Assembly (NCBI RefSeq): GCF_002954355.1
Contig: NZ_MQVV01000017.1
Location: 62,001-126,000, forward strand
Length of the DNA: 64,000 nt
Reading direction: 5' to 3'
Source of the DNA: Nonlabens tegetincola
GTDB taxonomy: Bacteria; Bacteroidota; Bacteroidia; Flavobacteriales; Flavobacteriaceae
Within the stretch, counting starts at the first letter, position 1. Every line of letters begins with the position of its first letter. Below, one piece after another: positions 1 through 64,000 of this stretch. Made by a program: the position numbers and the translations under genes. The notes beneath the pieces are model-generated. The model was not told the DNA's origin and did not search any database. It worked only from the letters and a program-made list of their open reading frames with translations.

Positions 1-875
1 AAGCTCTTGCTACGCTAGTTGTAAACAAGCTAAGAGGAGCTCTTAAAATAGCTGCAGTTAAAGCACCAGGTTTTGGTGATCGTCGTAAAGCTATGCTAGA
101 GGACATCGCTATCTTAACAGGTGGAACCGTGATTAGCGAGGAAAGAGGATTTACTCTTGAGAATGCTACCATTGACATGCTAGGAACAGCAGAAAAAGTG
201 GATATTGATAAAGATAACACTACAATCGTTAATGGTAACGGTGATAATGAAGCTATTAAAGCACGTGTAGGTCAAATTAAATCTCAAATCGAGAACACGA
301 CTTCTGACTATGATAAAGAAAAACTTCAAGAACGTCTAGCTAAACTTGCTGGTGGTGTTGCTGTACTTTATGTAGGTGCTGCAAGTGAGGTTGAAATGAA
401 GGAGAAGAAAGATCGCGTTGATGATGCATTACATGCAACAAGAGCAGCTGTTGAAGAAGGTATTGTTGCTGGTGGTGGTGTTGCCCTAGTAAGAGCTAAA
501 TCAGTTCTATCTAAGCTTAAAGGCGCTAATACAGATGAAGAAACTGGTATTTCAATAGTAGCTAGAGCTATAGAGGCTCCATTAAGAACTATCGTTGAAA
601 ATGCCGGTGGTGAAGGTAGCGTTGTAGTTTCTAAGATTCTTGAATCTAAAGGAGCTCAAGGTTATGATGCTAAAAATGATCAATATGTTGATATGCTTAA
701 AGCTGGTATCATTGACCCTAAGAAAGTAACGCGTGTAGCTCTTGAAAATGCTGCATCGGTTAGTGGTATGATTCTTACAACAGAATGTGCTCTAGTAGAA
801 ATTAAAGAAGATGCACCTGCTGGTGGCGCTGGAATGCCAGGTGGAATGCCAGGAGGAATGGGCGGAATGATGTAA
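1..875 (+). CDS. groEL: Chaperonin GroEL, C-terminal part (5' end outside window)
   Basis: The large ring subunit of the GroEL/GroES chaperonin, a cytoplasmic ATP-driven folding cage. The reading frame is already open at base 3 ([20 protein letters not shown]), so the gene begins left of the window and about 290 C-terminal residues are present. Visible family marks are the apical-domain stretch [16 protein letters not shown], the equatorial segments with [13 protein letters not shown] and AGGEGSVVV, and the methionine/glycine tail that ends GGMGGMM. groES is expected upstream, outside the window. A strong hairpin terminator follows directly. Identity is certain; only the start is missing. Confidence 0.98.
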
Positions 876-898
876 TCATTTCTCCATTTTATTACACA

Positions 899-927
899 AA
901 GCCATCTCTTCTAGAGATGGCTTTTTT
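899..927 (+). terminator. Rho-independent terminator of groEL
   Basis: GCCATCTC and GAGATGGC form a stem with a short TTCTA loop, followed by a run of T. It sits 24 bases after the groEL stop codon and ends transcription before the next gene's promoter. Confidence 0.9.
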
Positions 928-941
928 TGTTTTGGCTAACT

Positions 942-949
942 TATCTTTG
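942..949 (+). promoter_or_regulatory. -7 promoter box TATCTTTG for the M28 peptidase gene
   Basis: Exact match to the Bacteroidota -7 consensus TAnnTTTG. The initiation site predicted about five bases after the box falls at the ATG at 954, so the transcript would be leaderless or nearly so. This also argues against the in-frame start at 927. Confidence 0.6.
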
Positions 950-953
950 TGAT

Positions 954-2306
954 ATGCGTATTTTATTTCTCTTATTCTTAATAAGCTCTGGGATTTCCTT
1001 ATCACAAAATGTTCAACACATCATTGATCAAGTTGATACCAATAGAATTACTACCCGACTTCAAGAATTTGCAGGTGAAGTACCTACAACGGTAAATGGT
1101 AATGCGCAAATCATAATTAATCGCGAGAGCAATCAAAACGATATTGCAAAAGACTATCTTGTTGAAAGATTGAATGCCTTGCCCAACCTGAATGTTACTA
1201 CTATAAATTACAGCACTAGAGGAACTAACATCATAGCAACGCAAACTGGTCTTACTAATCCCAACGACATTTACATAATATGCGCTCATTATGATACAGT
1301 TACTAACTACTGTGTAGACGATAATGCTACTGGAACTATCGCTGTTTTAGAAATCGCAGAATTATTAAGCCAGCAGTGCGCGGATAACACGATTGTATAT
1401 GCATTTTGGGATGAGGAGGAACAAGGTTTAATAGGAGCACGTAATTATGCACAAGCAGCAAGAGCCAGAAATGATAATATAAAAGCAGTACTCAATCTAG
1501 ATATGATAGGATACGATGGTGATGGTGATAATGATTTTGATATTGACGTGAGAGATGTCGCTAACAGCCTAGCTATGAAAGATGATATCATACAAATGTT
1601 AAATCAATATGGAACAAATTGGAATTTAAACGCCAATGTCATTAATCCAGGAACACCTTTGAGCGATCACAAGGTATTTTGGGATGAAAATTATACTGCC
1701 TTACTAATCGGTGAAGCATGGTCTATGAACGATCAAAACAATCAATACCATACCACTAGAGATAGATTTAATAATCTAGATTTGTCTTACTGCACCGACA
1801 TTATAAAACTATGTACCGCTTATATGGCCACAAAAGCAGGACTTAATTACATAGACTCAAGTATTCAAAACACAGGTTCATCACTTACTGTTACTAATGA
1901 TCCTACAGCAACTTATAGGTGGATTGATTGTTCCACAAATTTATCAATTTCGGGTGCTACCAGTCACTCCTATACTCCTACCACAGATGGTATTTATAAA
2001 GTTAGTATTACGAAGTCAGGCTGTACGGAAGAAAGTGACTGCATTAATTTCACAACGTTATCACAGAATAGTTTAAAAACGCCCATTCAAGTAAGCTATA
2101 ACCAAGCAACCAAAGATTTATTAGTAACCAACTCCACAAAAGCTGAAATCCAATTGCGATTGTATCATGTAAATGGTCAATTTGCTCAAGAATGGATTAC
2201 AGAAAAGGCTCAAGAGAATATTAACCTAAAAAATTATTCGGCAGGGATTTATATTCTACAATATTTCGTTGAAGGACAAAGGCATATGTTAAAGATTCAG
2301 ATATAA
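954..2306 (+). CDS. Secreted M28-family zinc aminopeptidase with C-terminal type IX sorting domain
   Basis: An exported metallopeptidase. The chosen start at 954 gives a clean signal peptide (MRILFLLFLISSGISLSQ); an upstream ATG at 927 would add nine residues unlike a signal peptide and lies before the -7 box. The M28 metal-ligand series is visible in order: AHYD, DDNATG, the Glu pair in WDEEEQG, LDMIGYD and SDH. After the catalytic domain comes a small beta-rich segment (SHSYTPTTDGIYKVSITKSG) and a final ~75 residues (NSLKTPIQVSYN to MLKIQI) typical of Por secretion/type IX C-terminal sorting domains. It therefore probably crosses the outer membrane by the type IX system. Substrate unknown. 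Family assignment is firm; sorting domain likely. Confidence 0.9.
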   Translation: MRILFLLFLISSGISLSQNVQHIIDQVDTNRITTRLQEFAGEVPTTVNGNAQIIINRESNQNDIAKDYLVERLNALPNLNVTTINYSTRGTNIIATQTGLTNPNDIYIICAHYDTVTNYCVDDNATGTIAVLEIAELLSQQCADNTIVYAFWDEEEQGLIGARNYAQAARARNDNIKAVLNLDMIGYDGDGDNDFDIDVRDVANSLAMKDDIIQMLNQYGTNWNLNANVINPGTPLSDHKVFWDENYTALLIGEAWSMNDQNNQYHTTRDRFNNLDLSYCTDIIKLCTAYMATKAGLNYIDSSIQNTGSSLTVTNDPTATYRWIDCSTNLSISGATSHSYTPTTDGIYKVSITKSGCTEESDCINFTTLSQNSLKTPIQVSYNQATKDLLVTNSTKAEIQLRLYHVNGQFAQEWITEKAQENINLKNYSAGIYILQYFVEGQRHMLKIQI

Positions 2307-2307
2307 A

Positions 2308-2344
2308 AAAACACCCTGAAAATGATTGCATTTTCAGGGTGTTT
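2308..2344. terminator. Bidirectional terminator between convergent genes
   Basis: A long stem AACACCCTGAAAATG / CATTTTCAGGGTGTT with a four-base loop, A-rich on the left and T-rich on the right, lies between the peptidase gene and the convergent SDR gene and can serve both. Confidence 0.85.
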
Positions 2345-2362
2345 AAATCAATTATCGAGATA

Positions 2363-2995
2363 TTATTGTTGTACTGGTTCTAACGCATCTGCGATTAATG
2401 TTTCCCCTTTAATTATTTCAAAAGTTTCTTTATTTGCTACATCATCGTGTAATGCTTTTACTAAGACCTTTGCTACATCAGCTCTTGGTATTTCTCCATG
2501 CTTATTTAACTTGGATTGCAATTCTATTTTATTGTTAGAATTATCATCGGTTAATGAGCCTGGTCTCACTATTGAGTAATTTAAATTTGAATTTTTTAAA
2601 TAATTATCTGCGGCTTGTTTAGCTTTTAGATACTCTTGTAAATCTGAAGCCTGCTCTGGGTTGTCTGCTCCCATAGAACTTAGCATCACAAATTTCTTGA
2701 CCGTTGCATTTTGACTTTCGTCAATTAATTTAATCGCGCCATTTTTATCAACTTCTTCAACATTCTTTCCTTTTGATCCTGCTGCAAAAATCACCTTATC
2801 TATGTTGTTTGTAGTATGACTTAAATCATTAGTTAAATCACCCAAAACAGTTTCAATCCCGTTAGTTTTAAACTGATCTACCTGTTCAGGCTTGCGCACC
2901 ATTGCTACTGGTTCAAAATATTGATCGTTTTTTAATAATTCAATAACTTGTTTTCCTGTGGTACCTGTTGCACCTGCTACTAATATTCTTTCCAT
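2363..2995 (-). CDS. Atypical short-chain dehydrogenase (NAD(P)-binding, YwnB/YhfK-like)
   Basis: A 210-residue Rossmann-fold protein. The N-terminus MERILVAGATGTTGKQVIELL holds the glycine-rich dinucleotide motif GxTGxxG. DLTND, IFAAGSKG and FVMLSSMGADNP mark the following strands, and YLKAKQAADNYLKNSNLNYSIVRPGSLTD is typical of the atypical SDR group in which the catalytic Tyr is altered. Such proteins are often called NAD(P)H-binding or nucleotide-sugar-epimerase-like; no substrate can be deduced. It is transcribed in the same direction as uvrA but a hairpin separates the two, so it is probably a separate unit. Confidence 0.85.
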   Translation of the reverse strand: MERILVAGATGTTGKQVIELLKNDQYFEPVAMVRKPEQVDQFKTNGIETVLGDLTNDLSHTTNNIDKVIFAAGSKGKNVEEVDKNGAIKLIDESQNATVKKFVMLSSMGADNPEQASDLQEYLKAKQAADNYLKNSNLNYSIVRPGSLTDDNSNNKIELQSKLNKHGEIPRADVAKVLVKALHDDVANKETFEIIKGETLIADALEPVQQ

Positions 2996-3010
2996 GTCAT
3001 GAAATTAACC

Positions 3011-3039
3011 ACAAAAGCCCTTTAAACAAGGGCTTTTAA
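3011..3039 (-). terminator. Hairpin after uvrA
   Basis: AAAAGCCC and GGGCTTTT pair around a short loop between the uvrA stop and the SDR start. On the minus strand the stem is followed by T-rich sequence, consistent with a uvrA terminator. Confidence 0.55.
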
Positions 3040-3111
3040 GACTACTTAACTAGAGTTTATAATCTAGCTAAGAAGTTAGTCATAAATTAACAAAAGGATC
3101 TCTTAAAAGAG

Positions 3112-5952
3112 TTATAACTCCTTTTTTAAGAATCTAGCTGTATGGCTGGTTTTGTGTTTTGATACTTGTTCAGGAGTACCCTTTGCAACTACTTCTCCAC
3201 CACCACGACCACCTTCTGGACCTATATCTATAAGGTGATCTGCGATTTTAATGACATCCATATTATGTTCAATAATAAGTACTGTATTTCCTTTATCCAC
3301 CAACTTATTCAGCACATCCATGAGTACTCTTATATCCTCAAAATGTAATCCTGTAGTAGGTTCATCTAAAATGTAAAAGGTATTACCGGTGTCTCTTTTT
3401 GATAATTCGGTAGCCAGTTTTATTCGTTGTGCCTCACCACCAGATAATGTCGTAGATTGTTGTCCCAATGTTATATAACCTAACCCAACATCTTTAATTG
3501 TTTTTAACTTACGATATATTTTTGGAATAGATTCAAAGAAATCTGTTGCCTCATTTATTGTCATCTCAAGTACATCGCTTATAGATTTTCCTTTATAGCG
3601 TATTTCAAGAGTTTCTCTGTTAAATCGTTTTCCGTTGCAGGTCTCACAGTTCACATAAACATCTGGTAAAAAGTTCATTTCTATTACTCGTAATCCACCA
3701 CCTTTACAGGTCTCACATCGTCCACCAGCAACATTAAAACTAAAACGACCTGGTTTGTAACCTCTTATTTGCGCTTCTGGAGTCTTGGCAAATAGCGATC
3801 TTATTTCATCAAAGGTTTTAGTATAAGTAGCTGGATTAGATCGCGGCGTTCTACCAATTGGACTTTGATTGATATCTATGACCTTATCAATGTGTTCAAG
3901 TCCTTTGATACTTTTATAAGGCATTGGCACTTTAACACCATTGAAAAAATGTGCGTTTAAAATCGGATACAAAGTTTCATTAATCAAAGTAGATTTTCCA
4001 CTTCCAGAAACTCCCGTCACTACGATCATTTTGCCTAATGGAAAGTCAACTGAAATATTTTTAAGGTTATTACCTGTACAACCTTTCAATACCAATTTTT
4101 CACCAGTTCCTTTACGACGCGTTTTGGGTATTTCAATTTCTTTGGTACCGCTTAAATATTGTGCAGTAAGTGTATCGTGTTTAAGAATATCTTTTGGACT
4201 GCCTTGACTAATTATTGATCCACCGTATTTTCCAGCTCTAGGACCTATGTCTATTACATGATCGGCACGTTCAATCATATCTTTATCATGCTCCACGACT
4301 ATCACGCTGTTACCAGTATCTCGTAGTGATTCTAAGGAATTGATTAATTTTTCATTATCTCGCTGATGTAAACCTATACTAGGCTCGTCTAGAATGTATA
4401 AAACACCTACTAATTGTGAACCTATTTGCGTCGCTAGTCGTATGCGTTGTGCCTCGCCTCCTGATAATGTTTTTGCGCTCCTGTTTAAGCTTAAATAGTC
4501 TAGCCCAACGTCGAGTAAAAATTGTAATCTTTCTTTAATTTCTTTAAGTAATTCAGTGGCTATTTGTTTTTGCTTTCGCGAAAGCGAACTCTCTAAATCA
4601 TCAAACCAATCTACTAGTAATGCGATATCCATGTTTGCCAGATCGGCAATGGATTTTTCATTTACTCTAAAGTAAAGCGACTCTTTTCTTAAACGTGTTC
4701 CTTCACAGGTAGGACAGGTTACTTTATCCATAAAACCTTTGGCCCATCGTTGTAAACCAGCACTATCGTTATTGTTATAAGTTGCTTCTATAAAATTAGC
4801 AAGACCTTCAAAATCAATCTTGTATTTACGAGAAACTCCAAGTGTTTTTGAATTTACTTCAAGACTTTCATTGCCGCCATACAGGATCATTTGTACAGCC
4901 TCCTTGGGTAGTTTCTCAATAGGATCAGTAAGTTTAAAGTCAAACTTTTTAGCAATAAGTTCAAGTTGTTTAAATATCCAATTCTTCTTATTGTCTGGAT
5001 AAGGAGCTAGTCCACCTTTTGAAATACTTAGACTAGGATTGGGAATAATTTTTTCTTCATTAACCTTATACAGGGTTCCTATACCGTTACAGGTAGGACA
5101 AGCTCCCTTAGGCGAATTAAAAGAGAAGTTATTGGGTTCTGGCTCTGGATATGAGATACCAGTTTCTGGACACATGAGAGATCTAGAAAAAAAACGTCCT
5201 TCCTTATCTCCATGAGCCACTACCATAGTAATGTCGTTTCCATGGTACATAGCTGTGCGTATAGCCTCATCTAGTCGTTTAATATCCTGTTCTGTATCAT
5301 CTACTTGAATGCGGTCTATTACAATTTCAATATCATGAGTTTTGTAACGATCTAGTTTCATTCCTTTGGTTATGTCCACGATTTCACCATCGGTGCGCAC
5401 CTTTACAAATCCTTGTTTTGCAATTTGTTCAAATAATTCCCTGTAGTGACCTTTTCGAGCTCGCACAACTGGTGCGAGGATGTTGATACGTTTGTCCTTA
5501 TAATCCTTAATAATTAAATCCCTGATTTGTTCATCGCTATAACTAACCATTTTTTTACCGGTGTTATAGGAATAAGCATCACTCGCCCTAGCATAGAGCA
5601 AGCGTAAGAAATCGTAAATTTCGGTAATCGTTCCTACTGTACTTCGTGGGCTTTTTGAAGTCGTCTTTTGTTCGATGGCTATGACTGGTGATAGACCATC
5701 AATTTTATCCACATCTGGTCGTTCTAATCCTCCTAAAAATTGCCTGGCATAGGCACTGAATGTTTCAATATAACGTCTTTGACCTTCGGCATAGATGGTG
5801 TCAAATGCAAGGGAAGATTTTCCAGAACCTGATAATCCTGTAATAACTACTAGTTTTTCTCTAGGAATGTTAACATCAATGTTTTTTAAATTGTGAACTC
5901 GAGCTCCTTTTACTTCAATAATCTCGTCTGAATATCCCATAATTTTAGTCAA
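3112..5952 (-). CDS. uvrA: Excinuclease ABC subunit A
   Basis: Damage-recognition ATPase of nucleotide excision repair; dimerises and loads UvrB on DNA. Full-length at 946 residues. First P-loop GLSGSGKSS near residues 39-47, second GVSGSGKST in the C-terminal half, two LSGGEAQRI signatures and two Walker B motifs (YILDEPSIGL, YILDEPTTGL). Zinc-binding pairs CPTCEGT and CETCKGG/CETCNGK are intact. The first zinc finger has CPETG in place of CxxC, apparently normal for this phylum. Translation may start at the internal ATG at 5940 (MGYSDEIIEVKG), which fits the family better. A copy of the iterated palindrome encodes LSRK at 4572-4585, in the linker where E. coli UvrA also has a Lys/Arg-rich stretch. 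Confidence 0.98.
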   Translation of the reverse strand: MTKIMGYSDEIIEVKGARVHNLKNIDVNIPREKLVVITGLSGSGKSSLAFDTIYAEGQRRYIETFSAYARQFLGGLERPDVDKIDGLSPVIAIEQKTTSKSPRSTVGTITEIYDFLRLLYARASDAYSYNTGKKMVSYSDEQIRDLIIKDYKDKRINILAPVVRARKGHYRELFEQIAKQGFVKVRTDGEIVDITKGMKLDRYKTHDIEIVIDRIQVDDTEQDIKRLDEAIRTAMYHGNDITMVVAHGDKEGRFFSRSLMCPETGISYPEPEPNNFSFNSPKGACPTCNGIGTLYKVNEEKIIPNPSLSISKGGLAPYPDNKKNWIFKQLELIAKKFDFKLTDPIEKLPKEAVQMILYGGNESLEVNSKTLGVSRKYKIDFEGLANFIEATYNNNDSAGLQRWAKGFMDKVTCPTCEGTRLRKESLYFRVNEKSIADLANMDIALLVDWFDDLESSLSRKQKQIATELLKEIKERLQFLLDVGLDYLSLNRSAKTLSGGEAQRIRLATQIGSQLVGVLYILDEPSIGLHQRDNEKLINSLESLRDTGNSVIVVEHDKDMIERADHVIDIGPRAGKYGGSIISQGSPKDILKHDTLTAQYLSGTKEIEIPKTRRKGTGEKLVLKGCTGNNLKNISVDFPLGKMIVVTGVSGSGKSTLINETLYPILNAHFFNGVKVPMPYKSIKGLEHIDKVIDINQSPIGRTPRSNPATYTKTFDEIRSLFAKTPEAQIRGYKPGRFSFNVAGGRCETCKGGGLRVIEMNFLPDVYVNCETCNGKRFNRETLEIRYKGKSISDVLEMTINEATDFFESIPKIYRKLKTIKDVGLGYITLGQQSTTLSGGEAQRIKLATELSKRDTGNTFYILDEPTTGLHFEDIRVLMDVLNKLVDKGNTVLIIEHNMDVIKIADHLIDIGPEGGRGGGEVVAKGTPEQVSKHKTSHTARFLKKEL
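4572..4585. repeat. Iterated palindrome copy 1 (GCTTTCGCGAAAGC), inside uvrA
   Basis: Perfect 14-bp core, read in the gene as LSRK. One of 15 copies in the window. Confidence 0.95.
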
Positions 5953-6188
5953 TCTCGCGAAGTTACCTAAACCGCTCTAAAATTTATTTCAAACTAAGTT
6001 TAAATCTTGTTAAGTCTTTGCCTCTATTCTTATTACATCTAGTAAACATAAGTGAAAAAACTTGACATTTATCACAAATCGCTCGATTAACTGTAGGCGT
6101 TCATCCTAATAATAATAGGCTTTATCTAAAAAAATATAGTTTTAAAACTAAAGTAAATTTTACTTTTAATTTTATCAAAAATTCCCCT

Positions 6189-6650
6189 ATGACCTACCAC
6201 GGTAAAAATGATTTTCCAGTTTATTTGTATACCATTTTACGTATTGGTTTAGGACTGTATCTTCTTTTTCATGCCCTAGATCATATTATTCATTTCAACC
6301 AGTATCTTAAAGACACAGAAGCATATTTAGGTGAAGACTCTATGAGTACCGTGCTGCAATTATTTATCCCGATTGTTCCTATGATTGAGTTTTTTATTGC
6401 CCTTATGATTACCATGGGACTTTATACTCGTAGTAGTTTAATAGGCGCGATTGCGACAGGAATTATTTTTATAATTACATTCTTCCTTTTTGAAGATTAT
6501 GACGCTGGCATTGTTCTTCTTTATTCTCTCGCGGTTAAAACGTTGTTGCTGTTCACTGTTAAATACAATCGAATATCGGCCGATTATAGAAACATCCAAA
6601 TCGCCGAAAAAGAAATGAATGAATTATTAAGGATTAAGGAACAACTTTAA
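6189..6650 (+). CDS. DoxX-like four-helix membrane protein
   Basis: A 153-residue integral membrane protein. Four hydrophobic segments are visible: ILRIGLGLYLLFHALDHI, LFIPIVPMIEFFIALMITMG, LIGAIATGIIFIITFFLF and IVLLYSLAVKTLLLFTV, with short polar loops and a charged C-terminal tail. Size, helix number and the FHALDH region near the N-terminus resemble the DoxX/MauE-like group; a function cannot be assigned. Its last 17 bases overlap the end of the convergent neighbour, an arrangement without room for a separate terminator. Confidence 0.7.
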   Translation: MTYHGKNDFPVYLYTILRIGLGLYLLFHALDHIIHFNQYLKDTEAYLGEDSMSTVLQLFIPIVPMIEFFIALMITMGLYTRSSLIGAIATGIIFIITFFLFEDYDAGIVLLYSLAVKTLLLFTVKYNRISADYRNIQIAEKEMNELLRIKEQL

Positions 6651-7341
6651 CCTGAGTTATAGGTATTTCAATACCGTAGAGACTACGCTTTCGCGAAAGC
6701 GGAAAACCACCATCTGTCATTTCCCAGTCTTGCCATGTAGCTCTTATTCCATCTAGAGGTATAATACTTACCCACATTTTAAATGCTACTGGTTGGTAAT
6801 TTTCATCCAATTCCCAGAGATAAGCATCGCCTGGCGTTGATCCTCCACTAGTATATTGTACTAATAATTGTTCTTTATCATCAACTTGTACGACAGAGCG
6901 CTTTACACCAGCATCAAATAGTTTATGAGGCGCTACCATCCAAAAGCTATCGTTATTAAAGTTTTTTTCAGCATAGGCTATAGCTTCTTCTCTTTCCTTT
7001 CCTTCTAGTTTTACTTCGTTTTTAAATGCAAAGCTACTTTGCGGATACCTGGTTTGATACGCAACCCTATAATCATCCCAATAAACATCAACTAGGTTTT
7101 GCTGTAACTTCCATCGATATCTATTAACTCCTCTAAAGGTCCAATGTAATTCACTAGCTTGAGTAAATTCTTTGTGATTAATTGCATCCAGCATTTTCAT
7201 GGCCAATTCATCGGCAGGTTTTCCTGTGGTTCCTTCTGGCACCTGTTCATTAAACGTAAGTTTCAATACTATAAAAACAATAAGTAATAATGCAACAACA
7301 CCTATAAAACCTTTCAATAAAAACTTCAATATTTTTTTCAT
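6634..7341 (-). CDS. Membrane-anchored protein of unknown function
   Basis: A 235-residue protein that I do not recognise. It has one N-terminal membrane segment (FIGVVALLLIVFIVLKL) after a Lys-rich start, so most of the chain is probably periplasmic. The soluble part is rich in Trp and Tyr (WTFRGVNRYRWKL, VDVYWDDYRVAY, WVSIIPLDGIRATWQDWEM). The iterated palindrome encodes PLSRKR near the C-terminus at 6686-6701. Divergent from the 7396 gene; a -7 box (TAATTTTG on the minus strand, 7370-7377) lies 29 bases upstream of its start. Convergent and overlapping with the DoxX-like gene. Confidence 0.7.
   Translation of the reverse strand: MKKILKFLLKGFIGVVALLLIVFIVLKLTFNEQVPEGTTGKPADELAMKMLDAINHKEFTQASELHWTFRGVNRYRWKLQQNLVDVYWDDYRVAYQTRYPQSSFAFKNEVKLEGKEREEAIAYAEKNFNNDSFWMVAPHKLFDAGVKRSVVQVDDKEQLLVQYTSGGSTPGDAYLWELDENYQPVAFKMWVSIIPLDGIRATWQDWEMTDGGFPLSRKRSLYGIEIPITQVKVVP
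6686..6701. repeat. Iterated palindrome copy 2, inside the 6634-7341 gene
   Basis: Perfect 16-bp palindrome CGCTTTCGCGAAAGCG, read as LSRKR in the host gene. Confidence 0.95.
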
Positions 7342-7369
7342 AGTACTTATTTTTTGCGCAATTTACAGG

Positions 7370-7377
7370 CAAAATTA
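7370..7377 (-). promoter_or_regulatory. -7 box TAATTTTG for the 7341 minus-strand gene
   Basis: Exact TAnnTTTG match on the minus strand, giving a predicted leader of about 23 bases before the start codon at 7341. Confidence 0.5.
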
Positions 7378-7395
7378 AACGTATATCTTTTACTT

Positions 7396-7920
7396 ATGAA
7401 ATTATTAGGAATAGGCTCTAGAATTGAACATGATGAATTAGGTTTTGGTGTGGTAACCAATGTTACTTCAAAACATTATTGGGTAAGCTTTCAAAAGTCT
7501 GGAATTGAAACTATTGATATAGATGATAATTTTGATGTCATCGAAGCCTGTGAAGATGATGTTGATACAGTTAGTTTTTATGAAGTTGAAAAATCACTAA
7601 GATATATTCTTGAACGTTACAGCGATACCAGTCAAATTGTACCGCTAGCCGATAAATTTAAAGGTGGTAAACTTATCCTAGAACCTAAAGATACTGATCT
7701 ACAATCTAAGGAAATTCCTATTGACAAATTCTGGCACAAAATTGTGATGTTAAGAGATAGACTGCGTGTTATGGAACAAAAGATTAATAGTTCAAAAGAA
7801 TTAGAGGATCAACTTAAAATAGACCTACAGCAATATATTACTCGTATTTACGGTAGTCTTACTACATTCAATGTATTGTTTGCTAGTAAAGACCAGCAAT
7901 TTAAAGGAACTGGTAAATAA
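7396..7920 (+). CDS. Conserved hypothetical protein upstream of prmC
   Basis: A 174-residue soluble protein counted from the ATG at 7396 (MKLLGIGSRIEHDELGFGVV). An in-frame ATG at 7354 would add MRNLQAKLNVYLLL, but that lies upstream of a -7-like TATCTTTT at 7384-7391, so the shorter, almost leaderless form is preferred. The first ~55 residues look like a small beta domain (GSRIEHDELGFGVVTNVTSKHYWVSF, similar in style to the tails of UvrD/PcrA helicases), followed by helices with Arg-rich WHKIVMLRDRLRVMEQKI. It ends seven bases before prmC, so the two are co-transcribed. Function unknown. Confidence 0.75.
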   Translation: MKLLGIGSRIEHDELGFGVVTNVTSKHYWVSFQKSGIETIDIDDNFDVIEACEDDVDTVSFYEVEKSLRYILERYSDTSQIVPLADKFKGGKLILEPKDTDLQSKEIPIDKFWHKIVMLRDRLRVMEQKINSSKELEDQLKIDLQQYITRIYGSLTTFNVLFASKDQQFKGTGK

Positions 7921-7927
7921 GGATACC

Positions 7928-8773
7928 ATGAACCTACAAGAGGTAAAAAACGAATTTAGAATTGCATTGTCAAATAATTATCCTGACTTTGAAATTGATT
8001 CCATTTTTAAAATATGTTGTGAGGATTTATTAGATTTTTCTCGATCTGATATTTTACTAAAATCACAAGAGCCATTGACCAAAAATCAAGAAGGCACTTT
8101 AATTACAGCGCTTGAAAAGCTAAAGCAAGATATTCCTGTTCAATATATTACTGGTGTAGCACATTTCTATGGCAGGCAGTTTAAGGTAACTGAAAACACT
8201 TTAATTCCAAGACCAGAAACTGAAGAGCTCGTACAGCTCATCGTGAGTGATGTAAATAACGAGTCTTCTTTAAAAATTATAGATATAGGCACTGGAACGG
8301 GTTGTATAGGTATAAGTCTTAAAAAAGAACTGATCTCAAGTGATGTCACCTTATTGGATGTTTCTAAGGAAGCATTATCAATCGCAAAAGAAAATGCCAC
8401 CAACTTAAAAGCTCAGGTACATTTTATAGAACAATCTATTTTAACCACTACGGATTTACCTGACAAATTTGATGTCATCGTAAGTAATCCACCCTATGTG
8501 CGGAATGTTGAGAAACAGGAAATCCATAATAATGTATTATTACATGAACCTCATCTTGCATTGTTTGTGGAAAATGAAAATCCGTTACTTTTCTATAGAA
8601 AAATCTTAGAACTTGCCCTTCATGGACTTACAGAAAAAGGTCGCGTTTATTTTGAAATTAATCAATATCTTTCAAATGAAATGAATGAACTAGCTAGTTC
8701 ACTAGGGTTTGATTCAAAGATGATCAAAGATTATAATGGGAATTGGCGTATGATGATATGCTGGAAAAAATAA
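7928..8773 (+). CDS. prmC: Release factor glutamine N5-methyltransferase
   Basis: SAM-dependent enzyme (HemK family) that methylates the glutamine in the GGQ motif of peptide-chain release factors. Start chosen at 7928 (MNLQEVKNEF), giving 281 residues, the usual length; an earlier start at 7871 would overlap the upstream gene by 50 bases. The N-terminal helical domain ends in PVQYITGVAHFYG; the Rossmann domain begins TLIPRPETEELV, with the SAM-binding GTGTGCIGI near residue 122 and the catalytic NPPY at residues 187-190. It directly follows the 7396 gene. Confidence 0.96.
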   Translation: MNLQEVKNEFRIALSNNYPDFEIDSIFKICCEDLLDFSRSDILLKSQEPLTKNQEGTLITALEKLKQDIPVQYITGVAHFYGRQFKVTENTLIPRPETEELVQLIVSDVNNESSLKIIDIGTGTGCIGISLKKELISSDVTLLDVSKEALSIAKENATNLKAQVHFIEQSILTTTDLPDKFDVIVSNPPYVRNVEKQEIHNNVLLHEPHLALFVENENPLLFYRKILELALHGLTEKGRVYFEINQYLSNEMNELASSLGFDSKMIKDYNGNWRMMICWKK

Positions 8774-8794
8774 ATTCAATTTCAATAGTAGTCC

Positions 8795-9277
8795 CTATTG
8801 ACTCTGGTAGTATTCTTTTTTCAATAATAAACCAGCCTTTTCATCAAATTTTTTATTGAAAACAAACATGTCCCAAAACCATACTCGCTGAGTGATTTGT
8901 AGGGTAAATTCCTTTTCAGTAACCTCATTGTTCCTTATTTCATCAAACTTAAATTGATAATAATCTGGCATATATACAGGCACTTGGCCTAAGGTAATCA
9001 TGGATAAAGTCAAGGGTTGACCGCATACTGGAGTTCTCTTAAGTGGATACAATTTTAGAACCACATTAGCTTCAGTACTATCTGACACTACATTAAAAAG
9101 TCCTGAGGCCTTTATTATTTTTAGCTCCTGCTTCAATGAGTCGCCCAATACAAAAGCGTCAATAGTTGTAATTTCCTTCCCGTATTCTTCATAATGAGTA
9201 GGAAACACGCGATAACTATAACACGAATAACAACTCCAAAGCAGGGATACAACAAATAAGAATTTCAATAATCTCAT
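8795..9277 (-). CDS. Small lipoprotein of unknown function
   Basis: A 160-residue protein with a lipoprotein-type signal peptide; a plausible lipobox is LLWSC or the following YSCYS, with Cys at residue 16 or 19. The mature part contains a mixed alpha/beta pattern (TIDAFVLGDSLKQELKIIKASGLFNVVSDSTEANVVLKLYPLKRT) that recalls lipoprotein domains that measure or bind partners in the outer membrane, but I do not recognise the family. It converges on prmC with a 21-base gap and is read separately from the ZIP gene, 83 bases upstream. Confidence 0.7.
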   Translation of the reverse strand: MRLLKFLFVVSLLWSCYSCYSYRVFPTHYEEYGKEITTIDAFVLGDSLKQELKIIKASGLFNVVSDSTEANVVLKLYPLKRTPVCGQPLTLSMITLGQVPVYMPDYYQFKFDEIRNNEVTEKEFTLQITQRVWFWDMFVFNKKFDEKAGLLLKKEYYQSQ

Positions 9278-9360
9278 GACTCAAAATGGTTTTCGTTACA
9301 GTAGAACAACACTGTTCGCGAGTGATGTGACAATAAAAATACAGTTTTCAGTTCTATTGA

Positions 9361-10029
9361 TTATAACAACAATCCCATTGCGGCTCCTACAATCATTACC
9401 AACATTTTTGCAAGATTAAATTTATGAGCTTCACTTGCTTCAAGAATTAAGGTAGTAGAAACATGTAAAACAATACCTGCGACTATGGCCTTAATGATAG
9501 TGACTAATTCATCGTCAAATAAGATATATTCATTAAGAAGCGTTCCTAGCGGTGACATTAAGGCAAAAATAAATACTAGCAATGCTGATTTAAATACGCC
9601 ATATCCTTGTTGTAATAAAAAGCTCGAAAAAATAAAAGCAATAGGAATCTTGTGTACAGCAATTCCATACACCATACTTTGACTAGCATTCAAAGGAATA
9701 CCTTCTAAGAAAGCATGTATACATAAACTCACAAACAATGCGGTAGGAAAACTAGGAACTTCTTTATTTATGTGTAAGTGACCATGCTCGGCTCCTTTTG
9801 AAAAAAATTCTAGAATAATTTGAATAAAAACTCCTATTACAATGTATACACCATAGCGACTTCCATCTTCAAACACCTCTGGTAAGAATTCATGCACCGT
9901 AGTGCTCAATAAAAAAGCTCCTGAAAATGCAAGTACCAGTTTAATACTATTAGAATTGATGTTTTTTAATGCCATAGCAGCAAAAAACCCCAATACTACA
10001 GCTATAAATGGGAGAAAAATTGGTATCAT
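9361..10029 (-). CDS. ZIP-family divalent metal transporter
   Basis: A 222-residue inner-membrane protein with about eight hydrophobic segments. Two metal-site signatures of ZIP transporters are present: HAFLEGIPL in helix 4 and HKIPIAF in helix 5. A short His-rich cytoplasmic loop, HGHLHIN, precedes helix 4. The family imports Zn(II) and, in some members, Fe(II) or Mn(II); the actual metal cannot be told. It is a stand-alone gene, divergent from the LemA operon. Confidence 0.88.
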   Translation of the reverse strand: MIPIFLPFIAVVLGFFAAMALKNINSNSIKLVLAFSGAFLLSTTVHEFLPEVFEDGSRYGVYIVIGVFIQIILEFFSKGAEHGHLHINKEVPSFPTALFVSLCIHAFLEGIPLNASQSMVYGIAVHKIPIAFIFSSFLLQQGYGVFKSALLVFIFALMSPLGTLLNEYILFDDELVTIIKAIVAGIVLHVSTTLILEASEAHKFNLAKMLVMIVGAAMGLLL

Positions 10030-10128
10030 CTATTATTTAGAATAAGCTTGCAAAATTAACTAACTTCTCAAACATTTGAGCACTTAAAACAGTTATCGTA
10101 ACTTTACTTTAATATTTATTCAATCAAT

Positions 10129-10746
10129 ATGAAAAAAGGATCTTTAGGCTGTTTGGGCATAGGTTTAATTAGTCTTGTAGGCTTAGTTGTCGTTATGGCA
10201 ATTTGGGCAGGCAGTTGGTACAATGGTACTATTAATTTAAGCGAAGGCGTTTCTGGCGCGTGGGCAAATGTTGAAAGTAGTTATCAACGTAGGAATGACC
10301 TAATTCCAAATATCGTAGCTACTGCAAAAAAATATGCCGAATTTGAACAAGAAACATTGATCGGTGTGATTGAAGCTCGTGCAGCGGCCACTTCAATAAA
10401 AGTAGATGCCGACAACTTATCTAGTGAACAAATTCAAGCGTTCTCCAAGGTACAAAGTCAAGTAAGTTCAGGTTTAGGTAGATTATTAGCAACCTATGAA
10501 AATTATCCAGATCTTAAATCAAACGAGCAGTTTAAAGAACTTATAAACGAATTAGAACGTACAGAAAATCGCATCAATGTGGAACGCAATAACTATAACG
10601 GTGCTGTAAAACAATACAACGCTCGCATCAAACGTTTCCCAGGAAACCTGCTTGCCGGTATCTTTAATTTTGATGCTTCTCCTTATTATCAAGCAGATGA
10701 AGGTGCAGAAAATGCTCCTGATGTAGAAGGCTTATTTGGCGAATAA
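10129..10746 (+). CDS. LemA family protein
   Basis: A 205-residue protein anchored by an N-terminal membrane helix (CLGIGLISLVGLVVVMAIWAGS). The LemA core is clear: WANVESSYQRRNDLIPNIVATAKKYAEFEQ, then LGRLLATYENYPDLKSNEQFKELINELERTENRINVERNNYNGAVKQYNARIKRFPGNLLA condensed over several helices. LemA proteins are membrane proteins of unclear function usually encoded next to TPM-domain proteins, as here: the stop codon is one base before the next ATG. A -7-like TAACTTTA lies near 10099-10106. Confidence 0.93.
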   Translation: MKKGSLGCLGIGLISLVGLVVVMAIWAGSWYNGTINLSEGVSGAWANVESSYQRRNDLIPNIVATAKKYAEFEQETLIGVIEARAAATSIKVDADNLSSEQIQAFSKVQSQVSSGLGRLLATYENYPDLKSNEQFKELINELERTENRINVERNNYNGAVKQYNARIKRFPGNLLAGIFNFDASPYYQADEGAENAPDVEGLFGE

Positions 10747-10747
10747 T

Positions 10748-11191
10748 ATGGACAACCACGTTGAGGAATTTCTTACCGCACAAGAAGAGAAAGAGATTAT
10801 TGCTGCGATAAGACGAGCAGAAAATAAAACCAGTGGAGAAATAAGAGTACATCTTGAGAGTACCTGTGAAAATGCTATATCCAGGGCTCAAGAAGTATTT
10901 CATTTACTCAAAATGGATAACACCAAAGAAGAAAATGGCGTACTTATTTATCTTGCTGTAGATTCTCACAAGTTCTCCATCATCGGCGATAAGGGTATCG
11001 ATAATAAAGTACCCAGCAACTTTTGGGATCAAATAAAGGATGTGATGGCATCACGCTTTCGCGAAAGCGAATTCTCAACAGGAATCATAAAAGGTATAGA
11101 GCTTATAGGTAAGGAACTAGCACAGTATTTTCCATGGGATGTGGATGATACTAATGAGTTGAGTGATGAAATATCAAAAGGAACGATTTGA
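10748..11191 (+). CDS. TPM-domain protein (cytoplasmic/peripheral, first of two)
   Basis: A 147-residue protein with the TPM fold seen in GEIRVHLESTC, VFHLLKMDNTKEENGVLIYLAVDSHKFSIIGDKGID and FREGEF-like FRESEF. The ATG at 10748, one base after the lemA stop, is preferred to an in-frame TTG at 10736. It has no signal peptide or membrane helix and lacks the glycine-rich tail of its neighbour. The palindrome copy at 11054-11069 encodes RFRES, replacing residues in the normally conserved helix after GDKGI. The TGA stop shares one base with the next ATG. Confidence 0.9.
   Translation: MDNHVEEFLTAQEEKEIIAAIRRAENKTSGEIRVHLESTCENAISRAQEVFHLLKMDNTKEENGVLIYLAVDSHKFSIIGDKGIDNKVPSNFWDQIKDVMASRFRESEFSTGIIKGIELIGKELAQYFPWDVDDTNELSDEISKGTI
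11054..11069. repeat. Iterated palindrome copy 3, inside the first TPM gene
   Basis: Perfect 16-bp palindrome CGCTTTCGCGAAAGCG, read as FRES in the host gene. Confidence 0.95.
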
Positions 11192-11961
11192 TGAAGAGGA
11201 TACTTTGCTTTTTGGTATTATTTCCTGTTCTTCTACAGGCGCAATTTAATATCCCAGAAAAACCAGTAGTAAAAGAACAACGAGCTGTTTACGATTATTA
11301 TAAAATACTCAACAAGCAGGAGTTCACAGCGCTAGACCGCAAATTGATCAACTATGCCGATACAACAAGCACGCAAATTGTAATTGCAATTGTAGAGAGC
11401 ACAAATGGAGAAGACATTTCTTTACTAGGAGCTCGCTGGGGTGAAAAATGGCAGGTAGGACAAAAAGACAAAGGCAATGGGATTTTTATCCTGATGGCTT
11501 ATGGCGATCGTAAAATTGATATTAATACAGGACGCGGCATTGAATACCGCATGACAGACCTAGAAAGTGAACGTATTATTAATCGAATTATAGTACCCAA
11601 CTTCAAAAGAGGTAATTATTATCAAGGACTGGATCAAGCCACCGATGCCATTTTTAAATATTTAAATGGTGAATTTGTAGAAGATAGAGATTTAAACAAC
11701 TCGCCTTTTCCATGGTCATTCTTTATTGTACTAGCTTTTATATTATTCATTATTATACTAAGCAGCCGCAAAGGAAATAATGGCAATAATCGTGGTGGCG
11801 GCACTTCCTTATTAGATGTCATTATCTTAAGTAATATGGGACGTGGCTCATATTCTGGTGGTAGTTTTGGTGGTGGATCTTCCGGTGGTTTTGGCGGCGG
11901 ATTCGGTGGTGGATTTGGCGGTGGAAGCTTCGGTGGTGGTGGTGCCTCTGGTGGCTGGTAA
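11191..11961 (+). CDS. Exported TPM-domain protein with glycine-rich tail (YgcG-like)
   Basis: A 256-residue protein with signal peptide (MKRILCFLVLFPVLLQAQ), a TPM domain (TQIVIAIVESTNGEDISLLGARWGEKWQVG, GIFILMAYGDRKIDINTGRGIEY), a membrane helix (FPWSFFIVLAFILFIIIL) and a C-terminal tail of GGGF/GGS repeats from about residue 210. TPM domains are found as phosphatases in plant photosystem repair, but bacterial roles are unsettled. The start ATG at 11191 overlaps the previous stop (TGATG), implying translational coupling. With the LemA gene this makes a three-gene membrane module. Confidence 0.92.
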   Translation: MKRILCFLVLFPVLLQAQFNIPEKPVVKEQRAVYDYYKILNKQEFTALDRKLINYADTTSTQIVIAIVESTNGEDISLLGARWGEKWQVGQKDKGNGIFILMAYGDRKIDINTGRGIEYRMTDLESERIINRIIVPNFKRGNYYQGLDQATDAIFKYLNGEFVEDRDLNNSPFPWSFFIVLAFILFIIILSSRKGNNGNNRGGGTSLLDVIILSNMGRGSYSGGSFGGGSSGGFGGGFGGGFGGGSFGGGGASGGW

Positions 11962-11980
11962 TTAGTAACTTAAAATATAA

Positions 11981-12012
11981 AGCCGTTCCTATTTGATAGG
12001 AACGGCTTATTT
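11981..12012. terminator. Bidirectional terminator
   Basis: AGCCGTTCCTAT and ATAGGAACGGCT pair around a four-base loop between the TPM gene and the convergent dehydrogenase gene. Confidence 0.85.
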
Positions 12013-12035
12013 ATATTCTAAAGTCACACAAGTTA

Positions 12036-13259
12036 CTACTCTTTACCGTCTACATAATCTTGTAAGTAGGCAAAGCGCTCTGTCAATTGACCATCGCTGG
12101 TAGTAATTTTTGCACGTTGCAATACACCATCTTTATCCTCATTAAAAAAAGCAGGAATCACATACTTAGAGAACATTTCACCAAAACCTTCACTTGCATC
12201 CTTGGGTAATTCACAAGGTAGATTATCTACCGCCATTACAGTTATAGCGCCCTCTTTCTTATAATCTACTTCCTTTTCAGTTTGTGGGTTATAACCATAA
12301 ATAGGTTGTGCAATTGTGCTAGGTCTAATTGTACAAGCAATAGGACCATCAATATCGCAACTAACATCGGCTACAAGGTTGATATTAAAATCTTCATTTC
12401 TCATATCTTCTCTTGTAAAAAAGTAAGGAGCACCATTTCCATAAAAATGACCTGTAATAAGCATGTCGGTTACCCTAGCATACTTCATAAAATCGCTTTT
12501 CAATAATTCAGGATTGTTATAACACTCGGTTCTAGTAGGTTTATATCCATCTTTGCGCATGTAATAATCCGTCACATCCAGTTGGGTAAACAAGGTTTGC
12601 ACACTTTTGAATTGACCCAATTGCAAATATTCCTTGGGTTTTACTTCATGAATTTTAAGCTCCTCTAGGATTTCTCTAATTCCACCTGCCACTTTACCAC
12701 TTCCTGTCATTACAATATGTATAGGTGGTAGATTGCATTTTATGCGTGCTAGTTCTTTTTTAAGAGCCTTGTAATCAGGAAGTGATTCTACTTTGGGCAA
12801 TTCAAAACTTCCGTCTCTTAAACCTAATGCTCTAAAGCCATTGTATGCACCTACTATACCAGCATATCTTCCAAAACCTATTAATCTACCGCCGTTTTTT
12901 GCGACTATGGTTTCATGGTCATACAGTTCTATTTTTTTATCTAGAATGGCTTGCAATAACTTTCGGTTATAGGGCTGCTTTTTTATCGTGTGAGAAAAGA
13001 AAAAGTATTTTTTTCCAGGTATTAAACTTTCAACGGGTACTTCCTTTACTCCTATCATTACATCGGCATCGGTAACATCATCGGTTACGGTAATTCCCTC
13101 ACGAGTATAGGCTGCATCGTCAAAAATTCTTATTGGTGATGATTCTACTAGGAATTCCGCTTTCGCGAAAGCGTGATCAAGAACATGTAATTGTTGTGGA
13201 GAAAAAACTACGCGGCGATCTGGCGGATTTTTTCTTTCTCTAATAATGGCAAATTTCAT
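12036..13259 (-). CDS. Alanine dehydrogenase/saccharopine dehydrogenase-like oxidoreductase
   Basis: A 407-residue NAD(P)-dependent oxidoreductase of the AlaDH/PNT superfamily. The N-terminal domain begins MKFAIIRERKNPPDRRVVFSP, like lysine-forming saccharopine dehydrogenases (Lys1). The catalytic-domain motifs ADVMIGVKEV and YFFFSHTIKKQ are visible, and the Rossmann segment carries HIVMTGSGKVAGGIREIL. The family includes alanine dehydrogenase and LYS1-type enzymes; this phylum often has a member of this type without a fungal lysine pathway, so the true substrate is open. The palindrome at 13158-13173 encodes AFAKA near the N-terminus (HAFAKAEF). Confidence 0.8.
   Translation of the reverse strand: MKFAIIRERKNPPDRRVVFSPQQLHVLDHAFAKAEFLVESSPIRIFDDAAYTREGITVTDDVTDADVMIGVKEVPVESLIPGKKYFFFSHTIKKQPYNRKLLQAILDKKIELYDHETIVAKNGGRLIGFGRYAGIVGAYNGFRALGLRDGSFELPKVESLPDYKALKKELARIKCNLPPIHIVMTGSGKVAGGIREILEELKIHEVKPKEYLQLGQFKSVQTLFTQLDVTDYYMRKDGYKPTRTECYNNPELLKSDFMKYARVTDMLITGHFYGNGAPYFFTREDMRNEDFNINLVADVSCDIDGPIACTIRPSTIAQPIYGYNPQTEKEVDYKKEGAITVMAVDNLPCELPKDASEGFGEMFSKYVIPAFFNEDKDGVLQRAKITTSDGQLTERFAYLQDYVDGKE
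13158..13173. repeat. Iterated palindrome copy 4, inside the dehydrogenase gene
   Basis: Perfect 16-bp palindrome CGCTTTCGCGAAAGCG, read as AFAKA in the minus-strand gene. Confidence 0.95.
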
Positions 13260-13400
13260 AAGGTAGATTATAAAGTAGCAAGATAATTAATCGCAATCAA
13301 TTTAAAATGGGAAATAAACACCATAAAGACGGAAATATGTTCCAATTATACAGGAAGGTCTATCTGGATCTTTGTCTTATAAATTTATAAAACAAAAAAC

Positions 13401-13805
13401 ATGAAAAATTTAGTAGTAGTACTTATCGCATTTTTAGGCTTTTATGGTGTGCAAGCACAAGATAAAATGAAAAAGCATTCCGATGAGATGACCCAGGAAG
13501 TAGCTCACGTTCAACTAGATCAAATCAAAGGAGAGTTTGTTCAAAAACAAATTACTCTTAAACCGGGTACGTACATCTTTGATGTATCAAACAAGAATGT
13601 TGGTCATGAGGTTGGATTTGTACTAGTAAAAAAAGGTGCCGACATAAGTAACCCTAAAAATCACATTCAAACTGCCTATGTAACGCAAGCTGTTAAAACA
13701 GGAGAAATCCAACAGTCTAACCCTACAAAACTAGAAGCTGGAGAGTATGTGTATTTTTGTCCTTTAAATCCTACAAGTACAGATAACACGATACTTGTGG
13801 AATAG
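13401..13805 (+). CDS. Exported cupredoxin-like protein
   Basis: A 134-residue protein with a signal peptide (MKNLVVVLIAFLGFYGVQAQ). The mature chain has a cupredoxin-like pattern: GEFVQKQITLKPGTYIFDVSNKNVGHEVGFVLV with a candidate metal His, and YVYFCPLNP with a candidate metal Cys. The His and Met normally found just after the Cys in blue-copper proteins are not seen, so copper binding is doubtful. A lone gene between a divergent dehydrogenase and the tmRNA gene. The sequence GATCTTTG about 25 bases upstream is a one-mismatch -7 box. Confidence 0.75.
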   Translation: MKNLVVVLIAFLGFYGVQAQDKMKKHSDEMTQEVAHVQLDQIKGEFVQKQITLKPGTYIFDVSNKNVGHEVGFVLVKKGADISNPKNHIQTAYVTQAVKTGEIQQSNPTKLEAGEYVYFCPLNPTSTDNTILVE

Positions 13806-13825
13806 CTTTCTTCTCCCTAGAAAGC

Positions 13826-13858
13826 AAAAGCCCTGTCATCCAGACAGGGCTTTTTTTT
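13826..13858 (+). terminator. Rho-independent terminator of the cupredoxin-like gene
   Basis: AAAAGCCCTGTC pairs with GACAGGGCTTTT across a five-base loop and is followed by eight T. Confidence 0.93.
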
Positions 13859-13894
13859 GGCATAGTTTTTAGGCTAATTAATGAGTGTAAATGA

Positions 13895-13902
13895 TATATT
13901 TG
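13895..13902 (+). promoter_or_regulatory. -7 box TATATTTG of the tmRNA gene
   Basis: Exact TAnnTTTG match about 44 bases upstream of the mature tmRNA 5' end, leaving a short leader to be removed by processing. Confidence 0.65.
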
Positions 13903-13945
13903 CGCTCCTAAATTAATTTTAGGTTTTGTTTTTTGAAAACAATCT

Positions 13946-14341
13946 GGGGTCGACTGGTTTTGACAGCGAGACTGGATTAATGGTAAGCATGTCGAGCGCT
14001 GGGAAACAGCTCGTAAATCTCATTTTTCATCTTTTTTAAACGGCGAGAATAACTACGCCCTAGCTGCATAATCTGAATCATAGTAAGATTACGCCTCGGT
14101 CTACTAGGTAGACAAGCAGGAAGTCTCTCAACAGCCTTGGTTTGCGGCGGTTGGTTATGGGACTTCGTAAAAGTAAACCTATCTACAGCAGTGCTTTGAT
14201 GCGGTAGAGAAATTTAATTGAAGCCAAGCCTAGTTTTGGTAGTTTCTGACCGGCTCTAGGACTGAAATGAATTAGAAACTAAACATGTAGAAAGCGATTG
14301 ATTCACTTGTTTGGACGGCGGTTCGAATCCGCCCGACTCCA
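13946..14341 (+). ncRNA. ssrA: Transfer-messenger RNA (tmRNA)
   Basis: Rescues ribosomes stalled on broken mRNA by acting as tRNA-Ala and then as a short template. The 5' GGGGTCG pairs with the 3' CGACTCC to form the acceptor stem; the TpsiC arm reads GGCGGTTCGAATCCGCC just before it. The resume codon and tag lie at 14042-14071 and encode GENNYALAA followed by TAA, a tag of the expected hydrophobic Ala-Ala type. CCA is not encoded. Length near 396 bases is typical. A 93-bp repeat starts exactly at the 3' end. Confidence 0.97.
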
Positions 14342-14433
14342 CAAAAAAAACGATAAACCACGACAGCGGTCGTGGTTTTTTTGTTTTGAATTAATTCAGC
14401 TAGCAAACTCAATCACTAATATTAAGATCTCAT
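14341..14433 (+). repeat. 93-bp direct repeat, left copy (includes tmRNA terminator)
   Basis: Begins at the last base of the tmRNA gene, contains the terminator hairpin AACCACGAC / GTCGTGGTT with a T-run, and runs on for 50 AT-rich bases to GATCTCAT. The right copy at 15903-15995 differs at only two positions. Confidence 0.95.
14354..14386 (+). terminator. Rho-independent terminator of ssrA
   Basis: Stem AACCACGAC / GTCGTGGTT with a short loop and T-run immediately after the tmRNA. Duplicated with the direct repeat near 15916-15948. Confidence 0.9.
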
Positions 14434-14632
14434 CAAATAATATATTCCATTTGAAGATAAAAATTGCATTACCATTAGCTAATGCTTCGATTGAAGAACA
14501 ACTAAATGGAATATTTGACCCATTATTACTCCTAGAATAATCATAAGGAGATTGACTAAAGTCTAAACGAAAGCCTGCCCCAAAAAATCATTTGGATGTG
14601 TTACCTTAAGAATTAACTATAGTCAACATTAA

Positions 14633-14828
14633 TCAAACTGGTTCATTGGAATCTAGAGCACTTACGATAACGAGTTCTGATTCTTCGTAAATTTTAATAG
14701 TATCTATTTCTATTATCATATCTGTCTGATCACTGAAATAAATATTTCTTTTATTTAAAGCCTTCTCAATTGATTTAGAAAGTGAATTCTTAACAATTTC
14801 AGGCTTTGAGTTATTAGAATTATTTTTG
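14633..14828 (-). pseudogene. Coding-like fragment without start codon
   Basis: On the minus strand an open frame of about 64 codons runs from a stop to a TGA. Its translation contains KPEIVKNSLSKSIEKALN and TIKIYEESELVIVSALDSN, a balanced composition that looks like the end of a real protein. The only ATG is internal. I do not recognise the family; probably the C-terminal remnant of a lost gene. Confidence 0.35.
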
Positions 14829-14829
14829 A

Positions 14830-14997
14830 TGTTTTAATCTTGGTTTAAGCTATAACGATGTATTTACTGCAAATGCCAGTCAGAGACATCAGAAAATTGA
14901 AACAGCCTTTACAGAAACATTTATTTTTACAATTTCTGTCGCTCAACCAGAAATAGGAGTAATAATAAAGGCTGGGACTATTCTTTATAACAGTTAA
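14830..14997 (+). pseudogene. Coding-like fragment without start codon
   Basis: An open frame of about 55 codons with the translation LGLSYNDVFTANASQRHQ followed by IETAFTETFIFTISVAQPE and ending ILYNS. No start codon is available in frame. It may be the end of an outer-membrane or secreted protein gene that was truncated; no family recognised. Confidence 0.3.
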
Positions 14998-15145
14998 GAA
15001 AATCAATTATTTAGACAAAAATTAAAGCGACAAAGATTTTAGAAAGCAATAGTTTAAATCATTTGACTTAATCGAAGAAATAAAACCATGGGATGGTTAT
15101 AGCCGAAATAATAATGGAACCTCTCGATAAGTAAAAAAATAAGCA

Positions 15146-15568
15146 ATGAAGTTGTACGATTATGTTTTCTGTATTATTTACTTACAGCTTAACAAAACAA
15201 ACAAGTCAATTCCAGAATGGGGTACCATTTTTGTGATTTCAGCTATACAACTAGTAAATATCATGACAATTTTAATATATAATGATGTCGATTTTGCTAG
15301 TATTTCAAATAAGGAATTTTCGATTGGAGCATTCGTTTTGGTATTAATTAACTGGACAATATTTGTTTATAAAAGTCGCTACAAGAAGATTTTAAAAACC
15401 TTTAATAAACGTATAACTTGGTTAAAACGGATTTTAGTTTTCGCATATTTAGTGTTATCAATATTTGCTTTATTTTGGACTGAGAGGATACTTTATCTAC
15501 CTATTTTAATAACCATTCTTCTTTTACTTATTATTCTACTTCAAAGTAAATCTTTATGGAAAGATTGA
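15146..15568 (+). CDS. Hypothetical membrane protein in the inter-repeat island
   Basis: A 140-residue protein with four likely membrane segments: an N-terminal one around YVFCIIYLQL, then TIFVISAIQLVNIMTILIY, IGAFVLVLINWTIFVY and, after a Lys/Arg-rich cytoplasmic loop (KSRYKKILKTFNKRITWLKR), a long C-terminal hydrophobic stretch ILVFAYLVLSIFALFW and LPILITILLLLIILL. I do not recognise the family; small membrane proteins of this type often accompany toxin, immunity or RHS-like genes in mobile islands, but nothing here proves that. It is the only intact-looking gene between the two 93-bp repeats. Confidence 0.5.
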   Translation: MKLYDYVFCIIYLQLNKTNKSIPEWGTIFVISAIQLVNIMTILIYNDVDFASISNKEFSIGAFVLVLINWTIFVYKSRYKKILKTFNKRITWLKRILVFAYLVLSIFALFWTERILYLPILITILLLLIILLQSKSLWKD

Positions 15569-15902
15569 GAAGTATTTGAATCAAAAGTCTTTAATCACTC
15601 GAGTTGTACTTCATAGTAAGTCAGCAAAATAATTTTTTTATTAAAATAAGTTCGAAAAGCTTTAATGGCTCCTGTTTTATATTACGAGATTTGATATCGT
15701 GAGTGCGTTTTGAAAAATTAAAGAGGTCTAAGTTTAAGTAACTATTGCTTCATTTTTATGAAAGACCGAAGATTTGACCGTGTTTGTTTGTGGTTCTTGG
15801 ATCTTAGAATGATCGTTTAATACAGAGAATTATCGCGATGAATAAGATTAGATTAGCTCAATATCTTGGTTTAAAAAGTTCGGATTTTGTCCCTTAATGC
15901 CT
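15569..15902. other. Gene-free sequence before the right repeat
   Basis: About 330 AT-rich bases without a credible gene. A 20-codon frame starting at 15838 (MNKIRLAQYLGLKSSDFVP) is open but too short to support. Just before the right repeat, GTTCGGATTTTG loosely resembles the tmRNA T-arm GTTCGAATCCGC. Confidence 0.4.
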
Positions 15903-15995
15903 ACAAAAAAAACGATAAACCACGACAGCAGTCGTGGTTTTTTTGTTTTGAATTAATTAAGCTAGCAAACTCAATCACTAATATTAAGATCTCAT
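15903..15995 (+). repeat. 93-bp direct repeat, right copy
   Basis: Matches 14341-14433 with two substitutions (one in the terminator loop, one at TTAATT(C/A)AGC). It retains the terminator hairpin but has no intact tmRNA end before it. The two copies bracket 1,469 bases. Confidence 0.95.
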
Positions 15996-16108
15996 AACCA
16001 TACTGCTTACAGTGAAAAAAAGCCCATCCATTTACTGGACAGGCTCTACCTAAAAAAATAAACACTGAGCTAATTCAATATTTAAAGATTCTAAATGAAA
16101 AAAGAAAA

Positions 16109-17203
16109 TTATTCTTCCAATAACTTGTAAGCAAATTGAGGATATCCTCTTTCATTACTAGGACTTGTAAGTGCAAGAAATTGGAGTTTGTAGTAGTTTC
16201 CATTGGCATCGTGAATAACATAGAAAATATCTTCTATAAGTGATGGTGAAGCGCTAGGACCACCGCCGTTTCTCCATGTACTACCTATACTTCTTTGGTC
16301 ATTTTCAAAATTGCTATCCACAACATCTAATAAACTAAAGTCCTCGTAGGTGATACCTTCCTCAGCTTCATCAATCATATAAGCTCGCGCACTCGACTTG
16401 ATGTTATTGGTTATAAAGTCTGCATAGGCATAGGCTCCATAACTTTGTCCACCAAAAACAGCCTCGTTTGTAAATACGGTATAGCACAAATCCCATTCTT
16501 CTTTTTGTGGCTCAACACTCACTACTGATTCTGTATTAAAACTGAAAAAAGTATAGTGGAAGGAAGGGTTTTTATTAATGGTAGTTGTTTGAAAGGTAGT
16601 ATCGTCAAGGTTAGCATATTGCAATAAATAATTCTCACCGACTTTTAAGATTCTAATCTTCTTCCAACCTCTAGCATCTCCTTTGTAGTTTGATGAACCA
16701 GAATTAGGTTGATCTACACCTACTTCATAGCCTAGATTGATTAGATAAACGTTGTTGTTTGAATCTACTGAAGAGACTGCATCTATAGCGGTTCCTGATA
16801 TATTCCCATCTGGTGCATCGATAAACTCCATATTCGCTGGATTGAAATTACCTACTTCTGCCTGTGGTTGTAATTGTTGCACTTCAGGATTGGTTGAGTT
16901 TACTGCAGTCATATCGTTAGTAGATAAGCGAGCGGCCATCATGAGGATAGACCCATTTATGATAACCCTATCTTGCATAGAACTAAATCCTAAATCCCAC
17001 GAGGTTCGGTTAACCTCGGTTGCGATATTGGTACTCAAATCAAAAAAGACCTGGTTGGGCATATTAGGACCACCTACATTTGGAGAAACTGTAGCGCCAT
17101 CTACGGTCACTACGATTGGTCCCATAGGCTCATCGTCTTCACTACAACTACCTAATAGTAGAATGCTTATAATAGTTAAAGCTGTTAATAGATTATTTTT
17201 CAT
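16109..17203 (-). CDS. HmuY-family haem-binding lipoprotein
   Basis: A 364-residue surface or outer-membrane lipoprotein; the signal peptide ends in LLLGSC, placing the lipidated Cys at residue 20. The HmuY signature is visible twice as a WDL motif: RTSWDLGFSSMQDRVIINGS near residue 68 and EWDLCYTVFTNEAV further on, with a Tyr-rich segment GAYAYADFITNN. HmuY proteins capture haem for a TonB-dependent receptor in Porphyromonas. The gene starts three bases after the receptor gene ends, so they form an operon. Haem specificity here is inferred from the family and partner. Confidence 0.85.
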   Translation of the reverse strand: MKNNLLTALTIISILLLGSCSEDDEPMGPIVVTVDGATVSPNVGGPNMPNQVFFDLSTNIATEVNRTSWDLGFSSMQDRVIINGSILMMAARLSTNDMTAVNSTNPEVQQLQPQAEVGNFNPANMEFIDAPDGNISGTAIDAVSSVDSNNNVYLINLGYEVGVDQPNSGSSNYKGDARGWKKIRILKVGENYLLQYANLDDTTFQTTTINKNPSFHYTFFSFNTESVVSVEPQKEEWDLCYTVFTNEAVFGGQSYGAYAYADFITNNIKSSARAYMIDEAEEGITYEDFSLLDVVDSNFENDQRSIGSTWRNGGGPSASPSLIEDIFYVIHDANGNYYKLQFLALTSPSNERGYPQFAYKLLEE

Positions 17204-17206
17204 GTT

Positions 17207-19342
17207 TTAAAAATTAAGTTTATATAAAAGTTTTAAATAAAAAGATCGTCCGTAACCCAGTAAAATAGAATTTGTTGCTGTGTTGTGTGCACCGCCACTA
17301 GAGGTATAATTAGTATTTACACGAGTAATATCAAATAAATTACGCGCTCCTACTGTAGCCTCTAATTGATCACTTAAAAAGGATTTTCTTATCGATGCAT
17401 CTAACCATGAATAAGCATCTGTTTCAATCTTGGAAAAAGTTGAATTACCGTCACTGTCTGAACCTGTAACCCTAAAATCTTGCTGTCTTCCGTTATAATT
17501 TACAAGTAGCGAGAAAACCGTATCCCACTTAGGGTAACGATAATTAAGACTGGCATTCAATTGGAATTGATACAAGTAGTCGTCACTAGCATTATCTTCA
17601 CTTGCTAGCTCTCTAGATATACCAAAAACAGTTGCATTTAAAGAGGTACTCCAGTTCTTTAATTTAAGTGAATTAGTATTAGTTAATCCTATAAAACGAT
17701 AACTATCTATATTCACATATCGGTACTGTAAAGGATTCGTATTTACAATGGATAGTTCAATGCGATCAGATAAATCAATGTAAGTTAGTTTTACACTATT
17801 TTCTAATCTAATCAAAGAATTATCAAACCAAGTTTTCTTTTTTAAACTTAGGAAAGTAGTTAAACCTTCTTCCGGTTTTAAATTCTCGTTACCTTGAACA
17901 TCATGGTTAGCATCAACAAAGTAATAATAAAGCTCAGTAAAATCAGGAACCCTATACGATGTGCCTACATTGGCTCTTAATTCAAACCCTTTTTCAAACA
18001 ACTGTCTTGCTGTTAATTCATAAACCGCCTTGTTATCAAATTGAGAGTTATAAATGAAACGTATACCAGGACGTACAGTTAACTTATCACTTAAACCTAT
18101 TTCAGAAGAGATGAACCCAGCAAAATCATTGATGTTTCTAGTTTTAGGATTTAAGATGTTTTCTCCTGCAGCTTCCCTATCAAAACCTTTTTGTAAAGTT
18201 ATTTCATAACCTACCTGAGCATTAAAACGATCCGTTTTGAAAAGATTCCCTAATGTACCTTTTGAATAGAAAAATTTCCCAGATTGGTTAACTTCATCTA
18301 TTTCTGCAGTTCGTTCTCGGGTAAGAATGAAATAGTTAAATTCATTCAATCTTCTTTTTTGTTCTTGATAGGATAATGAAACACTATACCTTAAACCAGA
18401 ATCAAATGTACCAGAGCCATTAAGGTGATTGAATATTCTTGAAGTTTTATAAATCCTATCAGTAGCAGATGGATTAATGGTTGAATTCTGGCTATTAAAA
18501 TTACTTCTTACTGTAGAATTAAAGAAGTTGATAGTCTCGTCAAAGTACTCAAACTTATAGAAAAACTTGTGCTTTCTATTATTATAGCCTAACAATGCGT
18601 TTGAGGTAATTTGTTCCTTAGGTAACCACTCGTAACCTCGCAAACCATCATTCTCAAAATAATCACGCCCTTTCTTATTATTAAAAAAACCAGCAAAATC
18701 GTTTCTGGTTACTCCTACACTCGCATACCAATTATCATTAATGTTGTGTGAAATTGTAGCACCTTGTACATGCCTACCTTCATCAAACCATGCGTACTCG
18801 TCGCTTACCGTTTCTTCTTGCAAGGAGAGATTAATTCTCCATTTGTTTTTATCAGATTTTTTGGTGATAATATTTAAAACACCCGATACGGCATTAGCAC
18901 CATATTGAACTCCCATAGATCCCTCAACAATTTCTATACGTTCAACATCGTCTAGATTAATTTGCGTGAGATCAATGTTGCTTCCTACACCATTATCACT
19001 CACTATGGGAACATTATCAATGAGAACATTAAAATAACGAGCATCTAATCCAAAAAAACTTACTGTACTCCTACCTGTTGAAGCACTAGGTGTTACATTA
19101 AGATTTAGATTAAAATTGAGCAAATCCGCTACATTAACAGCAGCTATTTGTTTGATTTGTTCTGCTTTAATGACTCGCACGTTGTAAACCGATTTTTTAA
19201 TTGATTGTGGATTATACTGTCCGGTCACCACAATCTCTTCTAGCGACTCTACCTCAGTTGTATCAATAACAACTGTTTGTTGTGAGTTCGCTTTCGCGAA
19301 AGCGAGAATTAAAACCAATAAAACATTAAACTTAAACTTCAT
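17207..19342 (-). CDS. TonB-dependent outer-membrane receptor (HmuR-like)
   Basis: A 711-residue TonB receptor: signal peptide (MKFKFNVLLVLILAFAKANS), a plug domain (EEIVVTGQYNPQSIKKSVYNV, LLNFNLNLNV, VERIEIVEGSMGVQYGANAVSGVLNIITKK) and a long beta-barrel ending SFYLKLLYKLNF with the terminal aromatic residue expected for BAM insertion. With the HmuY gene immediately downstream, haem or haemoprotein uptake is the most likely role. The iterated palindrome encodes AFAKA exactly in the hydrophobic core/cleavage region of the signal peptide (19289-19304). A Fur-like dyad and a -7 box precede the start. Confidence 0.93.
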   Translation of the reverse strand: MKFKFNVLLVLILAFAKANSQQTVVIDTTEVESLEEIVVTGQYNPQSIKKSVYNVRVIKAEQIKQIAAVNVADLLNFNLNLNVTPSASTGRSTVSFFGLDARYFNVLIDNVPIVSDNGVGSNIDLTQINLDDVERIEIVEGSMGVQYGANAVSGVLNIITKKSDKNKWRINLSLQEETVSDEYAWFDEGRHVQGATISHNINDNWYASVGVTRNDFAGFFNNKKGRDYFENDGLRGYEWLPKEQITSNALLGYNNRKHKFFYKFEYFDETINFFNSTVRSNFNSQNSTINPSATDRIYKTSRIFNHLNGSGTFDSGLRYSVSLSYQEQKRRLNEFNYFILTRERTAEIDEVNQSGKFFYSKGTLGNLFKTDRFNAQVGYEITLQKGFDREAAGENILNPKTRNINDFAGFISSEIGLSDKLTVRPGIRFIYNSQFDNKAVYELTARQLFEKGFELRANVGTSYRVPDFTELYYYFVDANHDVQGNENLKPEEGLTTFLSLKKKTWFDNSLIRLENSVKLTYIDLSDRIELSIVNTNPLQYRYVNIDSYRFIGLTNTNSLKLKNWSTSLNATVFGISRELASEDNASDDYLYQFQLNASLNYRYPKWDTVFSLLVNYNGRQQDFRVTGSDSDGNSTFSKIETDAYSWLDASIRKSFLSDQLEATVGARNLFDITRVNTNYTSSGGAHNTATNSILLGYGRSFYLKLLYKLNF
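19289..19304. repeat. Iterated palindrome copy 5, in the TonB-receptor signal peptide
   Basis: Perfect 16-bp palindrome CGCTTTCGCGAAAGCG, read as AFAKA just before the predicted signal-peptidase site. Confidence 0.95.
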
Positions 19343-19348
19343 TATTAA

Positions 19349-19363
19349 TTAGAATGATTCTTA
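19349..19363 (-). promoter_or_regulatory. Fur-like 7-1-7 inverted repeat at the TonB receptor start
   Basis: TTAGAAT-G-ATTCTTA, 13 of 14 arm bases symmetric, lies between the -7 box and the start codon, overlapping the predicted transcription start, a classic repressor position. The half-site TTAGAAT recurs at two other starts in this region. Binding by Fur is inferred. Confidence 0.6.
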
Positions 19364-19371
19364 ATAAGGCG

Positions 19372-19379
19372 CAAATATA
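19372..19379 (-). promoter_or_regulatory. -7 box TATATTTG of the TonB receptor-HmuY operon
   Basis: Exact TAnnTTTG match on the minus strand, about 30 bases upstream of the start codon. Confidence 0.65.
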
Positions 19380-19394
19380 TATATTTTATTTTTA

Positions 19395-19423
19395 TTTAGA
19401 ATCAATAAAAACAACTATTTTTG
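19395..19423 (+). promoter_or_regulatory. Promoter and Fur-like half-box of the DUF6607-ankyrin-reductase operon
   Basis: TTTATTTAGAAT (Fur-like half-site at 19396-19402) is followed 14 bases later by the exact -7 box TATTTTTG at 19416-19423. The same layout recurs at 24965-24994. Confidence 0.55.
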
Positions 19424-19448
19424 CAGCAACAAAAAATTTGTACTAATC

Positions 19449-20357
19449 ATGAAAAAAGTTTTAATACTTGGTGTTCTATTAATTTCTATTGCAGCAACTG
19501 CTCCTAGTAAAAGGAATGATGATGCTTATGCCATTAAACAAATGTGTGGCTGTTTTGAAGTCACTTTTAACTTTGCGGAAACCTTTAATTATTCCCAAGA
19601 TTCACTATATAAGCCCTCAAAAACCAAAGTTGATAAAGGACTAGAATGGGCTCAATTGGTTACTGATGAAAAAGACAAAATCCAAATTCAACACTTACTT
19701 CAAGTAGGAGATCCTTCAAATCCGTATATCGTGAAACATTGGAGGCAAGATTGGCTGTATGAGAATACAGATTTATATGAATACAACGCCGACAACAAAT
19801 GGGATTTCATTCAATTAGACAAAAAGGACGTAAAGGGTCAATGGACTCAAAAGGTATATCAAGTTGATGATAGTCCTAGATATGAAGGTACAGGAACCTG
19901 GGTGCATGTTGATGGTAAAAGCTATTGGGAAAATACCACTAGTGCTCCATTACCTCGCAGAGAATATACTACTCGTAGCGATTACAACGTAACTATGAGA
20001 GGTAATCGTCACGAAATTACGGATTATGGATGGGTACATGATCAAGACAACTTAAAGATCATACGTAAAGAAGGACAAGAGGATCAAGTACTAGCAGCCG
20101 AAAAAGGTTATAACACCTACAAAAGAGTAGACGATAGTCGTTGTGCAGCGGCGGCTCAATGGTGGAAAGATAATAACGACAAATGGAGTACCGTACGTTC
20201 TAAATGGGACGAAGTTTACAACCGCAATACGGATTTACGTTTACATGAAAAAGTAGATAATAAATTGCTTTTCAAGCATTTGTTTGATGAAGAAATTAAA
20301 ACTAAAGATCAAATTGATCCTATTATTGAATCATTCATAATCTCAAACCCTAAATAA
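19449..20357 (+). CDS. Exported DUF6607-like protein
   Basis: A 302-residue protein with a signal peptide (MKKVLILGVLLISIAATA) and a mature chain rich in Trp, Tyr and charged residues: KQMCGCFEVTFNFAETFNY near the start, then HWRQDWLYE, WDFIQLDKKDVKGQWTQKVYQVDDSPRYEG and DSRCAAAAQWWKDNNDKW. I believe it is the Bacteroidota family DUF6607, which has no established biochemistry. It opens a four-gene operon divergent from the HmuY/receptor pair; its stop overlaps the next ATG by one base (TAATG). A periplasmic role linked to iron or haem is inferred only from context. Confidence 0.75.
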   Translation: MKKVLILGVLLISIAATAPSKRNDDAYAIKQMCGCFEVTFNFAETFNYSQDSLYKPSKTKVDKGLEWAQLVTDEKDKIQIQHLLQVGDPSNPYIVKHWRQDWLYENTDLYEYNADNKWDFIQLDKKDVKGQWTQKVYQVDDSPRYEGTGTWVHVDGKSYWENTTSAPLPRREYTTRSDYNVTMRGNRHEITDYGWVHDQDNLKIIRKEGQEDQVLAAEKGYNTYKRVDDSRCAAAAQWWKDNNDKWSTVRSKWDEVYNRNTDLRLHEKVDNKLLFKHLFDEEIKTKDQIDPIIESFIISNPK

Positions 20358-21850
20358 TGAAAGGAATTTTAAACTTAATCCTAGGCGTTGTTGTAAGCTC
20401 GTTTTCAATAGCCCAAAACAATGTATTTTTGGAAAGATCTTACTGGAATTCAAAACCTAGTCTAGAACAAGTAAAACAAGACATCGCGGCCGGAAACGAC
20501 GCAACTCAATTGAATCAAAATGCCTTTGATGCTGTTGTATACGCGATTAACTCGGGTGCTGATAATGATGTGATCTTTCATTTATTGTCGTTAGAAGGAA
20601 ATGATGTAAACAAACTTACACACGACGGAAGAACCTATATCTTTTGGGCTGGTTATAAAGGGAATCTACAAGTCCTAGAATACTTAATGAGCAATGGAGC
20701 CAATACAGATGTGATTGACAGTCATGGTTATACCTATCTTAATTTCACAGCAAATGCTGGACAGCAAGACACGGCTTTGTATGATTTTATATTTGAAAAC
20801 GGTGGTAGCCCTAAACAAGTTAACAAACAAGGTGCCAACGCTCTTCTTCTAATTGCTCCATCTTTAAAAGATGAGAAGCTCCTATCCTACTTAATAAGCA
20901 AAGGATTTGACCTTAACGCAACCGATTATGATGGGAACAACATATTTAACTATGCTAGTAAAAAGGTTAATCCTGATTTTCTTAATCTTTTAGTTGAAAA
21001 AGGGATAGACTATAAAAGCAAAAATGAGAATGGTGGAAATGCCTTCTTATTTGCAGCAAGAGGTACACGAGGAAACTCAAATTCTCTAGAGGACTATCAA
21101 TATTTAGAACAATTGGGTATTGATCCTAATGTTGTAAATAATGACGGAGTAAATGCCCTGCATTATTTATCAGGAAGAAATAAAGATTTAAAATTATTTG
21201 ATTTTTTCATAGATAAAAATGTAGATATTAATCAAGCCAATAAAGAAGGTATCACGCCGTTCATGAATGCTGCACGTAGTAACGATAACACTGTTATAGA
21301 TTATCTATTAGACAAAATAAAAGATATTAATACAATAGATGAGAATGGATATAACGCATTAACTCATGCTGTGCGTTACAATCGCGCAAGTGTAGTTGAC
21401 TTACTTCTTAAAAACAAGGCTAACGCTCTTGTAGTAGACAAGGAAGGACAATCCATGGTTTACCATCTAATTCAAAGTTATAACAGCTCTAGACACGATG
21501 ACTTCATCAAAAAATGGAAGTTTCTTACAGATGCCGGAATTGAACTTAGTGCTCCTATTTCAAAACAAACAACCATCTGGCATGAAGCTGTTAAAAAAGA
21601 TAACTTGAAACTATTAAATTTTATTAGTATTGTTTCCAAAGAAAAGATAAACGATCTTGATAAGGATGGTATGACGGCGCTTCATCTCGCTGCCATGCAA
21701 ACTAAGAATCCTGAGTTATTAAAATTCTTAATCGATCAAGGTGCAAGTACCCAAATTACTACTGCATTTGATGAAACAGTTTATGACCTAGCTCTAGAAA
21801 ACGAGTTATTAATGAAAGAAAATGCTAATCTAGATTTTCTAAAACCCTAA
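20357..21850 (+). CDS. Exported ankyrin-repeat protein
   Basis: A 497-residue protein: signal peptide (MKGILNLILGVVVSSFSIAQ) and about twelve degenerate ankyrin repeats. Clear repeat units are DGRTYIFWAGYKGNLQVLEYLMSNGAN, GYNALTHAVRYNRASVVDLLLKNKAN and GMTALHLAAMQTKNPELLKFLIDQGAS condensed over ~33 residues each. Ankyrin stacks bind other proteins, so it may scaffold the neighbouring exported proteins or the reductase. Its coding start overlaps the previous stop and it ends seven bases before the next gene. A related ankyrin protein is sometimes found with catalases in Proteobacteria, but the partner here differs. Confidence 0.88.
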   Translation: MKGILNLILGVVVSSFSIAQNNVFLERSYWNSKPSLEQVKQDIAAGNDATQLNQNAFDAVVYAINSGADNDVIFHLLSLEGNDVNKLTHDGRTYIFWAGYKGNLQVLEYLMSNGANTDVIDSHGYTYLNFTANAGQQDTALYDFIFENGGSPKQVNKQGANALLLIAPSLKDEKLLSYLISKGFDLNATDYDGNNIFNYASKKVNPDFLNLLVEKGIDYKSKNENGGNAFLFAARGTRGNSNSLEDYQYLEQLGIDPNVVNNDGVNALHYLSGRNKDLKLFDFFIDKNVDINQANKEGITPFMNAARSNDNTVIDYLLDKIKDINTIDENGYNALTHAVRYNRASVVDLLLKNKANALVVDKEGQSMVYHLIQSYNSSRHDDFIKKWKFLTDAGIELSAPISKQTTIWHEAVKKDNLKLLNFISIVSKEKINDLDKDGMTALHLAAMQTKNPELLKFLIDQGASTQITTAFDETVYDLALENELLMKENANLDFLKP

Positions 21851-21857
21851 TTAAAAA

Positions 21858-22340
21858 ATGATGAGAATATTATACATGGCCCTTGTTGCCTTGATTTGTC
21901 TATCTTTTACTGCTTCTACCGTTTCAAAAACGTCCGTAAAATGTATGATTCAAATGAAAAATTATACTGGTGAAGGTGCCTACATAGTAGTATCTGTAAC
22001 CGATAAAGAAGGAGAATATAAAGAAACGATTTATGTTCATGGAAAGGATCCAGAATGGTATAGCGAGATTGACTCATGGTGGAAATTCTACGGTAAGCAT
22101 AGACCAGATATCGACGCTATATCTGGTGAGACTATCGCTGGCGGTGAGCGTTCCATTAGTGTGCTTGAAATACCTACACAATACATAAATTCTAATCACA
22201 AACTACGTTTTGAAACTGCTGTAGAGGATCAAGATTACAATGAGGTAGATTTGGAACTAGATTTAACTGATAGTAATCTCAAATCAAAAGTTGACGGTAC
22301 AGGTTGGATTAGATACGTGAGATTAATGCCTCAAAAATAA
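21858..22340 (+). CDS. Exported DUF2271-like protein
   Basis: A 160-residue protein with a signal peptide (MMRILYMALVALICLSFTASTVS). The mature part is a beta-rich domain with YIVVSVTDKEGEYKETIYVHGKDPEWYSEIDSWWKFYGKH split over strands, and DAISGETIAGGERSISV, the DAxSGAT-like motif of DUF2271 periplasmic proteins. DUF2271 proteins usually sit beside PepSY-domain membrane proteins and FMN-linked redox proteins, exactly as here. Function unproven; a periplasmic partner of the downstream reductase is the natural inference. Confidence 0.78.
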   Translation: MMRILYMALVALICLSFTASTVSKTSVKCMIQMKNYTGEGAYIVVSVTDKEGEYKETIYVHGKDPEWYSEIDSWWKFYGKHRPDIDAISGETIAGGERSISVLEIPTQYINSNHKLRFETAVEDQDYNEVDLELDLTDSNLKSKVDGTGWIRYVRLMPQK

Positions 22341-22344
22341 ATAA

Positions 22345-24552
22345 GTGATTACATCTATATATAGATACAGTCACCTTGTACTCGCAGCTATTTCCTCCCT
22401 TTTTTTGGTAGTAGCTGCGATTACAGGTTTAGTACTTTCAACTGAACCGATTTTTTATGACTTAAAACAACCAGATAAAATCGATTTAAGTGAAATAAGC
22501 CTAGGACAAACTATTCATAAATTACAACAAGAATACGACGAGCTTATTACACTTTCTACAACCTCGCAAGGTCTTGTACTTGCCGATGTTGTAACTAAAG
22601 AAGGTACAAGCGTTACCGGCTACATAAATCCCAAAACAGGCATGTTTCTGGGAGATGAAATAACGCGACCTAGTATTTACAATTGGTTCACAAACTTACA
22701 TAGATCCCTATTCCTTAAATCAATAGGAAGAGGTTTTATAGGTGTTTCCACCTTTTTATTAGTCTTAATAATCGTATCTGGTATATTTTTATTAGCACAG
22801 CGCCAGGGCGGATTTAGTAAATGGTTTTCCTCGATAAAGGATAAGGAATTCCATAAAAAATACCACGTAATACTTAGTCGTTGGCTTTTGATACCTATTC
22901 TTATTATTGCTATCACTGGTGTCTATCTTTCACTGGAACAGTTTGATTTGATTCCTGTTGAGAATCAATCTTTAGATTGGAGTTTATCTCCCGATGAGGA
23001 GTTACCATTACAAACAATTGAAAATCAAGACTTTTTTAAGACCACGACCCTAGATCAGGTTAAAGAAGTAAACTTTCCTTTTTCAAGTGATCCCATAGAT
23101 TATTATGAAATTTATTTAAAGGAAAAAAGTGTTCTGGTCGCACAACACACGGGTGAAGTCATCGATCAGGTAGAAAATCCTTTTACAGCACTTGTTTCTT
23201 ATTACAGTACCATTTTCCATACTGGGAGCGCATCGCCGCTGTGGTCTGTGATCTTAGGAATATCCTGTATAGGAATACTGTATTTTATTATTTCAGGATG
23301 TGTCATTTATTGGAAACGTAGGCCTAAGAAAAATTACAAGCTAGAACTTTCAAGCGCACAGGATAGTGAATATATTGTTTTAGTTGGGTCTGAAAGTGGC
23401 AGTACTTACGCTTTCGCGAAAGCGTTCACACAACAACTCTTAAGGACAGGTAAAAAAGTATCCCTGAGTGATCTTAATCATTACCAGCAATACGAGCGTG
23501 CCTTACACCTCATCATTTTTACAGCAACCTATGGTGATGGCGATGCGCCTACTAATGCTAGGAAGTTTTTTGATAGACTAGAAAAAATTGATCAACCTAG
23601 ATCATTATTTGTGTCTGTAGTAGGATTTGGTTCTTCTATCTATCCAAAATACAATGAGTTTGGAAAACAAGTTTATCATCGTCTAGTAAAAGATGAGAAT
23701 ATGAAACCATACTTGCCGTTCACTGAGGTAGACGAAGAACACCAACCGGAAGAAACTTGTAAGCAGTGGCTGCAGTTATGGCAGCAAAAATCGGGTTTTC
23801 CTATGGAACTAAAGGTTGACCAGTTTCCTAAAAGCAATATTGAGAAACAAAAATTTAAGGTAACTCATCGCAGCCCATTAAATAAGGATGAAACCTTTAT
23901 CATAAGCTTACAACCTACTAGTTATAATGATTATCAATCTGGAGACTTGTTAGAGGTTTATGCAAGTGAAAAAGCAAAGGCACGGCAGTACTCGATAGCT
24001 CGTATACAAAACAAAATAGTCTTAAGTGTTAGAAAGCACGAGCACGGACTGTGTTCCACTTATCTAGCAAACTGCCATAAAAACGATGATATCATGGCCA
24101 CAATTAAAACAAATACCAGCTTTCATTTTCCTAAAGATGCTCCAAAAATTATCATGGTAGCAAATGGTACTGGAATAGCACCTTTTCTAGGAATGCTGGA
24201 TGAAAATAAAACGAACATACCTATAGATTTATATTGGGGTGGAAAAAACATAGAGAGTCTTTCCATTTATGGAGAATATTTAGAAGATGCTCATAAAAAG
24301 CAACAAGTATCTAATTATCATATTTCATATTCTAGAGAAAATGAGGTTGTAGAATATGTACAACATAAAGTGGCTGAACACAAAGAAGAAATAACTACTG
24401 ATTTGCAACAAGGCGCAGTCATCATGATCTGCGGATCTTTATCCATGCAAAACGAAGTTCTAGACTTATTAGAATTATGGAACAAAGAGAATCCTAAGAT
24501 CCAACTAGAACAACTGTATAAAAATCAAAAAATCCTTACCGACTGTTATTAA
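22345..24552 (+). CDS. PepSY-TM / flavodoxin / ferredoxin-NADP-reductase-like fusion reductase
   Basis: A 735-residue inner-membrane reductase. Residues 1-~330 form a PepSY-associated TM region with four membrane helices (first LVLAAISSLFLVVAAITGLVL) and the conserved YRYSHLVLA, NLHRSLFL, KKYHVILSRW His sites that may bind haem. Residues ~345-490 are a flavodoxin domain (VLVGSESGST, TATYGDGDAP). The rest is an FAD/NADPH module with RQYSI, GTGIAPFLG and CGSLSMQ and the terminal DCY. It would pass electrons from NADPH through FAD and FMN to the membrane, fitting ferric or haem-iron reduction. The start codon is GTG; no ATG is available. The palindrome at 23409 encodes AFAKA inside the flavodoxin FMN loop. 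Confidence 0.88.
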   Translation: MITSIYRYSHLVLAAISSLFLVVAAITGLVLSTEPIFYDLKQPDKIDLSEISLGQTIHKLQQEYDELITLSTTSQGLVLADVVTKEGTSVTGYINPKTGMFLGDEITRPSIYNWFTNLHRSLFLKSIGRGFIGVSTFLLVLIIVSGIFLLAQRQGGFSKWFSSIKDKEFHKKYHVILSRWLLIPILIIAITGVYLSLEQFDLIPVENQSLDWSLSPDEELPLQTIENQDFFKTTTLDQVKEVNFPFSSDPIDYYEIYLKEKSVLVAQHTGEVIDQVENPFTALVSYYSTIFHTGSASPLWSVILGISCIGILYFIISGCVIYWKRRPKKNYKLELSSAQDSEYIVLVGSESGSTYAFAKAFTQQLLRTGKKVSLSDLNHYQQYERALHLIIFTATYGDGDAPTNARKFFDRLEKIDQPRSLFVSVVGFGSSIYPKYNEFGKQVYHRLVKDENMKPYLPFTEVDEEHQPEETCKQWLQLWQQKSGFPMELKVDQFPKSNIEKQKFKVTHRSPLNKDETFIISLQPTSYNDYQSGDLLEVYASEKAKARQYSIARIQNKIVLSVRKHEHGLCSTYLANCHKNDDIMATIKTNTSFHFPKDAPKIIMVANGTGIAPFLGMLDENKTNIPIDLYWGGKNIESLSIYGEYLEDAHKKQQVSNYHISYSRENEVVEYVQHKVAEHKEEITTDLQQGAVIMICGSLSMQNEVLDLLELWNKENPKIQLEQLYKNQKILTDCY
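23409..23424. repeat. Iterated palindrome copy 6, inside the PepSY-flavodoxin reductase gene
   Basis: Perfect 16-bp palindrome CGCTTTCGCGAAAGCG, read as AFAKA directly after the FMN phosphate-binding loop GSESGST. Confidence 0.95.
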
Positions 24553-24568
24553 TACAGTCCGTAAGGAT
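24532..24568. terminator. Inverted repeat spanning the reductase stop codon
   Basis: ATCCTTACCGACTGT and ACAGTCCGTAAGGAT (one mismatch) form a 15-bp stem with a seven-base loop that includes the TAA stop. There is no T-run, so it may act as a factor-dependent or bidirectional terminator with the convergent gene, or stabilise the 3' end. Confidence 0.5.
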
Positions 24569-24592
24569 AATATTCAGTAAGTTGGAAGCCTA

Positions 24593-24841
24593 TTAAGCAG
24601 TAACTTTTTCTGGTGCCCAAGCCTCACACATCATTCCGGCACTTGCCTTTTCTGGATGAGGACAAGAAGATGACTTGAATCTAGCACATTGTGCGCAATC
24701 GTGTTCATTATTAAGATCGGCACGCATATCAAAACTGTTACAAGTGTAACTGCTGCTCACTGCCACTTCATGAATTTTACATGTATTATCTGCGTTCAAG
24801 TTTGAACAATTTCCACAAGTATTTCCTAATCTAATTGCCAT
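24593..24841 (-). CDS. Small cysteine-rich protein, probably metal- or cluster-binding
   Basis: An 82-residue protein with eight cysteines in two similar halves: CGNC-x8-C-x12-C and CAQC-x7-C-x11-C, each half ending near an aromatic or acidic residue. The repeated CxxC...C...C spacing suggests two metal sites, zinc or iron-sulphur, each with four Cys. No signal peptide, so cytoplasmic. It has no family I can name. It faces the reductase gene and is followed upstream by a weak Fur-like half-site (TTAGAAT at 24922-24928). A role in iron handling is plausible only by position. Confidence 0.7.
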   Translation of the reverse strand: MAIRLGNTCGNCSNLNADNTCKIHEVAVSSSYTCNSFDMRADLNNEHDCAQCARFKSSSCPHPEKASAGMMCEAWAPEKVTA

Positions 24842-24964
24842 AATCTTTGATTTTTATTTAAAGATATAACACTTTACAAGAAGAATATTCAATAAGTTGT
24901 TAATTACCAATAATATGCATTTAGAATAAATAAAGATAAATGAACTTTAACACTCTAATTTTAT

Positions 24965-24994
24965 TTAGAATAATTAAAAATAGATTATATTTGC
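24965..24994 (+). promoter_or_regulatory. Fur-like box plus -7 promoter of the 25034 gene
   Basis: TTAGAAT-A-ATTAAAA (24966-24980) resembles the 7-1-7 dyad at the TonB receptor, and an exact -7 box TATATTTG follows at 24987-24994. The layout copies that at 19395-19423. Confidence 0.55.
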
Positions 24995-25033
24995 ACTGTA
25001 AATAAAGGGTTTATAACCGATTAATTATTTTTC

Positions 25034-25384
25034 ATGAATCACGAACTTCAATTAATTACAAAAAATCAATTTGGTGAACTTAACTATTGCAATGGTTGTG
25101 ATTGTTATTCGCTTGTTTTTTCTAATTTCATTTTTAAGTTCACTGTGGATGAGTTTGAAACATTTCAAAATTATATCAATGACATTCCCATGTCGTTTTG
25201 GAATAACTCTGAGATGATGAAAAATAAAAAACGTCGCATTCCAATTCACACTAAACAAAAGAATCTTACGCTTGTTTTTAATGGTGAAGAATTTACAAAG
25301 CTCAAGGCTTTGGTAAATGGAGTTACTAAAAAAGATGAATTCTTATCCTTATTAGATATTGATTATCCGCTTCATTTGAATTAA
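25034..25384 (+). CDS. Small conserved protein, probably iron-regulated
   Basis: A 116-residue soluble protein without signal peptide. It contains LNYCNGCDCYSLVFSNFIFKFTVDEFETFQNYI, a Cys cluster CNGCDC near residue 19 followed by a long amphipathic stretch, and a C-terminal LTLVFNGEEFTKLKALVNG. I recall a Bacteroidota family of this form (DUF6686) but cannot confirm it. The promoter carries the same Fur-like half-site as the divergent haem operons, so iron control is likely. It ends seven bases from the convergent barrel protein gene. Confidence 0.7.
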   Translation: MNHELQLITKNQFGELNYCNGCDCYSLVFSNFIFKFTVDEFETFQNYINDIPMSFWNNSEMMKNKKRRIPIHTKQKNLTLVFNGEEFTKLKALVNGVTKKDEFLSLLDIDYPLHLN

Positions 25385-25390
25385 GGATAC

Positions 25391-26554
25391 TTAAAAAGCT
25401 TCAGCAATACTTAAGTAAAAGCTACTAGCTCCATTTTGTCCACGACCGTAGTCAAATCTTAGATTTAAATTTTCTGATTTATCTAGCATAAATCTTAGTC
25501 CAGCACCATAATTAAATTTTAAGCTGTCAAACTGAAAATCAGATATATTATTATAGACATCTCCGGCACCTACAAAAGCCACTAGCCCTATCCTACTATC
25601 TTTAAAGTTTTTACGGTACTCTATTTGACCAGCTAGTAAATCGCGGTCCACGTACCTACCTTCACGGTAACCTCTCATAATTTCACTACTACCAAAAAAG
25701 GAAAATTCTGAAAAAGGAATATCTCCTCGCGTGAATCTACCTATTGTTTGTATTGCAAGAATGTCAAGGTTATTTGGTGATACATCTATATAATGTCTTA
25801 AATCAAAACGAGTAAGATTGAACTTATGAGTACCACCTACTGCTTCAAAATATTTACCATGTGTAAATTCCAAATACCATCCGTCTTGAGCATTTAATAT
25901 ATTACTACGGCTATCGTATAATAATGCAGCTTCTACACCAGCCGATGTTGAACCATCATTACCACTAGGTCTAGTTTGATCAATGAGTTTTCCCGGTTCT
26001 ATTTCAACATCATAGATTACATTATACCTTACACCAGCTCCTAGAAATAAATACCTTAGTGAGGTTTGCTTGAGAAATATAGGCTCAAATAAAAACTGAT
26101 AATAATTATACTGTTCTTCATTACTTTCAGGTGAATTGTTTCCCATACCGTAATAAAGCCTAGGGTAATTCTGGAACAACAAATTTCCTTCAATCACCCA
26201 TTTTTCCTGATTGGTAAAAACTTCAAATCCTGAATACAAAAAGAACTGGTTGTTTAACGTATACTGTAAGGTGATCGGCATGTTTGAGGTTCTAGTTTCC
26301 TCGCCACTACCATTAAATTTGAATAAATATTTTGCTCCTGTTCCAAAAGCAAAACTGGTCTCTGGAGAATAACTTATCACCGGTGCGGCGATAAACTTTT
26401 GTAGGTATAAACTACTATCTTTTTCTACAGCTTTACGATTCGGGTAAAAAGTAAAAAACTCTTTAAGATCTTCAATAGTTCCCTTTTTTTCTTGAGCGTT
26501 AAGAGAAGAACAACTTAGGATTATCAGTATTACGGATAGGTAGAAATATTTCAA
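25391..26554 (-). CDS. BamA/TamA-family outer-membrane beta-barrel without POTRA domains
   Basis: A 387-residue protein with a signal peptide (MKYFYLSVILIILSCSSLNAQ). The rest is a 16-strand-type barrel of the Omp85 (bacterial surface antigen) family: alternating strands such as GVEAALLYDSRSNILNAQDGWYLEFTHGKYF, the hallmark loop MRGYREGRYVDRD (RGY motif) and a C-terminal strand SSFYLSIAEAF. The usual POTRA domains are absent and only ~60 residues precede the barrel. These short members are thought to be membrane channels or anchor proteins rather than insertases. Own transcript; convergent with the 25034 gene. Confidence 0.85.
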   Translation of the reverse strand: MKYFYLSVILIILSCSSLNAQEKKGTIEDLKEFFTFYPNRKAVEKDSSLYLQKFIAAPVISYSPETSFAFGTGAKYLFKFNGSGEETRTSNMPITLQYTLNNQFFLYSGFEVFTNQEKWVIEGNLLFQNYPRLYYGMGNNSPESNEEQYNYYQFLFEPIFLKQTSLRYLFLGAGVRYNVIYDVEIEPGKLIDQTRPSGNDGSTSAGVEAALLYDSRSNILNAQDGWYLEFTHGKYFEAVGGTHKFNLTRFDLRHYIDVSPNNLDILAIQTIGRFTRGDIPFSEFSFFGSSEIMRGYREGRYVDRDLLAGQIEYRKNFKDSRIGLVAFVGAGDVYNNISDFQFDSLKFNYGAGLRFMLDKSENLNLRFDYGRGQNGASSFYLSIAEAF

Positions 26555-26641
26555 TACATGCTATTTAAACGCCCAAAATAAAACAGGCGTAATAATAAAA
26601 GTATCAGTGTTTTACTAATTAGGAAAACTTTATCACTCTTT

Positions 26642-26661
26642 AGGGTGACAAAAGTCATCCT
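26642..26661 (+). promoter_or_regulatory. CRP/FNR-like dyad upstream of the hemN operon
   Basis: AGGGTGAC-AAAA-GTCATCCT is an inverted repeat with one mismatch, built around TGAC-N4-GTCA as in CRP/FNR-family sites. Its centre is about 44 bases before the predicted start, a class II activator position. hemN genes are commonly under oxygen control. Confidence 0.55.
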
Positions 26662-26681
26662 TTATGGCTTGTAGTCGGTTC

Positions 26682-26689
26682 TAGATTTG
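26682..26689 (+). promoter_or_regulatory. -7 box TAGATTTG of the hemN operon
   Basis: Exact TAnnTTTG match 24 bases before the first gene's start. Confidence 0.6.
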
Positions 26690-26712
26690 TATCAAATTTA
26701 AAATTTATAGGT

Positions 26713-27000
26713 ATGAGCACTTTGTATAACAATATAAAAACCGACTGGGAAAATCACTTCATGATGTATGCTGCACTAGCTATTATAGCATCAACCTGTT
26801 TGGGAGGATTTGCGGTATTGTCCATTTTCAATAATGGTAGTGGTATCCCACAAATGATTCAAATATTTCTTGTGGTAACGATTTGTAATATCGTAAACGC
26901 TTCTATTCTAACAGTTCAAAAACCAGAACGTGTATTAAAGGCACTTATAGCAAGTTTAATCATTTGCTTCCTCATTACGGCAATTAATCTATTGTTCTAG
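26713..27000 (+). CDS. Small membrane protein upstream of hemN
   Basis: A 95-residue protein with three membrane segments (MMYAALAIIASTCLGGFAVLSIF, MIQIFLVVTICNIVNASILTV, VLKALIASLIICFLITAINLLF) and a short charged N-terminus. It ends two bases before hemN, so both genes are translated from one message. I do not recognise a function; in this phylum a short membrane protein of this kind often precedes hemN. The CRP/FNR-like dyad and -7 box lie upstream. Confidence 0.7.
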   Translation: MSTLYNNIKTDWENHFMMYAALAIIASTCLGGFAVLSIFNNGSGIPQMIQIFLVVTICNIVNASILTVQKPERVLKALIASLIICFLITAINLLF

Positions 27001-27002
27001 AA

Positions 27003-28361
27003 ATGGATTTAGTTAGAAAGTATAACGTAGCTGGTCCTCGTTATACCAGTTACCCTACAGTTCCCTATTGGGATGATACTACTTTTGACGTTGAGTCCTG
27101 GAAGGAATCTGTTAAAGTAAGCTTTCGCGAAAGCGGAATAAATACAGGCATCTCATTATACATACACCTACCTTTTTGCGAAAGCATGTGTACTTTTTGT
27201 GGATGTAACAAAAGAATTACTAAAAATCATAAGGTCGAAACACCTTATATTGAAAGTGTTTTAAAGGAATTTGATTTGTATTTAGATTTAATGGAGCAAA
27301 AACCTAGAATCAAACAAATTCATTTGGGTGGTGGAACTCCAACATTTTTCTCACCACAGAATCTAAAACAACTTATAGACGGCATTTTCAAAAATGCATA
27401 TCGGGATGATAACGTAGAGTTCAGTTTTGAAGGACATCCTAACAATACCACATACGAACACTTAAAAGTTCTACATGATTTAGGTTTTTCTAGAGTGTGT
27501 TACGGTGTTCAAGATTACAATCTCAAGGTTCAAAAAGCTATAAATAGAGTTCAACCTTTTGAAAACGTTCAACAAGCTACTCAAATGGCTAGGGACATAG
27601 GTTATAGTAGTGCAGGACACGATATCATTTACGGTTTACCTTTTCAAACCTTAGAAGATGTAATATCGACAATTGAAAAAACGATAGAACTTAAACCAGA
27701 TCGCATTGCTTTTTATAGTTATGCACACGTGCCATGGATTAAAGGTAATGGACAACGTGGTTTTAAGGACGAGGATTTACCACATCCTACGATTAAAAGA
27801 GCGCAGTATGAAACGGGAAAACTCTTATTGACACAAGCAGGATATGTAGAGGTCGGCATGGATCATTATGCACTGCCCGATGATACTCTTGCCGCTGCTA
27901 TCCATAACGGTAAACTACATCGTAATTTCATGGGTTATAACAGTTCCAAAACAGATTTAATGATAGGTCTAGGTGTTTCCTCAATAAGTGATAGCTGGTC
28001 AGGATTTGCACAAAATTATAAAAACATAGAGGACTACAAGCAAGCAGTAGACCTAGGTATACTACCTGTTTTTAGAGGTCATATCCTTACCGAAGAAGAT
28101 ATGATTATAAGAAGGCATATTTTGAATTTAATGTGTCAATTTTCTACTAACTGGACTTCAAACTCAGATTATTTTGATGAAGTTCCAGATGTTCTTATAG
28201 CTCTTAAAGAATTGGAAGCCGACGGACTAGTTATTCTGGATAAAAACGGTGTTATTATTACTGAAAAAGGTAAACCCTTTGTTCGAAATATATGCCTACC
28301 GTTTGATTTAAGACTTAAGAGAAAAAAACCTGATACACAGTTATTTTCTATGACGGTTTAA
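27003..28361 (+). CDS. hemN: Oxygen-independent coproporphyrinogen III oxidase
   Basis: Radical-SAM enzyme that decarboxylates coproporphyrinogen III in haem synthesis without oxygen. The cluster motif CESMCTFCGC is at residues 59-68 (CxxxCxxC), preceded by YIHLPF; GGGTPTF, EGHPNN and FYGVQD-type segments and HGTLYPLPD-like HYALPDDTLAAA follow. Length 452 residues matches true HemN rather than the shorter HemW. The palindrome encodes FRES at 27121-27134, just upstream of the radical-SAM core. With the oxygen-dependent type not in this window, the CRP/FNR-like box suggests induction under low oxygen. Confidence 0.96.
   Translation: MDLVRKYNVAGPRYTSYPTVPYWDDTTFDVESWKESVKVSFRESGINTGISLYIHLPFCESMCTFCGCNKRITKNHKVETPYIESVLKEFDLYLDLMEQKPRIKQIHLGGGTPTFFSPQNLKQLIDGIFKNAYRDDNVEFSFEGHPNNTTYEHLKVLHDLGFSRVCYGVQDYNLKVQKAINRVQPFENVQQATQMARDIGYSSAGHDIIYGLPFQTLEDVISTIEKTIELKPDRIAFYSYAHVPWIKGNGQRGFKDEDLPHPTIKRAQYETGKLLLTQAGYVEVGMDHYALPDDTLAAAIHNGKLHRNFMGYNSSKTDLMIGLGVSSISDSWSGFAQNYKNIEDYKQAVDLGILPVFRGHILTEEDMIIRRHILNLMCQFSTNWTSNSDYFDEVPDVLIALKELEADGLVILDKNGVIITEKGKPFVRNICLPFDLRLKRKKPDTQLFSMTV
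27121..27134. repeat. Iterated palindrome copy 7, inside hemN
   Basis: Perfect 14-bp core GCTTTCGCGAAAGC, read as FRES (SFRESGI). Confidence 0.95.
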
Positions 28362-29275
28362 CTTACTACCCATTTAAAATGCTCGTCGATAATCTTACTT
28401 TTATTATCAGATAAGTAATCAATATACGCTTGCGCCACTGGTGTAAGCGTTTTGTTTTTTAGCCATACTAAGTTCCACTTTGTTTCTATAGGTAAGCCTG
28501 GATAATCAACGGTCTCGATCAATCCCATTTCAAGAGCATTTTTGATTCCGATTTTGGGCATAATTGAAAAACCCAGTCCAGCTATTACAGCTTGTTTAAG
28601 TGCCTCGTTTGAAGTTAATTCAATTCTCTTTGTAATTGGATATTCATTTGCTTTTAAAAAATCTTCCATCGCATTGCGAGTAGCACTACCCGATTCTCTG
28701 TATAACAGTGGTTGACTCATGAAAATATCTTCACCTTCCTTTAATTTATTTATTCTTTTTTTGTTCCCTACTAAGAAAAGTTCATTTTTAAATATAGAAA
28801 AGGTTTTAAGCGATAAATGCTCTGGCAATACAGAAACAAGAGCAAAATCTACTAGATTCTCCTCCAAATCTTTTATTACTCTTTGTTTGTTAGTCACATC
28901 CATTTTAAACTCAATTTGTGGATGTTCATCTATAAAACCTGATAAGAAATAAGGCATTAAATACTTACCGGTAGAGACTACAGAGATTTTTAAAGTACCA
29001 GCCAATTTTCCTTGAAAGCGTTGAACCTTGTGCTCCATTTCCTTGATTTGTTCAAGAATATTGATCGCTGTGCGAGCTATTTCTTCACCAAAATCAGTTA
29101 CATAAAGCTGTCTACCAACTACCTCAGTTAAGGGTAAGGGAAACTGCTCTTGAAATTTTTTAAGCTGTATGGATACTGCTGGCTGGGTTAAAAAAAGACT
29201 TTCAGATGCCCTTGTGATACTTCTATGCTTAACAATCTCTATAAAAATTTGTAATTGATGTAAGGTGTAATGCAT
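28358..29275 (-). CDS. LysR-family transcription regulator (CbbR/CysB-like)
   Basis: A 305-residue regulator with an N-terminal winged helix (LHQLQIFIEIVKHRSITRASESLFLTQPAVSIQLKKFQ) and a periplasmic-binding-protein-like effector domain (LKISVVSTGKYLMPYFLSGFIDEHPQIE, SNEALKQAVIAGLGFSIMPK). It is divergent from the sbtA gene group and ends by overlapping the last four bases of hemN. Related regulators in cyanobacteria and autotrophs (CbbR, CcmR, CmpR) control bicarbonate uptake or CO2 fixation, so it probably regulates the neighbouring sbtA operon. The intergenic dyad TTTTAT-N7-ATAAAA at 29283-29301 is a candidate site. Confidence 0.88.
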   Translation of the reverse strand: MHYTLHQLQIFIEIVKHRSITRASESLFLTQPAVSIQLKKFQEQFPLPLTEVVGRQLYVTDFGEEIARTAINILEQIKEMEHKVQRFQGKLAGTLKISVVSTGKYLMPYFLSGFIDEHPQIEFKMDVTNKQRVIKDLEENLVDFALVSVLPEHLSLKTFSIFKNELFLVGNKKRINKLKEGEDIFMSQPLLYRESGSATRNAMEDFLKANEYPITKRIELTSNEALKQAVIAGLGFSIMPKIGIKNALEMGLIETVDYPGLPIETKWNLVWLKNKTLTPVAQAYIDYLSDNKSKIIDEHFKWVVS

Positions 29276-29282
29276 AAACTTG

Positions 29283-29301
29283 TTTTATGGTAAAGATAAA
29301 A
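29283..29301. promoter_or_regulatory. Candidate LysR operator between regulator and sbtA operon
   Basis: TTTTAT and ATAAAA separated by seven bases form an inverted repeat in the short divergent region; a near -7 box (AACCTTTG, 29333-29340) serves the sbtA side. Weak by itself because the region is AT-rich. Confidence 0.35.
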
Positions 29302-29361
29302 ATATAAATAAAAATATATGCAAATGATGTTCAACCTTTGCACCGTAAATGAGAGCATGTT

Positions 29362-29637
29362 ATGGCAAGAACACAAAACCTGTATTCCAATCATAATTCA
29401 AAGAGAAAGTTAATCCGGTTGAAAACAACCGCGCAACTTATTAGCATTCAAATTGATAAGACAAAAATAAGTAAAGGATTACAAGTTTTATCGGTTTCTA
29501 GCTTTTTAACAATTTTACTCGTTGCTGTTGTATACAGTTATTGGAATAATACCTATCACTTTAAACCCTTACTATTTTCTAGCGGTATTATTTTCTTACT
29601 CATTTCATTAAAATTTATTAACTCTAAAAACAAGTAA
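29362..29637 (+). CDS. Small membrane protein of the sbtA operon
   Basis: A 91-residue protein: a basic N-terminal ~38 residues (SNHNSKRKLIRLKTTAQL) and two membrane helices (GLQVLSVSSFLTILLVAVVYSYW and PLLFSSGIIFLLISLKFI). It ends one base before the next start and so is co-translated. I do not recognise a family. In cyanobacteria SbtA is paired with the soluble regulator SbtB; this protein is not SbtB-like. Confidence 0.65.
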   Translation: MARTQNLYSNHNSKRKLIRLKTTAQLISIQIDKTKISKGLQVLSVSSFLTILLVAVVYSYWNNTYHFKPLLFSSGIIFLLISLKFINSKNK

Positions 29638-29638
29638 T

Positions 29639-29926
29639 ATGTCTGTAATGATTAACCACAAAGTCAATCTCGTAGAAGGGACTTTTACACCGCAAGAATC
29701 TTTGGATATCATTAATGCGTTAATCAAAGAAAAAATTAATTTCCATAAACTACATAGACTTTCGATAGCTGAAGGTAATCTTTATGAAGATACAAGTTAT
29801 GATGATGACCGCGTGGCACAACTAAATGAAGAACGTCAATCTTACCGAGAATTTTACAAAGAGATTAAACAAAGCGGCAAAAAGTTACGCATTAAAGGAA
29901 CTATAGAAATTGAGGTTCTAAATTAA
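29639..29926 (+). CDS. Small soluble protein of the sbtA operon
   Basis: A 95-residue soluble protein with mostly helical composition (PQESLDIINALIKEKINFHKLHRLSIAEGNLYEDTSYDDDRVAQLNEERQSYREFYKEI in two halves) and a C-terminal beta-like KKLRIKGTIEIEVLN. It lies 21 bases before sbtA. It has no PII-like signature, so it is not an SbtB homologue in any obvious way, but its place suggests a helper or regulator of the transporter. No function can be claimed. Confidence 0.65.
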   Translation: MSVMINHKVNLVEGTFTPQESLDIINALIKEKINFHKLHRLSIAEGNLYEDTSYDDDRVAQLNEERQSYREFYKEIKQSGKKLRIKGTIEIEVLN

Positions 29927-29947
29927 TTCTAAGATTACTAAACACTT

Positions 29948-30913
29948 ATGGATTTACATTTACTGGCAGATAACCTAACAAATCCTGCCTTATTATTTTT
30001 TATTCTAGGTCTTATTGCTTCACAAATTAAAAGCGACCTAGAAATTCCGCGAACCTCTTCAAAATTCATTTCACTATACCTTCTATTAGCCATAGGCTTT
30101 AAAGGTGGACAAGAACTTTCTCACAGCCCTATTACAAACGATATTTTATGGGCTTTAATCATGGGTATTGCTCTGGCTGCACTGGTACCCGTCTACACTT
30201 TTTTCATATTAAGAATTCGGTTTAGCCTAGAAAACGCTGGAGCAATTGCTGCAGCCTATGGATCAGTAAGTGCTGTCACCTTTGTAACTGCAATAAGTTT
30301 CCTAGAAATGGAAGGAATAGAATTTGGCGGACACATGGTGGCAGTAATGGCCTTGATGGAAGCTCCTTCTATTATAGTAGGTGTCCTTTTAATGAGGATA
30401 TGTAGTAAGAAGAAAAATAAAAAAGATAAGGATACGAGCAAGATAGTTAAGCATGCGGTAACTAATGGTAGCGTTTTAATGATTCTGGGTAGTTTAGTCA
30501 TCGGAATATTAGCCAACGACGCACAGGCAGCCGATATCAAACCTTTTACCACAGATATCTTTAAAGGATTTCTTGCTGTATTCTTATTAGATATGGGTAT
30601 TGAAAGCGGTAAAAAAATTGGTGCATTAATTAAGAAAGGTTGGTTTGCCTTAGGATTTGCTCTAATAATTCCAATTATAAATGGAATCTTTATCGCTTGG
30701 GTTTCACAATTTGTACTTTCAGAACCAGGCGATAGATTTTTAATAGCCATACTGGCAGCGAGTGCAAGTTATATTGCAGTTCCTGCGGCCATGCGTATAG
30801 CAGCACCTAAAGCCAACCCCAGTTTATACTTACCTATGGCGCTAGCGATAACCTTTCCCTTCAATATCACTTTGGGCATGCCATTATATATGTATGTGAT
30901 ACAATCTTTATAG
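29948..30913 (+). CDS. sbtA: Sodium-dependent bicarbonate transporter
   Basis: A 321-residue inner-membrane permease (DUF897/SbtA family) with about ten helices in two inverted halves separated by a Lys-rich cytoplasmic loop (CSKKKNKKDKDTSK). Strongly conserved blocks are GSVSAVTFVTA, HMVAVMALMEAPSIIVG, and the end SYIAVPAAMRIAAPKANPSLYLPMALAITFPFNITLG in two parts. The family imports bicarbonate with sodium in cyanobacteria. Marine flavobacteria such as Polaribacter carry sbtA-like genes linked to anaplerotic carbon fixation. Regulated probably by the divergent LysR gene. Confidence 0.93.
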   Translation: MDLHLLADNLTNPALLFFILGLIASQIKSDLEIPRTSSKFISLYLLLAIGFKGGQELSHSPITNDILWALIMGIALAALVPVYTFFILRIRFSLENAGAIAAAYGSVSAVTFVTAISFLEMEGIEFGGHMVAVMALMEAPSIIVGVLLMRICSKKKNKKDKDTSKIVKHAVTNGSVLMILGSLVIGILANDAQAADIKPFTTDIFKGFLAVFLLDMGIESGKKIGALIKKGWFALGFALIIPIINGIFIAWVSQFVLSEPGDRFLIAILAASASYIAVPAAMRIAAPKANPSLYLPMALAITFPFNITLGMPLYMYVIQSL

Positions 30914-30936
30914 TTGAATGGTTAACTAGAATTATA

Positions 30937-30967
30937 AAAAGGAACTCAAAGATGGGTTCCTTTTTTA
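30937..30967 (+). terminator. Rho-independent terminator of the sbtA operon
   Basis: AAAGGAAC pairs with GTTCCTTT around a short loop, followed by a run of T. Confidence 0.9.
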
Positions 30968-31407
30968 TTTCACGCATGTGGTATGGAGAAGTTCATTTTT
31001 AAACTTAGATCATTTAAAAAATTGATTTTTCTACTCTATAGAAATTCTCTCATCGTATGTCATTTCATTTTGAAAGTGCCAACTTTAAATTTTGACGTTT
31101 TCGGTCCTTTGTAATTGTTAAATTTTGAAAAAAAGTGAACCATCAACAAAAAATAAAAAAGTAGATTTTAAGAGTTTTATAACATTTGAAATTTGGCTAA
31201 GCCTTTGCAAAATAAAGGTTTGTTAAACCTTTGAACAGACTATCAACAACTTAGCTTAACAAGCTAGTAAATTTAATATAAAAAACTGTTTTACAGTACT
31301 TTAAGCCATTGTTGAAAACATTGTGAACAACCTCAATTGCTCCTTCTAGTTACACCAATAATTTATACGCAATTTTACTTAACGTTAATTTAAAGAAGAA
31401 ATAGGGC
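30968..31407. other. Gene-free region upstream of nrdB
   Basis: About 440 bases with no credible gene on either strand and strong AT bias. It contains repeated short dyads (CTTAGCTTAACAAGCTAG near 31251, TTGTTGAAAACATTGTGAACAA near 31310) and several ATTT/AAATT tracts, consistent with a long regulated nrdB promoter region. I could not identify an NrdR box with confidence. Confidence 0.5.
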
Positions 31408-32682
31408 ATGGAAATAGCATCGATTAGAAAGAGAGATTTTAGCGTTGTTCCTTTTGAACTGGATAAAGTAACATTGGCAGTTTTAAAAGCAATGAACGCG
31501 CAAGGAAATGGTGAAGAAAAAGACGCACAAAATGTGGCGCTTACCGTTTACAAGAAATTAAGTACCATTAAGGATAAAGATGCTAGTTTTATTCCTACCG
31601 TAGAGCAGATTCAAGATTATGTTGAAACGGCCTTGATGGAAAATGGTTTTCATGATATAGCTAAAGCTTATATCATATACCGTGAAAAAAGAGCTATGGG
31701 ACGTCGTTCCAATATCTTTGAAAAACGAGTGAACCTAAAACCATACGAGTATCCACAATTATATGAATACGTTCCTGCAATTAGACACTCTTACTGGATA
31801 CATACCGAATACAACTTCACAAGCGATATTCAAGATTTCAAATCTAGACTAACTGATGTAGAACGTAGTGCCATCAAGAATACGATGCTCGCTATTTCTC
31901 AAATCGAAGTTGCGGTTAAAAGTTTCTGGGGCGATATATACCATCGCATGCCTAAACCAGAAATAGGATCAGTAGGATCCACATTTGCTGAAAGTGAAGT
32001 ACGTCATGCAGATGCCTACTCACACCTACTTGAAATTCTAGGATTAAATGAAGAGTTTAAAAAGCTTAAGAAAAATCCTGTAATTATGAAGCGTGTTCAG
32101 TATTTGGAAAACGCTTTACGTAATTCAAAAAGTGAAAGCGATAAAGAATATGCAGAATCTATTCTTCTGTTCTCTATTTTCATTGAACATGTTTCCCTTT
32201 TCTCTCAATTCTTGATCATCATGGCCTTTAACAAGCATAAAAACATGCTTAAAGGAATTTCAAATGTGGTTGAGGCTACATCTAAAGAAGAGCAAATACA
32301 CGGTGACTTTGGTATCGATCTAATTAAAATTTTCCAAGACGAGCGTCCAGAGTGGTTCAATGAATCCTACACCGAAAAAATTCAAAACATCTGTAGAGAA
32401 GCCTACGAGGCAGAAAAAGCTATTGTAGATTGGATCTTCGAAGCAGGTGAACTTGACTTCCTTCCTAAAGCGGTTGTAAACGAGTTTATCAAAAACCGTT
32501 TCAATCGTTCCCTAATCAGCATTGGTAATGAGGCCATCTTTGAAGTAGATGAAGAACTTCTCGGTCAAACAGAATGGTTTGATGAAGAAATCATTGCCAC
32601 CAAGCACGTAGACTTTTTTGTAAAAAGATCTATTAACTACACAAAAAGAAAACAAAGTATAACCAGCGACGACTTATTTTAA
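31408..32682 (+). CDS. nrdB: Ribonucleotide reductase, radical subunit with N-terminal ATP-cone
   Basis: The R2 subunit of class I ribonucleotide reductase, 424 residues, about 90 longer than common R2 proteins. The added N-terminal ~95 residues form an ATP-cone (SIRKRDFSVVPFELDKVTLAVLKAM, DYVETALMENGFHDIAKAYIIYREKR), the allosteric activity-control domain normally found on NrdA. The ferritin-like core carries ESEVRHADAY at residues 195-204, with E197, H200 and Y204 spaced like the metal-ligand/tyrosyl set of canonical R2. The companion NrdA lacks the cone. This arrangement is known from Leeuwenhoekiella NrdB. Confidence 0.93.
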   Translation: MEIASIRKRDFSVVPFELDKVTLAVLKAMNAQGNGEEKDAQNVALTVYKKLSTIKDKDASFIPTVEQIQDYVETALMENGFHDIAKAYIIYREKRAMGRRSNIFEKRVNLKPYEYPQLYEYVPAIRHSYWIHTEYNFTSDIQDFKSRLTDVERSAIKNTMLAISQIEVAVKSFWGDIYHRMPKPEIGSVGSTFAESEVRHADAYSHLLEILGLNEEFKKLKKNPVIMKRVQYLENALRNSKSESDKEYAESILLFSIFIEHVSLFSQFLIIMAFNKHKNMLKGISNVVEATSKEEQIHGDFGIDLIKIFQDERPEWFNESYTEKIQNICREAYEAEKAIVDWIFEAGELDFLPKAVVNEFIKNRFNRSLISIGNEAIFEVDEELLGQTEWFDEEIIATKHVDFFVKRSINYTKRKQSITSDDLF

Positions 32683-32684
32683 TT

Positions 32685-34481
32685 ATGATTCAAGAAAACA
32701 AGCAAGAACAAAAGGTTCAAGAGCAACAAGCAGCACCATCTGCTGCAGAACAATTACTAAAAGCACGTAAAGAAACCCTACAGAAAAGTAAGGAAAAACG
32801 ACAAGAGCCGTTTTACTGGTTAAACGATTACAGTCGTAGGTTTCTTGAATCAGGATATTTAACCCAAGGAGTAACTCCTGAACAACGTATTAGAGAAATC
32901 GCAGATCATGCTGAAAAAATCCTAGGCATGCCAGGTTTTTCAGATAAGTTTTATGACTACATGTCTAGAGGTTTCTATTCATTAGCCTCTCCAGTTTGGT
33001 CAAACTTTGGTAAACGTCGCGGTCTTCCTATAAGTTGTTTTGGATCTCATATCGATGATGATATGGGTAACATCTTATATACGCAGTCAGAAGTTGGTAT
33101 GATGTCAAAATTAGGTGGTGGTACATCAGGTTATTTTGGTAAAATACGTCATCGTGGTGCGGCTGTAAAAAATAATGGAGAAGCTTCTGGTGCTGTACAC
33201 ATTATGCAATTGTTTGAGTCAATGGTCGATGTAGTAAGTCAAGGATCAGTGCGTCGTGGCCGATTCTCTCCTTACCTACCTGTAGAACATCCAGACATCA
33301 TGGAGTTTCTAGAAATAGGTACTGAAGGAAACCCAATTCAAAGTCTTACTCACGGTGTAACTGTGACTAACGACTGGATGGAAGAAATGATTGGTGGTGA
33401 CACTGAAAAAAGAGCCATTTGGGCCAAAGTTCTTCAACGTCGTGGTGAGATGGGTTATCCATACATTTTCTTTACAGATAATGCTAATAAAGGTGCTGCT
33501 GATGTTTACCAAGACAAAGACCTTCCTATTTATGCCAGCAATTTATGTACAGAAATAATGCTACCTTCAAATGACGACTGGTCGTTCGTTTGTGTACTGT
33601 CAAGCGTTAATTTATTGCACTATGATGATTGGAAAGATACTGATGCGGTAGAAACCATGATCTACTTCCTAGATGCTATTATCACTGAATTTGTTGAAAA
33701 ATTAGAAGCGTATAGAGATTCTGAAAATAGAGATGATCGTCAAACGTTCTTATTTATGGAGCGCGCCTACAATTTTGCAAAAACAAATCGCTCTTTAGGT
33801 TTAGGAGCATTAGGATGGCACTCACTTTTACAATCAAAACGTTTATCGTTTGGAAGTCAAGAAGCATTCAATTTGAACAGTGAAATTTTTAGAGAAATAA
33901 AAGATCGTTCTTACAAAGCAAGTGAGGAACTAGCCAAAAAATTTGGAGAACCTGAAGTTCTTAAAGGTTATGGCCGTAGAAATGCTACACTTAATGCAGT
34001 AGCGCCTACTACATCTAGTGCCTTTATTTTGGGTCAGGTATCTCAAGGAATTGAACCTATTTGGTCAAATATTTATGTAAAAGATATTGCAAAGATTAAA
34101 ACCACCATCAAAAACCCATTCCTTGTAGAGCTTTTAGAGGAAAAAGGAATGAATAATAAAGAAGTGTGGAGAGATATTCGCGATCATGATGGATCTGTAC
34201 AGCATTTGGATTTCTTAACAGAAGAAGAAAAAGATGTTTTTAGAACTTACCCTGAATTAGATCAAAACGATATCGTTTATCAAGCTGCAAACCGTCAAAA
34301 TCATATTGATCAAGGTCAGTCGGTTAACTTAATCGTTCATCCAGATATGCCTATTAAAGAGATTAATAAAATTCATATTAATGCATGGAAATTAGGCCTT
34401 AAGTCACTGTATTACCAGCACAGTATGAATGCTGCACAAAAATTCAAACAACAAAAAGAATGTACTACATGTGAAGCTTAA
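32685..34481 (+). CDS. nrdA: Ribonucleotide reductase, catalytic subunit without ATP-cone
   Basis: The R1 subunit, 598 residues, reducing ribonucleoside diphosphates. It starts two bases after nrdB. Active-site marks: the substrate-site segment ISCFGSH (Cys for reductive turnover), ASNLCTEIMLP (thiyl-radical Cys), TSSAFILGQVSQGIEP, and the shuttle C-terminus KECTTCEA with a CxxC pair. The usual N-terminal ATP-cone is missing: the first ~50 residues are a charged, low-complexity lead-in and the chain enters the catalytic fold at once (YWLNDYSRRFLESGYLTQG). Activity control therefore falls to the cone on NrdB. Confidence 0.95.
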   Translation: MIQENKQEQKVQEQQAAPSAAEQLLKARKETLQKSKEKRQEPFYWLNDYSRRFLESGYLTQGVTPEQRIREIADHAEKILGMPGFSDKFYDYMSRGFYSLASPVWSNFGKRRGLPISCFGSHIDDDMGNILYTQSEVGMMSKLGGGTSGYFGKIRHRGAAVKNNGEASGAVHIMQLFESMVDVVSQGSVRRGRFSPYLPVEHPDIMEFLEIGTEGNPIQSLTHGVTVTNDWMEEMIGGDTEKRAIWAKVLQRRGEMGYPYIFFTDNANKGAADVYQDKDLPIYASNLCTEIMLPSNDDWSFVCVLSSVNLLHYDDWKDTDAVETMIYFLDAIITEFVEKLEAYRDSENRDDRQTFLFMERAYNFAKTNRSLGLGALGWHSLLQSKRLSFGSQEAFNLNSEIFREIKDRSYKASEELAKKFGEPEVLKGYGRRNATLNAVAPTTSSAFILGQVSQGIEPIWSNIYVKDIAKIKTTIKNPFLVELLEEKGMNNKEVWRDIRDHDGSVQHLDFLTEEEKDVFRTYPELDQNDIVYQAANRQNHIDQGQSVNLIVHPDMPIKEINKIHINAWKLGLKSLYYQHSMNAAQKFKQQKECTTCEA

Positions 34482-34500
34482 GTAATTACTTGTAATTAAT

Positions 34501-34534
34501 AAAAAAAGCCATCTTTTTCAAGATGGCTTTTTTA
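34501..34534 (+). terminator. Rho-independent terminator of nrdBA
   Basis: GCCATCTT and AAGATGGC form a stem with a TTTC loop, flanked by A-run and T-run. Confidence 0.92.
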
Positions 34535-34576
34535 ATTCCTCTAATTTTTAAGGACAATCAAATCGTAATTCCCCAC

Positions 34577-35350
34577 TTACAACTCTTTAGCCTCGTTCCA
34601 ATACACATCCATCTCGTCCAGCGACATATCATGTAGTTGTTTACCAGCCTCACCTGCTTTTTTTTCCAGATAAGAAAAGCGTTTGATGAATTTTTTATTA
34701 GTTCGCTCTAGTGCATTTTCTGGATTTACACCTAAATGTTTGGCATAATTTACAAGTGAGAAGAGCACGTCTCCTAGTTCGGCTTCAATTTTATCCTTAT
34801 CTCCTGCTAGGACCTCAACTTCTAGCTCTGCCAGTTCTTCTTGTAACTTTTCTTTTACCTGTTCTGGTCGTTCCCAGTCAAATCCTACACCAGCCACTTT
34901 TTCTTGTATACGTGCACTTTTTACTAGAGCTGGTAAAGAATTAGGAACACCTTCTAACACACTCTTTTTACCTTCTTTAAGTTTAAGAGCTTCCCAATTT
35001 GCCTTTACCTCGGCCTCGTTTTCCACTTTTACATCTCCGTAAATATGTGGATGCCTAGAAACCAACTTATCGCAAATTCCATGAGCAACACTAGCAATAT
35101 CAAACTCACCAGTCTCACTACCTATCTTGGAATAAAAAACAATGTGCAATAATAAATCACCCAGTTCCTTAGGAATTTCTTCTCGATCATCATCTAGAAT
35201 AGCATCTCCCAGCTCATAGACTTCTTCAATGGTCAAATGACGTAGTGATTGCAATGTTTGTTTACGATCCCATGGACAGCCTTCTCGCAGTTCATCCATA
35301 ATGGTAAGCAATCTATCAAGAGCTTCTAATTTTTCCTGGCGTGTAGTCAT
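34577..35350 (-). CDS. mazG: Nucleoside triphosphate pyrophosphohydrolase MazG
   Basis: Hydrolyses (d)NTPs to monophosphates, cleaning the nucleotide pool. The 257-residue form starts at the ATG at 35350 (MTTRQEKLEALDRLLTIM) because an extended frame to 35437 would read through the intergenic palindrome and gives RVRFRESVIKPTIHT, unlike the family. CPWDRKQT, EEVYELGDAI and ELGDLLLHIVF (EExxE..ExxD metal site) mark the first MazG domain; EELAELEVEV and AELGDVLFSLVNYAKH mark the second. The gene is alone on the minus strand. Confidence 0.95.
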   Translation of the reverse strand: MTTRQEKLEALDRLLTIMDELREGCPWDRKQTLQSLRHLTIEEVYELGDAILDDDREEIPKELGDLLLHIVFYSKIGSETGEFDIASVAHGICDKLVSRHPHIYGDVKVENEAEVKANWEALKLKEGKKSVLEGVPNSLPALVKSARIQEKVAGVGFDWERPEQVKEKLQEELAELEVEVLAGDKDKIEAELGDVLFSLVNYAKHLGVNPENALERTNKKFIKRFSYLEKKAGEAGKQLHDMSLDEMDVYWNEAKEL

Positions 35351-35410
35351 AAATTGATACTTTTGTGATAAAAGGAACTTACTTTTATCCGTGTGAATAG
35401 TTGGTTTAAT

Positions 35411-35430
35411 TACGCTTTCGCGAAAGCGTA
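35411..35430. repeat. Iterated palindrome copy 8, intergenic 20-bp form
   Basis: TACGCTTTCGCGAAAGCGTA, a perfect 20-bp palindrome between mazG and the thioredoxin genes. Identical 20-mer at 49099-49118. Confidence 0.96.
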
Positions 35431-35519
35431 CTCTCAAAAATACTACTGAACTTTTTCAGTCCATCTACTCACAATAATTATGGCATAAAATTAGTTAGCT
35501 TTACTCACAAACAAGAACA

Positions 35520-36260
35520 ATGAACAGAATACTTTTCCTCTTACTTTTTATTTCACTAGGTGGGACCATACAAGCACAGGATTATATAACAGATGATACG
35601 TTTGAAACTACTGCGATGAAAAGCGATGGGCAACTTAAAGTCGTATCCTTTACCGCGGCATGGTGCGGTCCTTGTAAAATGATGAAACCTATTTTTAAAG
35701 AGTTAAATGAGGATAATGATCTGGATATTACGGTATATTATCTGGATATTGATCACAACGTGACCAATGATGTTCTCAACATTCACAGCGTGCCTACTAT
35801 ATATTTTATAAAAAATGGTGTAAAAATGGGCGAATTAATAGGTGGTCGTTCCAAAAGTCACCTTTTGAAAGAAATAAACAAGTTTAAAAATAGTGAGGCA
35901 ACGGGAGAAAAACTGGACTACCTGCCTGTACCTAGTTCAATAGAAATAGTTGCTGGTGATCATAAGAAATTGACGGTAAAAACCGCTCAAAAAGTATGGA
36001 ACAGTGTAGATAATTTAAATAAGCTGAGTGAATCTATATTTCTGAACCTGAACAATAAAGCAGACTTGCGTTACGGCCTGATGCTAGCAGAACGCAGCAT
36101 AGAGATAGAACCTTCCCTAGTGAATACTGTGACAAAAGCTTATATCCTGTACAAATTAGGCGAATCAAAAAAGGCCAAAAAAGCACTTAAAATGGCTCAA
36201 AAGGTGGCAGGCGATCAAAAAGTAGAGGCTATTGAAAGTCTACTTAAAAAACTAGCTTAA
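35520..36260 (+). CDS. Exported thioredoxin-fold protein with C-terminal helical repeats (first of tandem pair)
   Basis: A 246-residue periplasmic protein: signal peptide (MNRILFLLLFISLGGTIQAQ), thioredoxin domain with WCGPC at residues 48-52 and the cis-Pro loop SVPTIYF, then a ~120-residue helical region that resembles tetratricopeptide repeats (LRYGLMLAERSIEIEPS, AYILYKLGESKKAKKALKMAQK). Likely a disulphide reductase or thiol carrier acting in the periplasm. Its TAA overlaps the next ATG by one base, and the two proteins share domain order and about a third of residues, so they are a tandem duplication. Confidence 0.85.
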   Translation: MNRILFLLLFISLGGTIQAQDYITDDTFETTAMKSDGQLKVVSFTAAWCGPCKMMKPIFKELNEDNDLDITVYYLDIDHNVTNDVLNIHSVPTIYFIKNGVKMGELIGGRSKSHLLKEINKFKNSEATGEKLDYLPVPSSIEIVAGDHKKLTVKTAQKVWNSVDNLNKLSESIFLNLNNKADLRYGLMLAERSIEIEPSLVNTVTKAYILYKLGESKKAKKALKMAQKVAGDQKVEAIESLLKKLA

Positions 36261-37003
36261 TGTTCAACCGCATAGCATTACTCATCCTAATATTCATGTG
36301 CTGGATGTTGCCGGCACAAGCTCAAACCTATGTTACAGATGCAACCATGGATGAAACTGTAATGCAGGAGAACGATCGCGTGGTAGTTCTTTTTTTTACC
36401 GCTACCTGGTGTGGACCATGTCAATACATGAAACCTATAATAAACAGTATTAAAAAAGAAGTGGACGTTGACATTTACTATCTAGACACAGATAATAACA
36501 CCGCCGATGATATTTTACACGTAACTAGTATACCTACTTATTATTTCATTAAAAACGGACGAAAACTAGGTCAAACAACCGGTACTTTGAAAAGAGCACG
36601 ACTTATCCAGTTAATTCTAAGACATGATGCAATGACTGTAACCGGTGATCTTTTACCCTATCGCGGTAAACCCAGTAAATTTTCTATCAAGGAAGGGCTT
36701 TCAAAAGAATTATCTTATGAAAGCATTGATAAAGTATGGTATGATGCGGCGCAACTTAATGCCACTGCATGGAACTATACTAGTGAATCGTCTCATTTAC
36801 AGGATGTACAAGCTGCTCTCGTCATGATAAATCGCAGTATTGAACTAGAAGAAACGGTAAGTGCTCTAGAGACAAAAGCCTTTTTGCTGTTACGTTTAAA
36901 CCGCAAAAAAGAAGCAAAATTGGTAATTGACCAAGGACTTAAACTAGCTCGTAAAAGGGATGAATTTACTGGAATTCTAGAAGGTTTACTAGAACGATTA
37001 TAA
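36260..37003 (+). CDS. Exported thioredoxin-fold protein with C-terminal helical repeats (second of tandem pair)
   Basis: A 247-residue paralogue of the previous protein. Signal peptide MFNRIALLILIFMCWMLPAQAQ, thioredoxin motif WCGPC at residues 50-54, TSIPTYYF loop, then TPR-like helices (VQAALVMINRSIELEETVSALETKAFLLLRLNRKKEAKLVIDQGLKLA split over two repeats). The two copies probably work as a redundant or sequential thiol pair in the periplasm. It converges on and overlaps the MoxR gene by six bases. Confidence 0.85.
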   Translation: MFNRIALLILIFMCWMLPAQAQTYVTDATMDETVMQENDRVVVLFFTATWCGPCQYMKPIINSIKKEVDVDIYYLDTDNNTADDILHVTSIPTYYFIKNGRKLGQTTGTLKRARLIQLILRHDAMTVTGDLLPYRGKPSKFSIKEGLSKELSYESIDKVWYDAAQLNATAWNYTSESSHLQDVQAALVMINRSIELEETVSALETKAFLLLRLNRKKEAKLVIDQGLKLARKRDEFTGILEGLLERL

Positions 37004-38461
37004 TCCCTTTAAATAACTGCTGTACAAATCGTTGATTTGGTATCCTTCTTTAAATCGGTGCTTGCTTAGTTTATCAAATTCCACCAAAGACCAAAGTAAA
37101 AATTCTTTTAAAAAGAATTTTTCCTCGCTAACTACATCGGGTTGATACTCGTTTATTAAATCTTCTAGTGGAGTAACTTCATTCAACAAATGCTCATATT
37201 CCTCATTGGACAACTCATCAAGTAATTCAATCCCGTTATTGTCAAAAAACCATTGCACAAGAGTATCGTATGGGGTCTGCTCATCAGCTTTGGTAAGCTT
37301 TTTAATTTCAGGAAAATATATTGGAAAAAGTGTTTTTGTAGCCTGAGCAATTAATTCTTGCGCTACAAATGCAGCTCCTTCTTGTTCTCCTTCATAAACC
37401 AACTCTATTTTACCCGTGATGGATGGTATGACACCTAAAAAGTCGCTATATCGTATAGTGGTTGTTTTTTCGCCACTAATAAGCGACCTACGTTCGGCAG
37501 TACTTAATAGGTTTTCATATGCGGTGATACTCATACGAGCACTCACGCCACTTTTTTCATCTACGTATTCACTTTCTCGTGCTGTAAAACTTATTTGTTC
37601 TAACAAATCTTTGGCAAGTTCAGGTACGTGAATGTGATTTTTTAGACGATCGTCATTACTAGCTTCTTGTTGGGTAATGATTTTGGCAATCTCAATAGAT
37701 TTTGGATAATGAGTAAGTATTTGTGAGCCTATACGGTCTTTAAGAGGTGTTACAATGCTACCACGATTGGTATAATCTTCTGGATTTGCAGTAAATACAA
37801 ATTGCATATCTAGTTGTAGCCTTAATTTAAAACCACGAATTTGAATATCTCCTTCTTGAAGAATATTAAATAAGGCAACTTGAATGCGCGCCTGTAAATC
37901 AGGTAACTCATTAATTACAAATATGCAGCGATTTGCTCGTGGTATCATACCATAATGAATCACCCTATCATCTGCATAACTTAACTTGAGATTAGCTGCT
38001 TTTATAGGATCGATATCTCCTATCAAATCGGCAACAGTAACATCTGGAGTGGCTAATTTTTCATAGAACCTTTCATCTCTATGTAACCATTCAATAGGCG
38101 TGTTATCGCCATGTTCTTCTATAAGTTGTTTCGCTTTTCGCGAAAGCGGATTTAAAGGATCATCATGTATTTCACTGCCACCTATAAAAGGAATGTATTC
38201 ATCTAAAAGCTGAGTCATGAGCCTTGCGAGCCTAGTTTTGGCCTGTCCTCTTAAACCTAGTAAATTAATATTATGCTTAGATAGGATGGCACGCTCTAGT
38301 TCTGGAATCACAGTATTTTCATATCCATGAATTCCTTTAAAAGTGACTACATCATTTTTAATGTTATCAATCAAGTTATCACGCAGCTCATCCTTTATGG
38401 ATTTTGATTTCCATCCAGCTTCCTTTAATTGACCCAGTGTTTTAATACTTTGAATATTCAT
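36998..38461 (-). CDS. MoxR-type AAA+ ATPase (magnesium-chelatase-like)
   Basis: A 487-residue AAA+ ATPase. The start at 38461 (MNIQSIKTLGQLKEAGW) is chosen over an upstream ATG at 38494 whose extra residues look random. P-loop GLRGQAKT at residues 69-76, the GxxGxAKT form typical of MoxR; Walker B CIFVINELPDL; sensor-like FTANPEDYTNRG. MoxR ATPases normally act with a VWA-domain partner to load metals or remodel protein complexes; no VWA gene is adjacent here. The imperfect palindrome copy encodes NPLSRKA. The C-terminal ~120 residues are helical and specific to this subgroup. Confidence 0.85.
   Translation of the reverse strand: MNIQSIKTLGQLKEAGWKSKSIKDELRDNLIDNIKNDVVTFKGIHGYENTVIPELERAILSKHNINLLGLRGQAKTRLARLMTQLLDEYIPFIGGSEIHDDPLNPLSRKAKQLIEEHGDNTPIEWLHRDERFYEKLATPDVTVADLIGDIDPIKAANLKLSYADDRVIHYGMIPRANRCIFVINELPDLQARIQVALFNILQEGDIQIRGFKLRLQLDMQFVFTANPEDYTNRGSIVTPLKDRIGSQILTHYPKSIEIAKIITQQEASNDDRLKNHIHVPELAKDLLEQISFTARESEYVDEKSGVSARMSITAYENLLSTAERRSLISGEKTTTIRYSDFLGVIPSITGKIELVYEGEQEGAAFVAQELIAQATKTLFPIYFPEIKKLTKADEQTPYDTLVQWFFDNNGIELLDELSNEEYEHLLNEVTPLEDLINEYQPDVVSEEKFFLKEFLLWSLVEFDKLSKHRFKEGYQINDLYSSYLKGL
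38136..38145. repeat. Iterated palindrome copy 9, degenerate (extra T), inside the MoxR gene
   Basis: The local sequence CGCTTTTCGCGAAAGCG carries one inserted T relative to the element; the symmetric core is TTTCGCGAAA. Read as LSRKA. Confidence 0.8.
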
Positions 38462-38581
38462 GACATTACTTTGAGTAGTGAAAATACAGCGCATAAATGC
38501 ATTAAAAAAGAAGACACCGCTGTTTTAACGATACTTTGAGTTTTAAAAAGCTCACTGTTCTCTTTATGTGCTCAAATAGAA

Positions 38582-39457
38582 TTAATGAGTAAACAAAACC
38601 TCACTGTAATCTGTCAAAGCATCCAATTGTTCCTCGCTTAAATCATCACGGTCTTGATCATTCAAAAGAGACAAATGATACAGGTAATATTTCTTACTTA
38701 CCTCATTAGGATTAAATTCAATTTCATAGTTTAACTTTTCGTAAATCAATTCATTATTATCAATTAGTAGTAAAACTTGAATGATACCTGATCTAAGGAT
38801 TACATAATTACTGTAAGGGCTTTTTATTTCTCTAACTAAATCTAAAGCTCCATCTGGATTCCCACGATTTAATTGATGCCTTGCCTCAGCAAGAGTTTGG
38901 TAGGCATCCATCATCTCTAGCTGTTTTCCTAAAGGAACATCTACTTGCATGGACAGGGCACTTTGTATAAGTTGTGAAATACTATAACCAGAAGCTACGT
39001 GGTAATGATTTGCTATGTAATAATCCCCTTGATTATTAGGTTGAAGATAAAAAACTACATTATCGGCGCTTGTGCCTGTGCTATCTGATATACTATAAAT
39101 AGCTCTCACGGCATTGTCTTTCTGATAAAGTTCAATCAGTTCTGTTTTTTGATTATTCAATTTATTCGTTTCTGCAATTGACCCCAACGCATCTCTAACT
39201 AATCGACGCAGAAAATAAACTACACTACTTCGAGTGTGTTTTGGTATTTTTTTAAAACTAATTTTTTTAGTAAAAGAATTGATATTAAAATTATTCTTAA
39301 GGAAATCTGCATCATAATTATTAAGGGCTTCTTCAATATCAACAGCAAGATTTTCAGCTTGAATGGGTACTATGTAATTGATTTTATCTTCATCTGATTT
39401 GCAAGCGGTGAGAATGACAATTATGAATGTTAGAATAAGAACGTAGTGGTTTTTCAT
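38582..39457 (-). CDS. Lipoprotein of unknown function
   Basis: A 291-residue protein counted from the ATG at 39457 (MKNHYVLILTFIIVILTACKS), giving a lipobox LTAC with the lipidated Cys at residue 19. An earlier start at 39493 would overlap recG and put 12 residues before the signal. The mature chain begins with LAVDIEEALNNYDADFLKNNF and ends in helical repeats that look TPR-like (MMDAYQTLAEARHQLNRGNPDGALDLVREI). No family recognised. Same strand as recG, starting 17 bases after its stop, so probably co-transcribed. Confidence 0.7.
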   Translation of the reverse strand: MKNHYVLILTFIIVILTACKSDEDKINYIVPIQAENLAVDIEEALNNYDADFLKNNFNINSFTKKISFKKIPKHTRSSVVYFLRRLVRDALGSIAETNKLNNQKTELIELYQKDNAVRAIYSISDSTGTSADNVVFYLQPNNQGDYYIANHYHVASGYSISQLIQSALSMQVDVPLGKQLEMMDAYQTLAEARHQLNRGNPDGALDLVREIKSPYSNYVILRSGIIQVLLLIDNNELIYEKLNYEIEFNPNEVSKKYYLYHLSLLNDQDRDDLSEEQLDALTDYSEVLFTH

Positions 39458-39474
39458 TAAAGTAGTTAGGTTGA

Positions 39475-41580
39475 TTAACTTATATATTTCCAAAAGCCTT
39501 TTTTACTTTGTAAGTAGGCCATTACTCGTTTGATAGGTTGATTTTTATCTAATTGAATAGCAGGATCTTCTTTCAACACTTTACTTGCAGCCTCTCTTGC
39601 AATAGCAAGAATTTGTTGGTCCTTCACTAGATCGGCCATTCTCAAGTTCATGATACCACTTTGTCGTGTTCCCATTAAATCTCCTGGACCTCTTAATTTA
39701 AGATCTACTTCGGCAATCTCAAACCCATCGGTAGTACGCACCATAGTTTCCATTCTAGTGCGAGCTTCTTTGCTTAACTTAAATCCAGTCATAAGAATAC
39801 AAAAACTTTGATCGGCACCGCGTCCTACTCTACCACGTAATTGATGCAATTGCGACAAACCAAAACGTTCGGCACTTTCAATTACCATTACACTTGCATT
39901 AGGAACATTTACACCTACCTCAATAACGGTTGTAGCTACCATAATTTGTGTTTCTCCTTTGACAAACCTATCCATTTCCCAGTCTTTATCTTCTGGCTTC
40001 ATCTTTCCATGGACAATACTTACCTTATAATCCGGTAAAGGAAATTCTCTCACGATACTTTCATATCCGTCTTGTAAATCCTTATAGTCTAATTTTTCAG
40101 ATTCTTCAATTAAGGGATACACCACATATACTTGTCTACCTTTGGTAATTTCATCCCTAATGAATTTAAAGACTCCTAGCCTATTTTTATCGTAACGATG
40201 TACGGTTTTTATTTCCTTACGTCCTGGTGGCAATTCATCAATTACAGATACATCTAAATCTCCATAAACACTCATAGCCAAGGTACGTGGGATAGGAGTT
40301 GCGGTCATTACCAGGACATGTGGTGGTAATTCATTTTTCTTCCACAGTTTTGCTCGTTGAGCTACACCAAATCGATGTTGTTCATCTACAATCGCAACAC
40401 CTAGATTTTTATACTTTACTTTATCTTCAATAAGTGCATGTGTCCCTATTAAAATATGTAAGGAGCCATCTTCTAGTCTTTCATGAAGTTCGCGACGCTC
40501 TTTAGTCTTTACACTACCAGTTAGTAAGCCGACTGACAGGTCTGTTTTTTCTAATAATTCAGCTACGCCTGCATAATGTTGCTGCGCAAGAATTTCTGTA
40601 GGAGCCATTATACAGGCTTGGAATCCATTATCAATAGCAAGAAGGCAAGTAAGTACCGCAACTATAGTCTTTCCAGATCCTACATCACCTTGAAGTAAGC
40701 GATTCATATGGGCGCCTGTTCCCATATCGGCTCGTATTTCCTTAACCACTCTTTTTTGAGCACCTGTTAATTCAAAGGGCAAGTGATTATTATAAAAATC
40801 TAAAAAATTATCACCTACTTCTTGAAACGGGTATCCTTTAATTTTAGACTTGCGCACTTTATTTTTAAGAAGTAACTCCATTTGAATAAAGAACAACTCC
40901 TCAAACTTCAACCGGTATCTGGCAGCTTGTAAATGCCTTGCCGTTGATGGAAAATGCACTTCTTTCATTGCTTGATTTTTCCCCATTAAGCTGTAACCTG
41001 ATAGTACCTCTTCAGATAAGGTCTCAATAAAGCTGTTATGTATTTCACTATACAGCGACCTCATCAATTTTACCATGTATACGTTGGTAATTTTTCTTTT
41101 GGCCAAAGTCTCGGTACTGGGATAAATAGGAGCCATTGCTTGTTGAGCACGCGATTGGTGATCTTTAAGCAATTCCATATCAGGATGAGCCATGCTAAAA
41201 GTTGCGCCATAGCGCTGTACTTTACCAAACACCACATAAGGCTGATTAAGTTTTAAATTATCTTTAAAATACTTCTGGCCTCTAAACCAAACTAACTCCA
41301 TTTTACCAGTATCATCTATAAACGTCGCTACTAGCCTGCTTACTTTACCTGTAGGAACGGTTTTGATACTAATGATTTTACCAATTACTTGTACTTGTGT
41401 GTTACCGTCAATTAATTGATTGATTTTATAATATTTGGTTTTATCTACATATCGATTGGGGAACAAATTTGCCAGATCTCCATAAGTATCAATACCTAAT
41501 TCTGTGCGCAACAACTTAGCTCGTTGTGGCCCTACTCCATTTAAATATTCTATAGGTGTAGATAAAAAATTCTGTGGCAA
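39475..41580 (-). CDS. recG: ATP-dependent DNA helicase RecG
   Basis: Reverses stalled replication forks and processes Holliday junctions. 701 residues. The wedge/OB domain (NQPYVVFGKVQRYG) is followed by helicase motifs: LLQGDVGSGKTIVA (I), DEQHRFGVAQR (II), MTATPIPRTLA (III), TTVIEVGVNVPNASVMV (V) and HQLRGRVGRG (VI). The start codon is TTG at 41580; the N-terminus FLSTPIEYLNGVGPQRAKLL then aligns with other RecG proteins, and a -7 box lies 18 bases away. Downstream lipoprotein is probably on the same message. Confidence 0.97.
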   Translation of the reverse strand: MPQNFLSTPIEYLNGVGPQRAKLLRTELGIDTYGDLANLFPNRYVDKTKYYKINQLIDGNTQVQVIGKIISIKTVPTGKVSRLVATFIDDTGKMELVWFRGQKYFKDNLKLNQPYVVFGKVQRYGATFSMAHPDMELLKDHQSRAQQAMAPIYPSTETLAKRKITNVYMVKLMRSLYSEIHNSFIETLSEEVLSGYSLMGKNQAMKEVHFPSTARHLQAARYRLKFEELFFIQMELLLKNKVRKSKIKGYPFQEVGDNFLDFYNNHLPFELTGAQKRVVKEIRADMGTGAHMNRLLQGDVGSGKTIVAVLTCLLAIDNGFQACIMAPTEILAQQHYAGVAELLEKTDLSVGLLTGSVKTKERRELHERLEDGSLHILIGTHALIEDKVKYKNLGVAIVDEQHRFGVAQRAKLWKKNELPPHVLVMTATPIPRTLAMSVYGDLDVSVIDELPPGRKEIKTVHRYDKNRLGVFKFIRDEITKGRQVYVVYPLIEESEKLDYKDLQDGYESIVREFPLPDYKVSIVHGKMKPEDKDWEMDRFVKGETQIMVATTVIEVGVNVPNASVMVIESAERFGLSQLHQLRGRVGRGADQSFCILMTGFKLSKEARTRMETMVRTTDGFEIAEVDLKLRGPGDLMGTRQSGIMNLRMADLVKDQQILAIAREAASKVLKEDPAIQLDKNQPIKRVMAYLQSKKGFWKYIS

Positions 41581-41597
41581 AATTTCTAATTTATTAC

Positions 41598-41605
41598 CAA
41601 AAATA
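41598..41605 (-). promoter_or_regulatory. -7 box TATTTTTG of recG
   Basis: Exact TAnnTTTG match on the minus strand, giving a leader of about 12 bases before the TTG start codon. Confidence 0.5.
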
Positions 41606-41793
41606 GCACATCTCTATCAACGACTGTGGTTTCTTACAAGCATACTTAGCAACTTACATAAGCAACACATTATCTAACAACCATTTAAACCCATAATCAC
41701 ACATAAAAAACTAAATCGAATTGATTGTGAATAACACGTTATTAAAAGCCAACTTACTAAGAATAAAGTCATGAAATCTATGTAGTAAAAAGC

Positions 41794-41801
41794 TATCTTT
41801 G
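41794..41801 (+). promoter_or_regulatory. -7 box TATCTTTG of purL
   Basis: Exact TAnnTTTG match 24 bases before the purL start. Confidence 0.6.
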
Positions 41802-41824
41802 CAACTAGCTTTAAAACGCTCGCA

Positions 41825-44800
41825 ATGATCCTTTTTTTCGGTGAACCCACAAAGAAAATTTATGCTGTACAATCACAGCAAGCTCTCTCTAACGACAACC
41901 TTCAAAAATTAGTTTGGCTACTAGGTAATGCTCCTCAAATCGAGGCCGATGCAGTTCCAGGAACCTATACAGGTCCTAGAGCAACTACCATAACTCCATG
42001 GTCTACTAATGCAGTTGAAATTACTCAAAACATGCAAATTCCAGGTATACAGCGTATAGAGGAGTTTAACTCCTGTCTGCCCGATGCCGACTACGACCGC
42101 ATGTTACTAGTTAAATTTGATGGATTAAATCAATCTCAATTTGATATTAATGTTACTCCTGATCAAGTATTAGAAATTGATGACATCGCAGCTTACAACA
42201 TGCAGGAAGGACTAGCTTTAAGTGATGATGAAATTGATTATTTAAATCAACTTGCCGAGCGTTTAGGGAGAAAGTTAACCGATTCTGAAGTATTTGGTTT
42301 TTCACAGGTAAATTCTGAGCATTGTCGTCATAAAATATTCAATGGTACCTTTATTATCGATGGTAAAGAACAACCTACTTCTTTATTTAAATTAATTAAG
42401 GAAACTAGTAAACAAAACCCTAATGAAATAGTTAGTGCTTACAGTGATAACGTTGCATTTATTCAAGGTCCACAAGCAGAACAATTTGCTCCTGCCAGCG
42501 CAGATAAACCTGACAAATACGTCAATAAGGATTTTGAATCTGTAATATCATTAAAAGCAGAAACCCATAATTTCCCAACCACTGTAGAACCATTTAACGG
42601 TGCTGCTACAGGAAGCGGTGGAGAAATACGTGATAGACTAGCTGGTGGACAAGGTTCTTTGCCTCTTGCAGGAACAGCTGTATACATGACCAGTTATTCA
42701 CGATTAAATAATCAACGCCCATGGGAACGCGATTTTGAAGCACGTGAATGGTTGTATCAAACTCCATTGGACATACTTATCAAAGCCAGTAATGGAGCAA
42801 GTGATTTTGGAAACAAATTTGGACAACCATTAATAGCAGGCTCTGTACTTACATTTGAACATGACGAACATGTAGACCAAGAAAACCAATCTTCCCACGA
42901 TCCACGTTATTTAGGTTACGACAAGGTGATCATGCTTGCTGGTGGAATAGGATATGGAAAAAAAGATCAAGCTCTTAAAAAAACACCCGATGCTGGCGAT
43001 GATATCATCGTCATGGGTGGTGATAATTACCGTATAGGAATGGGTGGTGCTGCCGTGAGTAGCGCCGATACTGGTTCAATGGATAGCGGTATTGAATTAA
43101 ATGCTGTTCAACGATCTAATCCCGAAATGCAAAAACGTGCAGCTAATGCCATTAGAGGAATGGTAGAAAGCGACAACAATACCATTAAATCCATTCACGA
43201 TCATGGTGCTGGTGGACATTTAAATTGCTTATCAGAACTTGTAGAAGAAACAGGTGGAGTAATTGATGTAGACAAATTACCGGTAGGTGATCCTACTCTT
43301 TCTCGCAAAGAACTTATAGGTAATGAAAGCCAAGAACGTATGGGATTAGTAATGGAAGCTAGTGATACTCCAGTACTAGAACGTATAGCTCAACGTGAGC
43401 GTGCTCCTTTATATAAAGTAGGAACAGTTACCGGTGACAACAAATTTATTTTTAGTGAAAAAGATGGGCGCAGCCCGATGGATCTTGCTCTAGAAGACAT
43501 GTTCGGTTCTAGTCCAAAGACCATTATGGATGATGTCACCATAAACAGAAAATATAACGACGTACAGTACATTCAAGATGAATTGACATCATACCTTAAA
43601 AAGGTTTTAAAACTAGAAGCTGTCGCAAGTAAGGACTGGTTAACAAATAAAGTAGACCGCTGTGTAACAGGTCGCGTAGCAAAACAACAAACCTGTGGTG
43701 AATTGCAGTTACCTCTTAATAATGTAGGTGTGATGGCTATGGATTATCAAGGTAAAAAAGGTGTTGCGACTACCATAGGTCACAGTCCTGTGAGTGCACT
43801 TATCGATCCTATCGCTGGATCTCGTAATTCTATTGCAGAGGCATTGAGTAATTTAGTATTTGCTCCGGTTGAGAAAGGTCTATCTGGTGTAAGTTTGAGT
43901 GCAAACTGGATGTGGCCATGTAACAATCCAGGAGAGGATGCTAGACTATATCAAGCAGTAAAAGCGGTAAGTGACTTTGCTATCGAATTAGGTATCAATA
44001 TACCTACAGGAAAGGACTCCTTGAGTATGAAGCAAAAATATGCCGATAAAGATGTTTTATCTCCTGGAACAGTAATCATTAGTAGCGTGGCAGCTGTAGA
44101 TGATATCACACGAATTGTAGAACCCGTTCTACAGCCAGATGATAATGCTCCTATTTACTACATTAATTTAAGTGGTGATTCTCACAAATTAGGTGGATCT
44201 AGTTTTGCACAAGTTTGTGATGCAATAGGTAATGAATGTCCGACAGTTGTAGATAGTTCCGCTTTCGCGAAAGCGTGGTCACAAATTCAAGCTCTCATAA
44301 AATCTGATAAAGTACAAGCTGGTCACGATATAGGAAGTGGTGGTCTTGTAACTACTTTACTAGAGATGTGTTTTCCATCAACCAAGGTGGGAATGAAACT
44401 TGACCTTTCAAGCATTGGAGACGATTTAATAAAGGTTTTATTTTCAGAAAACATTGGTGTGGTCTTACAAACCACCCAAGATATAGATAATGAATTAAAA
44501 GATTGTGGAGTGCCTTTTTATAAGATAGGTACAGCGACAAACAAGCCTGTTATAGAGCTTAATGAGCTTATTCTTGACGTGGCAGAATATCGCAAAGAAT
44601 GGTACGAGACCTCTCACCTATTAGATCGTGAACAATCCTTTAATGGTAAAGCCGATGAACGAGCTGCTAATTATGAACAGCAGCCTTTAAATTATCAATT
44701 TCCTGCATCCTTTGACGGAAAACTACCCGAGCTACCAAAGCACAAAATAAAAGCAGCTGTAATCCGAGAAAAAGGAAGTAACAGTGAACGAGAAATGGCA

Positions 44801-45499
44801 AGAGCAATGCATCTTGCTGGTTTTGAGGTTATAGATGTTCACATGACTGATCTTATAAGCGGTCGTGAAACTCTTGAAGATGTGCAATTTATTGCTGCTG
44901 TTGGAGGTTTTTCTAACAGCGATGTTTTAGGTAGCGCCAAAGGTTGGGCCGGTGCATTTTTATATAACGACAAGGCAAACAAGGCATTGAAAAACTTTTT
45001 TGCACGACCAGATACGATGAGTTTAGGAGTATGTAATGGTTGTCAATTATTTGTGGAATTAGGATTGATAAACCCAGACCACGACATCAAACCAAAAATG
45101 CTTCATAACGATAGTAACAAATTTGAATGTCACTTTACTAGCGTAGAAATTGCAGCAAATAATTCTATTATGTTAGAATCACTAGCTGGTACAACCTTAG
45201 GAATTTGGGCAGCCCATGGAGAAGGAAAGTTCCAGTTACCTAAACAAAAAGAGGATTACAAGATCCCAGCCACTTATGCCTACACGGGATATCCTGCAAA
45301 TCCTAATGGATCTGATTACAACGCTGCTATGTTGAACAGTGAGGATGGTAGACATCTTGTAATGATGCCACACCTAGAACGTTCTACATTCCCATGGAAT
45401 TGGGCGCACTATCCTAAAGACCGTAAAGACGATGTAGTTTCTCCATGGTTAGAAGCATTTGTAAATGCTAGAAAATGGTGTGAAAAACAAAATTCCTAA
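41825..45499 (+). CDS. purL: Phosphoribosylformylglycinamidine synthase, large form
   Basis: Fourth step of purine synthesis: FGAR plus glutamine and ATP to FGAM. This is the large, single-chain enzyme (1224 residues). N-terminal PurS-like domain, then the ATP-binding core (FSQVNSEHCRHKIFNG, ETHNFPTTVEPFNGAATGSGGEIRD in part, GIVTLEAMCFP-like VTTLLEMCF), a repeat of the AIRS-type domain, and a C-terminal glutaminase with the nucleophile in GVCNGCQLFVELG and HGEGKF. The palindrome at 44260 encodes AFAKAW in a surface helix before GHDIGSGGLV. A stand-alone gene with its own promoter and terminator. Confidence 0.97.
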   Translation: MILFFGEPTKKIYAVQSQQALSNDNLQKLVWLLGNAPQIEADAVPGTYTGPRATTITPWSTNAVEITQNMQIPGIQRIEEFNSCLPDADYDRMLLVKFDGLNQSQFDINVTPDQVLEIDDIAAYNMQEGLALSDDEIDYLNQLAERLGRKLTDSEVFGFSQVNSEHCRHKIFNGTFIIDGKEQPTSLFKLIKETSKQNPNEIVSAYSDNVAFIQGPQAEQFAPASADKPDKYVNKDFESVISLKAETHNFPTTVEPFNGAATGSGGEIRDRLAGGQGSLPLAGTAVYMTSYSRLNNQRPWERDFEAREWLYQTPLDILIKASNGASDFGNKFGQPLIAGSVLTFEHDEHVDQENQSSHDPRYLGYDKVIMLAGGIGYGKKDQALKKTPDAGDDIIVMGGDNYRIGMGGAAVSSADTGSMDSGIELNAVQRSNPEMQKRAANAIRGMVESDNNTIKSIHDHGAGGHLNCLSELVEETGGVIDVDKLPVGDPTLSRKELIGNESQERMGLVMEASDTPVLERIAQRERAPLYKVGTVTGDNKFIFSEKDGRSPMDLALEDMFGSSPKTIMDDVTINRKYNDVQYIQDELTSYLKKVLKLEAVASKDWLTNKVDRCVTGRVAKQQTCGELQLPLNNVGVMAMDYQGKKGVATTIGHSPVSALIDPIAGSRNSIAEALSNLVFAPVEKGLSGVSLSANWMWPCNNPGEDARLYQAVKAVSDFAIELGINIPTGKDSLSMKQKYADKDVLSPGTVIISSVAAVDDITRIVEPVLQPDDNAPIYYINLSGDSHKLGGSSFAQVCDAIGNECPTVVDSSAFAKAWSQIQALIKSDKVQAGHDIGSGGLVTTLLEMCFPSTKVGMKLDLSSIGDDLIKVLFSENIGVVLQTTQDIDNELKDCGVPFYKIGTATNKPVIELNELILDVAEYRKEWYETSHLLDREQSFNGKADERAANYEQQPLNYQFPASFDGKLPELPKHKIKAAVIREKGSNSEREMARAMHLAGFEVIDVHMTDLISGRETLEDVQFIAAVGGFSNSDVLGSAKGWAGAFLYNDKANKALKNFFARPDTMSLGVCNGCQLFVELGLINPDHDIKPKMLHNDSNKFECHFTSVEIAANNSIMLESLAGTTLGIWAAHGEGKFQLPKQKEDYKIPATYAYTGYPANPNGSDYNAAMLNSEDGRHLVMMPHLERSTFPWNWAHYPKDRKDDVVSPWLEAFVNARKWCEKQNS
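44260..44275. repeat. Iterated palindrome copy 10, inside purL
   Basis: Perfect 16-bp palindrome CGCTTTCGCGAAAGCG, read as AFAKA. Confidence 0.95.
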
Positions 45500-45525
45500 G
45501 GAATTTGTTTTTATTAATATGATTA

Positions 45526-45556
45526 AAAAACACCTCTCTTAACGAGGTGTTTTTTT
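45526..45556 (+). terminator. Rho-independent terminator of purL
   Basis: AAAACACCTC and GAGGTGTTTT pair across a seven-base loop, followed by T. A second, weaker hairpin (AACAAAATTCC / GGAATTTGTT) overlaps the purL stop at 45487-45511. Confidence 0.88.
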
Positions 45557-45602
45557 AATTGTAAATTTCAATTTTATAATAAATCTAGATTTATATGGCA
45601 CC

Positions 45603-45988
45603 ATGCAATTTGTAGTTCATTATTTTTTACATTTTGGTTTTCCTTTTTCATTGCCTATATATTCTTTAGGAAAAATTGGAAACGGGTTTATTTAATTCTT
45701 CTCGCAACCATGATGGTAGATCTTGATCATCTATTAGCAAATCCCATATTTCAAGAAAATAGATGTAGTATAAACTTTCATCCACTGCATACTTTTTATG
45801 CGATGGCATTTTATGTAGTGTTACTGTTTTTCCGCAAGCCATTCAATATCATTGGTATCGGTTTACTTTTTCATATGCTAACTGATTTTATAGATTGCTT
45901 AATGACCTACAGTAAATGTACCGATTGCCTAGTCTCCTCTCCTATTTATGAGAGTTTACAATCAATAAGTCAATTCTTGGGCATATAA
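45603..45988 (+). pseudogene. DUF6122-like membrane protein gene with a frameshift
   Basis: The intact part at 45710-45988 encodes MMVDLDHLLANPIFQENR with RCSINFHPLHTFYAM, an integral membrane protein I take to be DUF6122 (metal-dependent-hydrolase-like, LDHLLA and HPLH motifs). Upstream, an ATG at 45603 opens MQFVVHYFLHFGFPF in another frame; adding one T in the run at 45644-45648 would restore a continuous chain through IAYIFFRKNWKRVYLILLAT. So the gene is either disrupted or contains a sequencing error in the T-run. A -7-like TAGATTTA is at 45586-45593. As it stands the 92-residue piece would be made only from the internal ATG. Confidence 0.7.
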
Positions 45989-46070
45989 TTTTATTCCTAT
46001 ACTTAAGAATAGTTGATACTACTAGATGTAAAACAAATATTAAAATCATAACAAACACTTTTTTATATAG

Positions 46071-46078
46071 TAACTTTA
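46071..46078 (+). promoter_or_regulatory. -7 box TAACTTTA of the thiamine operon
   Basis: One mismatch from TAnnTTTG; the predicted transcript begins almost exactly at the riboswitch. Confidence 0.5.
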
Positions 46079-46084
46079 CACCAA

Positions 46085-46157
46085 TCGTTAGGGGTGCCGT
46101 TGTGCTGAGATTATACCCTATGAACCTGAGATGTGTAATTACAGCGGAGGAAAACGA
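46085..46157 (+). promoter_or_regulatory. TPP riboswitch (THI element)
   Basis: Carries the conserved blocks GGGGTGCC, CTGAGAT, ACCC, GAACCTGA and the closing purine-rich ACAGCGGAGGAAAACGAG; TCGTT (46085) pairs with AACGA (46153) as the P1 helix. It senses thiamine pyrophosphate and is followed by a strong terminator, so it controls the downstream operon by transcription attenuation. Confidence 0.95.
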
Positions 46158-46188
46158 GACTTGTAACTAGTAAATAACCATAAACCTA

Positions 46189-46224
46189 CAAGCCACTTTC
46201 ATTACCGTGAAAGTGGCTTTTTTA
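46189..46224 (+). terminator. Riboswitch-controlled terminator
   Basis: AAGCCACTTTCA and TGAAAGTGGCTT form a 12-bp stem with a six-base loop and T-run, between the riboswitch and thiM. It is the expression platform. Confidence 0.93.
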
Positions 46225-46249
46225 ATATAATAATGACCCAACAAAGCAT

Positions 46250-46996
46250 ATGAATACAACCATTGACTTAATCAAAACGCAATCGCCGCTTATTCATAAT
46301 ATCACCAATTACGTGGTTATGAATAACACTGCAAATGCCTTACTAGCTATAGGAGCTTCACCAGTGATGGCTCATGCAATAGAAGAAGTTGAAGATATAA
46401 CCATGATCTCATCATCTTTAGTAATCAACATGGGAACCCTTAGTAAATCTTGGGTAGCTGCCATGGAGCAAGCAATGAAAAAAGCAAAAGCAAACGGAAT
46501 CCCTATCGTCTTTGATCCGGTTGGAGTAGGCGCGTCAAATTACCGTACGCAAACCGCTCTTCACCTAGCAGAAACTTACCAACCTGACGTAATTCGTGGG
46601 AATGCATCAGAAATTATGGCACTGGCACAATTAAGTTCAAATACAAAAGGTGTTGATAGCACGATAGACTCTAATAACGCAGTGGATGCTGCTAGCACGC
46701 TTTCGCGAAAGCTGAATAATACCATTGTTATAAGTGGAGCTACCGATTACATCGTAACTGGTGACAAAATTGAAGAAATCACTGGTGGAAGTGCGATGAT
46801 GCCTAAAATAACAGGAATGGGATGTACCGCAACCAGTATTATAGGCGCTTGTGTAGCAGTTAACAAAGACATACATAAAGGAGCTCGCGATGGAATGGAA
46901 ATTATGAGTAAAGCTGGTGAGCAAGCTGAGTCTAAATCCAATGGACCTGGTAGCTTTCAAATGAATTTTATAGACGCGTTGTTTCAACTCACATAG
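46250..46996 (+). CDS. thiM: Hydroxyethylthiazole kinase
   Basis: Salvages the thiazole half of vitamin B1 by phosphorylating hydroxyethylthiazole. 248 residues in the ribokinase-like fold: NITNYVVMNNTANALLAIGASPVM at the substrate site, GTLS, VFDPVGVGAS, and the catalytic GTGCTAT-like GMGCTATSIIGA near residue 187. It is the first gene behind the TPP riboswitch and ends three bases before thiE. The palindrome encodes TLSRKL at 46699. Confidence 0.95.
   Translation: MNTTIDLIKTQSPLIHNITNYVVMNNTANALLAIGASPVMAHAIEEVEDITMISSSLVINMGTLSKSWVAAMEQAMKKAKANGIPIVFDPVGVGASNYRTQTALHLAETYQPDVIRGNASEIMALAQLSSNTKGVDSTIDSNNAVDAASTLSRKLNNTIVISGATDYIVTGDKIEEITGGSAMMPKITGMGCTATSIIGACVAVNKDIHKGARDGMEIMSKAGEQAESKSNGPGSFQMNFIDALFQLT
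46699..46712. repeat. Iterated palindrome copy 11, inside thiM
   Basis: Perfect 14-bp core GCTTTCGCGAAAGC, read as LSRK. Confidence 0.95.
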
Positions 46997-46999
46997 AAT

Positions 47000-47644
47000 A
47001 TGAATAAAGCAGACTATTCTCTTATGTATGTGACTGATGAGCGCATTACAGAAGATACCCTATTTTTTGACACGCTACAATCCAGCTTAAAAGGTGGTGT
47101 TACTATAGTGCAACTTAGGGAAAAGCTGCTGGATACTAGAGATTTTTATAATCGCGCCCTTAAAACAAAAGAGATCTGTGATTATTACAATGTGCCATTG
47201 ATAATTAACGATAGAATTGATATCGCTTTAAGCATCAACGCCCATGGTGTTCATATTGGCCAACAGGATTTACCACCAGCAATCACGAGAAAAATTTTAG
47301 GATCAGATAAAATTATCGGTTGGTCAGTAAGCAATGAGGAACAGGCTCTTAAGGCTAATAGCCTAGAGATTGATTACATAGGTCTTTCTCCAGTATTTAG
47401 CACGGCAACTAAAACAGAAAATTTAGAAAAACCATTAGGAATTTCAGGTTTATTAAGAATAAAGTCCATAAGCAACAAACCCATTATATGTATAGGAGGA
47501 ATTGACCATTCAAATACAGAAGTACTTATAGAAAATGGTGCAGAAGGAATTGCTGTGGTATCCGCTATATCAACCTCGGAGCAACCTCAACAAGCAACTG
47601 AAAATTTTAAAAAATTATTATGTCGAATTGGTACCAACAAATAA
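47000..47644 (+). CDS. thiE: Thiamine-phosphate synthase
   Basis: Joins the pyrimidine and thiazole halves to thiamine phosphate. 214 residues in a TIM barrel: GGVTIVQLREK, the phosphate-site NDRIDIAL, HGVHIGQQDLP, IGLSPVFSTATK and PIICIGGI, AEGIAVVSAI. Its last 25 bases overlap the tenA start, implying coupled translation. Confidence 0.96.
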   Translation: MNKADYSLMYVTDERITEDTLFFDTLQSSLKGGVTIVQLREKLLDTRDFYNRALKTKEICDYYNVPLIINDRIDIALSINAHGVHIGQQDLPPAITRKILGSDKIIGWSVSNEEQALKANSLEIDYIGLSPVFSTATKTENLEKPLGISGLLRIKSISNKPIICIGGIDHSNTEVLIENGAEGIAVVSAISTSEQPQQATENFKKLLCRIGTNK

Positions 47645-48273
47645 ATAAATCTACCGGTAGTATTCTTGCTAAGATTCAAAATCAGCCTTTCATAAAAGAA
47701 CTTATGCAAGGTACATTACCTAAAGATGTATTTCAGTTTTACATTAATCAAGATGCCTTGTATTTAGCACAATACAAAAAAGTTCTTGCCCTTGTTGGAA
47801 TAAAATGTCGTGATGAAAATGAAACCCAGTTTTTTCTAGATGCAGCAACAGGAATCATACATGTTGAAAATGCTCTTCATCAACATTTTGTAAATGCCGA
47901 TTCGTTTACCACAATAGCATCACCTACTTGTGAGCTTTATACCAGTTACTTGTCTAGAATTGCTCATGAAAAATCAATTACAGTAAGTATAGCAGCTGTT
48001 TTACCATGCTTTACCATTTACAAACAAATAGGCGATTATATTATTGAGAACCAAACTAATAAAGACAATAATCCCTACCAAGAATGGATTAACACCTATG
48101 GTGGTGAGGAGTTTGCAGCATCTGTAGAACAAGCAATCAATATTGCAAACAAGTATGCACAAACAGCTAATCAAGAAGAACTCGAAATGATGAACCAAGC
48201 CTTTTTGAAAGCTTCACAATTAGAGTGGATGTTTTGGGATAGTGCTTATAGAAAGGAACAATGGGAAATTTAA
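47620..48273 (+). CDS. tenA: TenA family thiaminase II / aminopyrimidine hydrolase
   Basis: Recycles degraded thiamine by releasing hydroxymethylpyrimidine from base-modified forms. 217 residues, all-helical fold: FIKELMQGTLPKDVFQFYINQDALYLAQY with the conserved Tyr, YTSYLSRIAHE, and AAVLPCFTIYKQIG with the active-site Cys region, then EWINTYGGEEFAASVEQAINIA. Overlaps thiE by 25 bases and thiD by 13. Its presence beside thiM, thiE and thiD marks a salvage operon, since no de novo pyrimidine or thiazole genes are here. Confidence 0.94.
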   Translation: MSNWYQQINKSTGSILAKIQNQPFIKELMQGTLPKDVFQFYINQDALYLAQYKKVLALVGIKCRDENETQFFLDAATGIIHVENALHQHFVNADSFTTIASPTCELYTSYLSRIAHEKSITVSIAAVLPCFTIYKQIGDYIIENQTNKDNNPYQEWINTYGGEEFAASVEQAINIANKYAQTANQEELEMMNQAFLKASQLEWMFWDSAYRKEQWEI

Positions 48274-49073
48274 AAAACACTTACCATACAGTACTTACCA
48301 TTGCCGGTAGCGATAGTGGTGGCTGTGCTGGTATACAGGCAGATATAAAGAGTATTTCTGCTTGTGGTGCATTTGCTGCCAGTGTCATTACAGCCACAAC
48401 AGCACAAAATACGCAAGGCGTTTTTGATATTCACCCTATACCGATTGATCATATAGAAAAACAACTAGACGCTGTTTTTACCGACATAACCTTTCAAGCG
48501 GTAAAAATAGGCATGTTACATTCTTGTGAGGTGATTAAACTTATTTCAAAAAAGCTACAAGAGTATCAGGCAGTAAATGTGGTAATAGATCCTGTGATGG
48601 TAGCGACTTCCGGTGATAGATTAATCACCAACGAGGCGCTGCAAAGCTTGAAATCATTACTGCCACAAGCCTTTTTGATCACACCAAATTCTAAGGAAGC
48701 AGAACTACTACTAGAACTAGAAATTAATCCCAAAAATGCACAAGAAGCGGCTCAACAACTTGGTAAAAAATACCAGACCTCGGTCTTATTAAAAGGCGGT
48801 CATATGGATCATGCTCCTGATGAAATGGTTGATATTTTATACAACTTTGAAACCGCTCAAACCATTCTGCTCAAAAATCCTAAAGTAGAAACCCGTCACA
48901 CTCATGGTACAGGCTGCAGTTTATCATCTAGTATTGCTACTTTTTTAAGTAAAGGATATTCCTTGGAGAAATCAGTTGACCATGCATGCCAATACATCAA
49001 TTCGGCAATTTTAAATGGTAAGGATAAGATATTAGGAAAAGGCAATGGTCCCATCAATCATTTTGGATTGTAA
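48261..49073 (+). CDS. thiD: Hydroxymethylpyrimidine (phosphate) kinase
   Basis: Phosphorylates HMP and HMP-phosphate to HMP-pyrophosphate for ThiE. 270 residues: LTIAGSDSGGCAGIQADIKSISACGAFAASVITATTAQNT in two parts as the substrate loop, QAVKIGMLHSCEVI, VIDPVMVATSGD, ITPNSKEAELLL and the catalytic HTHGTGCSLSSSIAT. Overlaps the tenA end by 13 bases and closes the operon; no obvious terminator hairpin follows before the intergenic palindrome at 49099. Confidence 0.96.
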   Translation: MGNLKNTYHTVLTIAGSDSGGCAGIQADIKSISACGAFAASVITATTAQNTQGVFDIHPIPIDHIEKQLDAVFTDITFQAVKIGMLHSCEVIKLISKKLQEYQAVNVVIDPVMVATSGDRLITNEALQSLKSLLPQAFLITPNSKEAELLLELEINPKNAQEAAQQLGKKYQTSVLLKGGHMDHAPDEMVDILYNFETAQTILLKNPKVETRHTHGTGCSLSSSIATFLSKGYSLEKSVDHACQYINSAILNGKDKILGKGNGPINHFGL

Positions 49074-49098
49074 TTTTTTTGTGAGCATGTATTTTAGG

Positions 49099-49118
49099 TA
49101 CGCTTTCGCGAAAGCGTA
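49099..49118. repeat. Iterated palindrome copy 12, intergenic 20-bp form
   Basis: TACGCTTTCGCGAAAGCGTA, identical to the copy at 35411-35430, 26 bases after the thiD stop. Its stem could also act as a 3' hairpin for the thiamine operon. Confidence 0.96.
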
Positions 49119-49205
49119 ATCAAATCAAGCAACTGTAAATCAGACAATAATCTTGGAAAAAGTTTATTAATCCATATCTTTAAGCTGAATATAAAAGGTG
49201 TAAAA

Positions 49206-49679
49206 ATGACCAAAAAGTTAACTCCTATATTTTGTTTACTACTCTTTCTAATAGTAACCAGTTGTACATTAGAATCTGAATTTTCTTTACCCAACAATGA
49301 GGCAATTGATAGTGAGTTATTGGGTTTATGGAGCCCAACAAATAACCCGAAAGAATCCGTAAAAATAGAACGTCACACTGAGAAAAGATACAAGTTAACT
49401 CTAATAGATGGAGATGATAAAGAGGAGTTAATCGCCTACCCTACTACCATAAGAGAAAGACAAATTTTGACTATAATCACGGAAGATGAAGTTGGTCTGA
49501 GTTACCAATTTTATGGGATCTCAATGATAAACAACTCTCTTACCTATAGTGAGGTCAATAATCAAATAAGAGAGGAAAAATTTGAGTCCCAACAAGATTT
49601 ATATGATTTTTTTCTCACCCATATTGAGAAAGATTATTTTTTTAAGAATCCTGAAACTTTAAAAAAAATATCCCCTTAA
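49206..49679 (+). CDS. Small lipoprotein of unknown function
   Basis: A 157-residue protein with a lipoprotein signal (MTKKLTPIFCLLLFLIVTSC, Cys at residue 20). The mature domain has the pattern IDSELLGLWSPTNNPKESVKIERHTEKRYKLTLIDGDDKEE over its first half, as in small lipocalin-like or copper-resistance-type lipoproteins (LxGxW motif near the start). No assignment beyond that. Alone on its strand, between the thiamine operon and a decarboxylase gene. Confidence 0.72.
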   Translation: MTKKLTPIFCLLLFLIVTSCTLESEFSLPNNEAIDSELLGLWSPTNNPKESVKIERHTEKRYKLTLIDGDDKEELIAYPTTIRERQILTIITEDEVGLSYQFYGISMINNSLTYSEVNNQIREEKFESQQDLYDFFLTHIEKDYFFKNPETLKKISP

Positions 49680-49793
49680 TCTAAAATGCATTACTTGGGA
49701 TCAACGGTTTAAATTAAAAGTTATAAAGTAAAAATCTGAATCATAATCTTATTGTTTTTACAAGTCACTTATTTAAGAAATCTTACCTTCGTC

Positions 49794-49836
49794 ATAATTT
49801 TTACAGCCCTTTTGGGGCTATTTTTAAACAGCTATA
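49794..49836 (+). promoter_or_regulatory. Promoter and leader hairpin of the PLP decarboxylase gene
   Basis: A -7-like TACCTTCG (49794-49801) with TTG about 20 bases upstream. The leader then holds AGCCC-TTTT-GGGGCT followed by TATTTTT (49805-49825), a terminator-like hairpin directly before the start codon, which might attenuate the gene. Confidence 0.45.
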
Positions 49837-51069
49837 ATGACACAATTTTGGACTAAAAAATCCGAAGAAGAGATTAAGAAGATTGTATTTAATGCATTAG
49901 ATAAAAATATAAATTATGACAAGGAAGGAGTTATAGGGGTACCTGCTTCCTATTTAGACGACAAGGTTTTTAATCAAGATGCTACCTTTCTTAAAGACGC
50001 TCCTTTTATGTACGCACTGGTGAAAAATCCCAATCACATAGGTTGTCATACTTTAGGAAATTCCGAATCTTTTTTTGAAGGTACACATGCAATTGAAAAG
50101 GATCTTATTGAAATTTGTGCTGTAGATATTTTAAAAGGAATACCATATGAACAAGATGGTTACGTAGCATCAGGAGGAACTGAAGCTAATATTCAGGCCA
50201 TTTGGATTTATCGTAACTATTACATGCAACAAATGAATGCATCTCGTGATGAGATAGCAATTGTTTGTAGTAAAGACAGCCATTATTCCATGGATAAAGC
50301 TGCAAATCTATTATCGATCAATATTCACAAATATGATGTAAATGAACATACTAGGGAAATTACAGCAGCAAGTGTCGAGCAAACTCTTACTAGCGCAAAA
50401 AACAAGGGTATAAAATACTTTATTGTGGTTGCAAACATGATGACAACCATGTATGGATCAGTTGATAATATTGAAACAATAATAGATTCTTTAAAAAAAC
50501 TGAAGTGTGAATATAAAATCCATGTAGATGGTGCTTACGGTGGCTTTTACTACCCTTTTACCATAAAAAACAACTTACTTACCTTTCAAAATCCTGAAAT
50601 CACATCCTTTACACTTGATGCTCATAAAATGGCACAGTCTCCTTATGGAACCGGAATTTTCTTGATAAGGAAAGGTTTTATGAAGTATGTAAACACCCAA
50701 GAAGCAAGTTATGTGGAAGGTCAAGATTTTACACTTGTAGGTAGCCGTTCAGGAGCCAATGCCATCGCGGTATGGATGATATTGGCAAAAAATGGACCTT
50801 ATGGTTGGCAGGAAAAAATATTTATACTTCAAAAAAGAGCTGAATGGATTTGTAAGGAGCTAGAGCAACTTAACATAAAATACTATCGTAACCCCATGTC
50901 GAACATTGTTACGATAGGATCCAGCTATTTAAATCCAGAATTGGTTAAAAAATATGGTCTAGTACCAGACAATCATGTATCACCTAAATGGTATAAAATT
51001 GTAATTATGGAGCACGTTACTGTAGATAAACTAGCTCTTTTCATCAATGACATAAAGGAAACTGTTTAA
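49837..51069 (+). CDS. PLP-dependent decarboxylase, group II (glutamate/tyrosine/histidine-type)
   Basis: A 410-residue pyridoxal-phosphate decarboxylase. VASGGTEANIQAI near residue 110 is the cofactor-phosphate loop, SKDSHYSMDKAANLL places His150 over the PLP ring, VDGAYGGFY holds Asp231 that pairs with the pyridine nitrogen, and TLDAHKMAQSPYGTG gives the Schiff-base Lys264. The shorter length and the SHYS motif resemble histidine/aromatic decarboxylases of bacteria; substrate remains open. No antiporter gene is adjacent, so an acid-resistance couple is not evident. Confidence 0.88.
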   Translation: MTQFWTKKSEEEIKKIVFNALDKNINYDKEGVIGVPASYLDDKVFNQDATFLKDAPFMYALVKNPNHIGCHTLGNSESFFEGTHAIEKDLIEICAVDILKGIPYEQDGYVASGGTEANIQAIWIYRNYYMQQMNASRDEIAIVCSKDSHYSMDKAANLLSINIHKYDVNEHTREITAASVEQTLTSAKNKGIKYFIVVANMMTTMYGSVDNIETIIDSLKKLKCEYKIHVDGAYGGFYYPFTIKNNLLTFQNPEITSFTLDAHKMAQSPYGTGIFLIRKGFMKYVNTQEASYVEGQDFTLVGSRSGANAIAVWMILAKNGPYGWQEKIFILQKRAEWICKELEQLNIKYYRNPMSNIVTIGSSYLNPELVKKYGLVPDNHVSPKWYKIVIMEHVTVDKLALFINDIKETV

Positions 51070-51200
51070 ACAGCTTTGAACTATAGAAGAGCGAAATTTA
51101 TACGAAACCTGATAGCGTTTAGCATTAGATAGATTAAAACTAATCGGTATTCGTAAATAGCTTTTTTTATTTTTTAAGATTTATCCTTCAAGGATACTAC

Positions 51201-51208
51201 TACTTTTG
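51201..51208 (+). promoter_or_regulatory. -7 box TACTTTTG upstream of the 51230 gene
   Basis: Exact TAnnTTTG match 21 bases before a TTG start codon, supporting that small gene. Confidence 0.5.
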
Positions 51209-51229
51209 GCATCTGAATTTTTCTAAAAC

Positions 51230-51607
51230 TTGAAGGAGAAAAGAACTCATATTTTAAGTGCTATTGTACTTGCTGCCATTTATGTATTTGGAATAGTTAA
51301 CTGCATTAATACAGTTAATATTTCACATGTTTCTATTCAAGAAAATAACATATCCACAGATAAAATAGAATCTGTTGGGAATGACCTATTCGCCCATGCT
51401 ACGCCTTCGGATAGCAGCATTTTTAGTCTTACTGAATACAGCGACTATAATGGTTTAAGTAGTAAGACATCACCATCATTCCATAGCTCTCTTGTATTAT
51501 CAAATGAAACAAAGGCAAGACTAAAACAATATACCAATTATCATTTTTCTATATCATTTAGGTATAGAAAATCAGACCTAATATTTCCTTTTCATTACTT
51601 CTGGTAG
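51230..51607 (+). CDS. Small exported or membrane protein with TTG start
   Basis: A 125-residue protein. No ATG is available; TTG at 51230 (KEKRTHILSAIVLAAIYVFGIV) is the first start after the upstream stop and follows a good -7 box. One N-terminal hydrophobic helix suggests a signal anchor. The rest is polar and ends ISFRYRKSDLIFPFHYFW, an aromatic tail of the sort seen in proteins inserted in or carried to the outer membrane, though no family is recognised. It is close to, and in the same direction as, the 51703 gene. Confidence 0.55.
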   Translation: MKEKRTHILSAIVLAAIYVFGIVNCINTVNISHVSIQENNISTDKIESVGNDLFAHATPSDSSIFSLTEYSDYNGLSSKTSPSFHSSLVLSNETKARLKQYTNYHFSISFRYRKSDLIFPFHYFW

Positions 51608-51702
51608 TTAGAAGCTTTTTAATCTGAATCAGATTAAAGCTACGATAAGGTGCTGTAACCTTTACAGTACTAAAAAACATACTATCAATTTAAAATAAAA
51701 TA

Positions 51703-52170
51703 ATGAATACAGGAATAGCCTTTATAGGCATCGTTTGTGTTGCAATTTGTGCAATACCGTTTTTACTCACATACAGCTCACGTAAAAGAAAACAAACTTT
51801 AGAAAAGAAGGAATTTGATACTTTCTTAATGAAACATCAAGCACAACTCGATTATAGCGAGTCTTGCGGTAACTATCATATCGGTATAGACCAGAATAAA
51901 ATGAAATTGTATTTTCAGCTTCATACAAAGCACCTTATAGAGCAGGAAGTTGTTAACCTTGATGAAATGAGCCATGCCGAAGTTAAACGACATAACTCTA
52001 ACAAGGGAACTATAGATAAGCTCGTGATGATACTCTATCCTAAGGACAAAAACCTACCTAGTACTTTTTTAGATTTTTATGATATCAATTTGAGTTATTT
52101 GCCTAGTGGTGAAATTGAATCTATTGAAAAATGGCAAGACGTTATAAACAAAGCCATTAAACATAACTAA
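51703..52170 (+). CDS. Single-pass membrane protein of unknown function
   Basis: A 155-residue protein with an N-terminal membrane helix (GIAFIGIVCVAICAIPFLLTY) and a basic stop-transfer RKRKQ, then a soluble domain (DYSESCGNYHIGIDQNKMKLYFQLHTKHLIEQEVVNLDEM, KLVMILYPKDKNLPSTFLDFYDI) that looks like a beta-rich sensor or cargo domain. No family recognised. A hairpin (TTAATCTGA / TCAGATTAA, 51619-51637) separates it from the preceding small gene. Transcription unit probably its own. Confidence 0.7.
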   Translation: MNTGIAFIGIVCVAICAIPFLLTYSSRKRKQTLEKKEFDTFLMKHQAQLDYSESCGNYHIGIDQNKMKLYFQLHTKHLIEQEVVNLDEMSHAEVKRHNSNKGTIDKLVMILYPKDKNLPSTFLDFYDINLSYLPSGEIESIEKWQDVINKAIKHN

Positions 52171-52396
52171 AGTCCATAATGTGGTTTTTCATTTTTTTAT
52201 TTTCACAATAAGAATGAAAAACCGCATCAAATTCTGACAATTTTCTTGAGAAGAATCTTAAAAAATTAATACAATAAACTCTATTAACACAAGATTAATA
52301 CTCTATAAGAACCAATTATAAATAACTGATTAACAATGTTTTATTTTAGTGTTAATGATTTTTACAGCGTTAAAATATTACTATCATTTTAGATAG

Positions 52397-52413
52397 TTAT
52401 TGCTCACCAATAA
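52397..52413. promoter_or_regulatory. Inverted repeat at the nitroreductase promoter
   Basis: TTATTG-CTCAC-CAATAA overlaps the -33 region (TTG at 52400-52402) of a promoter whose -7 box is TACTTTTG at 52423-52430. ATAG (52393) and CTAT (52416) flank it, as in OxyR-type sites. A redox regulator site is possible. Confidence 0.45.
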
Positions 52414-52422
52414 CACTATAGT

Positions 52423-52430
52423 TACTTTTG
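52423..52430 (+). promoter_or_regulatory. -7 box TACTTTTG of the nitroreductase gene
   Basis: Exact TAnnTTTG match with TTG 20 bases upstream, 31 bases before the start codon. Confidence 0.6.
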
Positions 52431-52460
52431 CTACTATAATTTTTATAGTACAATATTGAT

Positions 52461-53123
52461 ATGGAACATACAGACATTATAGAAGCATTAAAGTGGAGAT
52501 ACACAACAAAATCTTTTGACCCTTCTAAAAAAATATCTAAGGAAAATGAAGAGAAAATTAAAGAATTACTTCAGTGGAGCCCTTCATCAATTAATTCTCA
52601 ACCTTGGCATTTCGTATTAACTTCAAGTGAAGAAGGAAAAAAACGACTTGCAAAAGGAACCGCTGGATTTTTTAGCTTTAATGAATCCAAAGTGACTCAA
52701 GCTTCGCATGTTGTCTTGTTTTGTACAAAAACTGAAATTAGCGATCAATATTTAAATGAAGTAACAGATAAAGAAGATGAAGACGGTCGTTTTGCAAATG
52801 AAGATTTAAAGGAACAAAATCTAGGTGCCAAAAAATTATTTACTAATATTCATAGGTATGACTTAAAGGATGCCCAACATTGGATGGAAAAACAAGTTTA
52901 TTTAAACATTGGTAATTTCCTTCTAGGTGTGGCTGCACTTGGAATAGATGCTGTACCTATGGAAGGTATTGATATGAAGGCCCTAGATGAAGAGTTAGGT
53001 TTACGTGAGAAAGGCTTTTCTTCTATTGTTATGGTTGGATTGGGTTACCGATCTGAAGATGACTTTAATGCCAAGCTACCTAAATCTCGATTGAATCAGG
53101 ACGACATTATTACCGTGATTTAA
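52461..53123 (+). CDS. Oxygen-insensitive nitroreductase (NfsB-like)
   Basis: A 220-residue FMN flavoprotein that reduces nitro compounds or quinones with NAD(P)H in the cytoplasm. Start region DIIEALKWRYTTKSFDPSKKIS binds FMN phosphate, SPSSINSQPWHFVL is the conserved loop, and WMEKQVYLNIGNFLLGVAALGIDAVPMEGID matches the NfsB signature in the second half; GLGYRSEDD closes the FMN site. Lone gene with its own promoter and a possible redox-type dyad. Confidence 0.92.
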   Translation: MEHTDIIEALKWRYTTKSFDPSKKISKENEEKIKELLQWSPSSINSQPWHFVLTSSEEGKKRLAKGTAGFFSFNESKVTQASHVVLFCTKTEISDQYLNEVTDKEDEDGRFANEDLKEQNLGAKKLFTNIHRYDLKDAQHWMEKQVYLNIGNFLLGVAALGIDAVPMEGIDMKALDEELGLREKGFSSIVMVGLGYRSEDDFNAKLPKSRLNQDDIITVI

Positions 53124-53149
53124 CAAAAATTAGAATTTAGAATTTAAGT

Positions 53150-53184
53150 GAACAAAGCCTTTGAGAATACTCAAAGGCTTTGTC
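53150..53184 (+). terminator. Rho-independent terminator of the nitroreductase gene
   Basis: ACAAAGCCTTTGAG pairs with CTCAAAGGCTTTGT across a four-base loop. T-run is short. Confidence 0.8.
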
Positions 53185-53255
53185 TATTAACAACATATTA
53201 ATTCATCTAGGTATTCAACAGGATTATCTTTCTTGATGTAATGAATCCATTAGTC

Positions 53256-54287
53256 ATGAATAAACTAATCCCGTTTTTACTGAGTATTATTTTCTTAAGC
53301 TGTCAAACTGAACAGAAAAAACAAATTACCCAAGTAATTTCTTTTAAAGGTCAACAAGTGACTGGTGTAACTGCTACAAATACAGGAAGGTTATTTGCTA
53401 ATTTTCCTAGATGGCGCAACAATGTTGAAAATTCAGTCGTTGAAATTTCAGATTCTGGGGTTGCGACACCTTATCCCAGTAAAGATTGGAACAACTGGAA
53501 ACTAGGAGCTCCGATCCATGATAGCTTATTTGTTGCGGTTCAATCGGTGGTAGCCTTTGAAGACCATTTATATGTTCTAGATACAAGAAACCCATTGTTC
53601 AAAGGGGTTATTGGACAACCTCGCATTTATGATTTTGATTTAAATACTAATCAACTGCTCAATACATACCTTTTGTCTCAAGGTAGTTATCATCATGACT
53701 CATATATCAATGACCTTAGAGTTGATAAAAAATTAAATAAAATTTATTGTACAGATTCTGGTCATGCCGGTCTTGTAATAATTGATATGGAATCTGGAAA
53801 TTCTATCAGAGTTTTGGATAATCATGAATCTACGCTAGCACAAGTAAACAAACTTACTTTTGACAACGGTGATTGGAAAAATACGGTTCATTCCGATGGT
53901 ATTGCCCTGGATACTGTAAATGACGAACTATATTTTCATGCACTCACAGGTTATAAATTATATAAGATTTCAACTCAGTCACTTAACTCTGGCAATTTAA
54001 ATATCATAAAGAACAACGTGCAGTTTGTGGCACAAACTCCAGCTCCAGATGGAATGATAATAGATAGCAATGGAATACTTTATTTAGCTGATCTTGAAAA
54101 AAATAAGATTATGCAGTATAATATTAATCAAGGAGAACTGTCTGTTTTAGCTCAGGGCGAAAACATAAGATGGGCAGACACATTTACACTACACGACAAT
54201 AAACTGTATTACACAAATTCTAGAATTAATGAGGCTCAAGATGACATAAGCCAATTAGAATTTTCAATTAATTACATTGAATTATAA
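53256..54287 (+). CDS. Major royal jelly protein (yellow/SMP-30-like) family lipoprotein
   Basis: A 343-residue lipoprotein beta-propeller. The start at 53256 gives the signal MNKLIPFLLSIIFLSC with the lipidated Cys at residue 16; five residues more would be added by 53241. Propeller strands with DLRVDKKLNKIYCTDSGHAGLVIIDMESG, DGIALDTVNDELYFHALTGYKLYKI and DGMIIDSNGILYLADLEKNKIMQYNI in separate blades show the MRJP pattern, and FANFPRWR near the N-terminus is a family signature. Such proteins are seldom characterised in bacteria; a lactonase-like or binding role is possible. It converges with the oxyR gene seven bases away. Confidence 0.85.
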   Translation: MNKLIPFLLSIIFLSCQTEQKKQITQVISFKGQQVTGVTATNTGRLFANFPRWRNNVENSVVEISDSGVATPYPSKDWNNWKLGAPIHDSLFVAVQSVVAFEDHLYVLDTRNPLFKGVIGQPRIYDFDLNTNQLLNTYLLSQGSYHHDSYINDLRVDKKLNKIYCTDSGHAGLVIIDMESGNSIRVLDNHESTLAQVNKLTFDNGDWKNTVHSDGIALDTVNDELYFHALTGYKLYKISTQSLNSGNLNIIKNNVQFVAQTPAPDGMIIDSNGILYLADLEKNKIMQYNINQGELSVLAQGENIRWADTFTLHDNKLYYTNSRINEAQDDISQLEFSINYIEL

Positions 54288-54294
54288 ATTCAAG

Positions 54295-55233
54295 TTACTC
54301 TAATGGATGAATAATTTTGTTTTCAGGAATTTCAGAAATAACTTCCTTCATGATGTCTTGAATCATCAATTGGAGTTTATTAAGTAGCGTTTTCTTCACA
54401 AAATACTTATGAGTAATTATTCCTACCGATCTGGATGGAACAGGTGTATCAAAATGTACCAATTTATCTTGATCATTCTCGGTAAAATCTAAGGTAGCTA
54501 TTTGCGGTAATATAGTTAAACCATTACTCGCTTTGGTAAATCTTATAAGGCCGTCTAGCGATCCAGATCTAAATTCGAGATTAGAATCTTCATCAACCTG
54601 TCGAGAAGACTGTTCACAAATTTGATGTACTTGAGTTTGTAAACAATGACCTTGTTTTAATAACCACAACTTGGAATAATCTAAATTTTTAATAGAAATA
54701 GGTCCTTCAGTAGATTTTTCCCTGCAATCATAAATTAAAAATGGTTCAACAAACAATTCTTTTTCATTAAGATCTTTATCCTTTATAGGTAAAGCGAGTA
54801 AGCCAATATCTAAAGATCGATTTTTTATAGCTGCTACGATCTCGTCAGTTTGTAATTCATCCACAATTAAATTTACATAAGGAAATTTAGTGGCAAACTT
54901 GTGTAAAAATAAGGGTAATAAGTAAGGAGCTATTGTGGGAATCACCCCTATTTTTAATTCACCCATGAGCTCACCTTTCAACTCTTTAACCAGTGCTCCT
55001 AACAGTCCAATATCATTGTTTATAGTCCTTAAACGTTCAACGATTATAGCTCCTTCACGAGTGACCGAAACAGGTTTGGACTTACGATTAAAAATTTTAA
55101 TTCCAATTTCATCTTCAAACCTTGCAATCATCGTGCTTAAGGTAGATTGACTTACAAAGCATTTATCAGCTGCGGCTTCAAAATTTCTTAAATCAACCAC
55201 CGCTAGAATGTATTTAAACTGTTGAATGTTCAT
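54295..55233 (-). CDS. oxyR: Peroxide-sensing LysR regulator OxyR
   Basis: A 312-residue LysR protein with winged helix (MNIQQFKYILAVVDLRNFEAAADKCFVSQSTLSTMIARFE in two pieces). The C-terminal domain keeps both redox cysteines in the OxyR arrangement: GHCLQTQVHQIC, C197 and C206 spaced CxxxxxxxxC, then the TILPQIA segment. It is divergent from katG with an operator-like dyad between them, so it most likely activates katG upon peroxide stress. Confidence 0.9.
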   Translation of the reverse strand: MNIQQFKYILAVVDLRNFEAAADKCFVSQSTLSTMIARFEDEIGIKIFNRKSKPVSVTREGAIIVERLRTINNDIGLLGALVKELKGELMGELKIGVIPTIAPYLLPLFLHKFATKFPYVNLIVDELQTDEIVAAIKNRSLDIGLLALPIKDKDLNEKELFVEPFLIYDCREKSTEGPISIKNLDYSKLWLLKQGHCLQTQVHQICEQSSRQVDEDSNLEFRSGSLDGLIRFTKASNGLTILPQIATLDFTENDQDKLVHFDTPVPSRSVGIITHKYFVKKTLLNKLQLMIQDIMKEVISEIPENKIIHPLE

Positions 55234-55242
55234 CTACAAATA

Positions 55243-55265
55243 TAATATCTACCATGTCGATATTA
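55243..55265. promoter_or_regulatory. OxyR operator candidate between oxyR and katG
   Basis: TAATATC-N9-GATATTA, a 7-9-7 inverted repeat containing the LysR T-N11-A core (ATC-N9-GAT), lies 10 bases upstream of oxyR and 40 bases before the katG -7 box. Confidence 0.65.
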
Positions 55266-55304
55266 ACATTGATTTTTTAGTTTTTATAAATAAAACAACG
55301 CGCC

Positions 55305-55312
55305 TAGTTTTG
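55305..55312 (+). promoter_or_regulatory. -7 box TAGTTTTG of katG
   Basis: Exact TAnnTTTG match giving a leader of about 21 bases before the ATG at 55339. Confidence 0.65.
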
Positions 55313-55338
55313 TGCCAAATTCAATTAAACAATACACT

Positions 55339-57627
55339 ATGCGCAAGATTTTAATAATTTCCGCAATTGCACTGGTAGCTATAGCATCCGTAGCTTTTAC
55401 CATGCATGTTAACAGTTATTCAGACAAGACTTCAACGTCTGAATCTGGCGGCTGTCCATTTGGTTTTGACCAACCTAAATCAACAGGAAACAGAATTAAA
55501 GGAGAAGGAAAAACTAATCAAGAATGGTGGCCTAATTCATTAGATTTAAGTGTCCTTAGACAAAATAGCGATAAATCAAATCCACTAGGAGAAGATTTTG
55601 ATTACAAAAAAGAATTTGAAAGTTTAGACTATGCGGCTTTAAAAGCTGATGTAGAAAAAGCACTTACCGATTCAAAAGATTGGTGGCCAGCAGACTTTGG
55701 TAACTATGGTGGATTATTCATAAGAATGGCATGGCACAGTGCCGGTACTTATAGAACTGGTGATGGTCGTGGTGGTACACGAGAAGGTAAACAACGTTTT
55801 GCTCCTCAAAACAGTTGGCCTGATAACGCAAACCTTGATAAGGCAAGAAGATTACTTTGGCCAGTTAAACAAAAATACGGTCAAAAAATTTCATGGGCAG
55901 ATTTAATGATTTTGGCAGGAAATGTATCCTTTGAATCCATGGGCTTTGAAACACTAGGCTTTGCTGCTGGTAGAGAAGATACATGGGAACCACAAACAAG
56001 TGTTTATTGGGGTTCAGAAAATGAAATGCTAGGTGACGATAGATTCAATGAAGAAAGAGAACTAGAACAACCACTTGCTGCTGCACAAATGGGTTTAATT
56101 TATGTAAACCCAGAAGGACCAAATGGAAATCCAGATCCAGTACTTGCAGCACACGACATACGTAAAACCTTTGGACGTATGGGAATGAACGACGAGGAAA
56201 CAGTTGCTCTTATTGCTGGTGGACATACCTTAGGTAAAACACATGGTGCCGCGAGTGGTGAGAATTTAGGAAACGCTCCAGAAGAATCAGGAATTGAAGA
56301 ACAAGGATTAGGATGGAGCAGCACTTTTAAATCTGGTAAAGGAGCCGATGCTGTTACGTCGGGTCTTGAAGTAACCTGGACTCTTACTCCTACACAATGG
56401 AGTAATGGATATTTTAAATCCCTTTTTGAAAATGAATGGAAACTAGTAAAAAGTCCTGGTGGCGCACATCAATACGAGGCTGTAAATCCTAAAAAAATGT
56501 ATCCACATGCCTTTGATAAGGATAAAGAAGTTAAACCTACCATGCTCGTAACTGATTTATCGATGATTAAAGATCCAGAGTATCGTAAGATTTCTAAAAG
56601 ATTTTATGAAAACCCAAAGGAATTTGATAAAGCTTTCGCGAAAGCGTGGTTCAAACTAACACATAGAGATATGGGGCCTAAATCCACTTACCTAGGACCT
56701 GAAGTTCCTACGGAAGAATTTATCTGGCAAGATCCTATTCCTGCTTTAGATCACAAACTGGTTTCTACTAAAGATGTTGATCGACTTAAAAAAGAAATCA
56801 AAAACTCTGGTTTAAGTACTAGTGAATTAGTTTCAACAGCATGGGCTGCCGCAGCTACTTACCGAGATGGTGATAGACGTGGTGGAGCAAATGGCGGTAG
56901 AATAAGATTAGAACCACAAGTAAGCTGGGAATCAAACAACCCGAATCAACTTAAAAAGGTTTTAAAAGTTTATGAGGAAATAAAATCAAATTTTGATTCC
57001 AATACAACAAAAATTTCTATAGCCGATTTAATTGTTCTAGGTGGAAATGTAGCTATAGAAGACGCTGCAAAAAAAGCAGGATATACCATTAAAGTTCCTT
57101 TTACACCTGGTAGAATGGATGCGTCACAAGAACAAACAGATATTGATGGTGTTAACCTGCTAGAACCTATCGCCGATGGTTTTAGAAACTACCAAGAAAA
57201 AGAATATACGCTTACCCCAGAACAATTACTGATTGACAAGGCTCAACAACTTACATTAAGTGCGCCAGAAATGACGGTCCTTGTAGGTGGTATGAGAGCC
57301 CTAGGAGCAAACTACGATAATTCGTATGTAGGAGTTTTAACTGATAATCCTGGTGTACTTACTAATGATTTCTATCGCAATCTTTTAAGTATGGATTATA
57401 AATGGAAAGCTGTTGAAGGAGAAAACAATCTTTTTGAAATCATCGATCGTTCCAACAATAAAGTAATGTGGAAAGCAACTAGAGCAGATCTTATTTTTGG
57501 ATCAAATTCAGAATTAAGAGCTTTATCTGAAGTTTATGCCAGTGACGATGCCAAGGAGCGATTTATAAACGACTTTGTACAAGCATGGAGTAAAGTAATG
57601 AATCTAGATCGATTCGACATTAATTAA
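55339..57627 (+). CDS. katG: Exported catalase-peroxidase
   Basis: Bifunctional haem catalase-peroxidase, 762 residues from the ATG at 55339; an earlier start at 55312 adds nine residues before the signal peptide. A signal peptide is evident ([20 protein letters not shown]), unusual for KatG, so the enzyme probably acts in the periplasm. Active site: RMAWHSAG with distal R129, W132 and H133; LIYVNPEGP supplies the Tyr and FGRMGM the Met of the Met-Tyr-Trp adduct; [10 protein letters not shown] holds the proximal His. The C-terminal half is the usual inactive second domain. The palindrome encodes AFAKAW where E. coli KatG has a similar FARAW. Confidence 0.95.
56632..56645. repeat. Iterated palindrome copy 13, inside katG
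   Basis: Perfect 14-bp core GCTTTCGCGAAAGC, read as AFAKA. Confidence 0.95.
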
Positions 57628-57648
57628 AGAGTAATTGATTTTTATGAT

Positions 57649-57686
57649 AAGCGGTTTTAAAAATTTTTAAAACCGCTTTTTTTATT
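57649..57686 (+). terminator. Rho-independent terminator of katG
   Basis: AAGCGGTTTTAAAAA and its complement form a perfect 30-base palindrome followed by T-run, 22 bases after the katG stop. Confidence 0.9.
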
Positions 57687-57736
57687 CTTAACTTATTTTG
57701 AACCTAAGCCACACGCCTAATTCTTATTTTTACCAC

Positions 57737-59359
57737 ATGGCCCAATTGAAACCTATTAATGCGTTTACATCTACCTTACCTGCAGATCCAGTAGATGAAA
57801 ATTACCGACGACAAGTAAGTCAAGTAGCGTACTCTTTTGTACAACCAGAACACTTTATTGATAGTGAGGTACGACATACATCATCGCTAACCGAAGAGCT
57901 AGGTTGGGATCCCATTTATGTGGCTAGCAATGAATTTAAAGCTGTATTTGGCAGTAAACAAATAATAGAAAATAGCAAGCCTTATGCAATGGCCTATGCT
58001 GGTCATCAATTTGGTAATTGGGCTGGTCAATTGGGTGATGGTCGCGCTATCAATCTTTTTCAACTAGAAACGGATATTGGATTGCAAACCTTTCAACTTA
58101 AAGGTGCAGGACCTACACCCTATTCAAGAAATGGAGATGGATATGCAGTTTTAAGGTCCTCTATAAGAGAATACCTGTGTGCAGAAGCAATGCATCACCT
58201 TGGCGTTCCAACCACACGTTCACTCACAATAGCTACTACTGGTAAACAAGTATTAAGGGATGTTATGTATGATGGAAATCCAGAATATGAACAAGGTGCG
58301 ATAGTTTGTCGAGTAGCTCCTAGTTTTATAAGGTTTGGTAATTTTGAATTATTTGCCGCACAAGGAGATCAAGAAAACTTAAGAAAACTGCTGGATTATA
58401 CGATTGAGCATCACTTTCCACAGGTCACTGCACTTGATAAGAAAGGATATCTAGAGTTTTTTGAAATTGTCTCTCAACGCACACTGGACATGATTATTCA
58501 CTGGCAACGAGTAGGATTTGTTCATGGGGTAATGAATACAGATAACATGAGTATCCTGGGCCTTACGATTGATTATGGACCATATGGATGGTTAGAACCT
58601 TATGACCACGGTTGGACTCCAAATACGACTGACCGACAACACAAAAGATACCGTTATGGTGCACAACCCGAAATTGGATTGTGGAATTTGCTTCAGCTGG
58701 CAAATGCACTCTATGAAATAATCGATGATCAATCTGGACTAGAACAAGTTTTAGACAATTACAAAATTCAATATCAAGAAAAACATCTTGATATGATGAG
58801 GAATAAGCTAGGTTTTCTTCATAAAGATAGTAACGATCAACAATTAGTAACACAGCTCATACAAACCCTTCATCTTCACGAGGTAGATCACACGTTCTTT
58901 TTCAGGGAATTGCAGCATTTGGACAGAAACATGGATACTACCATTATGCTAGATAAACTTGCCATTGCTTTTTATGATTTTGAACAATTAAGTGAACCTC
59001 ATCGATTAAGATGGTTGGACTGGTTATCGGTTTATAAGTCACGAATTCAACTAGATTATTCTAAATTTCTTGAATCCAAACAGTTTACTAATAATGATGA
59101 GGATGTTGTTAATCTCGCTTTCGCGAAAGCGAGATCTGAAAAATTAATTACAACAAATCCTAAATACGTCCTGCGCAATTACATAGCTCAGCAAATTATT
59201 GATCAAGCTGAAAAAGGAAATTATACCATATTCAACGAAATTTATCGGGTATTGCAACATCCATATGACGAGCAACCAGAATTTGAAAAATACTATGCCA
59301 AAAGACCTGAATGGGCAAAAACTAAAGTGGGCTGCAGTATGTTAAGTTGTAGTAGTTAA
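57737..59359 (+). CDS. selO: Protein adenylyltransferase SelO (YdiU)
   Basis: Pseudokinase-fold enzyme that AMPylates proteins, linked to redox homeostasis. 540 residues from the ATG at 57737 (MAQLKPINAFTSTLP); an upstream ATG at 57698 would add 13 residues beyond a near-leaderless -7-like TATTTTTA. LGDGRAINL, FQLKGAGPTPYSRNGDGYAVLRSSIREYLCAEAMH in part, and NTDNMSILGLTIDYGPYGWLE are hallmark blocks; the flipped-ATP lysine and metal Asp/Asn sit there. The C-terminal CSMLSCSS matches the family's redox Cys tail. The palindrome at 59112 encodes AFAKA. Confidence 0.94.
   Translation: MAQLKPINAFTSTLPADPVDENYRRQVSQVAYSFVQPEHFIDSEVRHTSSLTEELGWDPIYVASNEFKAVFGSKQIIENSKPYAMAYAGHQFGNWAGQLGDGRAINLFQLETDIGLQTFQLKGAGPTPYSRNGDGYAVLRSSIREYLCAEAMHHLGVPTTRSLTIATTGKQVLRDVMYDGNPEYEQGAIVCRVAPSFIRFGNFELFAAQGDQENLRKLLDYTIEHHFPQVTALDKKGYLEFFEIVSQRTLDMIIHWQRVGFVHGVMNTDNMSILGLTIDYGPYGWLEPYDHGWTPNTTDRQHKRYRYGAQPEIGLWNLLQLANALYEIIDDQSGLEQVLDNYKIQYQEKHLDMMRNKLGFLHKDSNDQQLVTQLIQTLHLHEVDHTFFFRELQHLDRNMDTTIMLDKLAIAFYDFEQLSEPHRLRWLDWLSVYKSRIQLDYSKFLESKQFTNNDEDVVNLAFAKARSEKLITTNPKYVLRNYIAQQIIDQAEKGNYTIFNEIYRVLQHPYDEQPEFEKYYAKRPEWAKTKVGCSMLSCSS
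59112..59135. repeat. Iterated palindrome copy 14, inside selO, longest symmetric form
   Basis: Symmetric over 24 bases centred on TTTCGCGAAA with ATCTCGC / GCGAGAT arms, read as AFAKA. Confidence 0.95.
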
Positions 59360-59406
59360 ACAACTTAAAACTTGTAGGTGTTAAATTTTCATTTTCCACA
59401 TCGTTA

Positions 59407-59445
59407 TAATTGGAATTATTCCTATTTTTGGAACTATTCCAATTA
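59407..59445 (+). promoter_or_regulatory. Double GGAATnATTCC operator around the exonuclease promoter
   Basis: Two near-identical dyads, GGAATTATTCC (59412-59422) and GGAACTATTCC (59430-59440), flank the -7 box TATTTTTG (59423-59430); the whole stretch 59407-59445 is a 16-bp-arm inverted repeat with two mismatches. A dimeric repressor would occlude the promoter. Regulator unknown. Confidence 0.6.
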
Positions 59446-60848
59446 TGAATTTACAAGAGCAAGATTTTGTTATAGTAGACCTAGAAACTACAGGTAGTGG
59501 ACTGGGCGGAAATCGCATCACAGAGATATGTATGGTGCGCCTGCGAGGTGAAGAAATACTAGATAAATATACCAGTCTAGTGGATCCCCAAATGCTTATT
59601 CCTGATTTTATTACTAGTCTCACAGGCATTGATAATGAAATGACTAGTAGCGCTCCGCTTTTTGAGGAGATTGCTCAGGATATATTAGATTTTACTAAGG
59701 ATGCTGTTTTTGTAGCGCATAATGTGAGTTTTGATTACAACGTTTTACGCAATGAATTTAAAAGGTTGGAACTACCATTTACCCGTAAAAAATTATGTAC
59801 GGTAAGATTGTCTAGAAAAATTATTCCTGGGTTTCCTAGTTATAGTTTAGGACGTTTGTGTAATTCATTAGGTATCGATCTTGTAAACAGGCATCGCGCT
59901 GAAGGTGACACTGATGCAACGGTAGAATTATTTAAATTACTGCTTACAAAACCCGATGCAAGCGAAGTAATGCTAAAGGCTCTTAAGCCCAAAAGTCGTG
60001 AGGGAACTTTTCCACCACACCTAGACCGATCTCAATTTAATGAGTTACCAGAAATTCCTGGAGTTTATCTTTTTAAAAATCAAGCACAGAAGGTCATTTA
60101 TGTAGGAAAAGCAATTAATTTAAAGAAAAGGGTACTCTCTCATTTTTATAACAAACGCAGTAAGTCCTATCATATGTGTCAAGAAATTCATCACGTTGAA
60201 CATATTCCAACTGGTAGTGAATTGGTTGCGCTGTTGCAAGAGGCAGAACTTATTCTTCACTACTACCCAAAATATAATGCTGCACAAAAAAAACCAAGAC
60301 GTTCCTACCAGATTTTACATTATAAAAATCAAAAAGGCGTAATTCAGTTTGCGGTAGGAGTTATGAAATCCTACGACTCTAGATTAGTTACTCATTACAG
60401 TCGAGCACACGCCGTAGAACAGCTGGAACAATTGTGTGAGGAATATAATCTGTGTCCTAGGTATTGTAGTTTTAACACTAAAGAACATTGCACCAGCCAT
60501 TATAAAATAAAATCATGTAAAGGAGTATGTAGAGAAGAGGAACTTGTTCAACTATATAACATACGAGCTAATCAAGCGATTAAAGCTTTACAAGAGACCA
60601 ATGCTACTTATTTCATTCAAGAACAAGGTAGAACCGAAGATGAATTTTGTTTGGTGATGGTCAAGGATGGTGAGTATGTAGGTTTTGGGTTTGTACCCAA
60701 TCATGAATCTATAGAATCGGTAGAACAAGCAGAAAGCTATATTGAATCTAAAAAGCCTAATTATCACACCTCTCAAATTTTAAGAGCCTATATAGAAAAA
60801 AGGCCTGGTAAACGATTAGAGATAAATAATTGGAGTACTGCTGTTTAA
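59445..60848 (+). CDS. DEDDh exonuclease fused to UvrC-type GIY-YIG nuclease
   Basis: A 467-residue two-domain repair nuclease. Residues 1-~175 are a DnaQ-like 3'-5' exonuclease: VDLETTG (DxE), HNVSFDYNVL (second Asp), HRAEGDTDAT (HxxxxD). Residues ~200-290 are a GIY-YIG domain (IPGVYLFKNQAQKVIYVGKAINLKKRVLSHF in part) as in the UvrC N-terminus, followed by ELILHYYPKYN and a Cys-containing C-terminal part (NLCPRYCSF, HCTSHYKIKSC). Similar fusions occur in mycobacteria and are taken for UvrC-like repair. No neighbours in the same direction besides selO. Confidence 0.9.
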   Translation: MNLQEQDFVIVDLETTGSGLGGNRITEICMVRLRGEEILDKYTSLVDPQMLIPDFITSLTGIDNEMTSSAPLFEEIAQDILDFTKDAVFVAHNVSFDYNVLRNEFKRLELPFTRKKLCTVRLSRKIIPGFPSYSLGRLCNSLGIDLVNRHRAEGDTDATVELFKLLLTKPDASEVMLKALKPKSREGTFPPHLDRSQFNELPEIPGVYLFKNQAQKVIYVGKAINLKKRVLSHFYNKRSKSYHMCQEIHHVEHIPTGSELVALLQEAELILHYYPKYNAAQKKPRRSYQILHYKNQKGVIQFAVGVMKSYDSRLVTHYSRAHAVEQLEQLCEEYNLCPRYCSFNTKEHCTSHYKIKSCKGVCREEELVQLYNIRANQAIKALQETNATYFIQEQGRTEDEFCLVMVKDGEYVGFGFVPNHESIESVEQAESYIESKKPNYHTSQILRAYIEKRPGKRLEINNWSTAV

Positions 60849-60888
60849 ACTATGTTTTTAAAGCTGTTATTTTCAAGTTTACCAAAAA

Positions 60889-60926
60889 GTAAAACGTCAC
60901 CATAGCTTTATGGTGACGTTTTTGTA
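60889..60926. terminator. Bidirectional terminator
   Basis: AACGTCACCATA pairs with TATGGTGACGTT across a four-base loop, A-rich on the left and T-rich on the right, between convergent genes. Confidence 0.9.
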
Positions 60927-60927
60927 T

Positions 60928-61362
60928 TTACCTATTGCTTTGCATGGCGTCCTTATAGTCTGACGCTAGGCTTTTCTTTTGATTTTCAGAAAGTGATTTT
61001 CCAGCAAGTTGAAAAACCTCGTGCTCTTCTTCATCAAGGTGATGTATTACTTTATCGGCTAGGTTTTTCATGTGTGCCAGCCATGCGCTACTATCAAAGT
61101 CTGTGTCATTCAATTTTTCTATTAACTCATCAATTTCATGATGTTCGGCGACGCTGTGTCTGGCTTTATCTTGTGTAAGGTCATCCTTAAATAAAGGAAC
61201 GTAAAAGTACTTCTCCTCTGCGTCGGCATGGATTTGGAGCTCTTTTTTAAGCTCTTCCCAAATGTTTCTTCTAAATTCACTATCACCAGAGGTGTCTAGT
61301 AACTTCTTACAATAATCACGTTGTTTCTCATGGTCTTCTCTTATGGCTTCAAAGATGTTCAT
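60928..61362 (-). CDS. Hemerythrin-domain protein
   Basis: A 144-residue four-helix-bundle protein with non-haem diiron ligands in the HHE pattern: DHEKQR, HADAEEKYFY, EHHEID and HHLDEEEHEVF. These bind O2 or NO, or sense iron or redox state; in other bacteria they form part of stress responses. It follows the PNPOx-like gene by 10 bases on the same strand, so the pair is one operon. Confidence 0.92.
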   Translation of the reverse strand: MNIFEAIREDHEKQRDYCKKLLDTSGDSEFRRNIWEELKKELQIHADAEEKYFYVPLFKDDLTQDKARHSVAEHHEIDELIEKLNDTDFDSSAWLAHMKNLADKVIHHLDEEEHEVFQLAGKSLSENQKKSLASDYKDAMQSNR

Positions 61363-61372
61363 AGTATTTTGG

Positions 61373-61864
61373 TTATAGAGTTAATTTTCCTTTTGTTCCT
61401 ATATCAGTAGGTGTACCGGTTATGGCTGTAAAACCGAGCTTAATCATATTGCTGAGTGCATTGCTTTTAGTATCCCAATACTGACCTTCAAATGGTTGAA
61501 ATTTTAAAATAGTAATGGAAGTATCCTCTTCATTTTCAAACCAATTATTATCAATATTTGAGTACAACTCTTTAATCAATTCTCTGTCATGAGAAATTAT
61601 CGTTTCTCCATATACAATTAGGAACTGGTGGCTTGAAGGATCTGAAAACACAATTTGAGATTCTGCATCAATTTGAATATTCTGATTGTGCTCACTATCC
61701 TTTTTGCTAAAGAATAAAATGGTTCCATCGTCCTCTACCCTTTTTAAGGTCATGGGAATTGAGTGAATAGGAAATTTATCAAGTGCGGTTTGAAGGATTC
61801 CAGTTTGAATTTCTCTGGTTAATTCTAGGTACTTTTCTCTTGCTTCTCGTTGGGTTAAATTCAT
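61373..61864 (-). CDS. Pyridoxamine-phosphate-oxidase-like flavoprotein (general stress protein 26 type)
   Basis: A 163-residue split-barrel flavin-binding protein: IHSIPMTLKRVEDDGTILFFSKKDSEHNQNI spans the first barrel strands, QIVFSDPSSHQFLIVYGETIIS the next, and ILKFQPFEGQYWDTKSNALSN the last. Cofactor may be FMN, F420 or haem; members of this group often act in stress protection. It opens an operon with the hemerythrin gene, both on the minus strand. Confidence 0.88.
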   Translation of the reverse strand: MNLTQREAREKYLELTREIQTGILQTALDKFPIHSIPMTLKRVEDDGTILFFSKKDSEHNQNIQIDAESQIVFSDPSSHQFLIVYGETIISHDRELIKELYSNIDNNWFENEEDTSITILKFQPFEGQYWDTKSNALSNMIKLGFTAITGTPTDIGTKGKLTL

Positions 61865-62058
61865 GTTGCTAGTTTTTCTTTTAAATCTATTGAACTTAAA
61901 AGGGCAAGCGTATTAATGAAATATGAATTAACAGAATTTAAGACTGATTGTTACAAGTTTTCAGAACTTAATTTTATTAAGAAGATTTTAAGTTTAACTC
62001 CTTCATTTAGTAATCATTAAATAACAATTCGTTAAGACAAAAAACTGTGCTTGCATAT

Positions 62059-62066
62059 TAAATTTG
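62059..62066 (+). promoter_or_regulatory. -7 box TAAATTTG of the 44-codon gene
   Basis: Exact TAnnTTTG match 17 bases before the ATG at 62083; leader about 12 bases. Confidence 0.55.
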
Positions 62067-62082
62067 AAAAAAAAAGCAAACA

Positions 62083-62217
62083 ATGAAAGAGTACTATCTA
62101 ACCAATGGTTATAGTGATTACAAAAGAAAGGTAATGACTGATGACAATTCAACTAAGGAAAAACCCAAAGTTGAACCTCAAGAGCTATTTGATACAAGGT
62201 ATCAAAGTAAACTTTAA
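62083..62217 (+). CDS. 44-residue small protein
   Basis: A short gene framed by an exact -7 box and a strong terminator that begins at its stop codon. The product (MKEYYLTNGYSDYKRKV... ending RYQSKL) is charged and Tyr-rich, with no membrane segment or signal. No family recognised. The compact promoter-gene-terminator unit makes it likely to be real; it could also encode a small RNA whose 3' end is that terminator. Confidence 0.55.
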   Translation: MKEYYLTNGYSDYKRKVMTDDNSTKEKPKVEPQELFDTRYQSKL

Positions 62218-62244
62218 ACGGCTGGTTTCCCAGCCGTTTTTTTT
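62216..62244 (+). terminator. Rho-independent terminator of the 44-codon gene
   Basis: AACGGCTGG and CCAGCCGTT pair across a four-base loop with eight T after it; the stem overlaps the TAA. Confidence 0.92.
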
Positions 62245-62264
62245 ATTCTAAAGTATAGTAATAC

Positions 62265-63932
62265 TTAAAAGGACTCTAATAGGATTGTGTTGTTAACCAC
62301 TTGTATGGACACCATTCCATCTTCTACAGAAAGTATTTTATCGGAATAAGCATCTCTAATCTCAGTTGCATTAGGGAATACTTTTTTAACTTCGATAGTA
62401 GTTGGACCGTTAGTTAAACCAGTTCCTACTAGTACGTCGTCAACGACTCCATTTTTATTGTAAAAACGGGCGAACAACACGCCTTGGCCATCGTGTTCTA
62501 GTTTAAAATGTTTTCCGGCTCCTACAGCAGGATGATTAGATCTAAATGTTCCTAACTTTTGATAATGCGACAACAAATTGTTGTCGATAGCATTCCAATT
62601 CATCATAGAACGTAGATTAGCATCACCCAAAGCTCCGTCAACTATCAATTGTCTTGCAGTTTCATCACCGTAGTAGGTTTGTGCCATTCCTGGAGCTAGT
62701 AGTAGCTTTGTAGCTGCTTCATACCTTTTTTCTCTTCTAGGATCAAATGGTTGCCCATCATCATGACTGCTTATGTAGTTCATGAAGTAAGCTTTATCAT
62801 TTGGATCTTCGTTTAGTAAGCTTTCGCGAAAGCTATCATACTTACTAAATAATTCTTCATAACTAGCCTGTGCATGTCTTTTGAAACCAAAATTGATCAT
62901 GCCGTCATAACCATAATCGAAATAATCTACTTGATTCTCGTCACTGAATGGAAAAGGTCTACCACCTGCTACTTCCCAACCATACAACTCACCTAAAACG
63001 AAAAACTCATCGTCATGAATCATTAAATCAGGATGGTTGGACTTCCATTTTTCAAATGCTTTTTTAGATTGATCAATAAAGGTTTGCCATACATCTTCTT
63101 CAACATGTTTAACTGTATCTACTCTAAATCCATCTACACCTGTTTCACGTGCATAATCAGTAACCCATTTAATAAGATAATTAGAAGGTGTACGTGGTAA
63201 ACCGGTTTCCTCAAAGAAGGCATCGATTTCCTGTATTTCTTGTTCGTATCTACCTTCTTTTTTCCATTTCTGGATTAAGATTTCTGGTAACTCGACTTCT
63301 TTACTACTATTCGTTAAAATATCTGGTAAATTGTTAGTTAGTGTACAGTCAACAGCTGTCGCTTGATCTTGATAGGTACAGGTAGGTGTAGTTCGCACCC
63401 AATCTGATGGCCAAACGGGATCTAACTCGGTTACAGGACCTGTGTGGTTAATAACCACATCTAGTAAAACTCTTATATCCTGATCGTGAGCTTTTTGAAC
63501 TATGGTTTTAAATTCCTCGTAAGTTCCATAGCTGGGTTCAATAGCTGTCCAATCCTTTGCCCAATATCCATGAAAAGCATAAGTATTTCCTGTTCCTTCA
63601 TCAACGCTGCCATGAATTTGCTCCCAAATAGGTGTAAGCCATATTGCATTTACTCCTAAATCAGAGAAGTAACCTTCATCTAGCTTTTGTATAATCCCTG
63701 CAAAATCACCACCTCTAAAATCTCTAAGTTTTCCTGTCTCTAGGTCTCTATTTATAATAGTGTCATTAGTGGTATCACCGTTTTTGAATCTATCTGTAAG
63801 TAAAAAATAAACATGTGCGCTTGACCAATCAAACACCTTTTCTGGAACGGCAACATCCGCATTATCTTTTGAATTACATGATGTTATAACCAATGCAAGT
63901 AGCAAAAAGAAAAGTAAATAGATATGTTTCAT
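62265..63932 (-). CDS. GH13 alpha-amylase-type lipoprotein
   Basis: A 555-residue glycoside hydrolase anchored by a lipid: start at 63932 gives MKHIYLLFFLLLALVITSC with Cys at residue 19; nine extra residues upstream (from 63959) would spoil it. The GH13 barrel motifs are in order: DVVINH (about residue 158), GFRVDTVKH with the nucleophile Asp272, GELYGWE with acid/base Glu315, and ISSHDDGQP for the third acidic residue, in place of the usual NHD. Likely a periplasmic or surface maltodextrinase/amylase. The palindrome encodes DSFRES near 62819. It reaches almost to the right end of the window. Confidence 0.93.
   Translation of the reverse strand: MKHIYLLFFLLLALVITSCNSKDNADVAVPEKVFDWSSAHVYFLLTDRFKNGDTTNDTIINRDLETGKLRDFRGGDFAGIIQKLDEGYFSDLGVNAIWLTPIWEQIHGSVDEGTGNTYAFHGYWAKDWTAIEPSYGTYEEFKTIVQKAHDQDIRVLLDVVINHTGPVTELDPVWPSDWVRTTPTCTYQDQATAVDCTLTNNLPDILTNSSKEVELPEILIQKWKKEGRYEQEIQEIDAFFEETGLPRTPSNYLIKWVTDYARETGVDGFRVDTVKHVEEDVWQTFIDQSKKAFEKWKSNHPDLMIHDDEFFVLGELYGWEVAGGRPFPFSDENQVDYFDYGYDGMINFGFKRHAQASYEELFSKYDSFRESLLNEDPNDKAYFMNYISSHDDGQPFDPRREKRYEAATKLLLAPGMAQTYYGDETARQLIVDGALGDANLRSMMNWNAIDNNLLSHYQKLGTFRSNHPAVGAGKHFKLEHDGQGVLFARFYNKNGVVDDVLVGTGLTNGPTTIEVKKVFPNATEIRDAYSDKILSVEDGMVSIQVVNNTILLESF
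62819..62834. repeat. Iterated palindrome copy 15, inside the amylase gene
   Basis: Symmetric AGCTTTCGCGAAAGCT, read as FRES. Confidence 0.95.
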
Positions 63933-64000
63933 GAAATAAATTTGAGTACTAAAATACATTCACAATTGTTTTTTATGATGTTATCAGATTTATAAATAAT

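Follow-up and report, generated by a model that had tools for sequence, protein, structure and literature searches.

The window, which is the whole stretch of 64,000 nucleotides that was analysed (Nonlabens tegetincola, contig NZ_MQVV01000017.1, positions 62,001 to 126,000), carries six open reading frames between positions 16109 and 24552; all of them were present where an earlier note on this DNA had placed them, and their Pfam domains were confirmed. On the reverse strand are the genes for an HmuY-family lipoprotein similar to RhuA and HfpY (16109-17203; PF14064, E = 1.9e-27, 96.7 bits against a cut-off of 27; lipobox recognized by eye) and, adjacent to it, for a TonB-dependent receptor (17207-19342; PF07715 and PF00593) in the position of RhuR or HfpR. 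The forward strand carries the genes for a DUF6607 protein (19449-20357; PF20311, E = 9.9e-103), an exported protein with Pfam ankyrin repeats (20357-21850), an exported DUF2271 protein (21858-22340; PF10029, E = 2.8e-34, 118 bits against a cut-off of 27.3) and a transmembrane reductase with a GTG start codon (22345-24552), in which Pfam places PepSY_TM, Flavodoxin_1 and NAD_binding_1 in one chain, in agreement with the flavodoxin and FAD/NADPH domains reported previously. Signal peptides judged by eye to be type-I-like were seen in the DUF6607, ankyrin and DUF2271 proteins, as expected from the claim of three exported proteins. The start codons of the two divergent units are 106 bp apart (19343-19448), close to the approximately 100 bases that had been given. 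The DUF6607 and ankyrin reading frames overlap by 1 base, and the next two gaps of the right-hand unit are 7 and 4 bp; in relatives, the corresponding median gaps are 4, 6 and 11 bp (75, 85 and 86 loci, respectively), and this arrangement is thus operon-like. The GTG start of the reductase was aligned with the starts of its homologues.

The DUF6607 protein is a homologue of the haemophore RhuH of Riemerella anatipestifer, and is predicted to bind haem. Its residues 3-298 align with residues 4-297 of RhuH (PDB 8xjc; E = 4.4e-91), that is, from end to end. His97, which corresponds to the haem ligand His96 of RhuH, is kept in 96 of 96 sequences, as are four residues predicted to contact the haem propionates (R144, Y145, R171 and R184); a fifth, Q199, is kept in 92 (the roles of the residues in haem binding were taken from the account of RhuH in PMC11967795). 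According to the same account, a Fur box lies between rhuH of R. anatipestifer and the divergent rhuR-rhuA; both a fur mutation and iron limitation increase rhuH expression, and the Kd of RhuH for haem is 3.44e-11 M. The haem half of the locus is therefore an already described system. A search for DUF6607 by name returned no paper in open-licence PubMed Central (supplements excluded).

Homology to published haem uptake pairs also bears out the earlier claim that the reverse-strand operon serves haem capture and import. By E value, the best NCBIfam model for the receptor was the TonB-hemin model TIGR01785 (E = 1.5e-26), yet the score of 93 bits was below the cut-off of 317. A His-containing motif of haem receptors occurs in 17 of 71 receptors and is given no weight here. 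The sequence search for PDB relatives of the lipoprotein gave none. The neighbourhood was compared in the order sample (118 genomes, of which 20 have DUF6607, 14 have DUF2271 and 12 have both) and in 80 named loci, chosen from 548 for the highest similarity to the reductase of the window. Counted by eye, 17 of the 20 order genomes with DUF6607 have an HmuY match no more than 6 kb away from it; the exceptions are G005, G013 and G023. Among the 69 named loci with at least 4.3 kb of upstream flank, a receptor gene is present in 61, an HmuY-family gene in 61 and a divergent receptor in 54. Two kinds of receptor alternate before the same right-hand operon (60 divergent receptors; 21 of the window's kind and 39 of the other kind). 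In Nonlabens, the eight other loci with a receptor all carry the other kind, and one locus has no receptor. Between the DUF6607 and ankyrin genes of six loci (L112, L115, L123, L140, L146 and L167; about 5535-7992), a receptor-like reading frame of about 810 residues was observed, of which only that of L167 matched a TonB receptor query.

The gap between the divergent units contains two Fur-like elements. The palindrome at 19349-19363 (one mismatch) is the single match in 64 kb, with 0.13 expected; such a palindrome was also held by 13 of 100 shuffles of the window, and the element is therefore modest when judged from the window alone. At 19392-19408 lies the sole exact match of the window to a second pattern, which was written after the region had been seen; with up to one mismatch allowed, 0.05 matches were expected. 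In other genera, a sequence within two mismatches of the palindrome was found upstream of DUF6607 in 54% of 67 regions versus 3% of 315 control regions from the same named loci (kinship ignored). The p values for single regions were mixed, exceeding 0.05 in 9 of the 13 regions that belong to loci with the redox genes only. The shared Fur-like signals of the earlier note thus held up, with two elements in the gap and palindrome-like boxes enriched upstream of DUF6607. Matches to sigma-70-type promoters were no more frequent than in shuffles. Downstream of the reductase, a DUF6686 gene (25034-25384, forward strand; PF20391) has a Fur-like element of its own (24961-24977, forward strand, one mismatch); in 26 of the 80 named loci a DUF6686 gene lies 3' of the reductase, and the protein may thus be an additional, accessory component of the system. 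A Fur-family gene was noted beside the locus in some relatives within the genus (L080, 3617-4069; L087, 8143-8580).

The ankyrin, DUF2271 and reductase genes form a redox triad that is a separate cassette, occurring elsewhere with other TonB receptors or with ApbE, the flavin-attaching enzyme. In the order sample, 14 of 15 DUF2271 loci (window included) have the three genes together, in one case with a methyltransferase gene inserted; the fifteenth (G105) has a lone DUF2271 gene adjoining DUF6607. ApbE follows the reductase in 6 of the 14 triad loci (one scanned with Pfam, the rest assigned by BLAST cluster). The genome of N. tegetincola has a single ApbE gene (E = 6.1e-74), on another contig, and none in the locus. 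One member of the DUF2271 family was shown to be flavinylated, with the motif [S/T]GA[S/T] (PMC8238504). The motif in the window is SGET, which departs from the literal flavinylation motif, though the acceptor residue is retained (Thr92); of 101 DUF2271 sequences, 94 have Thr and 7 have Ser as the acceptor, and in 29 it is directly preceded by Glu. The DUF2271 protein is accordingly regarded as a candidate flavinylated electron carrier. A sequence comparison of DUF2271 with the PDB gave weak, chance-like matches only. PADLOC matches and matches to NCBIfam models of Legionella effectors obtained with the ankyrin protein were discarded as repeat matches, the latter being far below cut-off.

The membrane domain of the reductase (PF03929, 121 bits) resembles the di-haem siderophore reductase FoxB. 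It was modelled alone with 57 sequences (pLDDT 88.8, pTM 0.81); the model of the whole chain (pTM 0.42) was left out of the fold search. With the membrane model, FoxB (PDB 7abw) was the sole PDB match at E <= 0.001 (Foldseek, E = 9.7e-9), the structural comparison gave Z = 17.4 with an rmsd of 8.8 over 299 aligned residues (next-best Z = 5.5), and a profile of the reductase alignment also matched 7abw (E = 4.5e-11). His119, His174 and His292 are present in 101 of 101 reductases and His10 in 100, with a gap in the remaining one. In the profile alignment, all four pair with His residues of FoxB, although the stretch that contains the last pairing is a second, weak one. Two pairs of conserved His residues in FoxB each hold one haem (PMC13038864, PMC11334425); from the order of the helices, the window reductase would have His10 and His174 near the cytosolic face, with His119 and His292 near the periplasmic one. 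For the remainder of the chain, matches were obtained to NADPH-cytochrome P450 reductase and to sulfite reductase flavoproteins. In these flavoproteins, electrons pass from NADPH to FAD and on to FMN. The domain content supports the view that the right-hand side encodes a putative NADPH-type transmembrane electron chain.

Whether the two halves belong together was judged from their distribution, and the answer depended on the sample. In the order sample, DUF2271 and DUF6607 are close (by eye from the coordinates) in 3 of the 12 genomes with both; among these, G105 has only DUF2271 beside DUF6607, and G058 has the receptor and HmuY genes between the two. This sample first suggested that the halves are mostly apart. 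The family sample (199 genomes of Flavobacteriaceae, 198 genera) instead gave 36 of 43 genomes with both genes in which DUF2271 lies downstream of DUF6607 on the same strand within 8 kb, a count of that pair alone that includes G105; the distance is mostly about 1.6 kb, which leaves space for the ankyrin gene. Six family genomes with DUF2271 matches below the Pfam cut-off were dropped (66 matched, 60 kept). Co-occurrence of the two genes in the family sample exceeded chance (odds ratio 11.5, p = 6e-13, kinship ignored). In Nonlabens (23 genomes), both genes are found in 10 genomes and are adjacent in all 10, one genome has DUF2271 only, and 12 have neither. DUF6607 is present in 70 of the 80 named loci, a fraction biased upward by the choice of the best 80 of 548 by similarity, and is absent nearby in 10, some of which are ended by contig ends. 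On a tree of 100 reductases, reconstructed with a quick method and with near-copies that favour clustering, the haem-linked label needs 10 changes versus 20.2 for shuffles. The haem-redox linkage is thus widespread in Flavobacteriaceae, and it is neither universal nor exclusive. The conservation that the earlier note proposed to check is seen for the DUF6607-DUF2271 pair in the family and the genus, and the predominant separation that was to speak against it appears only in the wider order sample.

The earlier note knew of no described system with this gene set. For the haem half this did not hold: R. anatipestifer has the same divergent arrangement of a RhuH homologue, a receptor and an HmuY lipoprotein with a shared Fur-box promoter (PMC11967795). 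The joined cluster, on the other hand, was found in no paper: a search of open-licence PubMed Central (supplements excluded) gave no description of haem genes combined with the triad. In the window, rhuH is followed by the ankyrin, DUF2271 and reductase genes, none of which is named beside rhuH in the relevant part of the Riemerella paper. HfpR/HfpY of Flavobacterium psychrophilum, as described in PMC9331221, is the same pair of TonB receptor and HmuY-like haem-binding protein and is iron-repressed; its operon includes a DoxX-family gene, unlike the window, and iron-responsive genes of putative electron-transfer role lie within 19 kb. The Hmu operon of Porphyromonas gingivalis also has an HmuY-family lipoprotein and a TonB receptor; in contrast to that operon, the window genome is without a CobN/HmuS relative (a search with PF02514 gave no match, whereas it detected the family in 5 of 14 control genomes). 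On the redox side, the PepSY-DUF2271 flavinylation clusters (PMC8238504; Caulobacter CCNA_03155-03159, PMC12004947) combine a PepSY-like membrane protein with DUF2271, are proposed to reduce iron and, in some cases, carry an NAD-binding domain like that of the window. These clusters are often accompanied by apbE and DUF4198, whereas the window has the ankyrin protein, the haemophore and the flavodoxin domain. FoxB shares the membrane fold and the His positions with the window reductase; however, its chain of 382 residues is without the fused flavodoxin-FNR part, and it acts on ferrioxamine. Each half is thus known, and the novelty is the joining of the haem half and the redox triad.

The presence of haem-catching genes beside putative electron-export genes in many marine flavobacteria suggests that iron is freed or passed on by periplasmic reduction. 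In our view, the locus is best explained as one that acquires iron from haem under Fur control and brings its own supply of electrons; we give this explanation in full a probability of about one half. Haem that has passed the outer membrane would be held by the RhuH homologue. The reductase would take electrons from cytosolic NADPH through FAD and FMN to a pair of haems placed towards opposite faces of the membrane, and from these to the flavinylated DUF2271 protein, whose target in the periplasm would be the iron of haem or iron already released from it; a scaffold role for the ankyrin protein is a guess. The reduced iron would then enter through FeoB, which is present in the genome, or ferrous haem would be handed on. 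It is only the gene linkage that points to haem, and not to ferric iron in general, as the acceptor of the electrons. Points in favour are the RhuH homology with its kept haem ligand, the position of DUF2271 behind DUF6607 in the family and the genus, the receptor and HmuY-family genes of the named loci, the short gaps of the right-hand operon, the FoxB-like fold with its four His residues, ApbE in the genome and beside 6 of 14 triads of the order sample, FeoB together with the absence of HmuS/CobN, and the Fur-like boxes. Points against this explanation are the triads that lack a neighbouring DUF6607 gene (10 of the 80 named loci; 9 of the 12 order genomes with both genes), the SGET motif, the position of ApbE outside the locus and the finding of RhuH in vesicles in Riemerella. 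There, RhuH was detected in secreted material and vesicles of iron-limited cells and was absent from whole-cell extracts (PMC11967795), findings that do not favour a periplasmic carrier role; since the section concerned does not distinguish RhuH inside vesicles from RhuH on them, such a role would still be compatible with them. A stricter form of the explanation, in which RhuH is mainly a periplasmic haem carrier, is held only tentatively and considered rather unlikely. In this form, the flavin-driven triad would take the iron out of haem bound to RhuH in the periplasm, either by reductive release or by opening of the ring, and Fe2+ alone would reach the cytosol; if true, haem iron would be gained with neither a haem ABC importer nor a cytosolic haem oxygenase.

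It is also conceivable, though less likely than the preferred explanation, that the triad is a general reductase of ferric iron or ferric siderophores, which lies beside haem genes for shared iron control and does not have haem as its substrate. Triads without DUF6607 adjoin other TonB receptors, an orphan protein family or ApbE, and FoxB and its kin reduce ferrisiderophores, according to PMC13038864. In Riemerella under iron limitation, the data in PMC5429918 list as induced rhuH and, separately, a run of genes for a CirA-type receptor, a hypothetical protein, an ankyrin protein, a periplasmic protein and a 'nitric oxide synthase', which can be read as the triad from the names and order of the genes. 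The constant operon position of DUF2271 behind DUF6607 in 36 of 43 family genomes, however, exceeds what shared regulation would need. Import of whole haem to the cytosol by an ABC transporter, with the electron chain doing something else, for instance holding haem or periplasmic proteins in the reduced state, seems improbable: the genome has three FecCD matches over cut-off, and the only full-length one adjoins an ATPase gene and a binding-protein-like gene, but this putative transporter is on another contig. We give least credit to the idea that iron genes simply cluster and are transferred together, the neighbourhood being a by-product of this without a common pathway; although the locus is patchy (both genes in 10 of 23 genus genomes) and members of the genus fall in different parts of the reductase tree, its order, spacing and strand are alike across many genera. 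Under the preferred explanation, the conserved neighbour, which could carry electrons to the periplasm, is in many marine genera a concrete candidate for the release of haem iron after passage of the outer membrane. The Hmu chelatase gene is absent from the genome. The placement of a published haemophore beside periplasmic partners also bears on where RhuH works.

Other features of the window were recorded. The palindrome GCTTTCGCGAAAGC is highly repeated, with 14 sites between 4572 and 62833 (0.00 expected), for example at 19290 and 23410; it also lies inside the receptor and reductase genes, and occurs in all 10 genus loci and in three Dokdonia loci. A reading frame at 27003-28361, 2.5 kb downstream of the locus, was judged by eye to be HemN-like (oxygen-independent coproporphyrinogen oxidase, haem synthesis). 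A tmRNA gene is located at 13946-14342, and a match to the TPP riboswitch, barely above threshold, at 46080-46169.
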